From the NCBI GenBank assembly GCA_016933675.1, contig JAFGAM010000105.1:1-52974 (forward strand): 52,974 nucleotides of DNA, given 5' to 3'. Source of the DNA: Candidatus Anaeroferrophillacea bacterium. GTDB taxonomy: Bacteria; Desulfobacterota; Anaeroferrophillalia; Anaeroferrophillales; Anaeroferrophillaceae. Positions 1 through 52,974 of the stretch are shown in pieces (the first letter of the stretch is position 1; each line of letters starts with the position of its first letter). The position numbers were made by a program, and so were the translations under genes. The notes under the pieces were generated by a model that was given only the letters and a program-made list of their open reading frames with translations, did not search any database and had not been told where the DNA came from.

Positions 1-68
1 CTGTCGGGCTTGAGTGGCTTGAGTAGTTTGACGATTTCCGGTACCATCACGTCGATGTCGACTTTCAT
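1..68 (-). CDS. MNT-type nucleotidyltransferase, second copy, 5' end only (runs off the window)
   Basis: Only the first 22 codons are in the window. They begin at the ATG at 68 and are identical to the start of the complete MNT gene at 624-965 (MKVDIDVMVPEIVKLLKPLK). The start codon overlaps the TGA of a Uma2-like remnant in the same ATGA arrangement as the intact copy. This shows that a second Uma2-MNT unit lies to the left. The catalytic GS...DxD region is outside the window, so integrity and function cannot be judged. Confidence 0.7.
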   Translation of the reverse strand, partial: MKVDIDVMVPEIVKLLKPLKPD

Positions 69-197
69 GACGCGGTCTCCGGTTGTTCCGGCTCCTGATC
101 GATCATGTCTTCCTGCTCGATCACGTCCTCGAAGATGACCGTGTCGAGGGGCAGTGAAAGGTTGACCGTGGCCAGTTCGAGGGTGTCGCCGGCGGCG
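1..197. repeat. 197-bp direct repeat, copy 1
   Basis: Bases 1-197 match 898-1094 at a constant offset of 897 without gaps. I count 8 mismatches by eye, about 96% identity, and the first 80 bases are identical. The repeat covers the 3' end of a Uma2 gene and the 5' end of an MNT gene. It may continue to the left of the window. Confidence 0.92.
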
Positions 198-235
198 ATC
201 AGATCCACCCAGCCGTAGCCCGACTGGTGTAAAGG
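65..235 (-). pseudogene. C-terminal remnant of a Uma2-family endonuclease
   Basis: Read on the minus strand, 235 to 65 gives about 56 open codons that begin right after the TAG stop of the HEPN gene and in the same frame. The piece reads SGYGWVDLIAAGDTLELA and ends in a Glu/Gln/Asp-rich tail (EQPETAS) before TGA. The distal part is nearly identical to the C-terminus of the intact Uma2 gene at 962-1591, but the part before 'AAGD' differs, so it came from a related but distinct Uma2 gene. No start codon and none of the PD-(D/E)XK catalytic core are present. The amino-acid differences in the shared tail are mostly conservative (D/E, D/E, I/M, S/P, P/Q), which suggests both copies were once functional. 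Confidence 0.7.
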
Positions 236-646
236 CTACGTAATTTTCACTGTTTCGACGTCTATGCCGAGTTTTGCACAGACATCACTGAAGAGTTTTT
301 CGGTAAATATAAGAACCTGCCATATTTCTTCTCTTGTTGGTAATGTGCGGTGCAACGTTGGGTACGAACCTTTGATATGGTACGTTGTGATGATGTCCAG
401 AAGTGATATTTCATCTGCGTCAAAATTTATATTTCTTTTGACTGATTCGTATATGTCAATGAGGTCGTGTGTGCGTGGAATTCTTTTGTTCTCAAATGCC
501 AGGAATGACTTGAGCGAGATTTCTACCGCATAATGCAGGTCTACAGCTATCGTGTCGGTGTAATGGTTTGCTTCGTAAAGGATACGACCTGAACTTAGAT
601 GATGCCAGGCCTTCGTTAACCACTCACGTGCCGCTGTTTTGTTCAT
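236..646 (-). CDS. HEPN domain protein (putative toxin or RNase of a HEPN-MNT pair)
   Basis: A 136-residue all-helical protein of the HEPN superfamily. The central YAVEISLKSFLAFENKR...RTHDL block is the typical HEPN signature, with an Arg-x4-His (RIPRTH) arrangement. In characterised HepT/MntA pairs the HEPN protein is an RNA-cleaving toxin that the MNT partner silences by adenylylating a Tyr in an RX4HXY motif. Here the residue two after the His is Leu, so that exact modification site is absent. I chose the ATG at 646 because GGAAGAG precedes it; an upstream in-frame ATG at 661 is possible. The gene overlaps the upstream MNT gene by 23 bp. Base composition is AT-richer than the surrounding chromosome, consistent with transfer. 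The stop at 236-238 abuts a Uma2 remnant in the same frame. Confidence 0.8.
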   Translation of the reverse strand: MNKTAAREWLTKAWHHLSSGRILYEANHYTDTIAVDLHYAVEISLKSFLAFENKRIPRTHDLIDIYESVKRNINFDADEISLLDIITTYHIKGSYPTLHRTLPTREEIWQVLIFTEKLFSDVCAKLGIDVETVKIT

Positions 647-965
647 AAAGAACTCTTCCATTGCGGAGAATTTCTATCTTGTAGAAATAATCGTCCCGTC
701 CTTCGATATACGAGGTTGGAGCTGACAGGATATCGAATCCAACCCGGTATTTGGCGATCAGGGTGCGAATGTTTTTTCTGGCTTGTAACTCGTAGGCATC
801 TAACTCATCGATGGGTAAATCATCTTTCAGCAAAAACAGATCGATGTCGCTGTCTTCATGGGGCGTGCCATAGGCGTAGCTGCCGAACAGAATAATCCTG
901 TCGGGCTTGAGTGGCTTGAGTAGTTTGACGATTTCCGGTACCATCACGTCGATGTCGACTTTCAT
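624..965 (-). CDS. MNT-family minimal nucleotidyltransferase (putative antitoxin)
   Basis: 113 residues with the pol-beta-type nucleotidyltransferase motif: IILFGSYAYG followed by DSDIDLFLL, giving the GS and D-x-D metal-binding residues near residues 28-42. Members of this family partner with HEPN proteins; in characterised cases the MNT protein transfers AMP to the HEPN toxin. The ATG at 965 overlaps the TGA of the upstream Uma2 gene (ATGA), and the 3' end overlaps the HEPN gene, so all three genes are probably translationally coupled. The first 22 codons are duplicated at the left edge of the window. Confidence 0.85.
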   Translation of the reverse strand: MKVDIDVMVPEIVKLLKPLKPDRIILFGSYAYGTPHEDSDIDLFLLKDDLPIDELDAYELQARKNIRTLIAKYRVGFDILSAPTSYIEGRDDYFYKIEILRNGRVLYEQNSGT

Positions 966-1094
966 GACGCGGTCTCCGGTGGCTCCGGTTCCTGATCGAT
1001 TATGTCATCCTGATCGATCACGTCCTCGAAGATGACCGTGTCGAGGGACAGGGAAAGGTTGACCGTGGCCAGTTCGAGGGTGTCGCCGGCGGCG
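898..1094. repeat. 197-bp direct repeat, copy 2
   Basis: Partner of the repeat at 1-197. This copy spans the junction between the complete Uma2 and MNT genes. Similarity ends sharply after 1094, in the Uma2 coding sequence, where copy 1 continues with a different Uma2-like sequence. Confidence 0.92.
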
Positions 1095-1591
1095 TACGGA
1101 CGCAGCACCCACAGGCCGTCGGAGCCCTTGCGGTAGAGATCGGCGGTGCGGGCGGCGGGATCGATGAGCAGATATTCCTGCAGGCCGGGTATCTGCCGGT
1201 AATGGGCGAACTTCATGCCCCGGTCATAGGCAGCGGTGGCCGGCGAGAGTACCTCGACGATCAGGAGTGCGTCGGTCTTGGCGTCACGACCCTGGCGTGC
1301 GGCTTCGCCGCAGGTGACGAAGACGTCGGGGTAGAAAAAGGCGTCACTGGCCTCGACCCGGAGTTTCATGTCGGCGATGAAGGCGCGGCAGTCACCGCCG
1401 CGCAGATGGGCCTTGAGTGCCGATGCTACATTCAATGTTATCGTCACATGGGCATCGCCGGCACCGGCCATGGCGAAGATCTCGCCCCGGATGTACTCGT
1501 GCTTGACGTCGCTTGCGGCTTCGGCGGCAAGATATTCTTCCGGAGTCATGGCATTGATGCGGGCGGATAGCGGGGTTATGGCGGCCTCCAC
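962..1591 (-). CDS. Uma2-family (DUF820) PD-(D/E)XK endonuclease-like protein
   Basis: 209 residues. The order of motifs fits the Uma2 fold: MTPEEYLAAE near residue 15, the YIRGEIFAMAG segment, HVTITLNVASAL, the acidic FYPDVFVTC strand, and LIVEVLSPAT with the catalytic Glu followed by a 'YDRGMKFAHY' helix. The family is very abundant in mobile and accessory DNA, and its biological role is poorly defined. The C-terminal 20 residues are a Glu/Asp/Pro tail beyond the usual fold. It is the first gene of the Uma2-MNT-HEPN unit. The true start may be the ATG encoding MTPEEYL rather than 1591. Confidence 0.85.
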   Translation of the reverse strand: MEAAITPLSARINAMTPEEYLAAEAASDVKHEYIRGEIFAMAGAGDAHVTITLNVASALKAHLRGGDCRAFIADMKLRVEASDAFFYPDVFVTCGEAARQGRDAKTDALLIVEVLSPATAAYDRGMKFAHYRQIPGLQEYLLIDPAARTADLYRKGSDGLWVLRPYAAGDTLELATVNLSLSLDTVIFEDVIDQDDIIDQEPEPPETAS

Positions 1592-1743
1592 GGACGTTGT
1601 CCTGACGTAAACCTGAGGTTGTGCGGTTCGTTGTCCGGACAGTGGTGCGGATCAGGTCCGGTGGTTGCCCGGATAATCAGCTTCGGGGCAATCCCGGCAT
1701 GAATCCTTCTTTCATGATATAGGAGAGCCGCAGGGAACTGTCA

Positions 1744-2412
1744 ATGCAAAACAATTTCAACAGCAATTTCAATAACAATTTCATTGCCCATCCCACCGCC
1801 GTCATTGACGATGGCGTCGCCATCGGGGCCGACACCCACATCTGGCATTTTTGCCACGTGCAGACGGGGGCGGTCATCGGCGGCCGCTGCAGTCTCGGGC
1901 AGAACGTGTATATCGCCGGCGGGGTGCGTATCGGCAACAACGTGAAGATCCAGAATAATGTCTCCGTCTTTGAGGGAACGGAGATCGAGGACGATGTTTT
2001 CCTCGGCCCCTCCTGCGTGCTGACCAACGTCGGCAATCCGCGCTCCCAGGTTTCGCGCAAGAAACTCTATGAGCGCACCCTGATTCGCCGCGGCGCCACC
2101 GTCGGTGCCAATGCCACCATCGTCTGCGGTGTAACCATCGGGCGTTACGCCTTCATCGCCGCCGGCGCGGTGGTCACCCGCGACGTGCCGGACTACGCCC
2201 TTATTACCGGGGTGCCGGGGCGCGGGAGCGGCTGGATGAGCCGCCACGGCCGGCGGCTGGAGTTCGCTACCGACGGGCTGGCGACGTGTCCGGAAAGCGG
2301 TCTGCGCTACCGGCTGTCCGCCGCCGGCGTGGTTACCTGTCTGGATCTGGATGAAGAGATGTCGCTGCCGCCGGAGATGGCGCGGGGGAAATATCGCCGG
2401 GGGGAGAAATAG
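1744..2412 (+). CDS. Left-handed beta-helix sugar N-acetyltransferase (WbpD/WlbB-like)
   Basis: 222 residues. Hexapeptide repeats run through residues 15-160, with the blocks HIWHFCHVQ, GQNVYI, NNVKIQNNVSVFEGTEIEDDVFLGPSCVLTN. These are characteristic of enzymes that acetylate the 3-amino group of UDP-2-acetamido-3-amino-glucuronate and related O-antigen sugars, with acetyl-CoA as donor. The last 60 residues leave the beta-helix and carry a C-x-x-S-G segment (TCPESGLRYRL) seen in this family. No other polysaccharide gene lies nearby, so the gene is an orphan here. The first 12 codons are unusually AT-rich and Asn/Phe-rich. The sequence supports the fold strongly, but the exact sugar substrate is inferred. 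Confidence 0.85.
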   Translation: MQNNFNSNFNNNFIAHPTAVIDDGVAIGADTHIWHFCHVQTGAVIGGRCSLGQNVYIAGGVRIGNNVKIQNNVSVFEGTEIEDDVFLGPSCVLTNVGNPRSQVSRKKLYERTLIRRGATVGANATIVCGVTIGRYAFIAAGAVVTRDVPDYALITGVPGRGSGWMSRHGRRLEFATDGLATCPESGLRYRLSAAGVVTCLDLDEEMSLPPEMARGKYRRGEK

Positions 2413-2424
2413 GCGGTTTGATTA

Positions 2425-2838
2425 TCAATAATGCTGCCGGGCCGGAATCACGCCGCGGACGCCACCGCGGGGGTTATCCATGTCCCCTGTCCGCCGCGGA
2501 ATGAGGTGCAGGTGGACGTGAAAGATGGTCTGGCCCGCCGCCAGGCCGCAGTTGAAGCCGAGATTGAAGCCGGCGATGGCCGGGTCGGAGACCTTGAGTC
2601 GTGACGCTTCCCGGCGTGCCAGTTCCCATGCCGCGGCGATCTCGGCGGTGTCCATATCCAGTGCGTTTTCCACGTGCCGCCACGGTATGATCAGCCGATG
2701 TCCCGTTGTTACCGGAAAACGGTCGGCGAGGATGTAGAACCGGTCGTTCCGGTCGACGATATCGTTCGCCGCCGGATGGCAGAAAGGGCAGTCGGCGACG
2801 GCCCCCGGGGTTGTTTGTTCCCTGGCTGTTTGTTCCAT
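2425..2838 (-). CDS. HIT-family nucleotide-binding hydrolase
   Basis: 137 residues from the ATG at 2838. The histidine triad HVHLHLI lies near residue 108, preceded by GFNLGFNCGLAAGQT, as in HIT proteins that hydrolyse nucleoside phosphoramidates or dinucleoside polyphosphates. An N-terminal CPFC pair near residue 19 is common in bacterial HIT proteins and may bind zinc. The C-terminus (GVRGVIPARQHY) matches the usual end of the family. The gene is divergent from the secreted-protein gene at 2947. Confidence 0.88.
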   Translation of the reverse strand: MEQTAREQTTPGAVADCPFCHPAANDIVDRNDRFYILADRFPVTTGHRLIIPWRHVENALDMDTAEIAAAWELARREASRLKVSDPAIAGFNLGFNCGLAAGQTIFHVHLHLIPRRTGDMDNPRGGVRGVIPARQHY

Positions 2839-2946
2839 GTTCGATCCCAATTTCGTGTTGCCGCCATGTTCTGGTAAGGTACCGCTGACTGTATTGCATG
2901 CCGCCCCGCTTGTCAAACATCTTGCCGATGTGATAGATGCGGGATA

Positions 2947-3720
2947 ATGAAATCGCAACGAACCGACAAAACACATATTGGCTTGCCGGCGGTGCTTTGC
3001 TGCCTGGTCGTACTCTGCGTTTCGGTGCCGGCCGAAGCGGCAAACGCGACCGTGCCGACGGCGCGGACGGAGTGCCGGCGTACTGCGGCCGCGCCTTCTG
3101 TCGGCCCCGGTGCCGATGAATCCGCCGGTGCCCCGGCCGTTGTTATCCCGGCCGGCGGCAATGTCGCCGGTGATGAAGTTCCTGCCGCCGCCCGCGTTGC
3201 CCTCGACCATTACGCCGCCCGCCGGCTACCGGAAGCCCTGACGGCCTTCGCAGATGCCGCCGCTGCCGTGCGCCGCGAGCTGGCCGCCGAACTGGCCGCC
3301 TGTCTGCCGCCGGCGCCACGGGGCTGGCGGGTAGAGGATACCGATGTGTGTGCCGACGCCCGTGGTGCCACCGGTATTACCGTGCGCCGTCGTTATCGCC
3401 AGGCGGCGGGCGCGGTGGTGGTGAGCATCGCCGCGCTGTCGCCCTTCGTTCAGGGGACGCGGTCGCTGATCGAGAACCCGTCGCTGTTGCCGCCCGGCGG
3501 TGAGACGACGATAGTCTCCTGGCGCGGTTTCCCGGCCCTGGCCGGTTCGGCACCGGGCGGCGGTCGCGAGGTGCAGATCGTCATTGCCGACGACTGCCTG
3601 CTTAGCGTGACCGGCCCCCCGGCCGACCGGGAGGGCGGGCTGGACTATCACGAGATTCTCGGCGCCCTCGATTTTCTCCGCCTGCGGCGGCTGGTGGGGG
3701 CCAACGCCGCGGCCGAGTGA
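2947..3720 (+). CDS. Uncharacterised secreted protein
   Basis: 257 residues with a signal peptide: basic start, hydrophobic core around residues 13-27, and a likely AEA cleavage site near residue 31. It is followed by an Ala/Pro-rich linker (about 32-80). The rest has a helical Ala-rich segment (80-120) and a mixed domain with two cysteines near the 'CLPPAPRGW' and 'DVCADARG' segments. I recognise no catalytic motif. Ala, Arg and Gly are very common, in keeping with the local GC content. The ribosome binding site is weak. The protein is probably periplasmic. Confidence 0.6.
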   Translation: MKSQRTDKTHIGLPAVLCCLVVLCVSVPAEAANATVPTARTECRRTAAAPSVGPGADESAGAPAVVIPAGGNVAGDEVPAAARVALDHYAARRLPEALTAFADAAAAVRRELAAELAACLPPAPRGWRVEDTDVCADARGATGITVRRRYRQAAGAVVVSIAALSPFVQGTRSLIENPSLLPPGGETTIVSWRGFPALAGSAPGGGREVQIVIADDCLLSVTGPPADREGGLDYHEILGALDFLRLRRLVGANAAAE

Positions 3721-3936
3721 AAAAGAAGAACCCGCCGCCCCCGATGATGACGGTCCACCTGCATGCCGGCGGATGCCGACTCGTACCCCGGTTTGGGGTT
3801 CACTGCTTTCCTGGTCCGGCAGGGGTGCCGTGGTTGGGCGGACGTGCCGTTGTCCGGCAGGCTGGACGCGGGCCGGTAGCCGGCTGCCCGATATCGGTAC
3901 GGTAAGGATGGCGGGAAGGAAAGGACGAGCACGACA

Positions 3937-4194
3937 ATGGAACAGATCAACTTCATGCCCCGCGGTTTCGTGCGGCTGCTCACGGAAACCGCCGAGGGGT
4001 GCATGGAAACCCGCGCCCGGGACCTGGCGGTGCTGCCCAATCCCGATCCCGCTCCCGGACAATCCCATGCCCTGACCTTCTATGACTGCGGCTGTGGCTG
4101 CCGCCGCCAGGTGTTTGGCGATGCCGCTCGGGAGGATGACGGCCGGCTGGTCTTCACCGTGGCTGCCGATAAGCGGTTCATTATTCCGGGCTGA
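3937..4194 (+). CDS. Small uncharacterised protein with a CxCxC cluster
   Basis: 85 residues, no signal peptide. The central segment FYDCGCGCRRQVFGD places three cysteines in alternation (C-x-C-x-C), a spacing that can bind a metal. I do not recognise the family. An AGGAAAGGA stretch lies about 15 bases before the ATG, and the second Met (codon 7) could also be the start. It is followed after 58 bases by hicB on the same strand. Confidence 0.55.
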   Translation: MEQINFMPRGFVRLLTETAEGCMETRARDLAVLPNPDPAPGQSHALTFYDCGCGCRRQVFGDAAREDDGRLVFTVAADKRFIIPG

Positions 4195-4252
4195 ATGACG
4201 GATTTTGTTTTTCAACCCGAGATCATGATGACTTGCGGTAAGGGAGGTAACC

Positions 4253-4456
4253 ATGAAATTGAAGGTGGTCATACATGAGGCGGAGGAAGGCGGATATTGG
4301 GCCGAAGTCCCTGCCATGCCGGGTTGTGCGACGCAGGGCGAAACCTTTGACGAGCTGTTGGCCAATATTTGCGAAGCGGTCGAAGGGTGCTTGTCCGTCG
4401 ATATGCAGCATCTTGAAGTTTCCGGTACGGATAAAGTTGTAGAGATCGCGGTGTGA
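4253..4456 (+). CDS. hicB: HicB-family antitoxin, short form
   Basis: 67 residues. The sequence KVVIHEAEEGGYWAEVPAMPGCATQGETFDELLANICEAVEG is the typical HicB partial RNase-H-like fold that binds HicA. The usual C-terminal ribbon-helix-helix or HTH DNA-binding domain is absent, so this form probably cannot autoregulate by itself. A strong ribosome binding site (AAGGGAGG) precedes the ATG. It overlaps hicA by 4 bases. Confidence 0.88.
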   Translation: MKLKVVIHEAEEGGYWAEVPAMPGCATQGETFDELLANICEAVEGCLSVDMQHLEVSGTDKVVEIAV

Positions 4457-4659
4457 AAATCGTCACTGGAAAGCGATTTTGCCGGATTCTTGAAATGGAG
4501 GGATGGGAATTGCTGCGGATCAGGGGAGGTCAACATATTTGCGCCAGGGCGGGAAACGAAAGCAGAATTTCCGAACCGGTTTATGGTACTAATCCGCTCA
4601 AGGCAGGGTTGCAAAGGTTTCTGATGAAGACTGCCGGCATTGAGGAAAGTGATTTGTAA
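4453..4659 (+). CDS. hicA: HicA-family mRNA interferase-like protein with a substituted catalytic His
   Basis: 68 residues, dsRBD-like HicA fold: [25 protein letters not shown] then QHIC, and an end ([21 protein letters not shown]) that fits the family. Characterised HicA toxins have G-S-H with an essential His. Here the triplet is G25-G26-Q27, and the next residue is His28. If the alignment is right, the catalytic His is replaced by Gln. It starts with GTG at 4453 overlapping the hicB stop (GTGA). Its TAA stop overlaps the ATG of the following AAA ATPase gene (TAATG), which is unusual for a toxin-antitoxin pair. Confidence 0.82.
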
Positions 4660-5570
4660 TGTCCGCATCTGATGATTCATCACCCGCCCCGCAGCGCCCC
4701 ATCGACGACTACCTGATTCGCGCGGAGCCCTTCTACCTGCCGGTGGCCGGCGAGGTGGAACTGTTTCTCGCCGCCGGCCGCGAACGTCTGCCGGTGATGC
4801 TCAAGGGGCCTACCGGCTGCGGCAAGACCCGCTTCGTCGAGCACATGGCCTGGCGCCTGGGCCGGCCGCTGATCACCGTTTCCTGCCACGAGGATTTGTT
4901 CGCCGCCGATCTCGTCGGCCGCTATCTGCTCACCGGCGACGAGACCGTCTGGATGGACGGCCCGCTGACCACCGCCGTGCGCCACGGCGGCATCTGCTAC
5001 CTCGACGAGGTGGTGGAGGCGCGCAAGGACACCACCGTGGTCATCCACCCCCTGGCCGACGACCGCCGCGTGCTGCCGGTGGACAAGCGCGGCGAGGTGG
5101 TTCCGGCTCATCCCGATTTCATGCTCGTCATTTCCTACAACCCCGGCTACCAGTCGGTGCTCAAGGATCTGAAACAGAGCACCCGGCAGCGGTTCGTGGC
5201 GCTGGAGTTCGATTATCCCGAACCGGAGGCCGAGGCGCGGATCGTCGCCGCCGAAAGCGGGGTCGATGCCGCCACCGCCGCCCGCCTGGTGGCGCTGGGC
5301 GGCAGCATTCGTAATATTCGTGAGCAGGGTTTGGCCGAGGGTGCCAGCACCCGCCTTTTGATCTACGCCGGCCAGCTTATCGTCCAGGGCATTGCGCCGC
5401 CGGTGGCCTGCCGGGCCGCCGTTGCCGGGCCGCTTACCGACGATGCCGGCCTCCAGGAAACCCTGGAAGAGATCATCGGCGACCTGTTCGATGCCGATGA
5501 CAATGGTGAAATCGCTGCCGCTGTAACCGATCAAACCGATGACGGTTTCGCCGATGCACGCGACGCGTGA
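4659..5570 (+). CDS. MoxR-type AAA+ ATPase (CbbQ/NirQ/NorQ family)
   Basis: 303 residues. Walker A is GPTGCGKT (about residues 50-57), Walker B is ICYLDEV (about 111-117), and the sensor region VISYNPGYQ plus the arginine-containing STRQRF segment match the CbbQ/NorQ clade of MoxR ATPases. These work with a VWA protein (CbbO/NorD) to remodel metalloenzymes such as Rubisco or NO reductase. The gene directly precedes a VWA gene, the expected partner. No target enzyme is encoded in the window. The ATG overlaps the hicA stop, and a GAGGAAAG ribosome binding site lies inside hicA. Confidence 0.9.
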
Positions 5571-5618
5571 CCGCAATTTTACGTTCTGATTCCTTCACCT
5601 GCCCGGATCAAGGCCTTG

Positions 5619-8600
5619 ATGGCGGCAACCCCCGTCATGTGTCAGGGGCCTGACGAAGGGCTTTGTTGCGACGCCACCAATATTGTTATGTCGAAGCCCC
5701 GTCAACCAGACGATGACCAGTCTGCCGCCGCTTTGCATCCGGCCGCCGCTGCCGTTTTTCAGTCTTCGTCGCCGGCTACCGATTCCTTCGATCTGCTGAC
5801 CGTTCTCGAGCCCCTGTTCCTGCTCGATGCGGAGTTTTCCGCGCAACTTTATCATGACCTCGCCGGGCGAAAGCCGCCGCCTGCGGCGGCGGAACTGGAA
5901 CTTTTGGTGAATCATGCCGCCGGCTGGCTTGCAGAGCAGCCGGAGCTGGGCCGCGCCGTGGCCGCCGGGCTGGCGCGGCTCGCTGGCCGGGTGGCGCCGC
6001 CGGTGCAGGAATCCTATGCCCGGGCAGTGGAGAGCGGCCGGCGGATCACGCCCCATCTGGGCCGCTTCGTCGCCGACAAGTTCGTCGCCGTCGCCGCGGC
6101 CGGCGATCCGGGGCTGCTCGCCGGTGCCCGCGATCTGCTGGCGGCCGTTGGCCCCTGGGGCCCATATCCGCTGGGCCAGGTGATGAACGCCTTCCTTGCG
6201 GTGCTCACCGGCGCGCCACACGAACACGCCGCCATCTTTCTCGATGCCATGTTCAGTGCCCTCGATCAGGGTATGGATGAACGCGGCCTGGTGCGTTACG
6301 CCCCCCTGGTGTCCCGCGGCCTGCTGTTTGCCGCCGATGACCGCCGTGCCTTCCAGGCGCCGCCGCTGCGGCGTGTTGCCGCCCGCGATTACCGGCTCGT
6401 GCAGGCCTATCTCACCGGGATCGAGCAGGGCGCGGTCCACCTGTCGCCGGCCCACCTCGATATCTTTGTCGACCGGGCGCTGGCCCAGCCGGACAGCGAT
6501 CGTGCCGCCCGGTTTCTTGCCCTCGAATCGCGCCGGGGTATTGCCTCCTGCCGTGAGTTGCAGACGGTGGTGCCCTTCACCGCCGTGGCCGCCGCGCTGC
6601 AGCGATATCTGCAGGCCCGCGGTGCCGCGGACATTGGCGTCCGCACCATCGACCATCTGCCCCCCGTCCGTCGCCATGCCGATGACGGTGCCTGCACCGA
6701 CGGCGGCGTCATCTATCTGCCGCGGGAACTGGACCGTGCCGCGACGGTGGCGGAAAACCGCCGTTTCTACCGGCTCCTCGCCGGGCTCGAACTGGGATAC
6801 ATCGAAGCTGGCAGCTTTGATTTCGATCTTGAGCGCCTGTGCGACCTGGCCGCCGGAGTGATGGGTGCGAGGCACCCCCTGTTTGCCATGTCCCGGGATA
6901 ATGACGATGACTGTCGGACTGCCGGCGGAAAAATGGGAACCGGTTATGGTAATGGGGTGGATGAGGATTTCGACGGGAGGAGCAACGGTGCCGCATCAAA
7001 GTCGTGCAGCGTGGGGGCGGCGGTTGCGGGGACTTCAGCGTTGCGGCAACCGGCAGCCACGCCGCCGCCGACTGCCGGGGTTGACGGCACGGTACCGAAC
7101 GCTTGCGTAACCCGGGATGCGTTGGTCCCCACGGCTTCATCCGTGTCCGCGGTCCCGTCTCCTTCCGTGCCCCTGCCCGGCTGGCCCCCGGAAGCCCGGT
7201 CCGACGATTTTTACCGCTTCCTTACCCGCTTTCCGCTTCCCGGTGTCGCCGCCGAGCTGCTGGCCCTGGTGGAGGAAGTGCGGATGCTTGCCGCACTCCA
7301 TCGCCGCTACCCCGGCTTCGCCGCCCGTGCCCGCCGGGCGCTGGCGGACGCCTGGCGTCGTGAGGCGGCGACCCATGCCGCCGATTCCGGCCGGGGGTTC
7401 TGGTTCAGGCTTTACGGCCGGCTGGTGCTGGAGGTGGATCCGGGTATGGTGCCGGACGGAGATGGAACCGGTGCTGAGGCAGCCGCGTCATGTATCCCGA
7501 AGGGAGGTTATCCGGTTCCGGATCTCACCACCGCAGGTTGGGTGGCATCGAAACCAGCCCCGGTGGGCTCCTCCACCATGATGAACGTATCGGCAATGGA
7601 TTGTCGGGAATCAGAGACGCAGGCAAACGATGTATCGGCAGCGGCTATTCCGGCAACCGGCAGCCCGCCGTTACCGGTCGATTTGTCGGTGACTTCCATC
7701 CTGTGCCGTGAACTGATGGTTCATGCCGTCATGCCGTCCCTGGTCGAGCGCTCGGCGGCGGTGACCGCGGCGGCGTATGCCGCGGTGCTTCCCCTGCTGC
7801 CGTCGGCGGCGGTCGATGTTGCCGGCGGCGTGGTCTATCCCGCGGGCCGGCGGCTCCGTTTCGATCTCGCCGCCGCCGCCCGCCACCGCGAACTGGAGCG
7901 GGCGCACGAGGTGCAGGAATCTCTGGCCGCGGGCGGTATCGACTCCTACCGCGCCGATCTTGCCGAGATCATCCGCCAGATGGCGGCGGGCCTGGATGCG
8001 GCCGGGTTCAAGATGGAACTGCTGGCCGGCGGCAAACTGCGAGTGCCGGCAGGGGTCGACCTGCGGGCGGTGCTGGACGGGGTCGATCTCGAATCATTCT
8101 TCGCCCGCGATGACTCCGGTACCGCGGCGCGGGAGCTGGATCTGCAGGTGCCGACCTTCTGGTATGACGAGTGGAGTGAGGGTGTGCATGACTATCTGCG
8201 CCGGCACGTCAAGCTGCTGGAACACCAGCGGGTGGGACACGATCTCGATTTCTATCCGGCGGTGCTGGCTGAGCGCCGCGGGCTCATCCGCCGTATCCGC
8301 CGCAATTTCGAGCTGTTGCGGCCCGAAGGGATGCAGATTCTGCGTCACTGGCCCGACGGCGATGCCTTCGATTACGACGCCCTGCTGGAGTACGCCCTCG
8401 ACCGGCGCCGCGGCCGCACGCCCTCCGACCGCCTCTACCGCAAGCGCCTGAAGGTGGAGCGTGACGTCGCGGTCTATCTGCTGGTGGACGTCAGCGGCTC
8501 GACGAAAAAGCCGGTGGCCGCCAGCGCAAAAACGGTGCTGGCGGTGGAGAAGGAGGCCATCGTCCTTTTCTGCGAGGCCCTGGAGCGGGTGGGGGACAGC

Positions 8601-9044
8601 TTCGCGGTGGCGGGGTTTTCCGGTTCCGGGCGGCTGGCGGCGGAGTTTTTCGTCGTCAAGGGTTTCGACGAAAAACTTTCGCACGAGGTGAAGGGCCGCG
8701 TCGGCGCCCTCCGGCCGGAAAAAAACACCCGCATGGGGCCCGCGGTGCGTCACGCCGCCGGGTGCCTCGCAACGCGGCCGGCACGGGTCAAGTTGCTCAT
8801 TATTCTCAGCGACGGCCTGCCCAATGACCAGGACTACAGCGCCGGCTACGCCATCGCCGACTCCCGCATGGCCATCCGTGAATGTCGTGCGCACCACATC
8901 CACGTCCACGCCATCACCATCAATACCACCGCCTCACCCGATCTCGACCGGCTCTATGGCGACGTCCACCACACCGTCATCGGTGACGTCCGCGACCTGC
9001 CCGACCGGCTGCCGCGAATCTACCGCACCCTCACCCGCCAGTGA
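5619..9044 (+). CDS. Very large VWA-domain protein (CbbO/NorD-like), partner of the MoxR ATPase
   Basis: About 1141 residues, well above the 600-800 usual for NorD/CbbO. The C-terminal VWA domain has the MIDAS sequence DVSGST near residue 957 and a second block ILSDGLPNDQDY near 1065. In the family the MIDAS binds a divalent metal and the target enzyme, and the MoxR ring supplies ATPase force. The N-terminal 400 residues are helical repeats rich in Ala/Arg/Leu. Two low-complexity linkers (about 425-530 and 610-690) explain much of the extra length. AAGG lies 5 bases before the ATG at 5619; a TTG at 5616 or an ATG at 5688 are alternatives. The target is unknown. Confidence 0.85.
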   Translation: MAATPVMCQGPDEGLCCDATNIVMSKPRQPDDDQSAAALHPAAAAVFQSSSPATDSFDLLTVLEPLFLLDAEFSAQLYHDLAGRKPPPAAAELELLVNHAAGWLAEQPELGRAVAAGLARLAGRVAPPVQESYARAVESGRRITPHLGRFVADKFVAVAAAGDPGLLAGARDLLAAVGPWGPYPLGQVMNAFLAVLTGAPHEHAAIFLDAMFSALDQGMDERGLVRYAPLVSRGLLFAADDRRAFQAPPLRRVAARDYRLVQAYLTGIEQGAVHLSPAHLDIFVDRALAQPDSDRAARFLALESRRGIASCRELQTVVPFTAVAAALQRYLQARGAADIGVRTIDHLPPVRRHADDGACTDGGVIYLPRELDRAATVAENRRFYRLLAGLELGYIEAGSFDFDLERLCDLAAGVMGARHPLFAMSRDNDDDCRTAGGKMGTGYGNGVDEDFDGRSNGAASKSCSVGAAVAGTSALRQPAATPPPTAGVDGTVPNACVTRDALVPTASSVSAVPSPSVPLPGWPPEARSDDFYRFLTRFPLPGVAAELLALVEEVRMLAALHRRYPGFAARARRALADAWRREAATHAADSGRGFWFRLYGRLVLEVDPGMVPDGDGTGAEAAASCIPKGGYPVPDLTTAGWVASKPAPVGSSTMMNVSAMDCRESETQANDVSAAAIPATGSPPLPVDLSVTSILCRELMVHAVMPSLVERSAAVTAAAYAAVLPLLPSAAVDVAGGVVYPAGRRLRFDLAAAARHRELERAHEVQESLAAGGIDSYRADLAEIIRQMAAGLDAAGFKMELLAGGKLRVPAGVDLRAVLDGVDLESFFARDDSGTAARELDLQVPTFWYDEWSEGVHDYLRRHVKLLEHQRVGHDLDFYPAVLAERRGLIRRIRRNFELLRPEGMQILRHWPDGDAFDYDALLEYALDRRRGRTPSDRLYRKRLKVERDVAVYLLVDVSGSTKKPVAASAKTVLAVEKEAIVLFCEALERVGDSFAVAGFSGSGRLAAEFFVVKGFDEKLSHEVKGRVGALRPEKNTRMGPAVRHAAGCLATRPARVKLLIILSDGLPNDQDYSAGYAIADSRMAIRECRAHHIHVHAITINTTASPDLDRLYGDVHHTVIGDVRDLPDRLPRIYRTLTRQ

Positions 9045-9190
9045 GGAGGATGCCGCAACAGCTCCATCTTCGTCTTTGTACCGCAAACGGAAGAAATCTC
9101 CGCCAAGGCAATGTTTGTGGTTGAACAACATTTTTTGGGCCATTCCCTGCAATTCGTCGATGCTCTCGTTGGTTCCACCGCTCTTGCTCA
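8934..9190 (-). CDS. Doubtful small gene opposite the end of the VWA gene
   Basis: On the minus strand an ATG at 9190 follows a GGGGGAGACC ribosome binding site and opens 85 codons. The first 45 or so (MSKSGGTNESIDELQGMAQK, then FNHKHCLGGDFFRLRYKDEDGAV) have a natural composition and lie outside the VWA gene. The last third overlaps the VWA 3' end antisense and looks like shadow sequence. It may be a small gene that lost its own end, or chance. I recognise no family. Confidence 0.2.
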
Positions 9191-9270
9191 TGGTCTCCCC
9201 CTGTTCACCGGCAACGACAAACATTACAACATGATGAAGGATGTCATAATCAAGCGGTTCCGCCCATAAG

Positions 9271-10830
9271 TTATTGAAAATGTGAAGAAACAGAGTGCGA
9301 AGCTGTTTCCGGGTTGACCGTGGATTGTCGTGGAAGCGGCTGTGCCCCCCCGTGATCCCTCCCGGTGGCCGGCATTGTTTCCGGTACCGTTTCAAGCTCC
9401 GGTGCCGGCGGCGTGTATACCGCCAGCCCGTCGACGGGTTCCAGGCTGACACCGTTCCACGCCAACAGATGCCAGGGGCGGCGGTTGTGGAAGATGCCGG
9501 CGGCGGTCGTGCCGTTGTCGGCGGGTGTGTCGGCGGCGGTAAACCGTACCTCGCCGATGACCGTCGGCAGGGCCATGTACTCCAGTTGCCGGATGATCTC
9601 TGCCCGGTCCCGGCGGCTGCCGGCGGCAACCGCCGCGCCGATGAGGTGGGCGGCAGCGTGGGCCTCGGCGGCGAAGACGCCGGGCAGTTCGTTGTAACGC
9701 AGGGTGTAGGCGGCGGCGAAGGCGTCGCTGCCCGGCAGGGAAAGAAAGGGTGACCAGCGGCAGCACACCTGGACGTTGCCGGCGGCGGGACCCAGTTGCC
9801 GGAGCCAGTCGGGGTCGGCGAATGCCGCGCCGAAAACGGTAACCGGCAGGTTGGGAAACCTTTCGCCGATGACCCGCACCAGCGGCGCCACCGCGGTCGG
9901 AGCGCCGCAGGCGAAGACGATCTCCACCGGGTTTTCCTCCAGGTGGCGGGCCAGATCGTCGAGGTGCCGGCGGTTGGCGGAAAAGTGCTGCCAGACGGCG
10001 AGGTCCACATTCAGTCCGGCGCCGGCGGCGCGCAGCCGCCGGGCCTCCTCGGTGGCGCAGATATCACCGGTGAAAAGAATCGCCAGGCGGACGATATCTC
10101 CGTTACCGGTCGCCAGTTGTTCCAGGGCCGCGAAACGGGCGGCCGCAGGCGGGGCCAACTGGAAGATGCCGGAAGAATCATACCCTCCGGCGCGCCGGCG
10201 GCTGATCCGTGCCGAGCTGACGATGAACGGTAAACCCTCTTCATCCGCGACCTTTGCGGCGGCGGTGGCTTCCGGCCGGGTGATGCCGCCGGTAAGCAGC
10301 AGCAGCTCGGGAAATTTTTCGATGGCACCGGCCACCGCCCGGCGGGCGCCGTCCGGAGTGCCGGCGGAATCGAGGTAGTGGAATTGCAGGCGGGCGCCTT
10401 CCGGCCGGCCGGCAGCGTTGATCTCCTCGACACCGAGAGCGAATCCCCGTCGTGCCCGTTCGGCAACCTCCGCCTGTGGCCCGGTCAGGGGCAGCACGAC
10501 GCCGACATGAATGACGCCGTCGTCGTCGGCATCCGCTTCCGCCCGCGTGACACTGTTGTTGAACCGTCCCGTGCCGAATCCGTTTGCCGCCGGGGCGGGG
10601 CTGTATATCGGGCCGGCGGCACCGGGTGCCAATGTTGTTGTCTCTGCCGCCGTATCCGTATCCGCTGCCGGGATATCCGCCGCGTTTGTGGGGATGTCCG
10701 CCACCGCCGCCGGGATAATGCCGATGGCAAACGCGCCGGCACACAGTGCCAGCAGCAGGGTGCATACGAACACCCGATGCCGGCGTGATTGCCGGAGGTT
10801 GCGGTGGCGCGAATGGGTGCGGTAAATCAT
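9271..10830 (-). CDS. Periplasmic substrate-binding protein, branched-chain amino-acid type (LivK-like)
   Basis: About 519 residues from the ATG at 10830 (AAAGG upstream; a TTG at 10848 is less likely). A signal peptide or membrane anchor (VFVCTLLLALCAGAFAIGII) is followed by an Ala/Thr/Pro linker to about residue 105. The type I periplasmic-binding fold starts with HVGVVLPLTGPQAEVAERARRGFALGVEEINAAG, the hallmark of LivK/Leu-Ile-Val-binding proteins. Later blocks (GGITRPEATAAAKVADEEGLPFI and VIGEVRF) fit the two lobes. No permease or ATPase gene is adjacent, so this may be an orphan receptor rather than a transporter subunit. The C-terminal 60 residues are low complexity. Confidence 0.85.
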   Translation of the reverse strand: MIYRTHSRHRNLRQSRRHRVFVCTLLLALCAGAFAIGIIPAAVADIPTNAADIPAADTDTAAETTTLAPGAAGPIYSPAPAANGFGTGRFNNSVTRAEADADDDGVIHVGVVLPLTGPQAEVAERARRGFALGVEEINAAGRPEGARLQFHYLDSAGTPDGARRAVAGAIEKFPELLLLTGGITRPEATAAAKVADEEGLPFIVSSARISRRRAGGYDSSGIFQLAPPAAARFAALEQLATGNGDIVRLAILFTGDICATEEARRLRAAGAGLNVDLAVWQHFSANRRHLDDLARHLEENPVEIVFACGAPTAVAPLVRVIGERFPNLPVTVFGAAFADPDWLRQLGPAAGNVQVCCRWSPFLSLPGSDAFAAAYTLRYNELPGVFAAEAHAAAHLIGAAVAAGSRRDRAEIIRQLEYMALPTVIGEVRFTAADTPADNGTTAAGIFHNRRPWHLLAWNGVSLEPVDGLAVYTPPAPELETVPETMPATGRDHGGAQPLPRQSTVNPETASHSVSSHFQ

Positions 10831-10857
10831 GGTGACCGTGCCTTTCAAAAAAACTGT

Positions 10858-10888
10858 GTCAGCCGTTCTCCATCGTGATGGAGCTGAC
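10858..10888. promoter_or_regulatory. Interrupted inverted repeat upstream of the binding-protein gene
   Basis: CTCCATC (10868-10874) and GATGGAG (10877-10883) form a perfect 7-bp stem. GTCAG (10858-10862) and CTGAC (10884-10888) extend it across a 5-base bulge. It lies 28 bases before the minus-strand gene start at 10830 and about 100 bases from surE. It could be an operator or an mRNA hairpin. No factor can be named. Confidence 0.35.
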
Positions 10889-10951
10889 TCGATGGGGCGA
10901 ATCTAACAGAATCCTCCCGGCAAGTAAAGTTTCAGCCGGGTACTCCGGCCG

Positions 10952-10980
10952 TTGACTAACCCCGGGAAAGAACGTATAAC
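10952..10980 (+). promoter_or_regulatory. Sigma-70-type promoter of surE, apparently leaderless
   Basis: TTGACT (10952-10957), a 17-base spacer and TATAAC (10975-10980). Transcription would start about 7 bases later, at or next to the surE ATG at 10987. No ribosome binding site fits between, so the transcript would be leaderless. Confidence 0.6.
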
Positions 10981-10986
10981 CGGGGC

Positions 10987-11751
10987 ATGAAGAATCGCCA
11001 ACCCAGAATCCTGGTGGCCAACGACGACGGTATCCAGGCCTTCGGCCTGCACGTGCTGGCGGAACATCTAGCCGAGATCGGCGAGGTGACGGTGGTCGCC
11101 CCCGACCGCGAGCAGAGCGCTTCCAGTCATTCGCTGACCCTGCGCAACCCCCTGCGTATCGACGAGATTGCCCCGCGGCGTTTTGCCGTTGACGGCACGC
11201 CCACCGACTGCGTCAACCTCGGCGTCAACGTGGTGCTGCGCGATACCCCGCCGGATCTCGTAATCTCCGGCATCAATCCCGGCGGCAATCTCGGCGACGA
11301 TGTCACCTACTCGGGTACCGTCGCCGCGGCCTTCGAGGGTACCTTGCTGGGGATCCCGTCGCTGGCCGTTTCCCTGGTGATCGACCGTGAACATCATTTC
11401 GAGACCGCCGGCCGTGTCGCCCGGCAGGTGGCCGAACGCATTCTCGCACACGGCATGCCGCCCGACACCCTGTTCAATGTCAACGTTCCCGACCTGCCGT
11501 CCGGGGAACTGGCCGGCTTCCGTGTCACCGTCCAGGGCAAGCGCGGCTATTCCGACGCCGTGGTCGAGAACACCGACCCCCGCGGCCGCAAATACTACTG
11601 GATTGGCGGCGATATCGTCGACGGCGAGCCCCGGCCCGATTCCGACATGCAGGCGGTGCGCGAGGGCTTCGTCTCCCTGACGCCGCTGCACCTCGACCTG
11701 ACCAACTACCGGGTGATGGACGAGGTCAAAGGCTGGCCGTGGACACCGTGA
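10987..11751 (+). CDS. surE: 5'/3'-nucleotidase SurE (survival protein E)
   Basis: 254 residues. The N-terminal ILVANDDGIQAFG gives the metal-binding pair Asp13-Asp14. PDREQSASSHSLTL supplies the conserved Ser, and LVISGINPGGNLGDDVTYSGTVAAA carries the conserved Asn and the family signature. SurE is a metal-dependent phosphatase acting on nucleoside monophosphates. Length is typical. The gene is followed by a dispersed repeat and a hairpin, then miaB on the same strand. Confidence 0.97.
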   Translation: MKNRQPRILVANDDGIQAFGLHVLAEHLAEIGEVTVVAPDREQSASSHSLTLRNPLRIDEIAPRRFAVDGTPTDCVNLGVNVVLRDTPPDLVISGINPGGNLGDDVTYSGTVAAAFEGTLLGIPSLAVSLVIDREHHFETAGRVARQVAERILAHGMPPDTLFNVNVPDLPSGELAGFRVTVQGKRGYSDAVVENTDPRGRKYYWIGGDIVDGEPRPDSDMQAVREGFVSLTPLHLDLTNYRVMDEVKGWPWTP

Positions 11752-11753
11752 AG

Positions 11754-11797
11754 GATGGCTTCGTAACCGCACCATCTTCGTTGTCTTGCGTCAACCC
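11754..11797. repeat. Dispersed element, partial copy (C)
   Basis: Begins GATGGCTTCGTAACCG and continues CACCATCTTCGTT. This closely matches the left end of the element at 42236 (GATGGCTTCGTAACCGCC...CCATCTTCTTCGTT). Only the left half is present. It starts 3 bases after the surE stop. Confidence 0.6.
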
Positions 11798-11799
11798 GT

Positions 11800-11823
11800 A
11801 AGGGCGATTCGTGAATCGCCCTT
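11800..11823. repeat. Perfect 11-bp inverted repeat between surE and miaB
   Basis: Arms AAGGGCGATTC (11800-11810) and GAATCGCCCTT (11813-11823) are separated by 2 bases. It lacks a T-tract, so it is not a standard terminator, though it could protect or end the surE transcript. An in-frame GTG (11811) inside it is an unlikely start for miaB. Similar GGGCGATTC palindromes are common intergenic elements in bacteria. Confidence 0.65.
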
Positions 11824-11843
11824 CCACGGATGTATATGCTGTC

Positions 11844-13241
11844 ATGATGGCTGATACCACCGCACGATATGCCCCTGCAGGACGTCGGCCGCGGCTCTAC
11901 ATCGAGACCTACGGTTGTCAGATGAACGTCCACGATTCCGAGACGGTGCGGCATCTTTTCGCGCTCGAAGGCTACGACGAGACCGCCGACCCCCGGACCG
12001 CCGATCTCATCGTCATCAACACCTGCAGCGTCCGCGCCAAACCCGAGGAAAAGGTGTTCAGCGCCCTGGGCCGCCGGCTGCCGCTCAAGCGCCGCAACCC
12101 CGCGCTGGTGGTGGCGGTGGGCGGCTGCGTCGCCCAGCAGTGGGGCGCACGGCTCCAGGAGCGCTGGCCGCGGCTCGATATCGTTTTCGGCACCCACGCC
12201 ATCGCCGAGCTGCCGGAGATGGTGCGGCGGGTACGGGAGACCGGCCGGCCGCAGTGCGCCAATTCCTTCCGGGAGCGCATCCCGTCGCTTGATATCGTCC
12301 CCCGGCCCGCCGCCGGGGCGGTGTCGGCTTTTGTCAGCATCATGCAGGGCTGCGATAACTTCTGCGCCTACTGCATCGTTCCCTACGTCCGCGGCCGGGA
12401 GTACAGCCGCCCCAGCACGGAGATCATTGCCGAGTGCCGCGAGCTGCTTGTCGCCGGGGTTAGGGAACTGGTGCTGCTGGGTCAGAACGTCAATTCCTAC
12501 GGGATGAAAACCTCCGGCGAGATCGATTTTCCCCGGCTGCTGGCGGCCATCGACCGCCTGCCCGGGCTCCGGCGCCTGCGTTTCGTCACCTCCCATCCGC
12601 AGGATATGTCGCCCGACCTCATCGCCGCCTTCGGCACGCTTGAACACCTCTGCCCGCAGATCCACCTGCCCCTGCAGGCGGGTTCCGACCGGGTACTCGA
12701 ACGCATGGGCCGCGGCTACACCGCCGCCGGCTACCTGGACATCGTCGAACGTCTGCGGCGGGCGCGCCCGGATATCGCCTTCTCAGCCGACATGATTGTC
12801 GGCTTCCCCGGCGAGACCGAGGAGGATTTTCGAGCAACCCTCGACATGATTCGGCGGGTGCGCTACGATACGGTATATTCGTTCAGGTATTCGCCGCGGC
12901 CCGGGACCCGGGCGGCGGCATTCGCCGGCCAGGTGCCTGACGATGAGTGCCGCGAACGGCTCGCCCGCTTCCAGGCACTGCAGGACGAGATTACCCGCGC
13001 GAACCTCGAACAGCTTGTTGGTACCACCAGACAGGTTTTGGTGCTGGGCCGCGACCGGCGCGGTGAGCACTGGAGCGGCCGTGACGATGCCAACCGTATT
13101 GTCAACTTCAGTGCTGCAAAACCGCACCCGCACCCGCACCCGCACCCGCACCCGGGCGATATCGTCCCGGTGCAAATCACCCGTGCACTGCGGCACTCGT
13201 TGCAGGGATCACGGGTACATACCGGAACCGAAGCTTATTGA
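11844..13241 (+). CDS. miaB: tRNA-2-methylthio-N6-isopentenyladenosine synthase MiaB
   Basis: About 465 residues. The N-terminal methylthiotransferase domain begins LYIETYGCQMNVHDSE and holds the three cysteines of the auxiliary [4Fe-4S] cluster (also in NTCSVR and GGCVAQ). The radical-SAM motif is CDNFCAYCIVPYVRGRE. The sequence LVLLGQNVNSYG is diagnostic of MiaB. The enzyme adds a methylthio group to i6A37 in tRNA. The C-terminal TRAM domain is interrupted by a (His-Pro)5 run. I chose the ATG at 11844; 11847 is equivalent. An upstream GTG at 11811 lies in a hairpin. Confidence 0.95.
   Translation: MMADTTARYAPAGRRPRLYIETYGCQMNVHDSETVRHLFALEGYDETADPRTADLIVINTCSVRAKPEEKVFSALGRRLPLKRRNPALVVAVGGCVAQQWGARLQERWPRLDIVFGTHAIAELPEMVRRVRETGRPQCANSFRERIPSLDIVPRPAAGAVSAFVSIMQGCDNFCAYCIVPYVRGREYSRPSTEIIAECRELLVAGVRELVLLGQNVNSYGMKTSGEIDFPRLLAAIDRLPGLRRLRFVTSHPQDMSPDLIAAFGTLEHLCPQIHLPLQAGSDRVLERMGRGYTAAGYLDIVERLRRARPDIAFSADMIVGFPGETEEDFRATLDMIRRVRYDTVYSFRYSPRPGTRAAAFAGQVPDDECRERLARFQALQDEITRANLEQLVGTTRQVLVLGRDRRGEHWSGRDDANRIVNFSAAKPHPHPHPHPHPGDIVPVQITRALRHSLQGSRVHTGTEAY
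13122..13154 (+). repeat. Hexanucleotide microsatellite inside miaB
   Basis: The unit CACCCG is repeated five times after an initial CCG, encoding Pro-(His-Pro)5 in the MiaB TRAM domain. Because the unit is six bases, changes in copy number keep the frame. Confidence 0.9.
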
Positions 13242-13431
13242 CGCATGGCGGCACTTTTCCGGTGTGGTTGCAGCCGGTGGGGTGGAGTGACGTATCGATG
13301 GGCCTCCCGGTTCATCCGCGCCGTGCCCCCCCCCCGGAGTTGTAATCACGGATCCATCCGGTGGGCGAGGGTATTGTTCAGCGGTTGCGGTTTCGGCAAC
13401 GGAAGGAACGGAAAAATGGTGACGGCAACCG

Positions 13432-13860
13432 ATGTCAGGACGGCAGGCTGAGAAGATGGCGGGGGCGGGCGACGAAACGGCAACGGTGCGGCCGTTCGGG
13501 CTTTATTACCTGCTGCCGGTGGTGGTCTATTGCCTCGGTATCTTTTTCCTTTCCAGCCGTTCCGATCTCGGCAGCATGGTGCCGCCGGCGTGGATGCCCA
13601 ACGACAAGATGGCTCACCTGGCGTTGTATGCCGGCCTCGGGTTACTGACCTATCGCTGTTTTCAGCGCCGCTTTCCGGGCTGGAACCCGACCGTGGTGCT
13701 GTTGGCGGCAACGGTCTTCTGCGTCGTCTACGGCATCAGCGATGAACTGCATCAGTCCCAGGTGCCCGGTCGTGAGCCCTCGTGGCTCGATCTCCTCGCC
13801 GACGGTGCCGGTGGTTACGCCGGAGCGCGGCTGTGGATGCTTGCCCGGCGGCATTTCTGA
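13432..13860 (+). CDS. VanZ-like membrane protein
   Basis: 142 residues. Hydrophobic segments lie near residues 25-42, 62-78, 90-108 and 125-138. The VanZ-like motifs are present: DKMAHLALYAGLG in the middle, and YGISDELHQSQVPGREPSWLDLLADGAGGYAGA near the end. VanZ-like proteins are small inner-membrane proteins of largely unknown function, some linked to glycopeptide resistance. The start could also be the ATG at 13456. The GC-rich 190-base gap before it shows no clear promoter. Confidence 0.85.
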   Translation: MSGRQAEKMAGAGDETATVRPFGLYYLLPVVVYCLGIFFLSSRSDLGSMVPPAWMPNDKMAHLALYAGLGLLTYRCFQRRFPGWNPTVVLLAATVFCVVYGISDELHQSQVPGREPSWLDLLADGAGGYAGARLWMLARRHF

Positions 13861-13906
13861 GTGCTACGTAACAACCCCGTCTTCTTCACTTACATGAGGG
13901 ATCGCC

Positions 13907-14557
13907 ATGATCGATCTGCACACCCACACCATCTTCAGCGACGGTGCCCTGCTGCCGGCGGAGTTGGCCCGGCGGGCCGAGGACAAGGGCTACGGGGCGC
14001 TGGCGTTCACCGATCACGTAGACGGCTCCAATCTCGATTTTGTGCTGCCGCGGCTGGTCCGGGTGTGCGAGGAACTGCGGCCGGAAATGGCCATAACGCT
14101 GTTGCCGGGGGTGGAGATCACCCACGTGCCGCCGGCACTTATTGCGTCGCTGGCAACGCGGGCCCGGGATCTCGGGGCGCGGATTATCGTGGTGCACGGG
14201 GAGACCATCGTCGAACCGGTATGCCCGGGAACCAACCGGGCGGCGCTGGCGGCCGATATCGATATCCTTGCCCACCCGGGGCTCATCGACGGCGCCGCGG
14301 CGGCCCTGGCCGCCGAACGGGGAATCTTTCTGGAAATCACCACCCGGCGGGGTCACAGCCTGACCAACGGGCACGTGGCGCGGATCGCCCGGGAAACCGG
14401 GGCGCGGCTGCTGGTCAACAACGACGCCCACGCCCCCGGCGATCTGGTAAGCCTTGCCTTTGCCGAACAGGTCGCCCGCGGCGCCGGTCTCGACGGCGCC
14501 GAATGGGAACTGATCCGCGATCACGCCCGTCGGCTGGTGGCAAGCCGGCGGGACTGA
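13907..14557 (+). CDS. PHP-domain phosphoesterase (histidinol-phosphatase type)
   Basis: 216 residues. The N-terminal MIDLHTHTIFSDG has the metal-binding H-x-H of PHP domains. FTDHVDGSN, GVEITHV, IIVVHGE, ILAHPG and NNDAHAP supply the remaining His, Glu and Asp ligands in the usual order. The family hydrolyses phosphoesters, including histidinol phosphate and phospho-nucleosides. No histidine genes are nearby, so the substrate is unknown. A GAGGGATC ribosome binding site precedes the ATG. It lies 46 bases after the VanZ-like gene. Confidence 0.88.
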   Translation: MIDLHTHTIFSDGALLPAELARRAEDKGYGALAFTDHVDGSNLDFVLPRLVRVCEELRPEMAITLLPGVEITHVPPALIASLATRARDLGARIIVVHGETIVEPVCPGTNRAALAADIDILAHPGLIDGAAAALAAERGIFLEITTRRGHSLTNGHVARIARETGARLLVNNDAHAPGDLVSLAFAEQVARGAGLDGAEWELIRDHARRLVASRRD

Positions 14558-14656
14558 CGGTTCGCCACCAATCGCCGCTTTCCATGCCGCGGCGGGTATC
14601 CCCCATATCCGCTACACCACGGTGGTCGGGGTCGGGATGTGCCGCCGCCGGTCGGC

Positions 14657-15820
14657 TCAGCCTCGCCCTTCCTTCCGTTGCCGTTTCACTTCGTACAGCC
14701 GCTGATCAGCCGTTTGCAACAACTGTTCGGCGGTCTCCGCCGCGGTTTCCGGCCAGGATGCCAGCCCCCGGGAATGTTTGATCGGCAGGGTTTCGTTTTG
14801 CCAGGGAACCCCCTGGTTGTGGACCTGGAGGTCGATCTTGTCCGCCGCCGCCCGTGCCTGTTCGTTGTTTGTGTGGGGCATGATGACGACGAACTCGTCG
14901 CCGCCGTAACGGAAGACCGTGTCGCTGCCGCGGGTACAGGTTCTGAGGATGGCGGCGAAATGCTCCAGCAGGCGGTCACCGGCGGCATGACCGTAGCGGT
15001 CGTTGACCTGTTTGAAATCGTCGAGGTCGATCATCAGGATGGTGAGCGGCTGGGCATAGCGCCGGGCGCGTTCGAACTCGGTGCCCAGGATGCGGTTCAG
15101 CGAGCGCCGGTTGAGGACGCCGGTGAGCTGGTCGGTGTGGGAGAGATGTTGCAGTTCATCACGGGCGATCAGGTTTTCGACGGCCAGCGCCAGCCGGCGG
15201 GTGAGGCGCTCAATGAAGTCGGTGGCGTGATCCGCTCTGAACTTGTCCCCATCAGGGCTGGCAAGAACCAGGGCGCCGATGGTGCGCCGGCCCGCGGTCA
15301 GCGGGATCGCGGCCGATGAGCCGACGGTGACGGCGGGCCCCCGGTTGAACGGGGTGTACTCCCTGATTTCCGGAATCATCCCGGCGCCGCTGACCGTCCG
15401 GCCGCTGGCGAACAGCACCTGGTAGACCCCCGGAGAAATGGCGGCCAGGGGCAGGTCGGTGACGGGGGTGCCGTCGTCGGTGTTCCGGTTGCGGTTTCGG
15501 CCGAGGGTTTCCGTTGCCTGCTGGTAGAACGGTGGCAGCAGGAACAGCGTCATCAGCGGGATGGCAAAATATTCCGCCAGTTCCGTCGCCAGGGTGCGAA
15601 CCAGGTCGGCGAGGTTTTCCGCGGCGAAAATATTCTCTTCGAGGCGGTCGAACCGGGCCTGCAGCGCCTCGTTTTCCTGCCCGATGGTTATCAGATGCCC
15701 CAGCTTTTCCCGCAGTTCACGATTTTCGGCGGTAATCTTGCCGAACAGGGCCTCCTTGGCGTCGATGACGGTGGGGTGACGGGAGGTGATACGGTTGACC
15801 GGTGGCATGGTGTCGTTCAT
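14657..15820 (-). CDS. Diguanylate cyclase with a DUF484/GAF-like sensor domain
   Basis: 387 residues from the ATG at 15820. An N-terminal coiled-coil helix (AENRELREKLGHLITIGQEN, about 30-60) leads into a GAF-like domain (about 65-215) of the DUF484 type. The GGDEF domain (about 225-387) has an intact FRYGGDEF active site. An R-G-S-D inhibitory I-site lies exactly five residues before it, so the enzyme should make c-di-GMP and be product-inhibited. No transmembrane segment is seen, so it is cytoplasmic. The signal sensed is unknown. A second c-di-GMP protein lies at 42732. Confidence 0.92.
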   Translation of the reverse strand: MNDTMPPVNRITSRHPTVIDAKEALFGKITAENRELREKLGHLITIGQENEALQARFDRLEENIFAAENLADLVRTLATELAEYFAIPLMTLFLLPPFYQQATETLGRNRNRNTDDGTPVTDLPLAAISPGVYQVLFASGRTVSGAGMIPEIREYTPFNRGPAVTVGSSAAIPLTAGRRTIGALVLASPDGDKFRADHATDFIERLTRRLALAVENLIARDELQHLSHTDQLTGVLNRRSLNRILGTEFERARRYAQPLTILMIDLDDFKQVNDRYGHAAGDRLLEHFAAILRTCTRGSDTVFRYGGDEFVVIMPHTNNEQARAAADKIDLQVHNQGVPWQNETLPIKHSRGLASWPETAAETAEQLLQTADQRLYEVKRQRKEGRG

Positions 15821-15900
15821 CGTTCCGTGGGATCTGCGCGGTTGAGGAAAGGTAAAGCCGTTATAAAGCCGTGGTGAAGCACTTGCAGTCCCGGCCCGGG

Positions 15901-16674
15901 TCAACCGGAAGCGACATGCAGCGACGGTGAAGCCGCTGGAACCGGCGACCGGCCATGCCGGCAACCGGCGGCGGCCGGACAGTTGTCGCACAATGGCGTC
16001 CGGGCGCGGCAGCATTCCTTCGCCAGCCGTACCAGCAGAGCATGATATTCGTTGCATACCGCCGTCGACGGTGTCAGGTCGCAGTGGACCAGCTGCTGGA
16101 TCTCGTGGTAGCGCGCGGTCGCCGCCGTCAGGCCGCGGCGGCCGAAGATCCGGATGGTGTAGGCGTCGACCACGAAGACCGGCCGCGAGAAGCCGTAACA
16201 CAGCATGCTGTCGGCGGTTTCCGGACCGATGCCGGGAACCTCCAGCAGCCAGGCCCGGAGCATGGCGGTGGGTAATGCCTCCATGCCGTCCACATCTCCG
16301 TGCTCTGCCGCGACCAGCCGGGCGAAACCCTGTAACCGGCGCGCCTTCTGGCGATAGTAGCCCGTCGGCCGGATGAGTTCGGCGAGCTCGTCCTCCGGTA
16401 TCTCCGCGATCCGCTCGAGGGCCAGCAGTCCGGCCGTCCGCAGGGCGGTAATCCCTCGTTCGACGTTGCTCCAGGCGGTGTTCTGGGTCAGGATTGCGCC
16501 GATGAGCATCTCGTCGCGGCTGTCGGCAGGCCACCAATCCTGATGGCCGTATGCCGCCAGCAGCCGCCGATAGAGCTGTGCCAGCGGCGTGCCGGCGGTG
16601 GCCGGCGGCGAATCTTCCGGTTCGTCGGTGTCGATGTCATCGGCCGCCCGGTGCCATGCCTGCGGTGAATGCAT
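15901..16674 (-). CDS. Endonuclease III-superfamily DNA glycosylase, MagIII-like
   Basis: 257 residues from the ATG at 16674, which has a GGGAGGGG ribosome binding site (upstream ATG codons lack one). ILTQNTAWSNVERG and the helix-hairpin-helix LEVPGIGPETADSMLCYGFSRPVFVVDAYTIRI place it in the Nth superfamily. The Lys that makes Nth a bifunctional lyase is Glu here (GPETAD), as in the 3-methyladenine glycosylase MagIII. The Asp of VDAY is retained. Four cysteines with C-x6-C-x2-C-x5-C spacing near the C-terminus fit the [4Fe-4S] cluster. I infer a monofunctional alkyl-base glycosylase. Confidence 0.88.
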   Translation of the reverse strand: MHSPQAWHRAADDIDTDEPEDSPPATAGTPLAQLYRRLLAAYGHQDWWPADSRDEMLIGAILTQNTAWSNVERGITALRTAGLLALERIAEIPEDELAELIRPTGYYRQKARRLQGFARLVAAEHGDVDGMEALPTAMLRAWLLEVPGIGPETADSMLCYGFSRPVFVVDAYTIRIFGRRGLTAATARYHEIQQLVHCDLTPSTAVCNEYHALLVRLAKECCRARTPLCDNCPAAAGCRHGRSPVPAASPSLHVASG

Positions 16675-16750
16675 TACCCCTCCCTGATGACAAATCCGCC
16701 GGAACCGCATTGTCCGCCGTTCGCCCGGTATCAGGCCGTCCGGCACCCGA

Positions 16751-16800
16751 CGGTCGACCTGCAACCGGCACCCCGTGCTGCCGGTCGACCTGCAACCGGC
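16751..16800. repeat. Two 19-bp direct repeats, 31-bp period
   Basis: CGGTCGACCTGCAACCGGC occurs at 16751-16769 and again at 16782-16800, in the 260-base gap between the ppdK stop and the glycosylase start. I see no gene in that gap. A GGGCGG/CCGCCC stem (16912-16931) sits just past the ppdK stop but lacks a T-tract. Confidence 0.8.
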
Positions 16801-16934
16801 CGGCTGGCACGCAACCGCGCCGGATTCGCGGCGATGCCGCAGCCGGGGAACGCCGCGGTCGGACGAAACACGTCGGGTACACCCGGTTGCGGAATCGCCG
16901 CGAAGACGACAGGGCGGTCACGAAGCCGCCCGCG

Positions 16935-19595
16935 TTATGCACCGGTGAGGGCCGCCTGTGCCGCCGCCAGCCGGGCGATGGGCACCCGGTAGGGCGAACA
17001 GCTCACGTAGTTGAGCCCCGCCCGGTGGCAGAAGGCCACCGATGCCGGCTCGCCGCCGTGCTCGCCGCAGATGCCGACCTTGAGATCCGGCCGGGCTTTA
17101 CGCCCCTTCTCGACCCCCATCTCCACCAGCGCTCCGACGCCGTCCACGTCAATGGAAACGAACGGGTCGACGGGGAAGATCCCCTGGGCGACATAGGTCG
17201 GCAGGAACTTGCCGGCGTCGTCACGGCTCAGGCCGTAGGTGGTCTGGGTGAGGTCGTTGGTGCCGAAGGAGAAGAAATCCGCCGCTGCGGCGATGCGGTC
17301 GGCGGTCAGTGCCGCCCGCGGCAATTCGATCATTGTGCCGACAAGATATTTCACCTCGATACCGCAGCGTTCCATGGTGTCACGGCAGACGGCCTCGGTG
17401 CGCTCGCGCAGGATGGTCAGTTCCTTGATGTCGGCCACCAGCGGGATCATGATCTCGGGTTTTACGTCCATACCGCGGTCGCGCACCAGCTCACAGGCGG
17501 CCTCCATAATTGCCTGTACCTGCATCTCGTAGATCTCGGGGAAGCTGATGCCCAGCCGGCAGCCGCGGTGGCCGAGCATGGGGTTGAATTCCGCCAGGCC
17601 CTCGGCGCGGTTCTTCAGCGCCGTGAAGGGGGTGCCCATCTCCCGCGCCAGTTCCTGGAGTTCATGGTCGGTGTGGGGCAGAAACTCATGCAACGGCGGA
17701 TCAAGGAGCCGGATGGTCACCGGCAGGCCTGCCATCGCCGCGAAGATGCCGAGGAAATCCCCCTTTTGCATCGGCAGGATCTTGGCCAGTGCCTTCTGCC
17801 GGCCGGCGAGGCTGTCGGCGAGGATCATCTCGCGCACCGCCATGATGCGATCCTCCTCGAAAAACATATGTTCGGTGCGGCACAGGCCGATGCCTTCGGC
17901 GCCGAATTCACGCGCCACCCTGGCATCGTGGGGGGTGTCGGCGTTGGTGCGTACGCCGAGGGTGCGGAAGGTGTCGACCCATTCCATGAAGATGCCGAAC
18001 TCCCCGGTCATGCCCGGTTCGACGGTTGGCACCTTGCCGGGGAAAACTTCTCCGGTGGAGCCGTCGAGGGTGATCCATTCGCCGATCTTCACCACCGTGT
18101 CGCCGACCTTGAAGAACCCGCCGCGATAGTCGATGACGACGTCGCCGCAGCCGGCGACACAGCACTTGCCCATGCCGCGGGCGACCACCGCGGCATGTGA
18201 GGTCATGCCGCCGCGGGAGGTGAGGATGCCTTCGGCGGCATGCATGCCGTGGATGTCCTCCGGCGAGGTTTCGATGCGCACCAGGATCACCGCCCTGCCT
18301 TCCCCGTGCAGGCGCTCGGCCTCGTCGGCGGAGAACACCACCTCGCCGGCGGCGGCACCGGGGGAGGCAGGCAGCCCCTTTGCCATCGCCGCCGGCCGCG
18401 CCGCCGGGTCGATGGTCGGATGCAGGACCTTGTCGAGCTGCTGAGCGTCGACGCGCATAACCGCTTCCTTTTTATCTATCAGCCCTTCCTCCACCATGTC
18501 CACGGCGATTCTGATCGCCGCCTTCACCGTCCGTTTGCCGCTGCGGGTCTGCAGCAGCCACAGGCGGTCGCGTTCGATGGTGAATTCGATATCCTGCATG
18601 TCGCGGTAGTGCCGTTCGAGTTTTTTATAGATGTCCACGAGCTGGGCGTAGAGCTCGGGCATCACCTCCTCGAGGGAAGGCAGCGCCGGGTCGGACTGCT
18701 TCACCGTGTTGATCGGCTGCGGCGTACGGATGCCGGCGACCACGTCCTCGCCCTGGGCGTTGACGAGGAACTCGCCGAAGAAGTAGTTCTCGCCGGTGGA
18801 AGGGTCACGGGTGAAGGCGACACCGGTGGCGCAATCATCGCCCATGTTGCCGAACACCATCGCCTGGACGTTGACCGCCGTGCCCCAGTGGTCGGGGATG
18901 CGGTTCAGCTTGCGGTAGGTAATCGCCCGCTGGTTGTTCCAGGACTTGAACACCGCGCCGACGGCACCCCAGAGCTGCTCTTCGGGCTGCTCGGGGAAGT
19001 CGCGGCCGGTGAGCTGACGCACCCGCTCCTTGAGCAGGCCCACCAGCTCCTTGAGGTCGAGGGCCGAGAGTTCGGTATCCAGTTTGACACCCCGCGCCGA
19101 CTTCATCTCCTCCAGCAGTTCCTCGAGCTTTTCGCCTTCGATGCCCAGCACCACGTTGCCGTACATCTGGATGAAGCGGCGGTAGCTGTCGTAGGCAAAG
19201 CGTTCGTTGCCGGACTGGGTGATGATGCCCTTGATGGTGTCGTCGTTGAGGCCGAGGTTGAGTACCGTGTCCATCATTCCGGGCATCGACACCCGGGCGC
19301 CGGAACGGACGGAAAAAAGCAGCGGGTTGGCCGGATCGCCGAATTTTCGTCCCATCTGCCGTTCGATGGCGGCCAGGGCTGCCGCCACCTGCTCCCGGAG
19401 ACCGTCCGGGTAGGTGTTGTCATGCTGGTAGAAGTGGACGCAGGCAGTGGTGCTGATGGTGAAACCGGGGGGGACGGGAATGCCGATAGTGGTCATTTCG
19501 GCCAGGTTGGCGCCTTTGCCGCCGAGGATATCGCGCATGGCGGCATTGCCTTCGGTGTGATCGGCACTGAAGATGTAGACGAATTTTTCCGCCAT
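16935..19595 (-). CDS. ppdK: Pyruvate, phosphate dikinase
   Basis: 886 residues, full length. The N-terminal ATP-grasp domain begins KFVYIFSADHTEGNAAMRDILGGKGANLAEMT. The central phosphohistidine domain has GILTSRGGMTSHAAVVARG, with the catalytic His near residue 465. The C-terminal TIM barrel has GLCRTEHMFF and KVGICGEHGG with the catalytic Cys. It interconverts pyruvate, ATP and Pi with phosphoenolpyruvate, AMP and PPi, and in anaerobes feeds gluconeogenesis or glycolysis. It lies downstream of glyS on the same strand. Confidence 0.98.
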   Translation of the reverse strand: MAEKFVYIFSADHTEGNAAMRDILGGKGANLAEMTTIGIPVPPGFTISTTACVHFYQHDNTYPDGLREQVAAALAAIERQMGRKFGDPANPLLFSVRSGARVSMPGMMDTVLNLGLNDDTIKGIITQSGNERFAYDSYRRFIQMYGNVVLGIEGEKLEELLEEMKSARGVKLDTELSALDLKELVGLLKERVRQLTGRDFPEQPEEQLWGAVGAVFKSWNNQRAITYRKLNRIPDHWGTAVNVQAMVFGNMGDDCATGVAFTRDPSTGENYFFGEFLVNAQGEDVVAGIRTPQPINTVKQSDPALPSLEEVMPELYAQLVDIYKKLERHYRDMQDIEFTIERDRLWLLQTRSGKRTVKAAIRIAVDMVEEGLIDKKEAVMRVDAQQLDKVLHPTIDPAARPAAMAKGLPASPGAAAGEVVFSADEAERLHGEGRAVILVRIETSPEDIHGMHAAEGILTSRGGMTSHAAVVARGMGKCCVAGCGDVVIDYRGGFFKVGDTVVKIGEWITLDGSTGEVFPGKVPTVEPGMTGEFGIFMEWVDTFRTLGVRTNADTPHDARVAREFGAEGIGLCRTEHMFFEEDRIMAVREMILADSLAGRQKALAKILPMQKGDFLGIFAAMAGLPVTIRLLDPPLHEFLPHTDHELQELAREMGTPFTALKNRAEGLAEFNPMLGHRGCRLGISFPEIYEMQVQAIMEAACELVRDRGMDVKPEIMIPLVADIKELTILRERTEAVCRDTMERCGIEVKYLVGTMIELPRAALTADRIAAAADFFSFGTNDLTQTTYGLSRDDAGKFLPTYVAQGIFPVDPFVSIDVDGVGALVEMGVEKGRKARPDLKVGICGEHGGEPASVAFCHRAGLNYVSCSPYRVPIARLAAAQAALTGA

Positions 19596-19624
19596 GTCGG
19601 GTTCCTCCCTTGCAGTGCGTTAAT

Positions 19625-19694
19625 GAATCGGAATCCGGAATTCAGGAGACAGAATCCGGGAGACCGAATCCGGAATCCCGGAGTCGGGAGAGAT
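19625..19694. repeat. Degenerate GAATCCGG / AGGAGAC simple repeat
   Basis: Between glyS and ppdK, short units of GAATCCGG, CAGGAGAC, GGGAGACC and GAATCCCGG follow each other with variations. A related unit (GGGAGACGGAATTCAGGAGACC) occurs near 34175. The region does not code for a recognisable protein. Confidence 0.7.
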
Positions 19695-19742
19695 ATTTCC
19701 CTCTCCCCCGATTCTGAGGCCTGAATGCCCTTTCCTGCCCGG

Positions 19743-21836
19743 CTACAGCCGGGCGAAGTCGGCCACCCGGGTGAACAGGGTGGCAATGCCGGTGAGCAGC
19801 GCGAGCCGGTTGGTGCGCACCGCTTCGTTTTCGTCCATGACCATGACCTGGTCGAAGAAGCCGTCCACCGCCGGCTTGAGGTCCGCCATGATTGCCAGTG
19901 CCTGCTGGTAGTCGCCGGAGTCGATGGCCGCGCCGCAGTCACTCGCGGCGCGGTTAAAGGCGGTGAACAGGTTCCGTTCCGCCTCCTCCCGGAACAGTGG
20001 TGCCTGCGGCCGCGTCTTCGATTCCGGGTCGACCCCGGTGCCAGTCGGCAGTGTCGCGGTGCGAATGATATTCATCACCCGTTTGAAGGCCGCCAGCAGC
20101 AGCTCGAAATCGTCGCGGGTGCGGAAGGCGTCCAGCGCGGTGATCTTTTCGTAGGCGGTGACGAGATCGTCGAAATCGGTGCTTACTACCGCCTCCACCA
20201 CTCCGGACGGAATCCCCCGGGCGGTGAGGTTGTTGGTGAAACGGCCGCGGAAGAAATCCAGTACCGCGGCGGCGGTTTCTTCCCGCGGCCGGGTGCTTTT
20301 TGCCGCCAGCAGATCCAGGGCGCGGCCAATGAGTTCGGTGAGCCGCAGCCGGTAGCCGCGGTCGAGGATGATGTGGATGATGCCCAGCGCCTGACGCCGC
20401 AGGGCGTAGGGATCGGCGCCGCCGGTGGGGGTGAGACCGATGGCAAAGCAGCCGGCGATGGTGTCGATCTTGTCGGCGATGCTTACCAGGGCGCCGCAGG
20501 GACCGGACGGCAGGTCGCCGCCACTGGCGGTGGGCAGGTAGTGCTCGAAGATGCCGCGGGACACCGCTTCGTCCTCGCCGCCGGCGCGGGCGTATTCCCG
20601 CCCCATGATCCCCTGAAGATCGGGGAATTCGTACACCATGCCGCTTTCCAGGTCCGCCTTGCACAGGTAGGCGGTACGGCCGATCAGCCCGCGTTCGGCC
20701 GGATGGAAGCGATCGGCGAGCCACTCGGCGATGGTCCGGAAGCGCTCCATCTTCTCGTAGGAGGTGCCGAGTCTGGCCTGAAAGACCACCTGGCGCAGGC
20801 GCTCGGCGAAGGTCTCCAGCGGCACCTTGAGGTCGTCGGCGTAGAAGAAATTGGCGTCGTTGAGCCGGGCGCGCAGTACCCGCTCGTTGCCGGCAACCAC
20901 CAGGGCGGGATTCCTGGCCTTGGTGTTGTTGATGGTGACGAAACAGGGCAACAGGCGGCCGTCGACACCCCGCAGGCTGAAATATTTCTGGTGATGGCGC
21001 ATGACGGTGATCAGGACTTCCTCGGGCAGGGCGAGAAATTCTTCATCGAAGCCGCCGCGGGCCGCAGCGGGGTATTCCACCAGGTTGGTGACCGTCTCCA
21101 GCAGTTCCGGGTCGGCGATGACGGTGCCGCTCGCTTCCTTCTCGATGGCCGCGAGCTGGTCACTGATCGCCTGACGCCGTTCGGCCGGGTCGACCATCAC
21201 CATGGCCTCGCGGCAGCGCTCGATATAGGCCGCCGGGGTGTCGATGACGAACTCCGCCGGGGCCATGAAGCGATGCCCCCGGGAGCGGTTGCCGCTGACG
21301 AGGTTTTCCAGGGTGAAGGGGACGACCTCGGTGCCCAGCAGGGCGACGAGCCAGTGGATCGGCCGGGCGAAACGCAGATCGAGGTCGCGCCAGCGCATGG
21401 ACTTGCGGAACGGCAGCCCCTGGATGAATGCCGGCAGCTGCTCGGCGAGGATGGCAATGGTGTCGCGGCCGGTTTCACTGCGCCGGGCGCAGATGTATTC
21501 GCCCTTCCCGGTATTCACCACCTCGATCTCCTCGACCGGTATCCCCTGGCCGCGGGCGAAGCCGATGGCCGCTTTGGTGGGGTTGCCGTCGGCGTCGAAG
21601 GCGATGTTTCTGGCCGGTCCGAGGCGCTCGGTTACCTGGTCGTCCTGGCGTTCCGCCAGACCGCTGACCAGCAGCGCCAGCCGCCGCGGGGTACCGAGTA
21701 CCCGCAGGCCGTCACAGGCCAGCCGTTGCCGGGAAAAGAGGTCGGCGGCGAGCGCCGCGATGTCCGTGTATGCCTGCTGGAGAAAACCGGCGGGGATTTC
21801 CTCGGTGCCGATTTCCAGGAGAAAGTCCTGTGCCAT
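19743..21836 (-). CDS. glyS: Glycyl-tRNA synthetase, beta subunit
   Basis: 697 residues from the ATG at 21836, which follows an AAGGGA ribosome binding site (a GTG at 21866 is less likely). The start AQDFLLEIGTEEIPAGFLQ, the HHQKYF block and the IADKIDTIAGCFAIGLTPTG segment are characteristic of GlyS. It forms an alpha2-beta2 enzyme with GlyQ and carries the HD-like and anticodon-binding regions. GlyQ is normally encoded directly upstream, but a TlpA-like gene occupies that place and no glyQ is in the window. Confidence 0.97.
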   Translation of the reverse strand: MAQDFLLEIGTEEIPAGFLQQAYTDIAALAADLFSRQRLACDGLRVLGTPRRLALLVSGLAERQDDQVTERLGPARNIAFDADGNPTKAAIGFARGQGIPVEEIEVVNTGKGEYICARRSETGRDTIAILAEQLPAFIQGLPFRKSMRWRDLDLRFARPIHWLVALLGTEVVPFTLENLVSGNRSRGHRFMAPAEFVIDTPAAYIERCREAMVMVDPAERRQAISDQLAAIEKEASGTVIADPELLETVTNLVEYPAAARGGFDEEFLALPEEVLITVMRHHQKYFSLRGVDGRLLPCFVTINNTKARNPALVVAGNERVLRARLNDANFFYADDLKVPLETFAERLRQVVFQARLGTSYEKMERFRTIAEWLADRFHPAERGLIGRTAYLCKADLESGMVYEFPDLQGIMGREYARAGGEDEAVSRGIFEHYLPTASGGDLPSGPCGALVSIADKIDTIAGCFAIGLTPTGGADPYALRRQALGIIHIILDRGYRLRLTELIGRALDLLAAKSTRPREETAAAVLDFFRGRFTNNLTARGIPSGVVEAVVSTDFDDLVTAYEKITALDAFRTRDDFELLLAAFKRVMNIIRTATLPTGTGVDPESKTRPQAPLFREEAERNLFTAFNRAASDCGAAIDSGDYQQALAIMADLKPAVDGFFDQVMVMDENEAVRTNRLALLTGIATLFTRVADFARL

Positions 21837-21947
21837 GTTCTGTCCCTTGTCCTGCCGGGCCGGCACCGTGATCCGGCACCCGGGCGGCGCCGGAGGACAC
21901 GGAGAACGTTCAGCCGCGGGATGGGTTATGCGCGTTGTCGGCGAGGT

Positions 21948-22490
21948 TTAGAGTATCTCGGCCAGTTTGTCTTCGATATTCTTCGCGATTTGCGAATTGA
22001 AGCCCACGGCCTTGAAGACGATTTCACCTTCGCGGTTGAGAATGAAGAGTACGGGAATGGAGGAGATGTCGCCGAAATCCTTGATGATCGGGTTGCCGGT
22101 ACCGATGGCGATGTCATATGACACCCGGTTGCGGCGGATAAAGTCGGCAACCTCCTCCTCGCCGCCACGGTCGAGGCTGACGCCGACGATCTCCAGACCC
22201 TGGTCGCGGTGAGCGTTGTAGAGATCGACCAGATGCGGGATCGCCGCCCGACAGGGGGGACACCAGGTGGCCCAGAAATCCAGGATGACGACCTTGCCCT
22301 GCAGGCTCTCGCGGGTCAACTGCTTGCCGCTCAGCGACACGAGGGAAAAGTCGGGCGCCAGTTTGTTTTTCTTCTGCTGTGTCGGTCCGGAGGCGTCGCT
22401 GCAAGCGGAAAAACAGATCATGGATGCCAGCAGTAGAGCGGTACACAACAGGCTCGGAACCGGGATGCGACGTATTTGGATCATGCTCAC
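21948..22490 (-). CDS. TlpA/ResA-type thioredoxin-like lipoprotein
   Basis: 180 residues. A hydrophobic N-terminus ends in a lipobox-like CFSAC near residues 26-30, suggesting a lipid anchor. The thioredoxin fold follows: APDFSLVSLSGKQLTRESLQGKVVILDFWATWCPPC, with a CPPC active site near residue 77. SIPVLFILNREGEIV carries the cis-Pro. TlpA/ResA proteins act in the periplasm as reductants, often for apocytochrome c. It is 57 bases after trxA on the same strand. Confidence 0.92.
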   Translation of the reverse strand: MSMIQIRRIPVPSLLCTALLLASMICFSACSDASGPTQQKKNKLAPDFSLVSLSGKQLTRESLQGKVVILDFWATWCPPCRAAIPHLVDLYNAHRDQGLEIVGVSLDRGGEEEVADFIRRNRVSYDIAIGTGNPIIKDFGDISSIPVLFILNREGEIVFKAVGFNSQIAKNIEDKLAEIL

Positions 22491-22547
22491 CGCCTCGGGA
22501 AACGGTTAACGGTTGTCGCGGTAGCGACGGAATGAAGCCGCGGCGAA

Positions 22548-22877
22548 TCAGGAGGCGCTCTTGAGCATGTTCTCCAGGTGTTCCTTGGGTGCCATGCCGA
22601 CGATCTTGTTCACTTCCTTGCCGCCGGAGAACAGGATGATGGTCGGGATGCCGCGCACACCGTATTTTGCCGGCGTCCGGGGGTTCTCGTCGACGTTCAT
22701 CTTGAAAACCTTGACCTTGCCGCTCTGCTCCCGGGCAAATTCTTCCAGCACCGGTGCCATGGCCGTGCAGGGGCCGCACCAGGTGGCGAAAAAGTCGATC
22801 ATGACCGGGATGGCGGAGGTTTCGATTTCGGTGATGAAAGAATCGTCATTCAGGTAGCCGACATGTTCCGTGGACAT
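22548..22877 (-). CDS. trxA: Thioredoxin
   Basis: 109 residues. The active site is ATWCGPC near residues 32-38, and the cis-Pro segment is VRGIPTIILF. It lacks a signal peptide, so it is the cytoplasmic disulfide reductase. An AGGAGG ribosome binding site precedes the ATG. It heads the trxA-tlpA pair. Confidence 0.95.
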   Translation of the reverse strand: MSTEHVGYLNDDSFITEIETSAIPVMIDFFATWCGPCTAMAPVLEEFAREQSGKVKVFKMNVDENPRTPAKYGVRGIPTIILFSGGKEVNKIVGMAPKEHLENMLKSAS

Positions 22878-23027
22878 GAAAATCCTCCTCGTTTCGGATA
22901 ATCAGGCGTGAATAGGTGTTTTCAGGTGCGGCCCGGTCATCCCGGTTTGCCGTGATCCCCGGCGGCAATCCGCCGCGAACCCGGAGCCGTTGCCGTGCCG
23001 TCCCGGGTTGCCTTGTTCTGGCAGCTG

Positions 23028-23177
23028 TTACGTTTCCATCAACATTGTTTGATGGTGTTGTAAAAAGTCTCCATCTGCCGCGTTGTGCTGCCTCCTTCGT
23101 CATTGCGGCGTACGCTCTGTACGCCTCATTCCTCGGGATGTGCGCGCCGTGCAGCTGGAGCTTGTTACGTAGCCATC
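23028..23177. repeat. Palindrome-ended dispersed element (B) between trxA and the polyprenyl synthase
   Basis: A small palindrome comes first: CCATCAA (23035-23041) and TTTGATGG (23048-23055), flanked by TTAC and GTAA. The main unit runs from GATGG (23051) to TTACGTAGCCATC (23165-23177). Its interior (CGTACGCTCTGTACGCCTCATTCCTC, then GCAGCTGGAGC) matches the interior of element A at 42236-42359. The 366-base gap 22878-23243 holds no gene that I can support. Confidence 0.6.
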
Positions 23178-23243
23178 CCGTTTTTCGAGTTGTTACGAGT
23201 TTATCTTGTTTAGTAGCGCAAAAAAACGCCGTTGGCTATGCCG

Positions 23244-24239
23244 TCAGCGGTCGCGATTCACAATATAGCGGGCGAGGAAATCAAGCGCCCCGCGGTAGGG
23301 TGATGCCGGCATGTCGGCCAGCAGCTCCCGTGCCGCTTCGACATGCTCCGTCGCCCGTGCGGTGCTGAATTCGATCCCCCGGTATTTCCTGATCAGGTCG
23401 AGAACCTGGGAGAAATCCTCGGGCGAGACGAAGTCGGCGAGGATTATGTCCCTTACCCGCTCCCGTTCCGCCGGGGCGGCCTGCTCCAGCACCCGGATCA
23501 GCGGCAGGGTCAGTTTGCCCTCTTCCAGGTCGATGCCGATGCTCTTGCCCAGGGCTTCCTCGCGGGAGGTGTAGTCGAGAATATCATCGATAATCTGAAA
23601 TGCCATGCCGGCGTGGAGTCCGTAGCTCCGCATCTTCTCCTGCCGGCCGGGATCGTCGCCGGCCAGCAGGGCGCCGCATTCACAGGCGGCGGCCATGAGC
23701 ACCGCGGTTTTGCCCTCGATGATCTTGCGGTAATCCGTTTCCGTGGTGTCGACGTCGGCGGTGCGCATGAGCTCGAGGATTTCGCCTTCGGCCAGCCGTC
23801 GGGTGGCCGATGACAGGGCCTTGAGGATGGCGATATTCCGCTGATCCACCGCCAGGTCGAAGGCGGTGGAGAAAAGAAAATCCCCCACCAGGACCGATGC
23901 CTCGTTGCCCCAGATGGCGTTGGCCGCCGCCAGTCCCCGGCGCATGTCGGCCTCGTCGACGACGTCATCGTGCAGCAGGGTGGCGGTGTGGATGAACTCG
24001 ATTACCGCCGCCAGCGCGGTGCCGGACCCCGGCGCGCCGCCGAGCATTCTCATGGTGAGGATGAGTAGCGCCGGGCGCAGCCGTTTACCGCCGCTGAGAA
24101 TGATGTGTTCGCTGATCTTGGGGATCAGGGAAACGTTGGTCTGCAGGTAGCCGGTATATGCCGCTTCGGCGTCACGCAGTTCGTCCCGGATCAGGTTGAA
24201 CACGTCATCGATGGTGTTGAATTCCTGCTCGCGTTGCAC
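23244..24239 (-). CDS. trans-polyprenyl diphosphate synthase (IspB type)
   Basis: About 331 residues from the GTG at 24239. The first Asp-rich motif is DDVVDEADMRRG (residues 91-102) and the second is DDILD (218-222), both intact. GGKRLRP (about 50-56) binds isopentenyl diphosphate. The length and the long DDxxD spacing fit octaprenyl or similar long-chain synthases that make the quinone side chain. A UbiA-type prenyltransferase nearby (26982) may use the product. The region to 24353 stays open, but its only extra start is a TTG. Confidence 0.92.
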   Translation of the reverse strand: MQREQEFNTIDDVFNLIRDELRDAEAAYTGYLQTNVSLIPKISEHIILSGGKRLRPALLILTMRMLGGAPGSGTALAAVIEFIHTATLLHDDVVDEADMRRGLAAANAIWGNEASVLVGDFLFSTAFDLAVDQRNIAILKALSSATRRLAEGEILELMRTADVDTTETDYRKIIEGKTAVLMAAACECGALLAGDDPGRQEKMRSYGLHAGMAFQIIDDILDYTSREEALGKSIGIDLEEGKLTLPLIRVLEQAAPAERERVRDIILADFVSPEDFSQVLDLIRKYRGIEFSTARATEHVEAARELLADMPASPYRGALDFLARYIVNRDR

Positions 24240-24420
24240 TATCGCCTGCCTGGGTCCGCCACCGGGAGTCGATGACCGTGGTGAGTGAAATAATGGCTGT
24301 CCGGCGCCCGGTTCGACTGTCGGGATGGGCCGCAAAACCGCGAAAAATAACAAGTCTATACCGTATCCCTCGGCCGCTTGTCAAAGCTATTTTTCCCGGC
24401 CGCGCCCAACCCGCCTTTCA

Positions 24421-25221
24421 TCATGGGGGGGATTCCGGCGCTTGTTTCGTTCTGGCCGGGTTTCCGCTTCCGGACGGCGGGACGGGGGTTACGTGTGGCG
24501 GGGCGATTTCCAGTCCCGGTCGTCCCCCTTTCTTGGCCGTGACGATGACGCGGTCCGCCGGTGCCGCGGAAGCGCCGTGGACGCAGCGCAGCCGCTTGGG
24601 TTCCAGGTCGGTTTCCCGCAGCCGCTGCAGCAGCTCCGGGAGTCGTCCGGCGGGGAAGATGATCGCCAGTATCCCTCCCGACGCGAGCAGGCGGCGGGCC
24701 GCCCGGCAGAGGGCGGGCAGATCCAGGGTGAGTTCATGGCGGGCGACGGCTTTTTCGGGGCAGGGATTCAGGCGCCCCCTGTCCTGCGGATAGTAGGGCG
24801 GGTTGGCGGTGATCAGCGCAAAGGTTCCGGGTGGCAGGTGATCATCGAGCGGTCGGCGGATATCACCGGTAACAATGCGAATGCGGTCTTGAAGGCCGTT
24901 TTGCCGCACATTTTCCCGTGCCAGTGCCGCCGGTGCCGCCTGAATCTCGATGCCGGTGAACGGACCGGCGGCGGGAAATCGGCGCGCCAGCAACAGGGGA
25001 ATGATGCCTACCCCGGTGCCGATGTCCAGCAGCGTCTGCCCCGGCCGCAGGTTGACCTCGGCGGCCAGCAGGAAGGGATCGGCGCCGTAGCGGTAGCCGG
25101 TCCGCGGCTGGCTGATCTCCAGGTTTTCGGCTGCCAGCCGCTCGCTGGTGACGGCGGCGGCTGGTGTTCCCCGGTCAGACATGATGCCGCCGCGGTGGCC
25201 ACTGCCGGAATGTTCAATCAT
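24421..25221 (-). CDS. tRNA1(Val) (adenine37-N6)-methyltransferase-like protein
   Basis: 266 residues if the ATG at 25221 is used, which overlaps the upstream TGA (ATGA); an ATG at 25182 (MSDRGTP) gives 253. YRYGADPFLLAAEV and LLDIGTGVGIIPLLLARR form the SAM-binding site. The catalytic NPPYY is present, as in TrmN6/YfiC enzymes that methylate A37 of tRNA1(Val). The Pro-rich tail of about 25 residues is not part of the fold. Confidence 0.88.
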   Translation of the reverse strand: MIEHSGSGHRGGIMSDRGTPAAAVTSERLAAENLEISQPRTGYRYGADPFLLAAEVNLRPGQTLLDIGTGVGIIPLLLARRFPAAGPFTGIEIQAAPAALARENVRQNGLQDRIRIVTGDIRRPLDDHLPPGTFALITANPPYYPQDRGRLNPCPEKAVARHELTLDLPALCRAARRLLASGGILAIIFPAGRLPELLQRLRETDLEPKRLRCVHGASAAPADRVIVTAKKGGRPGLEIAPPHVTPVPPSGSGNPARTKQAPESPP

Positions 25222-26552
25222 TGGGCCGGGTCGAACAGGTACAGCACCAGGCCGGTGAGCAGCTTGGGGTAGAAAAAGGTTGATTTCTGGGGCATCTTCT
25301 CGCCCGCTGCCGCCACCTCCTTCACCTGGTAGACCGATGTCGGCCGCAGGAGTACCGCCAGGTCGGCACGGCCGTCGGCCACCGCGGCAAAAGCATCGAC
25401 GGGATCCTGGACATAGCTGATGTAACGCTGGGTGGCGGTGTCCTGAACGCTGATCTCCAGGGCTTCTTCCAGCAGCAGGCGGTGGAGTACGGTGACGTCC
25501 AGCGACGCCAGCGCCGGGTGGAGTCCGGCAAGCCGTGCGGCACCGGCCGGGGTCAGGGTGAGCAGCAGGCCGCGGGGAGGCTGTTCGAGCATGACGGCGA
25601 AATGGCAACCTGCGCCCGCGGCCGCAAGCCGGGCGGCCAGTTGGTTGGCGCCGGCGTCCGGGGGGTCGCCGGCCAGGGGAACTTCCGTGATGGTAAACCG
25701 GTCGCCGAGACGGGTGCGGAATTCGTCCGCCGTGAGTCGGTTGTAACCGGAAACGAGCCGGTGGGTCGGCAGCACTGCCAGACCGGGGCCGGCCATGTTG
25801 CTGCAATAGACCATGAGGTGCTGGAACGGGGCGTCGGGATCGTCGTTGCCGGCGGCGAGCTGCAGCTCGCGGTAACGCAGCGCGGTTTCGAAACGATGAT
25901 GTCCGTCGGCGATGAACAGCGGCTGGGGTGCGAGCACTTCCCGGACGCGGGCGATGGCGTCGGCGTCGGTTACCCGCCACAGCCGCCGGGCGACGCCGTC
26001 GACATCCGGCAACACCATTGCCGGCGCGGCGGTGGTGCGGTGCGCCCCCAGGGTTTCGTCGACCACCATTTCCGGATCGTCGTAGAGGGTGAAGATCTGG
26101 CTGAAATTGGCCCGGGTGTGCTGCATGAGGCGCAGGCGGTCGGCTTTCGGGCCGTCCAGGGTCTGCTCGTGGGGCAATACGGCGCTGGCCGGCAGCCGGT
26201 CGAGCTGCAGCAGGCCGATGAAACCGGTGCGGCAGTAGTGCGTGCCCAGGGCCGTGAACTCCTCTTCGAGATAGTAGAGCGCCGGCTCCGGGTCGGTGAC
26301 CAGGATGTTTTCCCGTTTCCAGACCGCCAGGGTATCGGCGGCGTTGACGTAGTCCGCCTCCGGGCGTTCGACATCCTTCTCCTGGACGCTTTTGCCGAGG
26401 ATGAGGCGGATCACGTTGTGCGGGTCGCGGGCGCGCAGCGCGGCCTGTACGGTTTCCTTGATGACGTCGTAGGGCGGGGCGACGACCGCGGCGAGGTCGG
26501 CCACTCGTTCGGGATTGTAGCAGGTTCCGGCAAACGGCTTGATGATCGGCAC
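25218..26552 (-). CDS. DUF1015 family protein
   Basis: 444 residues from the GTG at 26552, which has a GGAGGAG ribosome binding site. The start VPIIKPFAGTCYNPERVADLAAVVAPPYDVI, the IADGHHRFETALRY block and the end KSTFFYPKLLTGLVLY are diagnostic of DUF1015. The conserved His residues suggest a hydrolase or kinase-like role, but the function is not established. It is coupled by ATGA to the tRNA methyltransferase gene downstream. Confidence 0.93.
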   Translation of the reverse strand: MPIIKPFAGTCYNPERVADLAAVVAPPYDVIKETVQAALRARDPHNVIRLILGKSVQEKDVERPEADYVNAADTLAVWKRENILVTDPEPALYYLEEEFTALGTHYCRTGFIGLLQLDRLPASAVLPHEQTLDGPKADRLRLMQHTRANFSQIFTLYDDPEMVVDETLGAHRTTAAPAMVLPDVDGVARRLWRVTDADAIARVREVLAPQPLFIADGHHRFETALRYRELQLAAGNDDPDAPFQHLMVYCSNMAGPGLAVLPTHRLVSGYNRLTADEFRTRLGDRFTITEVPLAGDPPDAGANQLAARLAAAGAGCHFAVMLEQPPRGLLLTLTPAGAARLAGLHPALASLDVTVLHRLLLEEALEISVQDTATQRYISYVQDPVDAFAAVADGRADLAVLLRPTSVYQVKEVAAAGEKMPQKSTFFYPKLLTGLVLYLFDPAQ

Positions 26553-26981
26553 CGTAGGTCTCCTCCAAATGTCTGTCGCGGGCGGGTGCCGCGGGTTCCG
26601 GACGTTGTGGCGGCCGCCCGCGGCCGGGTTTCCCGGGGACCGGCGTTTTTCCCGCCCGCCGGCCGGGTTCACGCTTCTAGCATAGTTTCCCGGTGCCCGC
26701 AACCGGGTTGACCGGTTTTTGACCGTGGGGGGGGCGACAACAGGCCGCGGAAAACTCGATCCGCACCGTGGTGCCCGGGGCGCCGCCGGCGGCGAAGCCG
26801 AATCGGGCTGCCGCCCCAGCCGCCGTTACCGGCGACTTCCGGAAGGCCGTCGTTGCCGCCGATCTCCGGAAGGCCGCCGTTGCCGGTGGTGGGCAAAATG
26901 GTTCCGGGGGCGCGAATTCGCCGGCCGGCAACCGGCGGTCAGTGGTCTGGCCGGCGTCTTTTGGCAGGTGTTGCGGTCCCG
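26553..26981. other. 429-base gap between UbiA-like and DUF1015 genes, with a 27-bp tandem repeat
   Basis: No gene can be supported here, although both strands stay open by GC bias. At 26838-26890 the segment TCCGGAAGGCCGTCGTTGCCG is repeated once after 27 bases with one internal change, and a degenerate third unit precedes it (about 26818). The rest shows no promoter or terminator that I would call. Confidence 0.6.
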
Positions 26982-27863
26982 TTAATTCCTCAGCCACAGC
27001 AGGTCGATGGCGGTCACCACGAAAAGCGAGAGACTGATCCAGCCGTTGACGGTGAAGAAGGCGGCGTCGATGCGGCGGAGATCGTCGGGCCGCAGCATGT
27101 CGTGTTCGAGGTGCAGCAGCACGGCGGTGGCCAGCCAGCCGGCGGCAAACAGCCAGCCGAGCCCCGGGGCGCTGAAAAATACCAGGAGAAGGAAGCCGAG
27201 CATCGCCAGATGGAGCCGCCGGGCGAGTTTCAGGGTGGCGGGAATGCCGATGCGCGTCGGCAGGGAGTGGAGGTCGTGGCCGCGGTCGAAGTCGACGTCC
27301 TGCAGGGCGTAGAGGAGATCGAAGCCGGAAACCCAGCAGATCACCGCCAGGCCGAGCCACACCGGGGTCCAGGCCGGGGTGCCGGTGACCGCAATCCAGG
27401 CGGCCACAGGGGCGATGCCGAGGCAGCTGCCGAGGACGAAATGGGTGTAGTCGGTGAAATGTTTGGTGAGTGAATAGGCTGACAGCAGGATGATGACATA
27501 GGGGGCGAGGATGAAACAGAGCCGGTTGAGGCGGCCGGCGGCGAAAATGAAAACCGCATAGCTGATGACGATCAGCAGGAATACCTGGCCGGTTTCCAGC
27601 CGGCCCGCCGGCAGCGCCCGGTCGCGGGTGCGGGGATTGGCGGCGTCCACCCGGTGGTCGAGCAGCCGGTTGGCGCCCATGGCGCCGGTGCGGGCGCCCA
27701 CCATGGCCACGATGATCCACCATATCCGGCCAAGGGGCGGCAGGCCGTCGGCCGCCAGCAGCGCCCCCATGAGGGCGAAGGGCAGGGCGAAGACGGTGTG
27801 AGAGAATTTTACCAGCTCGAGCAGTTCCCTGAGGTGTGTAAGCATTCCGGTTTTCCTGTTCAT
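26982..27863 (-). CDS. UbiA-family prenyltransferase (MqnP/4-hydroxybenzoate type)
   Basis: 293 residues with about 8-9 membrane segments. The first Asp motif is NRLLDHRVDAANPRTRDRALPAG (about residues 65-87) and the second is DLLYALQDVDFDRGHDLHSLP (about 183-203). These bind the prenyl diphosphate through Mg2+. The enzyme attaches a polyprenyl chain to an aromatic quinone precursor. In menaquinone-using anaerobes the homologue is often MqnP of the futalosine pathway, but UbiA cannot be excluded. The ATG at 27845 is an alternative start. Confidence 0.9.
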   Translation of the reverse strand: MNRKTGMLTHLRELLELVKFSHTVFALPFALMGALLAADGLPPLGRIWWIIVAMVGARTGAMGANRLLDHRVDAANPRTRDRALPAGRLETGQVFLLIVISYAVFIFAAGRLNRLCFILAPYVIILLSAYSLTKHFTDYTHFVLGSCLGIAPVAAWIAVTGTPAWTPVWLGLAVICWVSGFDLLYALQDVDFDRGHDLHSLPTRIGIPATLKLARRLHLAMLGFLLLVFFSAPGLGWLFAAGWLATAVLLHLEHDMLRPDDLRRIDAAFFTVNGWISLSLFVVTAIDLLWLRN

Positions 27864-28108
27864 CCGTTGTCCGGTGGCGGGTTACGGCCGGGTCACCGAT
27901 AACGGCTCCGGGGGTGCCCGGGGCCTCCGGCATTCGGCGGTTGTTGACCGGTCCATTTTTGTTGTATGGTGCCGGAACAGTGCGAGCGCCTCGCACCACC
28001 CCATCCTGATTTGTTGCGCGGCCGGTCGAGTAACTCGACGTACCTTACGTGTGCTTCTGTTCCGTTGTCATGTTTTAACATTTTTTACAAGGTGGGAGGA
28101 AGGAGATC

Positions 28109-29191
28109 ATGACGCCTGATTGCCGCCCCCGGGTAGCCGTGACCATGGGCGACCCGGCGGGAATCGGTCCCGAGATCGTTGTCAAAAGCGCTGCCGCACT
28201 GCCGTCTGCCGTTCGGCGGCGGCTGTTGTTCGTGGGTGATCCCGCGGTCTTGCGCGCCGCCGCCCGGGCCGCCGGGCTGCCGCCGGAAATCACCTTTGTC
28301 GAGGTCACCGCCGGCGCCGAACCGGTGTGCACCGGTGCCCTGTCGCCGCCGGGCGGGGAAGGTGACCAGCTTCGGGTAATCAATCCGCTCCCGGCCGGCC
28401 GGCCGGCCGTTCGGGTCGGCGAACACCAGTCCGCCGGGGGCGAAGCGGCGTACCGCTGCCTGGTGCGGGCCATCGATCTGGCCCGTACCGGCGCGGTGGC
28501 CGCCATCGCCACCGCGCCGCTTTCCAAACACGCCCTCCATCTTGCCGGCCATCATTACGACGGTCATACCGAAATCCTTCGCCGACGGTCCAATGCTTCC
28601 GAGGTGGGCATGTTCTTCTGGGGTTCCCGGCTCCGGGTGCTGCTGGTCACCACCCACGTCGCCCTGGCCCGGGTGCCGGGGTTGCTTTCCATCGACCTGC
28701 TGGCGGCGCAGGTCCGTCTGCTGGCGGATTTCCTCGTTCGCCGGGTGCCCGGCGACCGTCGACCCATCGGCGTCGCGGCGCTCAACCCCCACGCCGGCGA
28801 AGCCGGCGCCTTCGGCCGGGAGGAGATCGAGATCATTTCTCCGGCCCTTGTCCGTCTGGCCGCCGAAGGCATCGCGGTGGACGGCCCGGTGGCGGCCGAC
28901 GTACTCTTTCGCCGTGCCTGGGAAGGACGCTATGCCGCAGTGGTGGCGCTCTACCACGACCAGGGGCTGGGGCCGTTCAAACTGGTTCATTTTCGCGACG
29001 GCGTCCAGCTTACCCTCGGTTTGCCGTTCATCCGTACCTCCGCGGATCATGGGACAGCGTTTGATATCGCCGGCCAAGATCGTGCCGACTGCGGCAGTAT
29101 GCAGGCCGCGATCGGGCTTGCTCTGGACCTCTCCGAACCTTGCCAGCCGACTGGCAAGGGAAAAAATATCCGCTGTGATATCGAATTATAA
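28109..29191 (+). CDS. pdxA: 4-hydroxythreonine-4-phosphate dehydrogenase PdxA
   Basis: 360 residues. VAVTMGDPAGIGPEIVVKS at the N-terminus, GHTEILRRR near 150, and the metal-binding LNPHAGEAGAFGREE (about 227-241) and ALYHDQGLGPFK (about 285-296) are all PdxA signatures. It oxidises 4-phosphohydroxy-L-threonine in pyridoxal phosphate synthesis. A strong GGGAGGAAGGAG ribosome binding site precedes the ATG. PdxA2-like paralogues act in other pathways, and an IclR regulator follows, so a catabolic role is a minor alternative. The 245 bases upstream hold only small hairpins. Confidence 0.93.
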   Translation: MTPDCRPRVAVTMGDPAGIGPEIVVKSAAALPSAVRRRLLFVGDPAVLRAAARAAGLPPEITFVEVTAGAEPVCTGALSPPGGEGDQLRVINPLPAGRPAVRVGEHQSAGGEAAYRCLVRAIDLARTGAVAAIATAPLSKHALHLAGHHYDGHTEILRRRSNASEVGMFFWGSRLRVLLVTTHVALARVPGLLSIDLLAAQVRLLADFLVRRVPGDRRPIGVAALNPHAGEAGAFGREEIEIISPALVRLAAEGIAVDGPVAADVLFRRAWEGRYAAVVALYHDQGLGPFKLVHFRDGVQLTLGLPFIRTSADHGTAFDIAGQDRADCGSMQAAIGLALDLSEPCQPTGKGKNIRCDIEL

Positions 29192-29212
29192 TAGTAATTT
29201 TTCAAATTGCCC

Positions 29213-29241
29213 TTGACAGGACACTAACACTATTTTATATT
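29213..29241 (+). promoter_or_regulatory. Consensus-like sigma-70 promoter of the IclR-family gene
   Basis: TTGACA (29213-29218), a 17-base spacer and TATATT (29236-29241), in an AT-rich gap right after pdxA. It leaves an 80-base leader before the ATG at 29326. This implies that the regulator is transcribed independently of pdxA. Confidence 0.75.
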
Positions 29242-29325
29242 AGCTGTCATCTGACATCCGTCTGTTTTAATGCGGGAATAATTTGATTTGTGCAAGGCCG
29301 ATTTTCGGCTGTTCGGAGAGGCATT

Positions 29326-30150
29326 ATGGTAAAACGGGAGAAATCCAATTATACGATTCAGGCGGTGGTGCATGCCCTGTCCCTGCTCGAGGAGTTCAGC
29401 GGCGATGTCGACGAACTCGGGGTAACGGAACTGAGTAAACGCTTGAAACTCCATAAAAACAACGTCTTTCGCCTGCTGGCGACGCTCGAGGAGAAGGGCT
29501 ACATCGAACAGAACCGGGCGACGGAGAACTATCGTCTGGGGATCAAGGCGCTGGAACTCGGCCAGACCTTCATCAAGCAGATGGGGGTGTTGCGCCAGGC
29601 GCACCCGATCATGGAACGGCTCGCCCGTGACCTGCACGAGAACGCCTATGTCGGGGTTATCCGCAAGCGCAACGTGGTCTACCTCGACGTGGTGGAATCG
29701 GATCAGGCGGTACGGGTGGTCTCCCGGGTCGGTTCCCAGTTGCCGGTGTGGTGTTCGGCCATCGGCAAGGCCCAGATCGCCTACATGAACCAGGGCGAAC
29801 TGGACAAGATTTTGCCGCTGGCGAGGGATTGGCAGCGCTGCACGAAGAATTCCATCGACGACCGCGACCGTCTCATCGCCGAACTGGAAAAGGTGCTGGG
29901 GCAGGGGTATGCGGTGGACAACGAGGAGTATGATCTCGACGTCAAGTGCGTCGGTGCGGCGATTCGTGACTACACCAAACGGGTGGTTGCCGGGATCAGC
30001 GTCTCCGGACCGTCGTTCCGCCTGTCCGACGAGCGCATCCTCGACGAGGTGGCGCCGGCGGTGGTCAAGGCGGCGGCGGACATCTCCCGCCGCCTGGGGT
30101 ACGAGGTCGCCCTGAGCGTGTCGGGTGAGGAAGAGCCGTTTTCTGGATAA
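29326..30150 (+). CDS. IclR-family transcriptional regulator
   Basis: 274 residues from the ATG at 29326 (GGAGAGG ribosome binding site). The N-terminal winged HTH (IQAVVHALSLLEEF through LHKNNVFRLLATLEEKGYIEQN, about 10-65) is followed by the IclR effector domain, with GSQLPVWCSAIGKAQIAY and GYAVDNEEYDLDVKCVGAAIRD. IclR proteins bind small carboxylates or aromatics. The effector and targets are unknown here. The last 26 bases overlap hemW. Confidence 0.93.
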   Translation: MVKREKSNYTIQAVVHALSLLEEFSGDVDELGVTELSKRLKLHKNNVFRLLATLEEKGYIEQNRATENYRLGIKALELGQTFIKQMGVLRQAHPIMERLARDLHENAYVGVIRKRNVVYLDVVESDQAVRVVSRVGSQLPVWCSAIGKAQIAYMNQGELDKILPLARDWQRCTKNSIDDRDRLIAELEKVLGQGYAVDNEEYDLDVKCVGAAIRDYTKRVVAGISVSGPSFRLSDERILDEVAPAVVKAAADISRRLGYEVALSVSGEEEPFSG

Positions 30151-31303
30151 CCGGCGCCTTTCGCTCTATCTGCACATCCCTTTCTGCCGGTCGAAGTGCC
30201 GTTATTGCGCGTTTTTCTCGGTGCCGGTCGACACCCCGCCCGCGGATATGTATCTGCGGGCGGTGTTGCGTCAGGTGATGGCCGAGTCCGGGCGGTGGTC
30301 CGGGCGCCGGCTGGCGACCATCTATATCGGCGGCGGTACCCCGAGCGTCATGCCGGCGGCGTTCTACGAGGCGGTTCTATCCCGTCTAGCCGCTCTCTTT
30401 GCGTGGGATCCCGTCATCGAAATCACCCTGGAACTCAATCCTGCCGATCCGGCGCCGGGGTGGCTTGCCGCCTGCCGGGACCTGGGGGTCAACCGGTTCA
30501 GCCTCGGGGCGCAGACCTTCTCCCCTGCCGGCCTCCGGTTCCTGGGTCGGCGCCACGGACCTGAACATGTCCGCCGGGCGGTGGATATGCTGCGTACCGC
30601 CGGGGTCGAGAACATCAGTCTTGATCTGATCCATTCCCTGCCGGGTCAGGACGCTGCCGGGTTGCATGCCGATATTGACGCGGCCCTGGCCCTCGATCCT
30701 GCCCACCTGTCGGCCTACTGCCTGACCGTCGAACCCGGTACACCGCTGGCGCGGGATGTCGCCGCCGGCCGGGTGGTGCCGCCTGACGCCGACCGCCAGG
30801 CGGGGGACATGGCGGTCATCCGCGACCGCTTCGCCGCCGCCGGCCTGCCGGCCTACGAGATTTCCAATTTCGCCCGGCCGGGCCGGGAATCGCGGCACAA
30901 CCTGCGCTACTGGCACCTGGAGGATTACTGGGGGCTGGGGCCGGGGGCGTGGTCGTCGCGGCGCGAGCCGGAAGACTCAGCCCGCGGCTGGCTGCGGCGC
31001 TGGGCCTGGACTGGCGCGGTGGCAAACTACGCGGCGGCGGATTTTTCCCGTCCGGTGGAGGAGGATTTGGTCAGCCCGCGGACGGCTTTCATCGAGATGG
31101 TGGTCATGGGGCTCAGACTGACCGCCGGCGTCAACCTGCGCCGATTGCGGCGGCTTTTCGGCGATCCGTGGGTCGACGAGCTGCCGGATCGCTTTGCCGC
31201 CGCCCGCTCCGCCGGCCTGATGGAACTGTCGCCGACGCGGCTCCGGCTCACCGAACGCGGGGTGCCGCTGGCAGACGAGGTATCCCTCGCGGTGCTGGAG
31301 TGA
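30125..31303 (+). CDS. hemW: HemW-like radical-SAM heme chaperone (coproporphyrinogen III oxidase-like)
   Basis: 392 residues from a GTG at 30125. SLYLHIPFCRSKCRYCAFFS carries the C-x3-C-x2-C [4Fe-4S] motif with the extra Phe-rather-than-Cys position typical of HemW, not HemN. TIYIGGGTPSVM and DLIHSLPGQ are also diagnostic, and the C-terminus has the HemN/HemW helical domain. HemW binds and hands over heme rather than oxidising coproporphyrinogen. It overlaps the IclR gene, so the two may be coupled. Confidence 0.92.
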   Translation: MRKSRFLDNRRLSLYLHIPFCRSKCRYCAFFSVPVDTPPADMYLRAVLRQVMAESGRWSGRRLATIYIGGGTPSVMPAAFYEAVLSRLAALFAWDPVIEITLELNPADPAPGWLAACRDLGVNRFSLGAQTFSPAGLRFLGRRHGPEHVRRAVDMLRTAGVENISLDLIHSLPGQDAAGLHADIDAALALDPAHLSAYCLTVEPGTPLARDVAAGRVVPPDADRQAGDMAVIRDRFAAAGLPAYEISNFARPGRESRHNLRYWHLEDYWGLGPGAWSSRREPEDSARGWLRRWAWTGAVANYAAADFSRPVEEDLVSPRTAFIEMVVMGLRLTAGVNLRRLRRLFGDPWVDELPDRFAAARSAGLMELSPTRLRLTERGVPLADEVSLAVLE

Positions 31304-31430
31304 GAGACGTGCGGCGCTTCCGAGCGGACAGGGCGCCATCCGCTTTCCGCCTCCATCCGCCAGGGGGTGCGGTGCCGGCCGGGGTGATGCCGACCGGCGG
31401 GAGCAAAACGCGTTCGGGCGGTGCGAAGGC

Positions 31431-31459
31431 TTGACACGAACCGGGGGCTGGTTTAAGGT
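31431..31459 (+). promoter_or_regulatory. Putative promoter of the cobalamin locus
   Basis: TTGACA (31431-31436), a 17-base spacer and TAAGGT (31454-31459), 72 bases before the cobO ATG. I looked for cobalamin-riboswitch hallmarks in 31304-31530 and saw none. Confidence 0.55.
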
Positions 31460-31530
31460 TCGGTTTTCGGAGTCGCCGGCGGCAACCCAGGTCACGTTGT
31501 TGCGTGGCATGATAGACAGTGAGGTGAACC

Positions 31531-32067
31531 ATGAGCAAGAAACAGCGTCGCGGGCTGGTCATCGTCAACACCGGCCACGGCAAGGGCAAGACCACCGCCG
31601 CGCTCGGAACGGCGTTCCGCGCCGCCGGTCACGGCTTCAACATCCTCGTTGTCCAGTTTATCAAGGGATCATGGAAGTACGGCGAGCTGGAGGCGGCGAA
31701 ACGGTTCGACAACCTGCATATCGAGCCCATGGGCAAGGGGTTCGTCAATCTCGGTGGCGCCGCGCCCGACCTGGCCGATATCGAGCTGGCGGCGGCCACC
31801 TGGGACCGTTGCGCGGCGGCGATCCTCTCGGAGGACTACGACCTGGTGATCTGCGATGAGGTCAACTACGCCGTTACCTACGGTCTGTTGCCGGTGGCGC
31901 GGGTGCTGGAGACCCTGGCGCAGAAGCCCGAATCGGTGCACGTCATTCTCACCGGCCGCGACGCCCGGCCGGAGATCATCGAGCGCGCCGATCTGGTGAC
32001 CGAAATGAGGGAGATCAAGCATCCCTACAAGGCGGGGGTCTCGGCCCAGCGGGGGATTGAATTCTGA
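31531..32067 (+). CDS. cobO: Cob(I)yrinic acid a,c-diamide adenosyltransferase (CobO/BtuR type)
   Basis: 178 residues. The P-loop GHGKGKTT near residues 15-22 and the VVQFIKGSWKYGE, DLVICDEVNYAV and LTGRDARPEI blocks are diagnostic of the CobA/CobO/BtuR family. It transfers the 5'-deoxyadenosyl group of ATP to the corrin cobalt. Its TGA overlaps the ATG of the next gene (TGATG). Confidence 0.96.
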   Translation: MSKKQRRGLVIVNTGHGKGKTTAALGTAFRAAGHGFNILVVQFIKGSWKYGELEAAKRFDNLHIEPMGKGFVNLGGAAPDLADIELAAATWDRCAAAILSEDYDLVICDEVNYAVTYGLLPVARVLETLAQKPESVHVILTGRDARPEIIERADLVTEMREIKHPYKAGVSAQRGIEF

Positions 32068-32786
32068 TGGCCGCCGTCGGCGACTTCCTCGGCTATGTCC
32101 ATGTCCGCGAGCCCGATGTCGGTCTGGCCCTGGATTACGTGCTTACCGCCGGTATCACCGCCGGTCGCCTGATCCTGGCGCTGCCCGATTTTTCGCCGAT
32201 ACTCGACCGGGTGCTGCCGGCCGGGCAGCGGCTCGAGGATTTGGCGGCGCATTTCTTCGCCGCGCCGACCGCGGTGGCAGTGGAAACCCGGGAGGTGACC
32301 GGGGAGTTGAAGATCTTTCCGGTGGAGGCGTCCAAAAGCTGGAATGATGTCGTCTGCCTGCTGCCCCACGGTGGTGATTGCAGCGGCCGGGATGCCGGCG
32401 ATCACTGGTCGGCGCTGTGCATCCGCAAGCCGGACTACCGCCGGCTGGCGGCGCTGGCGGCGGTGCGGGCCGAGCTCACTGAACTGCGGGCCGCCGTTGC
32501 CGGTGCCGATGCCGCCTGGCTGGGGAATGGCAGCTTCGAGGAGGTGGTCCTGGCGGCCGTGAGGCGGGCGCAGGAGAAGCGGGGCTATGCCCATTTTGTC
32601 ACCCTGCTGGCCGCGGCTCCCGGCTTCCGTGATCTTGCCTGCCGCCTGATGCGCGTCAAGGAGTTCGGCCTGCCGGGTTGCGGACCGTTCGTCGCCCGTG
32701 CGGTACTCGGCCGTCTGCACGCGGTTTTTCCCGGCCAGTTTCACGCCGGCCTGACGCTGGTCCACCGGCTCGCCGAGGGGCAGTGA
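32067..32786 (+). CDS. Unrecognised protein encoded between cobO and the BtuF-like gene
   Basis: 239 residues, no signal peptide and no membrane segment. I do not recognise any family. Visible features are an N-terminal hydrophobic beta-rich half (LGYVHVREPDVGLALDYVL), a block with two cysteines (VVCLLPHGGDC), a third Cys in ALCIRKPDYRRL, and a helical C-terminal half. TGATG overlaps join it to cobO upstream and to the BtuF-like gene downstream, so it is tightly built into the cobalamin operon. A role in corrinoid handling or remodelling is inference from position only. Confidence 0.7.
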   Translation: MAAVGDFLGYVHVREPDVGLALDYVLTAGITAGRLILALPDFSPILDRVLPAGQRLEDLAAHFFAAPTAVAVETREVTGELKIFPVEASKSWNDVVCLLPHGGDCSGRDAGDHWSALCIRKPDYRRLAALAAVRAELTELRAAVAGADAAWLGNGSFEEVVLAAVRRAQEKRGYAHFVTLLAAAPGFRDLACRLMRVKEFGLPGCGPFVARAVLGRLHAVFPGQFHAGLTLVHRLAEGQ

Positions 32787-33739
32787 TGCCGTTGTTGCCG
32801 TGCCCCCTTCGCTGCCGCTTCAGCCGCCGGTGCCGCCGGTTGCCGGGGCGGATGCCGTTCCTTGACCTCGCCTTTGCCGCCGCCGTTTTCCTCTCGGCTT
32901 GCGCCGCCGGGCCCGTGCGTGCCGCCGTTGTGACCGACGAGCTGGGCACCGAAATGACCATCCCCGACGCCCCCCGGCGCATCGTCGCCCTGGTGCCCAG
33001 CGTCGCCGAGATCCTCTTCTCCCTGGGTCTCGATGAGCGTATCGCCGGGGTGACCGATTTCGCCACCTGGCCGCCGGCGGCGAAGGCCAAGCCCCGGGTA
33101 GGCAGCTTTTTCAATCTCAACCTGGAGAAGATCATCTCCCTGGAGCCTGACCTGGTGATCGCCAGTCGCGAGGGGCGCCAGGAGGAGATCATTGCCTCGC
33201 TGCGGGAGTTTTGCATTCCGGTCTATCGGGTCAACCCTCGCAGTCTGGCGGATATCTACGCCACCCTCACCGGCCTCGGGGAGATCACCGGCACCCTCGA
33301 GCGCGCCCAGCGGGTGATCATCGAGATGAAGCACCGCGCCGGGGACGTCACCCGCCGGGTCGCCGGGCAGCCGATGCCGCGGGTATTTTATCAGGTGGGG
33401 GTCGATCCCATCGTCACCGTCAACGGTACCACCTTCGCCGCCGACCTCATCCGGCTGGCCGGCGGCCAACTGGTGACCGCCGGGAATCCGGTGCAGTATC
33501 CCCGTTATCCGGTGGAGCGGGTGATCGCCGACAATCCCCAGGTGATCATCATCTCTTCCATGTCGCCGACCACCAACTACGACTGGCTGGTGGGCACCTG
33601 GAAGCGCTGGACCGCCATCGACGCGGTGCGTCGTGAACGGATCTTCGTTATCGACGCCGATATTGTCGACCGTCCCTCGCCGCGGATCGTCGAGGGCCTG
33701 CGGCGGATTGCGAAGATGCTGCATCCCGAGGCATTCTGA
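32786..33739 (+). CDS. btuF: Cobalamin ABC transporter substrate-binding lipoprotein (BtuF-like)
   Basis: About 317 residues from the ATG at 32786. After an Arg/Cys-rich start, the hydrophobic LAFAAAVFLSAC (about residues 27-38) ends in a lipobox, so it is probably lipid-anchored; the ATG at 32852 is an alternative start. The binding-protein fold begins RRIVALVPSVAEILFSLGLDERIAGVTDF, typical of BtuF/FecB proteins, and ends ERIFVIDADIVDRPSPRIVEGLRRI. With the neighbouring permease, ATPase and cobalamin genes, a corrinoid ligand is likely, though siderophore binding uses the same fold. Confidence 0.88.
   Translation: MPLLPCPLRCRFSRRCRRLPGRMPFLDLAFAAAVFLSACAAGPVRAAVVTDELGTEMTIPDAPRRIVALVPSVAEILFSLGLDERIAGVTDFATWPPAAKAKPRVGSFFNLNLEKIISLEPDLVIASREGRQEEIIASLREFCIPVYRVNPRSLADIYATLTGLGEITGTLERAQRVIIEMKHRAGDVTRRVAGQPMPRVFYQVGVDPIVTVNGTTFAADLIRLAGGQLVTAGNPVQYPRYPVERVIADNPQVIIISSMSPTTNYDWLVGTWKRWTAIDAVRRERIFVIDADIVDRPSPRIVEGLRRIAKMLHPEAF
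33715..33739 (+). repeat. 25-bp direct repeat, copy 1 (end of the BtuF-like gene)
   Basis: GATGCTGCATCCCGAGGCAT plus TCTGA, the last codons and stop of the BtuF-like gene. A second copy lies at 33788-33812. Confidence 0.8.
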
Positions 33740-33787
33740 GGGCACATCGCCGCGTACGCCGCGCATCTCCAGCACCCGGATCGTCCG

Positions 33788-33812
33788 GATGCTGCATTCC
33801 GAGTCCTTCTGA
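33788..33812 (+). repeat. 25-bp direct repeat, copy 2 (intergenic)
   Basis: Repeats the end of the BtuF-like gene with 3 changes (C to T, G to T, A to C), including the TGA stop, 73 bases further on. It would encode MLHSESF-stop in place of MLHPEAF-stop. The 175-base gap around it holds no gene. Confidence 0.8.
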
Positions 33813-33914
33813 TGGGGGCGGGGAAGGGATGTCGGGATGTCGGCAGCGGGTCCGGTTGCCGGGGCTGGGCCGCCGAACATGCATGCCAGCGGCGAGCAGG
33901 AAGGAGAATCTTTC

Positions 33915-34169
33915 ATGACTGATACACCCGCCGCCGCGCCGCCGGCAGAATCGGCCGCGACTTCGGTGGCAACCGGGGATGAAGCCGCGGAAATTATCAA
34001 CCAGCGCGAGGAGAACGAGCGCCGGGGGATTACCGGCCGCCGCTACCTCACCTGTGAGAAGTTCGGTGACGTGCTGGAGGTGCGCGAGGGCCTGGCCTGC
34101 CGCCATCCCAAGGTGACGTGCAAATACCGGCTGTCGTGCCCGATCTATCAGATCGGCCGGAATGAGTGA
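33915..34169 (+). CDS. Small four-cysteine protein in the cobalamin locus
   Basis: 84 residues from the ATG at 33915, which has an AGGAAGGAG ribosome binding site. The first 45 residues are an Ala/Glu-rich, probably disordered segment. The last 35 hold four cysteines, in YLTCEKFG, GLACRHPKVTC and YRLSCPIYQ, and could bind a metal or an iron-sulfur cluster. I do not recognise the family. It sits between the BtuF-like gene and cobQ on the same strand. Confidence 0.65.
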   Translation: MTDTPAAAPPAESAATSVATGDEAAEIINQREENERRGITGRRYLTCEKFGDVLEVREGLACRHPKVTCKYRLSCPIYQIGRNE

Positions 34170-34361
34170 TGACGGGAGACGGAATTCAGGAGACCGGTCC
34201 AGCTTCTCCGTTGTCTGCCCGTGCGTGCCGCCCGCAGACCGGCCGACCTGAGTTGCTCACCGTAAGGCGGTATACGCCTTGACCTTTCAGGAGGGAAGCG
34301 CCGCGGAGCCGGAGGATGGTCCCATCATGGAATGTTTGTTGAGGTGGTTGCGGAGGATGTG

Positions 34362-35981
34362 GTGAGCCGGTTGCCGTTCGTTATCTCCCGGGCGCCCGAC
34401 GGCGGCGCCCGGCTGCTCATGGTTCAGGGTACCGGATCCAGCGTCGGCAAGAGCGTTCTGGTGGCCGGGCTGTGCCGGCTGTACGCCCGCGAGGGGGTGC
34501 GGGTGGCGCCGTTCAAGGCCCAGAACATGGCGCTCAACTCCTTCATTACCGCCGCCGGCCGCGAGATGGGCCGCGCCCAGGTGGTTCAGGCCGAGGCCTG
34601 CGGTCTGGCGCCGCGGGTGGACATGAACCCGGTGCTGATCAAGCCCAACAGCGATGTCGGCGCCCAGGTCATCATTCACGGCCGGCCGGTGGGCAACATG
34701 TCGGCGGTGGACTACCATGCTTACAAACGCACCGCCTGGAAGGCGGTGGTCGAGAGCCTCGGGCGCCTGCGTGCCGAATTCGACCTCGTCATCATCGAGG
34801 GTGCCGGCAGTCCGGCGGAGATCAACCTGCGCGACGGCGACATCGTCAACATGGGGCTGGCGACGGCCGTCGGCGCCCCGGTGCTGCTGGCCGGGGACAT
34901 CGACAAGGGCGGTGTCTTCGCTTCCCTGCTGGGGACCATGGAACTGTTGGCGCCGGAAGAGCGCCGCCTCGTCAAAGGGTTTGTCATCAACAAGTTTCGC
35001 GGCGATGTCAAGCTGCTCAAGCCCGGCCTCGACTTCATTGCCGGACGCTGCGGCGTCCCGGTGGCCGGGGTGGTGCCCTGGTTCACCGATCTCTATCTTC
35101 CCGAGGAGGACGGCGTTGCGGTGGAGGGCTATGGCCGCGGTGGCGCCGCCGGCGGCCCGGGCGCCGATGATGGCGCCGCGAGTCTGGTGATCGGCGTCGT
35201 CAAGCTGCCGCATATCTCCAATTTCACCGATTTCGATCCCCTGCTGCACGAACCCGGGGTGCGACTGGACTACCTGCTGCCCGGCGACGAGCCGGACGGC
35301 TGCGACGTTCTCGTTATCCCCGGCAGCAAGAATACCATCGATGATCTCTGTCGTCTGCGCACCTGCGGCTGGGACAACCGGCTGAAAAGGTTCGCCGCCG
35401 CCGGCGGGATGGTCATCGGTATCTGCGGCGGCTACCAGATGCTCGGCCGCGAGATCACCGATCCCCACGGGGTGGAAAGCGGCCGCGGCCGGGAGCCGGG
35501 ATTCGGTCTGCTGCCGGCGGTCACCCAACTGGTGCCGGAGAAGGTGACGGTCCAGTGCCGTGGCACGGTGCTGCATGACGGCTTCGGCGCCGGCGGCGCC
35601 GCGGTGGCGGGCTACGAGATCCACATGGGCCGTACGGTGATCGATGCCGACCTCGATTCCGGTGCCGCGCCGCTGCTGCGCATTGCCGATGCTGCCGACG
35701 GCCATCCGGACGGCGCCGTCGCCGCCGGCGGCATGGTCTGGGGCACCTATCTTCACGGTATCTTCGATAACGACGATTTCCGCCGCCGCCTGCTGGCCTT
35801 TCTCCGCCGCCGCACCGGCAAGGCCCATGCCGTCGCCGGGATGGATTTCGCCGACCGCAAGGCCCGGGGGCTGGACGGGCTCGCCGATCTGCTGGCGGCG
35901 CATCTCGATCTCGAACTGGTGGCCGCGGCTGTCGCCGCCGGCCCCATGGCGGTGGAGCCGGAGGCGGATGGGCGCGTCTAG
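34362..35981 (+). CDS. cobQ: Cobyric acid synthase CobQ/CbiP
   Basis: About 539 residues from the GTG at 34362, which is preceded by GGAGG; an ATG at 34332 gives ten more. The dethiobiotin-synthetase-like N-terminal domain has MVQGTGSSVGKSVLVAGLCRLY and APFKAQNMALNSF, and DLVIIEGAGSPAEINLRDGDIVNMG is diagnostic. The C-terminal glutamine amidotransferase has the nucleophile in VIGICGGYQMLG and the His in GTYLHGIF. It amidates four corrin side chains. A small AAGGCG/CGCCTT stem (34264-34280) lies upstream. It overlaps btuC by 14 bases. Confidence 0.97.
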   Translation: MSRLPFVISRAPDGGARLLMVQGTGSSVGKSVLVAGLCRLYAREGVRVAPFKAQNMALNSFITAAGREMGRAQVVQAEACGLAPRVDMNPVLIKPNSDVGAQVIIHGRPVGNMSAVDYHAYKRTAWKAVVESLGRLRAEFDLVIIEGAGSPAEINLRDGDIVNMGLATAVGAPVLLAGDIDKGGVFASLLGTMELLAPEERRLVKGFVINKFRGDVKLLKPGLDFIAGRCGVPVAGVVPWFTDLYLPEEDGVAVEGYGRGGAAGGPGADDGAASLVIGVVKLPHISNFTDFDPLLHEPGVRLDYLLPGDEPDGCDVLVIPGSKNTIDDLCRLRTCGWDNRLKRFAAAGGMVIGICGGYQMLGREITDPHGVESGRGREPGFGLLPAVTQLVPEKVTVQCRGTVLHDGFGAGGAAVAGYEIHMGRTVIDADLDSGAAPLLRIADAADGHPDGAVAAGGMVWGTYLHGIFDNDDFRRRLLAFLRRRTGKAHAVAGMDFADRKARGLDGLADLLAAHLDLELVAAAVAAGPMAVEPEADGRV

Positions 35982-37035
35982 AACCACGCTCTATTTTCTC
36001 GTTCTCGGCGTCTTCCTGCTGCTGATGGTGGTGGTCGCCGCCGGCATGGGCGCCGCCAACCTGCCGCTGGGAGACGTTGCCCGGGTGCTGCTGGAAGGCC
36101 TGCCCGGCGTGCCGACCGCCGGCGGCGGTATCCCGGCCAGTACGCGGATGATCGTTCTCGATGTCCGTCTGCCGCGCATCGCCGTGGCGATGCTGGTGGG
36201 GGCGGCGCTGGGGATGTCCGGGGCGGTGTTTCAGGGTCTGCTGCTCAATCCGCTGGCCGACCCCTTCACCATCGGGGTTTCCGCCGGCGCCGCGTTCGGC
36301 GCCACCCTGGCGATCATGCTCCAGGGGTTCGGTTTTCTCGCCGTCATGCCGTTCCTCGGCCACCCGGCGGTGCTGCCGGTGTTCGCCTTCGGCGGTGCGG
36401 TACTCTCCCTCGTTTTTGTCTACATCATCGCCCGTGATCACGGCAACATCATGCCCGAGAGTCTGATCCTCGCCGGGGTCATCGTCGCCTCGTTCCTCTC
36501 CGCGCTCATCAGTTTTCTCAAGAGCATCGCCGGTGAAACCCTTTCGGCCATCGTTTTCTGGATCATGGGCAGCCTCTCGGGGCGTATGTGGCACCATGCC
36601 GCGATCCTGCTGCCCTACGTGTTCGTCTGCGGGCTGATCATGCAGGCCGGCGCCCGCCATCTGAACCTCATCGCCATGGGGGATGCTACCGCCCTGCAGC
36701 TCGGCGTCGACGTCCAGCGGGTGCGCCGGCGGCTGCTGGTGGCCGGCTCCCTGCTCACCGCGGCGGCGGTGTCCATCAGCGGCGTCATCGGGTTTGTCGG
36801 CCTGGTGGTGCCGCACATCAACCGGCTGATCATCGGTCCCAACCACCGTGTTCTGATCCCCGCCTCGGCGCTGCTGGGCGGCGGCATCCTCGTTCTTGCC
36901 GATACCCTGGCACGTACCGTCGCGGGCGCCACCGAGATCCCCGTTGGGGTGGTCACCGCCCTGCTGGGGGCGCCGTTCTTCTGCTACATCTTCAAGCGCC
37001 GGTTCCACTCCGGCCGCGGCGGCGACGGGGCATGA
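35968..37035 (+). CDS. btuC: Cobalamin/iron-siderophore ABC transporter permease (BtuC/FecCD family)
   Basis: 355 residues, about ten membrane segments. LPRIAVAMLVGAALGMSGAVFQGLLLNPLADPFTIGVSAGAAFGA is the classic FecCD/BtuC signature, as are GVIGFVGLVVPHINRLIIGPNHR and VTALLGAPFFCYI at the end. It forms the translocation pore and contacts the BtuF-like protein. The start at 35968 lies inside the cobQ 3' end with GGAGG upstream, and it overlaps the ATPase gene by ATGA. Confidence 0.95.
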   Translation: MGASRTTLYFLVLGVFLLLMVVVAAGMGAANLPLGDVARVLLEGLPGVPTAGGGIPASTRMIVLDVRLPRIAVAMLVGAALGMSGAVFQGLLLNPLADPFTIGVSAGAAFGATLAIMLQGFGFLAVMPFLGHPAVLPVFAFGGAVLSLVFVYIIARDHGNIMPESLILAGVIVASFLSALISFLKSIAGETLSAIVFWIMGSLSGRMWHHAAILLPYVFVCGLIMQAGARHLNLIAMGDATALQLGVDVQRVRRRLLVAGSLLTAAAVSISGVIGFVGLVVPHINRLIIGPNHRVLIPASALLGGGILVLADTLARTVAGATEIPVGVVTALLGAPFFCYIFKRRFHSGRGGDGA

Positions 37036-38033
37036 GCTTGGCGCGAGAAAATACCCCGACGGGGAGAAACATGCCGGAGGGAAGCAGTACGGCGGCCACG
37101 GCGGCGCGGCGGGGTGTTTCCGGCCATGCGGCTGCGGGCAGGGATGCTTCAGCGGCTGCGGCTCCAGCCCGTGAGGTTCTGTTTCGGGAGGCCGCCCTCG
37201 AGGCTTCGGCCCCGGGGGTTTCTGGCTCCGAAGCGCGCCACGACGAGTTGCTGCGGGTCCGGAATCTCTCCTGCGGTTACGGCCGCCGGCGGGTGCTGGA
37301 GGGGTTGGATTTCAGCCTCTGGTCGGGATTCTTCTGCGGCCTGCTGGGGCCCAACGGTTCGGGAAAGTCGACCCTGATCAACAATCTCTGCCGGGTGTAC
37401 GAGCCCCTGGGTGGCAGCATTGAGCTGGCGGGCCGGGACATCCGCGGTTACGACCGCGCCGCCCTGGCGCGGCAGGTGGCGGTGGTGCCCCAGGATACCC
37501 ATGTTTCCTTTCCCTTCAGTGTTCGCGAGGTGGTGGCCATGGGCCGCAACCCGCACCTGCGCGGGTTGTTCTCCAAGGGCTACAAGGAGGACGACCCGGT
37601 GGTCGACCGGGTGCTGGAGGAGCTGGGCATCGCTCACCTGGCGCCGGCAGTTATCACCCGCATCAGCGGCGGTGAACGTCAGCTGGTACTGCTCGCCCGG
37701 GCGCTGGTGCAGGAGCCACGGCTACTGTTGCTGGACGAGCCCACCTCCAATCTCGACATCCGTCACGCGGTGCGTATCCTGCGACTGGTGGAGGAGCGGG
37801 TGCGTACCGGCGGTCTGGCGGTACTCGCCATCTTCCACGACCTCAACCTCGCGAGCGTGTTTGCCGACTATCTCTTCATGCTCAAGGACGGCGGCATCGC
37901 CTGCCAGGGGGAGACCCGCGAGGTGATCCGCCGCGAGGTGCTGCGGGAGGTCTTCGGCACCGAGCTGCTGGTCTACACCCCGGATGAGCTGGGCTGGCCG
38001 CAGGTGGCGGTCCCGCCGGCCGGCTTTTGCTGA
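37032..38033 (+). CDS. btuD: Cobalamin/iron-siderophore ABC transporter ATPase (BtuD family)
   Basis: 333 residues. Walker A is GPNGSGKST (about 110), the signature is ISGGERQL and Walker B is LLLLDEPTSNLD (about 230), all intact. The first 70 or so residues are an Ala/Gly/Arg-rich extension not found in typical BtuD proteins (about 250-270 residues); it may be disordered, or the true start may be downstream. The start overlaps the btuC stop. It is the last gene of the locus. The 217-base gap that follows holds no gene. Confidence 0.93.
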   Translation: MSLARENTPTGRNMPEGSSTAATAARRGVSGHAAAGRDASAAAAPAREVLFREAALEASAPGVSGSEARHDELLRVRNLSCGYGRRRVLEGLDFSLWSGFFCGLLGPNGSGKSTLINNLCRVYEPLGGSIELAGRDIRGYDRAALARQVAVVPQDTHVSFPFSVREVVAMGRNPHLRGLFSKGYKEDDPVVDRVLEELGIAHLAPAVITRISGGERQLVLLARALVQEPRLLLLDEPTSNLDIRHAVRILRLVEERVRTGGLAVLAIFHDLNLASVFADYLFMLKDGGIACQGETREVIRREVLREVFGTELLVYTPDELGWPQVAVPPAGFC

Positions 38034-38250
38034 TGCCTTCCGCCTTTATTCCAGCGTCCCTTGTTCCTGCCACCTTCACCTGCCTCCCGCCTCCTGTCTT
38101 CGAGTCTCCGGTTGCCATTTTCCTGCCCCGTAACTCAATGCTAAACGTTTGCTCTGCAAAGGCATGTTCTTTTATCCATAAATTATTGGCGGGGGGAATT
38201 CGGCGCGAAGTTACTTGACAATGAAGCTCTGCCGCGGGCAGCGTGGGGCG

Positions 38251-39741
38251 CTATCTCCGATCTGCTATCTCCGATCTCCGCTCTTCAATCCCTGCCTCCT
38301 GGTTCCTGCCTCCTGGCTTCTGCCCCCTGGATACTGCCCCCTGGATACTGCCCCCGGACGCGGAAAAAATTGCTGCCAGCGGGGCGTGTCCCGCGGCATT
38401 GCCGGCGGCCCGCAGCAGGTCGGCGGCCAGCCGGCCGCCGGGGGTTGCCGGTGTTTCGCCGGTGCCCCAGATTGCGGCGATGACCATATCCACCGGCAGC
38501 TCATCCGGCGGGCCCGCCGGGGAGACGAGCATGTCGCCGCCGTTTTCCACCTGCCGCAGCAGGCCGGCATCCAGAAGTTGTTCGACGATTTCGTGGATCG
38601 GCTGTTCTCCGGCGCCGATGCGGCCGGCGAGGCCGGCAACCCGGGTAGGCTCCCGGCGGTGGAAATCATCCCGTATCGTTGCCATGATATCGAACGCGGT
38701 GGCCAGCCGCGCAACCGGGGTGTCGCTTTCGACCTCGGGCCGGTACCGGTGCTGCACCTGGACGGCGAAGGCCAGCTCGGCGCCCGCGAGAAAGACAATC
38801 CAGCCGAGATGGATCCAGAGGAGAAACAGCGGTACGGTGGCAAACGAGCCGTAGATGGCGTTGTAACGTGCGACGCCGATCTGCAGGCTCAGATAGACCT
38901 TTTCCACTGCCAGCAGGCCGAAAGCGGCGCCGATACCGCCGGTGAGCGCGGCGGAAAACTTTACCTTCGTGTTGGGCAGGAACTGGTAGAGCAGGGCGAA
39001 GATGCCGGCGAGGATGAGAAAGGGCAAGAGGCGCAGCAGCAGGGTGGCGCCCCAGGCGGGGATCACGGCGTGGAGCCGTCCCAGCAGCGCCGGGCTGTGG
39101 AGTGCCGCCGAGGTGCCGATACCGACGTTGACGACCACCGGAAAAAGCATCATCAGGGCGAGGTAGTCGAGGATCCGGCGGCCCATGGAGCGTCCCTTAC
39201 GGGCCTGCCAGATGGCATTCATCGCCTCCTCGATGCTTCCCAGCACCATGATCACGGCAATTACCAGAATGAGGACGCCGGCGAAGCCGAGGGTGGCGAA
39301 ATTGGTGCGGTCGACGTAGCTGAACACCTGATCCACGGCGGTGCGCAGGTGGCCGGCGAAATCCCGCTGGGCGGCGCCGGGATCGGCCGCTGCCGGAGCG
39401 TCGGACACCAGCGGTCTGCTCGGGCCGGCAACCTGGCCGATGAGCCGGTAGGCGGCCTCGCGTACCTGGTCGCCGGCGCCCAGGCCTTTGAGCACCGCGG
39501 TGCCCAGCGCCAGCATCGGTACCAAGGAGAGGACTACGGTAAAGGTGAGGGCGCTGGAGCGCAGGGAGATAAGATCGCGGCGCAGCTCACGGATGAGGAT
39601 ACACGCGATCCGCAGGATCCGCCGCAGCCCGTTCAGCCGCCAGTCGAGTTGCGGCTGCTCCCGCCACACCCAGGCGGCGAGTCGCTCCCGGGCGCGAAGC
39701 AGGCGAAGGGATGTGGAACCGCCGCTGGAGGCTGGTGTCAT
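38251..39741 (-). CDS. YihY/RNase BN-family membrane protein
   Basis: 496 residues. About six membrane segments (about 65-285), including SSALTFTVVLSLVPMLALGTAVL, IGTSAALHSP and ARYNAIYGSFATVPLFLLWIHLGWIVFLAGAELAFA, are diagnostic of the YihY family. Despite the old name these proteins are not proven RNases; their role is unknown. The domain after residue 300 resembles the winged-helix C-terminus of some homologues. The last 35 residues come from simple repeats. It follows the AsmA-like gene by 10 bases. Confidence 0.9.
   Translation of the reverse strand: MTPASSGGSTSLRLLRARERLAAWVWREQPQLDWRLNGLRRILRIACILIRELRRDLISLRSSALTFTVVLSLVPMLALGTAVLKGLGAGDQVREAAYRLIGQVAGPSRPLVSDAPAAADPGAAQRDFAGHLRTAVDQVFSYVDRTNFATLGFAGVLILVIAVIMVLGSIEEAMNAIWQARKGRSMGRRILDYLALMMLFPVVVNVGIGTSAALHSPALLGRLHAVIPAWGATLLLRLLPFLILAGIFALLYQFLPNTKVKFSAALTGGIGAAFGLLAVEKVYLSLQIGVARYNAIYGSFATVPLFLLWIHLGWIVFLAGAELAFAVQVQHRYRPEVESDTPVARLATAFDIMATIRDDFHRREPTRVAGLAGRIGAGEQPIHEIVEQLLDAGLLRQVENGGDMLVSPAGPPDELPVDMVIAAIWGTGETPATPGGRLAADLLRAAGNAAGHAPLAAIFSASGGSIQGAVSRGQKPGGRNQEAGIEERRSEIADRR
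38259..38354. repeat. Degenerate CCTCCTGG / CCCCCTGGATACTG repeats
   Basis: Short units follow each other: CTATCTCCGATCT twice, CCTGCCTCCTGGTTCCTG, then CTGCCCCCTGGATA twice. They form the last 35 or so codons of the YihY-like gene (minus strand; GGRNQEAGIEERR), so that tail is repeat-derived. Confidence 0.75.
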
Positions 39742-39751
39742 CGTTCGTCGC

Positions 39752-41587
39752 CTAGCGCCCGAAGATGCCCTTCAGCAGCTGTTCTGCCGGGGTGCCGTCC
39801 TTCTTTTTCGTTGCCGCCGCCGGTGCCGTATCGCCGGTCGTCTTCTCTTGCTTGTCTTCCGGTTTCGATAATGCCTTTTCCAGTTGCCGGATGATGGTTT
39901 TTTCAACGGTTCGGCGGGCGACCGCCTCGCTGATCGATGCCTTCGGGCGCCGCAGGGTGCCGCCGAGGGCGAGGGCGAGTTCCGTCTCGCCCTCTTCGTT
40001 GGCCAGTTCAGCGGCCCAGGAATATGTCTGCTGCAGCGTGCGGCTCAGTTCCCGGCCGAGTACCATGGTCACCGGCAGGTCCAGACTGCCGTCGAGGTCG
40101 ACGGTCCCCTCACTGCGGGCACGCCAGCCGGTGCCGGTGATGGACGATTTGACCCGTGCGCGTCCCTTTTTGATCAGGAAGGTACTGTCCATATCCTCGA
40201 ATTTCGGTTCGCGAAGCTGCGGCAGACCAAGCAGGTCGGCAGCGGCGGTGGCGGCCGGAGTGCCCCGGATGGCGCCGTTGGTAAGCCGGAAGCCGCCTTC
40301 GGCATCGAGGTTGTCGCGCAACACCTCCCCGGCGGTGCCGCGGCCGGAAAATGCCGCCGCCGCGCCCATGGTGCCGGTAACCTGGTCGCCGCCCGGACCG
40401 CCGGTCATGATCAGCAGGTCGCCGATGCCGATGTCCGTCAGTTGCAGCTTGCCCTCGTAGGCAAGTCCCGGGATGGTGAGATCGACCCGCGCTTCACCGC
40501 CGAAACCGCCGCCGGCACAGTTTCCGCGCAGATCGCCGACGGTCAGGATGCCCTGTGCCAGTTCATAGACCAGATGAAAATTGGTAACCGCGAACTCCCG
40601 GTGACGGGCCCTGCCGATGTCGACGGTACCGGAAACCCGCAGCTTCGGTGGCAGGGCGGTGGCCGGCGCCGGGGCGGGGGTGGTGGCCGGCGGCGCTGCC
40701 GGTTTTTCCCGCGGCGGGGCGCCGGAACCGGGGGAGGGTTGCGATTCCGGCAGTGCGGCACCGAGACCGGCGAGGTATTCGAGGTCCAGGTCGGCGCTCT
40801 CGAGGTTGGCGATTACCGTCGGTCCGGTGGTGAAATCGACCGCCGAGCCGTGCAGGCGGACATCCTGGCGGTCGATGTTGAGATTCAGGTCGTAGTCCGC
40901 CCGCCGCGCCGTGAACTCGACGGTACCTTCCAGGTGCGGTGCCAGCCCGCCGTGGCGGGCATCAACGGTGATTTCCGCCCGGCCGTTGTAGTCGAGCCGG
41001 GTAAGGTCGGGGCTGATATCCAGCGCCAGGGTGATGCCGGCGCGGCCGTCAACTTCAGGCAGTTCCTTTTTCAGGTCACGGAAATGGAGGCGGGCGTCTT
41101 CGACCCGGATGCCCGAGACACTCACCGCCAGCGGCAAGGCCTGTTTGCCGGCGGGCTTCGGGGTGGCGGGCGCCGCGGCGCCCGGTTCCCGCGGCTGGAG
41201 CAGCGCCAGGGTTTCGTAATTGAAGCTGCCGTCGGCGGCGCGGATGACCGAAACCTCCGGCCGGTGGACGGTAATCTCGGTGATTGCCAGCCGGCGCTGA
41301 AACAGCTTCAGCAGATCGTAACGCAGGGTAAGCCGTTCGACGGCGGCGAAATCCCGTTGGCCGTCGGCCTCCTTGATCGCGGCCCGGTCGACGGTGATGC
41401 CGGTCAGCAGTCCGGCCTTGAGGCCGCCGATGGTTACCGGTCGTCCCAGGGCCTCTTCGGCCGGCGGGATGATCAGTGCTTTCAGTCGCTCTTCGGTGAG
41501 GTAGAAGCGGATCAGCAGGTGGGCGGCGATAAGTACAAGGGCGATAATTATAATCAGGACGCCGATGATTTTTCCGAACCGCTGCAT
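39752..41587 (-). CDS. AsmA-family outer-membrane biogenesis protein
   Basis: 611 residues from the ATG at 41587 (GGAGGAAA ribosome binding site). A single N-terminal membrane segment (IIGVLIIIIALVLIAAHLLI) is followed by the AsmA repeat structure, including RPVTIGGLKAGLLTGITVDRAAI and a long beta-rich periplasmic region. A Pro/Ala linker lies around residues 280-305. The C-terminal part resembles the AsmA C-terminal domain. AsmA-like proteins bridge the periplasm and are linked to lipid transport. The last 60 residues are Lys-rich. Confidence 0.9.
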   Translation of the reverse strand: MQRFGKIIGVLIIIIALVLIAAHLLIRFYLTEERLKALIIPPAEEALGRPVTIGGLKAGLLTGITVDRAAIKEADGQRDFAAVERLTLRYDLLKLFQRRLAITEITVHRPEVSVIRAADGSFNYETLALLQPREPGAAAPATPKPAGKQALPLAVSVSGIRVEDARLHFRDLKKELPEVDGRAGITLALDISPDLTRLDYNGRAEITVDARHGGLAPHLEGTVEFTARRADYDLNLNIDRQDVRLHGSAVDFTTGPTVIANLESADLDLEYLAGLGAALPESQPSPGSGAPPREKPAAPPATTPAPAPATALPPKLRVSGTVDIGRARHREFAVTNFHLVYELAQGILTVGDLRGNCAGGGFGGEARVDLTIPGLAYEGKLQLTDIGIGDLLIMTGGPGGDQVTGTMGAAAAFSGRGTAGEVLRDNLDAEGGFRLTNGAIRGTPAATAAADLLGLPQLREPKFEDMDSTFLIKKGRARVKSSITGTGWRARSEGTVDLDGSLDLPVTMVLGRELSRTLQQTYSWAAELANEEGETELALALGGTLRRPKASISEAVARRTVEKTIIRQLEKALSKPEDKQEKTTGDTAPAAATKKKDGTPAEQLLKGIFGR

Positions 41588-41646
41588 GGAATTTCCTCCG
41601 TTTCCAGTTCTGTCGGTGTTGCCCGCGGGTGCCGCCTGGGGGTGTC

Positions 41647-41735
41647 CCGCTTCCGGCGGTGCACGGTGTTCATCGCCGGCGTCAATCCCGGACGGCGACA
41701 GGCATTCACGCTTCCGGCTGGGCATGGTGTTCATG
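41647..41735. repeat. Two 28-bp direct repeats, 61-bp period
   Basis: CGCTTCCGGC...GGTGTTCAT at 41647-41674 and again at 41708-41735, with a few changes in the middle. They lie upstream of the AsmA-like gene, next to the flavoprotein remnant. Confidence 0.6.
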
Positions 41736-42168
41736 TCGGAAGATAACATCTTCCGCGGGGATTGCAACGTTTACCGGATTGCATCGGCGAACCTCAAACC
41801 GCATATTGTCCGCCGCCGGCCGCCGCCGTTCGGCACCGGCGTTGCGTGCCCGGTCGGCGGGATGGCGGTCGAGCCGCTGCCGTGCCACTGTCCAGCCGGC
41901 CGCGGGCAGGTGGGGTACCCCGTCCGTCGCGGCCCCCAGGCCAGCCAGGGGCCGTCGACCGGCTGGGCGTCGATGGTCGCCGGATCGATTTGCAGCCGGG
42001 AGATGGCTTTCAGTGACAGGCCCCCGCTACAGGTCTGAACCGCCCGGGGGCGGCCTTTTCCAGCACCGTCACCCGCAGGCCGGCTGACACCGGCCCGGCC
42101 GCCAGCCGGCAGCCGGCGATACCGGCGCCGGCAAAGATGACATCGACATTCGTGACGGAGGGTTGCAT
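41706..42168 (-). pseudogene. Frameshifted geranylgeranyl-reductase-like flavoprotein remnant
   Basis: On the minus strand an ATG at 42168 opens MQPSVTNVDVIFAGAGIAGC, an FAD-binding GxGxxG motif, and continues to VTVLEKAAPGRF before a stop. A second frame continues with CSGGLSLKAISRLQIDPATI, the segment that follows the FAD motif in geranylgeranyl reductases. A third frame then gives VARQRLDRHPADRARNAGAE, resembling the next conserved block. At least two frameshifts and the loss of the C-terminal two thirds mean it is not functional. Confidence 0.6.
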
Positions 42169-42235
42169 GGATGTTCAAAAACACAAAATGCCGTGGTTGT
42201 CAATTCCGGCAACCACAATGCAACGTTTCAACCAT

Positions 42236-42400
42236 GATGGCTTCGTAACCGCCCCATCTTCTTCGTTGCGCTGCCACCAGAGTCGTTCAACGTACGGCTA
42301 AGTACGCCTCACTCCTCAGGTTTTGCGTGCCTCGAAGCTGGAGCTGTTGCTGTGCCATCACTATTCGACGTATTTCGGCAGTTGTTACGGTTCCATCAAC
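42236..42400. repeat. Palindrome-ended dispersed element (A)
   Basis: From GATGGCTTCGTAACC (42236) to GTGCCATC (42352-42359), with interior CGTACGGCTAAGTACGCCTC and CGAAGCTGGAGC. It is followed by GCAGTTGTTACGGTTCCATCAAC (about 42378-42400), which matches the left flank of element B (GCAGCTGTTACGTTTCCATCAAC). No gene overlaps it. Confidence 0.6.
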
Positions 42401-42731
42401 CATAACTTCGACACGCTGATCGATGATGTCGATCCCCGGCCGATCGGTACCGGGATCGTGCGAGGAGGTTTCGTCAACGCGGGGCTCTGTTCCGGTGCCG
42501 GGCCGCCGCGGAAATCCTGGTGGTCGCTGCGGATGTTAATTGTTTGTTAGGAGTGTCAATATATCTGTTTCTCCGCCGATAGGTATGGGGTTCGGAGAGC
42601 GAAGCCGGTAAACGCTGCCGGCGACCGGCGGCAGGCCGGATCCGGACGTTGCCGTCCCGCCCGCATACGGGCGGGAAACATGCCGGCGCCGGGGATATAA
42701 TCGGTGCCGGGATATGGGAGGTTGCGGAAAC
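42401..42731. other. 331-base gap before the EAL-GGDEF gene
   Basis: No gene can be supported. A TATAAT hexamer at 42696-42701 could be a -10 box for the EAL-GGDEF gene (30 bases upstream), but no matching -35 is evident. An AT-rich patch lies at 42536-42575. Confidence 0.4.
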
Positions 42732-44573
42732 ATGGACGGTGAATCAGGCGCCTGCTTGGCGTCGACAATACCCTGGCGGGAGCTGCTGGCGCCGGTCGAT
42801 TATGCGTTCCAGCCCATCGTCAATATCCATACCGGTGTCTGTCACGGCTACGAGGGGCTGTTGCGGAACGTCGAACAGGCGGGATTTCCGTCCATCAACG
42901 CCGTCTTCGATCAGGCCTATGAGGACCATTCCCTGGTGCCGGTGTGTACCATTCTGCGGGAAAAGGTACTGGAGAAGTACGTCACCATTCCCTGGGCCCG
43001 GGAGACCAAACTGTTCTACAATATCGACAACCGGACCTTCGAGGAAAACGGCAACCCCGGCCCGCAGACCGAGGGGGCGCAGTCGATGCTCAAACGCTTC
43101 GGCCTGACCAACGGCGTGTTGTGCATCGAGATCTCCGAACGCCATCCGCTGCCGGACATGGAGGCCGCCATGTTCCGCATGAACCGCTGGCGCAAAAGCG
43201 GCTTCCAGATTGCCGTGGACGACTGCGGCACCGGGTTTTCCGGCCTGCAATTGCTGTATTACCTGAAGCCGGATTATGTCAAGATCGACCGCTTCTTCAT
43301 CCGCGACATCGAACGCGACCAGACCAAGCGGCTATTTGTTGCCAGTATCGTCAATATCGCTCACCTGATGGGGGCGACGGTGATCGCCGAAGGGGTCGAG
43401 ACCGAGAAGGAGTATTACAGCTGTCGCAATATCGGCTGCGATCTGGTACAGGGCTACCTCATCCAGTATCCCAGTCGGGATATCGGAGATCTGCGGCGCT
43501 GCTACGACGAGATGACGCGGCTGGGGGCCGCCGACCGCCGCTACCGCGACAGCAAGGATCACGAACTCATCCAGCAGGAGATCGAATACATCGAACCGAT
43601 TTCCGCCGCTACCCCCCTGTTGCGGGTGCTGGATATCTTTCGCCAAAGTACGAGTCAGACGTTCTTTCCGGTGGTCAACGAGCGCCGTGAACCCCAGGGA
43701 ATCATCCGTGAGTCGGCGATCAAGGATCTGGCCTATTCGCGCTACGGCCGCTATCTGCTCGAAAACCGGACCATCAGCATGTCGCTGGATGGCTTCATTG
43801 GCCGGCTGCCGACGGTGGATGTCTATTCTTCGGCGGAAAAGCTGGTGGATCTCTATGCCATGAACTCGAAGATCGAGGGCGTCCTGGTGGTGGACGGGAT
43901 GGAATACATCGGCTTCCTCAGCGCCCAGTCGCTGCTCAAGATCCTCAACGCCAAGAACCTCGCTCTGGCCCGGGACCAGAATCCGCTCTCCGGCCTGCCG
44001 GGAAACAAGCTGATCTACGAATATGTTTCCCGCGCCCTGCTGGATCGCGATGTTTCCTACGCCCTGGTCTATTTCGATTTCGATAATTTCAAGGCCTACA
44101 ACGATACCTATGGCTTCCGTCACGGCGACCGGGTGATCCTCCTGTTCACCGAACTGCTGAAGTCACGCAGCCAGGATGCCGAACGCTTTGCCGGGCACAT
44201 CGGCGGCGACGATTTTTTCATGGGGATTCGAGATCTGGCGGCGGCGAGGGTACGCGACGAGGTAGTGGAGATCATCGAGATCTTCCGCCGTGATGTGGAG
44301 AGTTTTTATGATCCCGATGCTATTCGCCGGGGATTTATCCTCGCCAAGGATCGCGAGGGCGGGATGCGGCGTTTCCCGCTGATCACGGTCAGTGCCGCGG
44401 TGTTGATCCTGCCCCCCGGAATGAACCGGATCTATTCGCCCGAGGAGATCGGCAACCTCATCGCCGGCGCCAAACAGGAGGCGAAGCGTTCGCCGGACAA
44501 GATGTGTATCCGCAGCCTCAAGCATTTCACCGGCAAGGAAAGTCCGGGCGAGTTCGGCGCCTGCTGTGCCTGA
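42732..44573 (+). CDS. EAL-CBS-GGDEF c-di-GMP signalling protein
   Basis: 613 residues from the ATG at 42732 (GGGAGG ribosome binding site; an ATG at 42714 is possible). The N-terminal EAL domain keeps the catalytic set: GYEGLLR, NIDNRTF, IEISER, VDDCGTGFSG, KIDRFFIRDI and AEGVET, so it is probably an active phosphodiesterase. Residues about 290-420 form a tandem CBS-like ligand-binding region. The C-terminal GGDEF-like domain has HIGGDDF, not GGDEF, and the usual I-site is unclear. It may act as a regulatory GTP-binding module. Confidence 0.9.
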   Translation: MDGESGACLASTIPWRELLAPVDYAFQPIVNIHTGVCHGYEGLLRNVEQAGFPSINAVFDQAYEDHSLVPVCTILREKVLEKYVTIPWARETKLFYNIDNRTFEENGNPGPQTEGAQSMLKRFGLTNGVLCIEISERHPLPDMEAAMFRMNRWRKSGFQIAVDDCGTGFSGLQLLYYLKPDYVKIDRFFIRDIERDQTKRLFVASIVNIAHLMGATVIAEGVETEKEYYSCRNIGCDLVQGYLIQYPSRDIGDLRRCYDEMTRLGAADRRYRDSKDHELIQQEIEYIEPISAATPLLRVLDIFRQSTSQTFFPVVNERREPQGIIRESAIKDLAYSRYGRYLLENRTISMSLDGFIGRLPTVDVYSSAEKLVDLYAMNSKIEGVLVVDGMEYIGFLSAQSLLKILNAKNLALARDQNPLSGLPGNKLIYEYVSRALLDRDVSYALVYFDFDNFKAYNDTYGFRHGDRVILLFTELLKSRSQDAERFAGHIGGDDFFMGIRDLAAARVRDEVVEIIEIFRRDVESFYDPDAIRRGFILAKDREGGMRRFPLITVSAAVLILPPGMNRIYSPEEIGNLIAGAKQEAKRSPDKMCIRSLKHFTGKESPGEFGACCA

Positions 44574-44630
44574 AGCCGCCACGCGGGGTCGTGGCTTACA
44601 CCACCGCGGGAAGTCCGAACCGCAATCCAT

Positions 44631-44658
44631 GCACCCGGGCCGTCAGTGGCCCGGGTGC
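44631..44658. terminator. Perfect 11-bp hairpin between convergent genes
   Basis: Arms GCACCCGGGCC (44631-44641) and GGCCCGGGTGC (44648-44658) flank a 6-base loop, between the stops of the EAL-GGDEF gene and the SUOX-like gene. There is no T-tract, so a bidirectional terminator role is inferred only from position and stem strength. Confidence 0.5.
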
Positions 44659-44754
44659 GGTAGTCTGCGCGCCCGTCGCGGACTGCCGGGCGTACGGCCG
44701 GCGGCCGTCGTCAGGCTCGGAGAACCCGGTGACCCGCGTGTGTCGCCGGATGCT

Positions 44755-45825
44755 TCATTGCACCAGCGATCGCACGTCCACCTGCCCCACGGCCTTGATC
44801 CAGCGGTCGGCCATCAGGTCGGTGGGCACCACCAGCTTGAAGCGGCCGTCCTCGTACAGCTTTTCGCCGTTGCGGTGGTCGGCCAGCAGCAGCCGGTCGG
44901 CGTCTTTGCCCAGCAGCACCTCGCCGACGGAGAGCAGTGAGCGGTAGCCGTCGGGCGACCAGACGACGATCACCGCCGTCAGATCGTCGCAGATACCGAC
45001 CGATTGCAGCAGTTCCTGAAACGAGATGCCGCTGAAGGCGAGTTCACCCGGGCCGTGGTATATCCGGCCGTCTCCCACCTGGTAAATATTGATCTCATGC
45101 CGCTCGAGGCCGGCGGGCAGCGCGGTCAGGGTCATGGGCTTGGCCACCTGGCCGACGATGCTCATCGCCGCGGCATACAGCGGCTTCAGATTCCGGTCAC
45201 CGGGTTTCGCCGGCAGTTCCACTACCTCGATCTCGACGATATCCTCGATCCAGCGGTCGGCCCGGCGGTCGCCGGCGGTGATCAGCTTCGGATAGGGGAC
45301 CGTGCGTCCAAGCGGTGCCAGCCGCGTTTCGTAAACCGATGCATCCTCGTGGCAGCGCCGGCAGTTGCCGTGAGCCGGGTGCAGGGGAGTGCCGGCGTAT
45401 GCCAGAATGACGTTTCCCGGCTGGCGGTAGAAGATTTCGCCCCAGGACAGCGCCACCTGCTGCCCGCTCCGGTTTCTGACCAGCACGGCGGTGTCGATGG
45501 GCTTTTTGAAGCCGGGATCCTTTTTGGTGATGCCGGCCAGCTCCAGGAGGTTTTTGAGCGGCACGCCGCGGTAGGAGAAGACCCCGCGGTAGGAACCGTC
45601 GCGGCTGATGTCGTTGCCCTGCAGGGCCTGGGATTCCATCGCCGTCAGCATTGTCCGGGTGAGTTCGAGGGGGTGTCGCACGGCGCCGGTGATACTGATC
45701 ATCACCGGCGCGGGGGCGCCGCCGCCGAAAGCCGCCGCCGGCAGCAGCATGACCGCCAGCAGGAAGATGATGCCCGTCGTCCAGCGGGCAGATCTGTTGG
45801 GGTGGGTGGGGGGTGAAGATATCAT
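44755..45825 (-). CDS. Secreted protein with two sulfite-oxidase-fold domains and one CXXCH heme motif
   Basis: 356 residues with an N-terminal signal peptide (IIFLLAVMLLPAAAFG, about 19-34). Domain 1 (about 41-205) begins MISITGAVRHPLELTRTML and domain 2 (about 220-356) begins MSIVGQVAKPMTLTALP; both resemble the molybdopterin (SUOX) fold, with YRGVPLKNLLELAGI and FSGISFQELLQSVGI at matching places. A c-type heme motif C155-R-R-C158-H159 sits in domain 1. The only other cysteine is C279, and the Cys ligand of molybdenum in true SUOX enzymes is not evident, so it may be a binding or electron-transfer protein. A GGAGG ribosome binding site precedes the ATG. The family is not recognised beyond the fold. 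Confidence 0.75.
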   Translation of the reverse strand: MISSPPTHPNRSARWTTGIIFLLAVMLLPAAAFGGGAPAPVMISITGAVRHPLELTRTMLTAMESQALQGNDISRDGSYRGVFSYRGVPLKNLLELAGITKKDPGFKKPIDTAVLVRNRSGQQVALSWGEIFYRQPGNVILAYAGTPLHPAHGNCRRCHEDASVYETRLAPLGRTVPYPKLITAGDRRADRWIEDIVEIEVVELPAKPGDRNLKPLYAAAMSIVGQVAKPMTLTALPAGLERHEINIYQVGDGRIYHGPGELAFSGISFQELLQSVGICDDLTAVIVVWSPDGYRSLLSVGEVLLGKDADRLLLADHRNGEKLYEDGRFKLVVPTDLMADRWIKAVGQVDVRSLVQ

Positions 45826-45918
45826 TGTAAGCCTCCATGTTTCGGTTCAACGTGCCGTCGGTGGCGGAAAAAACTCGGGAGAGCTCGCCCGGTTGTCCGG
45901 GAATAACGGGAAAACGGT

Positions 45919-45957
45919 AAAAAAACGTGTCCATCCGGGTTGCCCCGGATGGACACG
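45919..45957 (-). terminator. Rho-independent terminator after the TonB receptor gene
   Basis: A perfect 14-bp stem, CGTGTCCATCCGGG (45926-45939) with CCCGGATGGACACG (45944-45957), and a 4-base loop. Read on the minus strand it is followed directly by seven T (45925-45919). It ends the receptor transcript and separates it from the SUOX-like gene. Confidence 0.92.
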
Positions 45958-46031
45958 CAGCGTACGGACGACGGACCGGCGGGATGATTACCGCGCGTCC
46001 CCGTTGTGAGCCGCGGTCCGTCAGACGTGGC

Positions 46032-48026
46032 TCAGAAGCGGTAGCGCAGTTCCGCGAAGGCGGTCCGACCGGCCTGCGGATAGCCCTCGCTCAGTTCGTA
46101 TTCCTCGTCGAAGAGGTTCTGGACCCCGGCCTCGATGTCGAGGTTGTCCATGACATCGAACATTACCTTGGCGTCGATAATGACGAAGCCATCGAGGTTG
46201 TTCCAGGTGCCGTCGAGATCCTGTTCCCAGCGGTCGTCATGCCACTGGAATTCGGCGAAGAAGCGGATGCGGTCGGTGATTGTCACCGTGTCGCTGATAT
46301 AGACCTTGTTATCGGATACCTCCTCGATGTGGTCGCTGGTGCGGTCTGATGAGCGGTCCTCGGCATCCAGCCAGGTATAGCTGGCGACGATCTCCTGGCG
46401 CGGCAGGATGGTGGTGCGGATCGAGGCCTCGATCCCCTGGAAGCGGGATTCGCCGATGTTGTCCTGCATGTCGGAACCGTCGGGCAGGTAGCGCTCGACG
46501 ATCAGATCTTCGACGTCGGAATAGAACAGCGCCAGGGAGAGCCGGGTGTGGTCGCCAAGGTCGTGGTCGACGCCGAGTTCGTAGTTGATCGCGGTCTCCT
46601 TCTCCAGGTCAGGGTTCGGAACGGTGTTGTCGAGATAGCTGGAGTAGAGTTCCTGCAGGGTGGGGAAGCGGGTCTTGCGGCCCACCGAGGCGTGGAATAC
46701 GGTGCGGTCGGTGAGGGCGAAGCGGATGCCGGCCTGGGGGTTGAAGGTGTCGTCGTCGTCCCGTACCTTCGCGCCGTTGGCATATTCCGGATCCTGCATG
46801 TCGTAGCTGATGCCGAGGACCAGGGAGAGGCGGTCGGTGATGCGGATGTCATCCTCCAGCCCCAGCGACCAGGTGGTGGCCTCGTACCGTTCCCACGGGG
46901 TGCTGTAATCGTCCTGTTCCTCGTGGACGTCTTCCTTGTAGTGGAACGACAGGCTCAGCTTCTGGCGCTTGAGCTGTTCGCTGCGCAGCGTCATGGAGCC
47001 GCCCCAGGAGTAGTCGTCGTAGACGCTGTGGAAGGCGTAGCGGGCGAACTGGGTGTCGTAATCGGCGCTGTCGTAGGCGTTGAGGGTGTTGTCGTAGTCG
47101 TCGCGGAAGAGCCGGGTTTTGAGTTCCAGACCGTCCATCAGTTTCGAGTCGCCGATGAGGTAGGTGGTGAGCTTGTCCCAGTTGGTGAACTTCCAGTATT
47201 TCCGCATCGGCGGTTTGGTGGCGAAGGTGTGGGGCGGTACGTCGCGCTCCGCCTCGACGACGTTCACGCCGATGGCGTATTCATGCCCTTCAGCCGGCGT
47301 CCAGCCTACCTTCACCGAGCCGGTGAAATTTTCGCGGGAGGAGTTGGTGCGGGTGTCGCCGTGCTCGTTGCGGTCATCGTCGAAGTTGTCCGGCAGGTTG
47401 AAGCTCCGCTGGTCAAGGTAGCTGGCGCCGAGCATCAGGTACCAGTTTTCCTGCCGGGTGCCGACATTGGCCGCGGTGCGCCAGCCGTCCGCTTCCCGGA
47501 CGCCGAGACTGACGTCGCCCTCGAAGGCCCGTTCCGGCCGCCGGCTCACCAGGTTGATCACCCCGCCCATGGTGTTGCAGCCGTAGAGTACCGAGCTGAC
47601 CCCCTTGGTGACGGTGATCCGCGCCAGGTTGTCGGTGGACAGCACGCCGGCATCGACGTAGCCGTCGTGGGGTACCGAGATGGGGATGCCGTCCAGGAAG
47701 ATGGGTACGTACTTCTGGTTGAAGCCGCGGACGGTGAAGTAATGTTCATTCTTGGTGCCGATGGTGGAAACGATGCCGGGCAGGATGTTGAGTGCCTCGC
47801 CGACGGTGACGCTGTTGGTCAGTTCGAGCTGCTCGATGTCGATGGTCTCGCTGGTGCTCACCTGGGTGACGGTCTCGTCGTGGCCGGTGACGACCACCTC
47901 GCCCAGGGTGAAGACGCTGCCGCCGGCGGCGGAATCCCGATCCTCGGCGGCGGTAGCCGGCAGGGCCGTGCCCAGGGTCAGGGCGACGATCAGCCAGGCG
48001 GCGGTCAGCAAGCGGTTGCGTTTCAT
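46032..48026 (-). CDS. TonB-dependent outer-membrane receptor
   Basis: 664 residues from the ATG at 48026, which has an AAGGAGG ribosome binding site. The signal peptide (LLTAAWLIVALTLGTALPATAA) is followed by a TonB-box-like FTLGEVVVTGHD. The plug domain has the LNILPGIVSTIGTKNEHYFTVRGFNQKYVPIFLDGIPI block, and the beta-barrel ends in Phe (ELRYRF) with the NLFDEEYELSEGYPQAGRTAF signature. It imports a metal complex or similar substrate; the ligand is unknown. It is open in frame with the upstream ResB-like gene, with no stop between. A terminator follows. Confidence 0.93.
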   Translation of the reverse strand: MKRNRLLTAAWLIVALTLGTALPATAAEDRDSAAGGSVFTLGEVVVTGHDETVTQVSTSETIDIEQLELTNSVTVGEALNILPGIVSTIGTKNEHYFTVRGFNQKYVPIFLDGIPISVPHDGYVDAGVLSTDNLARITVTKGVSSVLYGCNTMGGVINLVSRRPERAFEGDVSLGVREADGWRTAANVGTRQENWYLMLGASYLDQRSFNLPDNFDDDRNEHGDTRTNSSRENFTGSVKVGWTPAEGHEYAIGVNVVEAERDVPPHTFATKPPMRKYWKFTNWDKLTTYLIGDSKLMDGLELKTRLFRDDYDNTLNAYDSADYDTQFARYAFHSVYDDYSWGGSMTLRSEQLKRQKLSLSFHYKEDVHEEQDDYSTPWERYEATTWSLGLEDDIRITDRLSLVLGISYDMQDPEYANGAKVRDDDDTFNPQAGIRFALTDRTVFHASVGRKTRFPTLQELYSSYLDNTVPNPDLEKETAINYELGVDHDLGDHTRLSLALFYSDVEDLIVERYLPDGSDMQDNIGESRFQGIEASIRTTILPRQEIVASYTWLDAEDRSSDRTSDHIEEVSDNKVYISDTVTITDRIRFFAEFQWHDDRWEQDLDGTWNNLDGFVIIDAKVMFDVMDNLDIEAGVQNLFDEEYELSEGYPQAGRTAFAELRYRF

Positions 48027-48860
48027 CTTAATTTCCTCCTTTTCGGGTTGCGATCCGGAACCTGCCGCTGCCGGCGGGTTCCAGGTGGCGATGCCATAGC
48101 AGAACGTGAACAGGATCAGGGCATGGAAGAGCCACACCACCGGCCGGGCGCAGGGCGCCCGGGTGACCAGCAGTCTGACGCCGGGGCTGTTGCTGCCGGG
48201 TGCCGGCGGGGTGAATCCCAGCAGGGTCACCTGGACGTCGCCCCGCCGCAGGGGGCGGTAGGTGGCGATCCGGCCGGCGAGCAGCCGGCTGCCGTTCCGT
48301 TCGAGAACGATATCGGCGGTGTTGCGGGCGTAATCGAAGTCGTGACGGGTCCAGCGGCGCCGCGGTTTCGTCAGGATTGCCGGGTCGCTGCGGAAATCGA
48401 TCCCGGTGACCGCCAGGTTCCAGGCGGGGTTGGTGCCGGGATGAATGGATTCGCCGGCCCGAAGGGCGACCGGCGGTGGTTTCCAGCCCAGAAAGAAGCC
48501 CGCGCCGTGGGCCAGCAACAGCAGGCCGAAGGTGAGGTGGATGAGAAACATCAGCACGATCCGGGGGTGAGTTCCTCCCCGGCCGGGGGTGAAGCGCCGC
48601 CAGGTGCAGATAGTGAGGTTGAGCGCCAGCAGCGCCATGAGCAGGACGAGGCCCAGAAACCAGATTTTCAGTCCATCGCCGACGCCGGCATCGTGCAGCA
48701 GCCAGTCCTGCACCAGGCCGTGGTTCATGATGCGGGTCACTTCATGGCCGCCGCCGCGGTGGACCAGCGGCAGAAAGCCGGGAAACCAGAAGCACAGGGC
48801 GGCCAGCAGCCAGGTGGTGAAGCGCAGCGAAGAGAGGCGGGAAACAGGCTTGTTCATCAT
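48027..48860 (-). CDS. ResB-like cytochrome c biogenesis membrane protein, no stop codon of its own
   Basis: About 278 residues up to the receptor start. Four membrane segments are visible: TTWLLAALCFWFPGFLPLV, IWFLGLVLLMALLALNLTI, VLMFLIHLTFGLLLLAHGAGFF and VVWLFHALILFTFCYGIATW, with a periplasmic domain between the third and fourth. This is the arrangement of ResB/Ccs1 proteins, which with CcsA attach heme to apocytochrome c. The frame continues without a stop into the receptor (48026), giving a nominal fusion of about 942 residues. Since the receptor has its own ribosome binding site and signal peptide, the boundary is at 48026; a TAA one frame away just before the receptor ATG suggests a frameshift removed the stop. 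Confidence 0.75.
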
Positions 48861-48879
48861 GACGATTCGGTACCGCGGA

Positions 48880-49623
48880 TCACGGCTTGAGCAGTTGCGC
48901 GGCGAGCATCAGGGGCCCGCCCAGCAGACCGAGAACGGCGTACCACGAAGAACCGTTGCGGCGGCTGCCGCCGGGAAGATGCAGCGCCAGCATGAGATAG
49001 ATGAGGACGGCCGAGGAGATGATGAATCCCGGCGACCACTGCCAGACGTCGGCCCAGCCGTACAGGCACCAGAGGATGCCGGTGTCTTCGGAGAGCAGAT
49101 AGAGTACCAGCGCCGCCAGCAGCGCGTTGCGTCCCTGGTGGCGGAGGATTGCCCCGGTCCCGATTTCGCCGTCTTCGGCACCGTTCCTCCGGAGCGCGGC
49201 GATGAACAGCGCCGAGGAGAAAAGTGCGGCTGCCAGGGCCAGGCGGCGGAAAACGTGGAAGGCCACCGCCGGGAGATAGACATGGTTGTAGTCGAAGCAG
49301 GGATGCGGCGCCGGCAGGATGATGGCGCCGCCGGCCATCAGCGTGGTGGCGATGGCGGCCCACCGCAGGACTGTCGTCGGTGCCGTGGTGCGCGGGCCGG
49401 CCAACAGGGTGAGCAGGCCGAGGACCATGCCGGCGCACTGCAGGGCCTCGACCGGAGTGAACACCGGCAGGACGCCGTGCCGTCGGACATGAAGCCCGAA
49501 CCAGGCACACTGCACCGCTACGGCGGCGGCCATGACGGCACGGCCGCGTCCCGGGGTCGAAAACCGGGCCAGCAGGGCGGCGGCGGCGTGCAGCATGAAG
49601 GTGGTCGGAAACAGGAAGGACAT
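48880..49623 (-). CDS. CcsA-like cytochrome c assembly membrane protein
   Basis: 247 residues with about seven membrane segments. A tryptophan-rich segment YGWADVWQWSPG (residues 188-199) resembles the WWD heme-handling motif of CcsA/CcmC, but the usual W-x-W-D-P-K-E end is S-P-G-F here. Candidate heme-ligand His residues flank it, including NHVYLP (about 114) and AFHVFRR (about 123). It lies 19 bases before the ResB-like gene, and the pair resembles a system II heme lyase. The GGGGAG ribosome binding site lies in a possible hairpin. Confidence 0.75.
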   Translation of the reverse strand: MSFLFPTTFMLHAAAALLARFSTPGRGRAVMAAAVAVQCAWFGLHVRRHGVLPVFTPVEALQCAGMVLGLLTLLAGPRTTAPTTVLRWAAIATTLMAGGAIILPAPHPCFDYNHVYLPAVAFHVFRRLALAAALFSSALFIAALRRNGAEDGEIGTGAILRHQGRNALLAALVLYLLSEDTGILWCLYGWADVWQWSPGFIISSAVLIYLMLALHLPGGSRRNGSSWYAVLGLLGGPLMLAAQLLKP

Positions 49624-49628
49624 GCGCT

Positions 49629-49674
49629 CCCCGTGGGGGTGAATTTTCTAATGCAGCCGGTTTGTACCACGGGG
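49629..49674 (-). promoter_or_regulatory. Possible ribosome-binding-site-masking hairpin upstream of the CcsA-like gene
   Basis: CCCCGTGG (49629-49636) and CCACGGGG (49667-49674) form a perfect 8-bp inverted repeat across a 30-base loop. The gene-proximal arm contains part of the GGGGAG ribosome binding site of the CcsA-like gene. Pairing would block translation. A TTGATA...TACAAA promoter (18-base spacer) overlaps the upstream arm, so the arm may or may not be transcribed. Confidence 0.5.
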
Positions 49675-49707
49675 TTTGCCGTTATATCAAGAATAAAATA
49701 ACGGAAA

Positions 49708-49926
49708 ATGACCGGGAATTACATGCCGATCCGGAGAGCGGTTGAGCATCATGATCCGACATTTTCATCGCTAAATATCAATATTATGTTTAAAGCAAAC
49801 AAGCTTCCCTGGCATCACCGAGATCCTGCCGATCATTTTATTATTGCCACCGCAATGCGGGAAAAGGCCGGTATCGTTACCGGCGATCATGCCTTTGCCG
49901 ATTACGACGTCGAGGTGATGATGTAA
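49708..49926 (+). pseudogene. C-terminal remnant of a VapC-type PIN-domain toxin
   Basis: The last 42 or so residues (LPWHHRDPADHFIIATAMRE, then AGIVTGDHAFADYDVEVMM) match the end of PIN domains: the HRDPADxxIxATA helix and the T-x-D strand with an acidic active-site residue. The N-terminal half with the first Asp is missing, and the open codons before about 49790 look unrelated. No VapB antitoxin gene is present. The segment is AT-rich, in keeping with a transferred remnant. Confidence 0.6.
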
Positions 49927-49938
49927 CCGGTTCTCGAG

Positions 49939-52900
49939 TCAATCTGCCTCGACGGGGTCCGACGCTGCACCGCCCAACCTGCCGCACCCCGGCCCGGATA
50001 TGCGGCTCCGGCCTCCGGTTTGCGGCGTGACCTGGATCTGGGCGCTGATCCGCTCCTTCAAGGCGGGCACGTGCGAAATGACGCCGATCAGCTTGCCGTC
50101 CTGCTGCAGGCCCGCGAGGGTTTCCAGGGCGGTGTCGAGGGCTTCCTCGTCCAGGGTGCCGAAGCCTTCATCCAGGAACAGCGAATCCACCCGGACATTC
50201 TTGCTGGCCATCTGGGACAACCCCAGCGCCAGGGACAGGCTGACGATAAAGCTCTCGCCGCCGGAAAGGTTCTTCGTGGAGCGAATCTCCCCCGCCTGAT
50301 AGTTGTCGACCACGTTGAGCTCCAGCGGCTGAGCATCGTCCCGGGCCAGCAAGTAGCGGTCGGTCATCTTCTGCAGTTGCCGGTTGGCGTGACCAATCAT
50401 CATCTCGAAGGTCAGCCCCTGAGCAAAATTGCGGTACTTCTTACCGTCGGCGGAGCCGATCAATTCGTGCAGGTTTTCCCACCGGCGGCACTCCTTTTTC
50501 TGGACCTCGATCGCTGCCTGCTTTTCCTTTAGCCGCTCTTTTGCCGCCGTATTTTCACTGAGCTTGTGCTTGAGACCGGCAATGATGTCCCGCAGCTCTT
50601 TCAGAGCCTCCTCGTGCTCCTTGAATTGCGGCTCGAGCTCTTCCAGCGACTTGTCGGTGAGTTTGCGGGCCATCTCCGTGGTCAAGCGCGTTTCCCGATC
50701 CTTCTGTCTGGCTTTCAGATCCGTTTGGCGTTCATCCAGATCCTTGGCCGTAGCCGCCAGCTCAGCCTTCCGTTCAGAGGGTAGTATGGCCGCCAAAAAC
50801 TGTGCTTCATCTGAAAAATCAACGGGCGCAAGCGCTGCGGAGAATTCGGTTTCAAGACCTCTCAGTTCCGGCTTTCGTAGGTCGATGCGTTTCTTCAGAG
50901 ATTCGACATGGGCCTTCGCGGTATGCCATTTTTGCTGGAGTTCATTATGCCCTTCTCTGACCTGCTTTTCGGCCCCTTCGGCGGCAGAAATCGCCTTGTT
51001 TAAACGGCGCTCCTCATCGTCGGGATTCTTGTCGCCGTACAGGGCATTACGCTCTTCCCTTCCGGCGGTGAGTTCCTTTTTCGAGGTCGCCAGGCGTTCC
51101 AGCTTTTCGGCCAGGGCGGTGCCTTGGGTTTCGATAACCGCATCCAGCCGCTTCACCTCGCTGTCGATGTCGGCAATCTGTTTCTCGATGTCCGCTTTTT
51201 TCTTGACCTGGACCTGCCACATGATGATTTTTGATTGCAGATTGCGGATTGTGGATTGCGGATCTGAAAAATCAACAGCGTAGCCGAGTGGCTGAAGTTT
51301 CCCGGACACTGCCAGCTTGAGATCATAAAAGCCGGTTAGCAGGGTCGCGAGGGCAGCCTGCAATTCCGTCAGGGTTTTCTCGGCGGCCTTCTTGTCATTA
51401 TCCGCTGCCGACTCCAGCTTTTCAGCCTCCGTCAGATTTTTGCGGGCCAGGCTTTCTGCTTTTTCGCGTTTCCTGATGGCGGCCTCCTGATCCTCGGCTT
51501 TCCTGATCAGCCTGGTCAGGGCGTTTATCTTCTGTTCGGTTTCATCGGGAACCGGGACATTCCCTGCCGCGAAGGGGTGTTCGGTCGCGCCGCAGAGGGG
51601 ACAGGGCTTGCCGTCTTCCAGTTTTGCGCGGGTGTCTGAAAGCTCCGCAATTTTCGCGAGGTACGCCATTTCACGCAGCAGGGTGTCCTTCTCGGTGCGG
51701 TATTCCCGCAACAAGCGGTCTCCCAGCAACTGGCTCAACGCATCCTTGCCCTGCTGAAGCTGCTTTGAGGCGTCCTCCAGCTCCTGCATCCGAATGCCGG
51801 ATTGTTTCTGGCGGTCGTCGAGTGACTTTGCCGCCAGTTCCAGAGCCGTCGTGGCCGCTTCTTGAGCCACCTCTTTTTGGACGATTTCTTTTTGCTTGGA
51901 GAGCAGGCCGCCCAACTGTTCCTCAACCCCAGCCAGACCGCCGATCAGCCATTCATCCTGTGCATGCTCTGTGAGGTAGCCGCCCACAAGCTGCAGCGTT
52001 TCGTGAGCCTGGGATCGTTTTTCCTGCTCTTTGCGCCGGGCTTTTTGGTCTGCATCAATCCTGGCCGCATCCTTCCTGCAGCCCGCATCACCTTCCGAAA
52101 CTGCTTTTTTCTGATCGGCAAGTTTCTGATCCAGGGAGCGAACCTGCTGCAATGTCGGCGCGGCCGCTTTCAGCTCTTCTTTGGCCCGGGCGGTGTGCTG
52201 CTCAGCCGATTTCAGCACCTCGGCCAGTTCCTTGGCGGAGGATTCCAGTCCAGGAAGAGCCTCTTCCTCGGTTTTCAAGCCTGCTCTGTCATCCGCCTGC
52301 TGTTTGCGGGTGGCGGTGAGTGTTGCGTATGCGCCGGAAAGTTCGGCAGCATGCAAAGCCCGGCCCAACTTTTCACGATCCGGTTTGAATGCCTCGATAT
52401 CGCCCTGCAGCTTGCTCGCTTCATCGGCCAGGTTGCCGATTTCCTTCTTCAGCCCATCGATGGCGGTAAGCCAGGCAATGGCTTTCCCGGTCTCAATGGA
52501 TTTAGCCGCAAGGTCGGTCTCTTGCTTCTGCTTGGCCTCGAGTGCCTGCCGGGTCTCCTGTTCCTGCTCCGGCTCAAGAATCACGATGCCTGCCGTTTCC
52601 GCCAGGAGCAGGTTCAGCTTGTCCCGCTCCTGCTGCTTTCGTTCATGGACACGGATGGATATCCGGCTGTAGATCTCGGTGCCCGTTATCTGCTCCAGGA
52701 TCGGAGCCCGATCATCCGGTGCCGCCTGCAGGAATGCGGCGAAGCCGCCCTGGGCCAGCAACATGGAGCGGGTGAAGCGGTCAAAGTCCATGCCGGTAGC
52801 CGACTCGATCTGGTCGGCAACCCCTCTGATCCTGGATTCGAAGATCTCGCCCGAATCGGCATTGGCGATTTCGTGTTTCGGGGCCTGGAGTTCGCCATCC

Positions 52901-52974
52901 GGCTTCTTGCGTGCCCGGTGTTGGCTCCAGTGACAGCGGTAACGCCCAGACTGGGTTTCGAAGGTCACCTCGGC
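49939..52974 (-). CDS. sbcC: Exonuclease SbcC (5' end beyond the window)
   Basis: At least 1010 residues; the frame is open to the right edge, so the N-terminal Walker A part is missing. Long coiled-coil arms (about 150-450 and 520-800 of the visible part) flank a zinc-hook segment, KPCPLCGATEHPF. The C-terminal ATPase half has NLSGGESFIVSLSLALGLSQ and DSLFLDEGFGTLDEEALDTAL (signature and Walker B), followed by ISHVPALKERI. With SbcD it forms the Mre11/Rad50-type nuclease that opens hairpins and blocked DNA ends. It is convergent with the VapC remnant. Confidence 0.96.
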   Translation of the reverse strand, partial: AEVTFETQSGRYRCHWSQHRARKKPDGELQAPKHEIANADSGEIFESRIRGVADQIESATGMDFDRFTRSMLLAQGGFAAFLQAAPDDRAPILEQITGTEIYSRISIRVHERKQQERDKLNLLLAETAGIVILEPEQEQETRQALEAKQKQETDLAAKSIETGKAIAWLTAIDGLKKEIGNLADEASKLQGDIEAFKPDREKLGRALHAAELSGAYATLTATRKQQADDRAGLKTEEEALPGLESSAKELAEVLKSAEQHTARAKEELKAAAPTLQQVRSLDQKLADQKKAVSEGDAGCRKDAARIDADQKARRKEQEKRSQAHETLQLVGGYLTEHAQDEWLIGGLAGVEEQLGGLLSKQKEIVQKEVAQEAATTALELAAKSLDDRQKQSGIRMQELEDASKQLQQGKDALSQLLGDRLLREYRTEKDTLLREMAYLAKIAELSDTRAKLEDGKPCPLCGATEHPFAAGNVPVPDETEQKINALTRLIRKAEDQEAAIRKREKAESLARKNLTEAEKLESAADNDKKAAEKTLTELQAALATLLTGFYDLKLAVSGKLQPLGYAVDFSDPQSTIRNLQSKIIMWQVQVKKKADIEKQIADIDSEVKRLDAVIETQGTALAEKLERLATSKKELTAGREERNALYGDKNPDDEERRLNKAISAAEGAEKQVREGHNELQQKWHTAKAHVESLKKRIDLRKPELRGLETEFSAALAPVDFSDEAQFLAAILPSERKAELAATAKDLDERQTDLKARQKDRETRLTTEMARKLTDKSLEELEPQFKEHEEALKELRDIIAGLKHKLSENTAAKERLKEKQAAIEVQKKECRRWENLHELIGSADGKKYRNFAQGLTFEMMIGHANRQLQKMTDRYLLARDDAQPLELNVVDNYQAGEIRSTKNLSGGESFIVSLSLALGLSQMASKNVRVDSLFLDEGFGTLDEEALDTALETLAGLQQDGKLIGVISHVPALKERISAQIQVTPQTGGRSRISGPGCGRLGGAASDPVEAD

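Follow-up and report, generated by a model that had tools for sequence, protein, structure and literature searches.

The four-gene locus described here is, as judged from its sequence, probably a ModE-controlled system for the acquisition of molybdenum and/or tungsten (Mo/W), an assignment that draws on the conservation of its genes together in relatives and on a ModE-type site. It lies in the window, the whole 52,974-nucleotide stretch of DNA analysed, which is contig C94 of G000, a 2.68-Mb metagenome-assembled genome of an uncultured Desulfobacterota bacterium that is 87% complete (G, L and C numbers denote genomes, loci and contigs, respectively). All four parts named by the first-pass annotation were found between 44755 and 49623 on the minus strand: the CcsA-like gene is transcribed first, then come the genes for a short ResB-like protein, for a TonB-dependent receptor and for SUOX-c, a secreted protein of SUOX fold that carries a CXXCH motif (Table 1). 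That annotation proposed a role in importing or sensing a substrate; uptake fits, and Mo/W, which it did not name, is now the candidate substrate.

Table 1. Features of the locus, with positions in the window
Feature	Position	Strand	Basis or detail
ModE-type palindromic putative operator, CGTTATTTTATTCTTGATATAACG	49680..49703	-	ends 56 nt before the start codon of the CcsA-like gene
Short CcsA-like membrane protein (247 aa, 8 helices, WWD-like motif, TM-His2-like H215)	48880..49623	-	profile, AF2, Pfam
Short ResB/CcsB-like membrane protein (~275 aa, small periplasmic loop, TM3 H-x9-H)	48027..48860	-	Pfam matches of family members, alignment
TonB-dependent receptor (own signal peptide, plug, barrel)	46032..48026	-	Pfam Plug 6.3e-19, barrel 5.9e-42
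Terminator-like hairpin between receptor and SUOX-c genes	45919..45958	-	15-pair stem and T-run; -32.4 kcal/mol, z -7.4
Secreted SUOX-c, two SUOX/PruR-like domains, without Mo-ligand Cys	44755..45825	-	Pfam Oxidored_molyb, AF2, Foldseek
CRRCH (CXXCH) heme-c motif, SUOX-c residues 155–159 (C155–H159)	45349..45363	-	sequence

The putative operator upstream of the CcsA-like gene is the strongest evidence bearing on the window itself, and it fits the published ModE consensus (PMC545781). It was first spotted by eye after the molybdenum hypothesis had arisen and was tested afterwards with the pattern CGNTAT-N12-ATANCG, the core of that consensus, the reversed pattern serving as a control. The exact pattern occurs once in the window, where 0.59 matches are expected if one mismatch is allowed, and three times in the whole of G000 (reversed control, 0), a second box preceding the only modE gene of the genome. 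Across 675 kb of loci, some of which overlap, almost every exact box stands directly before a system operon or before modE (reversed control, 1). Boxes precede system operons in the window and in five other genomes (G329, G352, G265, G149 and G187); modE was not detected in G265, and in G001, G006, G011 and G018 neither a box before the system nor modE was detected, which counts against the Mo/W reading. Since a ModE-type operator precedes the window locus and modE is encoded in its genome, the locus is predicted to belong to the ModE regulon. In L128 (G000:C53:33000-47000), the region 2817–7490 has the G000 modE gene and its box divergent from a redox-enzyme cluster that by eye comprises 2Fe-2S, FAD and FmdE-like proteins.

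Of the 29 carrier genomes, which were searched in full, 8 encode ModA, WtpA, TupA or ModE at a distance of at most 10 kb from the system. The 16 matches within this distance compare with 0.58 expected by chance over the 29 carriers, but the genome count is the fairer measure, because matches within one operon are not independent. By NCBIfam, ModA is found in G329 and G187, WtpA in G199, TupA in G266, G207, G352 and G149, and ModE in G329, G266, G352 and G187, the TupA and ModE matches having strong E-values but falling under the curated cut-offs; regulators with MoeA-C/PBP-like domains are found in G207 and G208. One 608-aa frame of G352 (L099:8441-10264) joins a TupA domain to SUOX-c; a ModE-type box stands directly before it, and genes for ModE and TupABC come after it. 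In G199 and G339, WtpA sits between SUOX-c and the receptor. In G011, which belongs to the same taxonomic order as the window's genome, an ABC system comes after the receptor, and the closest solved relative of known ligand of its binding protein is HI_1472/MolA, which binds molybdate and tungstate. That locus also contains DUF364, for which the published context includes tungstate and molybdate, and which has been proposed to act on pterin derivatives (PMC2954201). No ABC importer gene adjoins the system in the window, a point against Mo/W acquisition; a WtpA-like gene is present on another contig of G000.

At E<1e-50, the SUOX-c family is found in 25 of 395 Desulfobacterota genomes, spread over 14 families. 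The receptor adjoins SUOX-c in 21 of these 25 genomes, with two of the other four cut by contig ends (own count), whereas a CcsA-like or ResB-like gene lies near the system in about 14; on these counts, the receptor and SUOX-c form the core of the system and the pair is a frequent partner. System loci repeatedly contain genes for ExbB, ExbD and TonB and for an APC-type permease, the APC-family permease standing beside SUOX-c in L046, L088, L089, L091–L093, L101 and L106–L108. Within the taxonomic order to which the window's genome belongs, the same four genes are present in G001 and in G006, the SUOX gene of G006 being interrupted by a stop and a frameshift; the pair and the receptor are present in G011 and G018, with SUOX-c undetected in the former and the latter cut by a contig end. 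In the G006 SUOX-c gene (L011:8760-9750), a TAG and the frameshift lie inside the gene and part of the C terminus is missing, which reflects either a pseudogene or sequencing errors.

The recurrence of the four-gene order in other genera and families, sought as a check on the earlier claim of one system, sustains that claim. It also makes it exceedingly improbable that four unrelated genes stand side by side by chance, for which the terminator-like hairpin that splits the window cluster might be cited. Because this strong hairpin, at 45925–45958, separates the receptor and SUOX-c genes, the four genes may not share one transcript in the window.

The receptor is assigned from Pfam matches to plug and barrel and from a signal peptide recognized by eye in the sequence. 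Four relatives encode receptors in the corresponding position that are 62–67% identical to it. The first-pass annotation described the membrane pair as joined to the receptor, and the ResB-like and receptor sequences do form one open frame in the window (46032–48860); since no stop codon intervenes, the end of the ResB-like protein was set at the receptor start. They are nevertheless treated as two proteins, because the receptor has its own Shine–Dalgarno sequence (~48034–48041), start codon (ATG, 48026) and signal peptide, and because the ResB-like gene has its own stop in the relatives' loci L010–L013, the junction in L010 differing by two nucleotides. A functional fusion is therefore unlikely, and the missing stop in the window may be an assembly indel.

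SUOX-c consists of a signal peptide and two SUOX-type domains (Pfam Oxidored_molyb). With single sequences as queries, neither SUOX-c nor the CcsA-like protein had more than chance matches in the PDB, and the SUOX-c profile had no matches there, so that structure comparison was needed. The AF2 model of SUOX-c (pLDDT 88) has sulfite dehydrogenases, YedY and the Mo-free, pterin-binding PruR as its closest folds in Foldseek, the match best covered by one SUOX-c domain being PruR (7kom, TMt 0.75). The CXXCH motif is kept in 20 of the 24 tabulated family members. No conserved cysteine beyond this motif was found among 30 SUOX-c sequences, and C278, the sole cysteine of the window protein outside CXXCH, is not conserved, so that SUOX-c has no Mo-ligand cysteine. 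Pfam, AF2, Foldseek and alignment thus agree with the earlier description of a CXXCH protein with two SUOX domains and no such ligand.

The likeness to PruR, which is likewise secreted and has a SUOX fold devoid of the Mo cysteine (PMC13259868), raises the alternative that SUOX-c binds a free pterin or a pterin-based chelator and signals, as in PruR–DcpA, carrying no metal. The action on pterins proposed for DUF364 and the EAL-CBS-GGDEF gene next door would be in keeping with it. PruR, however, is a single-domain protein of ~170 aa encoded in an operon with DcpA and has neither heme nor a receptor, whereas SUOX-c has two domains, a CXXCH motif and no DcpA partner, and is often fused to TP_methylase and once to TupA. 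The GGDEF/EAL protein of the window has no evident periplasmic domain. Its gene (42714–44573) is convergent with that of SUOX-c and is not found beside SUOX-c in relatives, and PruR–DcpA signalling was rejected because this neighbour is not conserved. With the operator and the gene linkage favouring Mo/W, uptake or sensing of a pterin is improbable.

A C-terminal TP_methylase domain is present on SUOX-c, behind the signal peptide, in many genomes, the window protein not being among them. Fusions to this tetrapyrrole-methylase domain occur in L046, L048, L089, L091, L093–L096, L098, L100 and L101. Fusion to a secreted protein would place the TP_methylase fold in the periplasm, where SAM is not expected.

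Together with cobalamin biosynthesis genes near the G222 and G264 loci, these fusions suggest a tetrapyrrole and argue against the Mo/W reading. The receptor would then import a corrinoid, heme or another tetrapyrrole, and SUOX-c would be a periplasmic handler fed by the heme pair. The window itself has a corrinoid cluster (31531–38033, plus strand) of CobO-like, BtuF-like, CobQ-like and BtuC/BtuD-like genes, the binding protein of which is closest to vitamin B12-binding proteins. Its BtuF–CobQ–BtuCD part, ~7–13 kb from the system, might be taken as support, but the cluster is on the opposite strand, with unrelated genes between. Set against a tetrapyrrole are also the ModE-type operator, the TupA fusion and the absence of TP_methylase from the window SUOX-c. 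No B12 riboswitch was found at Rfam thresholds in the window or in six relatives, and cobalamin was rejected on this ground. A tetrapyrrole substrate is accordingly rated low, a little below a pterin.

The identity of the CcsA-like protein, read from profiles and a predicted model, is real but remote. Alone, it has a sub-threshold match to Pfam Cytochrom_C_asm (E 0.022), a domain matched by 8 of 17 family members (best, 4.9e-12). The profile built from the family finds CcsA/CcsBA of solved structure, with the match covering the WWD segment, and the AF2 model has as its best PDB match Helicobacter hepaticus CcsBA (7s9y, TMq 0.80), followed by CcmF. The ResB-like protein alone has no Pfam match, and Pfam ResB is matched by 3 of its 17 family members. 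Residues G182, W185, W196 and H215 are invariant across the 17 CcsA-like members, as are W53, W67, L71, N81, C85, H108, H118, P203, L213 and P236 across the 17 ResB-like members. The WWD motif is present in modified form only, W185, W196 and G182 aligning with the CcsA WWD segment and the D being replaced (WS/WN/WG). At TM-His1, the ResB-like H108 aligns with LLLHASF of 7s9y (a weak match), and at TM-His2, H215 aligns with the LHIRF histidine; given this conservation, the transmembrane heme ligands of CcsBA (PMC6299221) appear to have counterparts in the pair. In the P-His1 region, H123 of the window's subfamily is one column off and other members have Phe. No P-His2 was found, H215 being the sole conserved histidine past the WWD motif in the CcsA-like family.

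The pair may instead define a dedicated cytochrome c maturation unit that makes one custom heme protein, whatever the substrate, an alternative partly compatible with Mo/W acquisition. The CcsBA-like fold, the WWD-like motif, the conservation of both TM-His positions and the prevalence of CXXCH among the SUOX genes point this way. The missing P-His2, the uncertain P-His1 and the small periplasmic loop count against it, as do the presence of the pair beside SUOX proteins without CXXCH in G053, G147 and G265 and the occurrence of pair and receptor in G011, where SUOX-c was not detectable. In a table of 24 SUOX genes, compiled by hand and counting adjacency alone, the pair is present beside 10 and absent from 10 genes with CXXCH, and present beside 3 and absent from 1 without it, giving no correlation of the pair with the motif (Fisher p 0.6). 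The first-pass annotation held that maturation by a general system would speak against the pair's role; this applies in part, full general CcsA/ResB systems being encoded elsewhere in G001 and G006. Such a unit is thus possible but doubtful. Of the earlier proposal that the pair supplies heme to SUOX-c, the conserved transmembrane ligands remain in favour, whereas the missing P-His2 and the lack of tracking with CXXCH do not fit; attachment of heme to SUOX-c by the pair is plausible.

For Mo/W acquisition, the architecture suggests a chain from receptor through SUOX-c and a binding protein to an ABC importer. At the outer membrane, the TonB-dependent receptor would actively import an Mo/W species (an oxyanion, a thio-oxyanion or a small-molecule chelate). 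Once in the periplasm, this species would be bound by SUOX-c, a tandem PruR-like protein with a heme-c motif, which would probably free the metal through redox chemistry and hand it to a TupA, WtpA, ModA or MolA-type protein of an inner-membrane ABC importer. The CcsA/ResB-like pair would move heme across the inner membrane and load the CXXCH of SUOX-c, which is the weakest step. As a whole, ModE-regulated, TonB-dependent Mo/W uptake in which a heme-c SUOX protein reduces or unloads the metal and a dedicated mini-CcsA/ResB pair supplies the heme is a tentative scheme, rather unlikely to hold in full. The SUOX protein in this scheme would be Mo-free and would in many lineages carry a tetrapyrrole-methylase-like domain, likewise periplasmic, as a fusion partner.

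Passage of molybdate and tungstate through the outer membrane is commonly taken to be passive. The locus shares its operator type, regulator and binding proteins with the ModE regulon and ModABC, TupABC and WtpABC, but the members known so far work at the inner membrane, and no outer-membrane receptor is reported for the delta-proteobacterial ModE regulon in the molybdenum section of Rodionov 2004 (PMC545781). With the TonB-dependent metallophore and vitamin uptake systems FepA–FepBCD and BtuB–BtuFCD it has in common a plug–barrel receptor, TonB–ExbBD (in many loci) and a binding protein with an ABC importer (in several), and differs in its linkage to ModA, WtpA, TupA and ModE and in that its unit includes a CcsA/ResB-like pair and a SUOX-fold protein with a heme-c motif. 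Each SUOX-c domain has the fold of sulfite oxidase/dehydrogenase, SoxC and YedY, but without the Mo-ligand cysteine and, in the first domain, with a heme motif inside. System II CcsBA (ResB/CcsA) shares with the window pair its fold, a WWD-like motif and two TM histidines, whereas the pair is short and split, has a small periplasmic region and is missing P-His2. TonB-dependent metal uptake is already known; a form that is linked to ModE and includes a mini-CcsA/ResB pair and a heme-c SUOX protein is apparently undescribed in the open literature searched.

If Mo/W acquisition is correct, the supply of these metals limits some anaerobic Desulfobacterota enough to justify an energized, ModE-controlled receptor, plausibly with relevance to sulfidic settings, in which Mo/W are bound up in thio-complexes. 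A widespread family, labelled in Pfam solely as ‘oxidoreductase molybdopterin binding domain’, would thereby gain a function, and Mo/W acquisition would explain the presence of a heme-lyase-like pair within a metal uptake operon.

Distant SUOX-fold relatives without CXXCH are encoded in L104, L105, L115, L116 and L117. Four of these five adjoin WtpABC, ModABC or an aldehyde:ferredoxin-oxidoreductase-like gene, neighbours that suggest a wider Mo/W-linked SUOX family.
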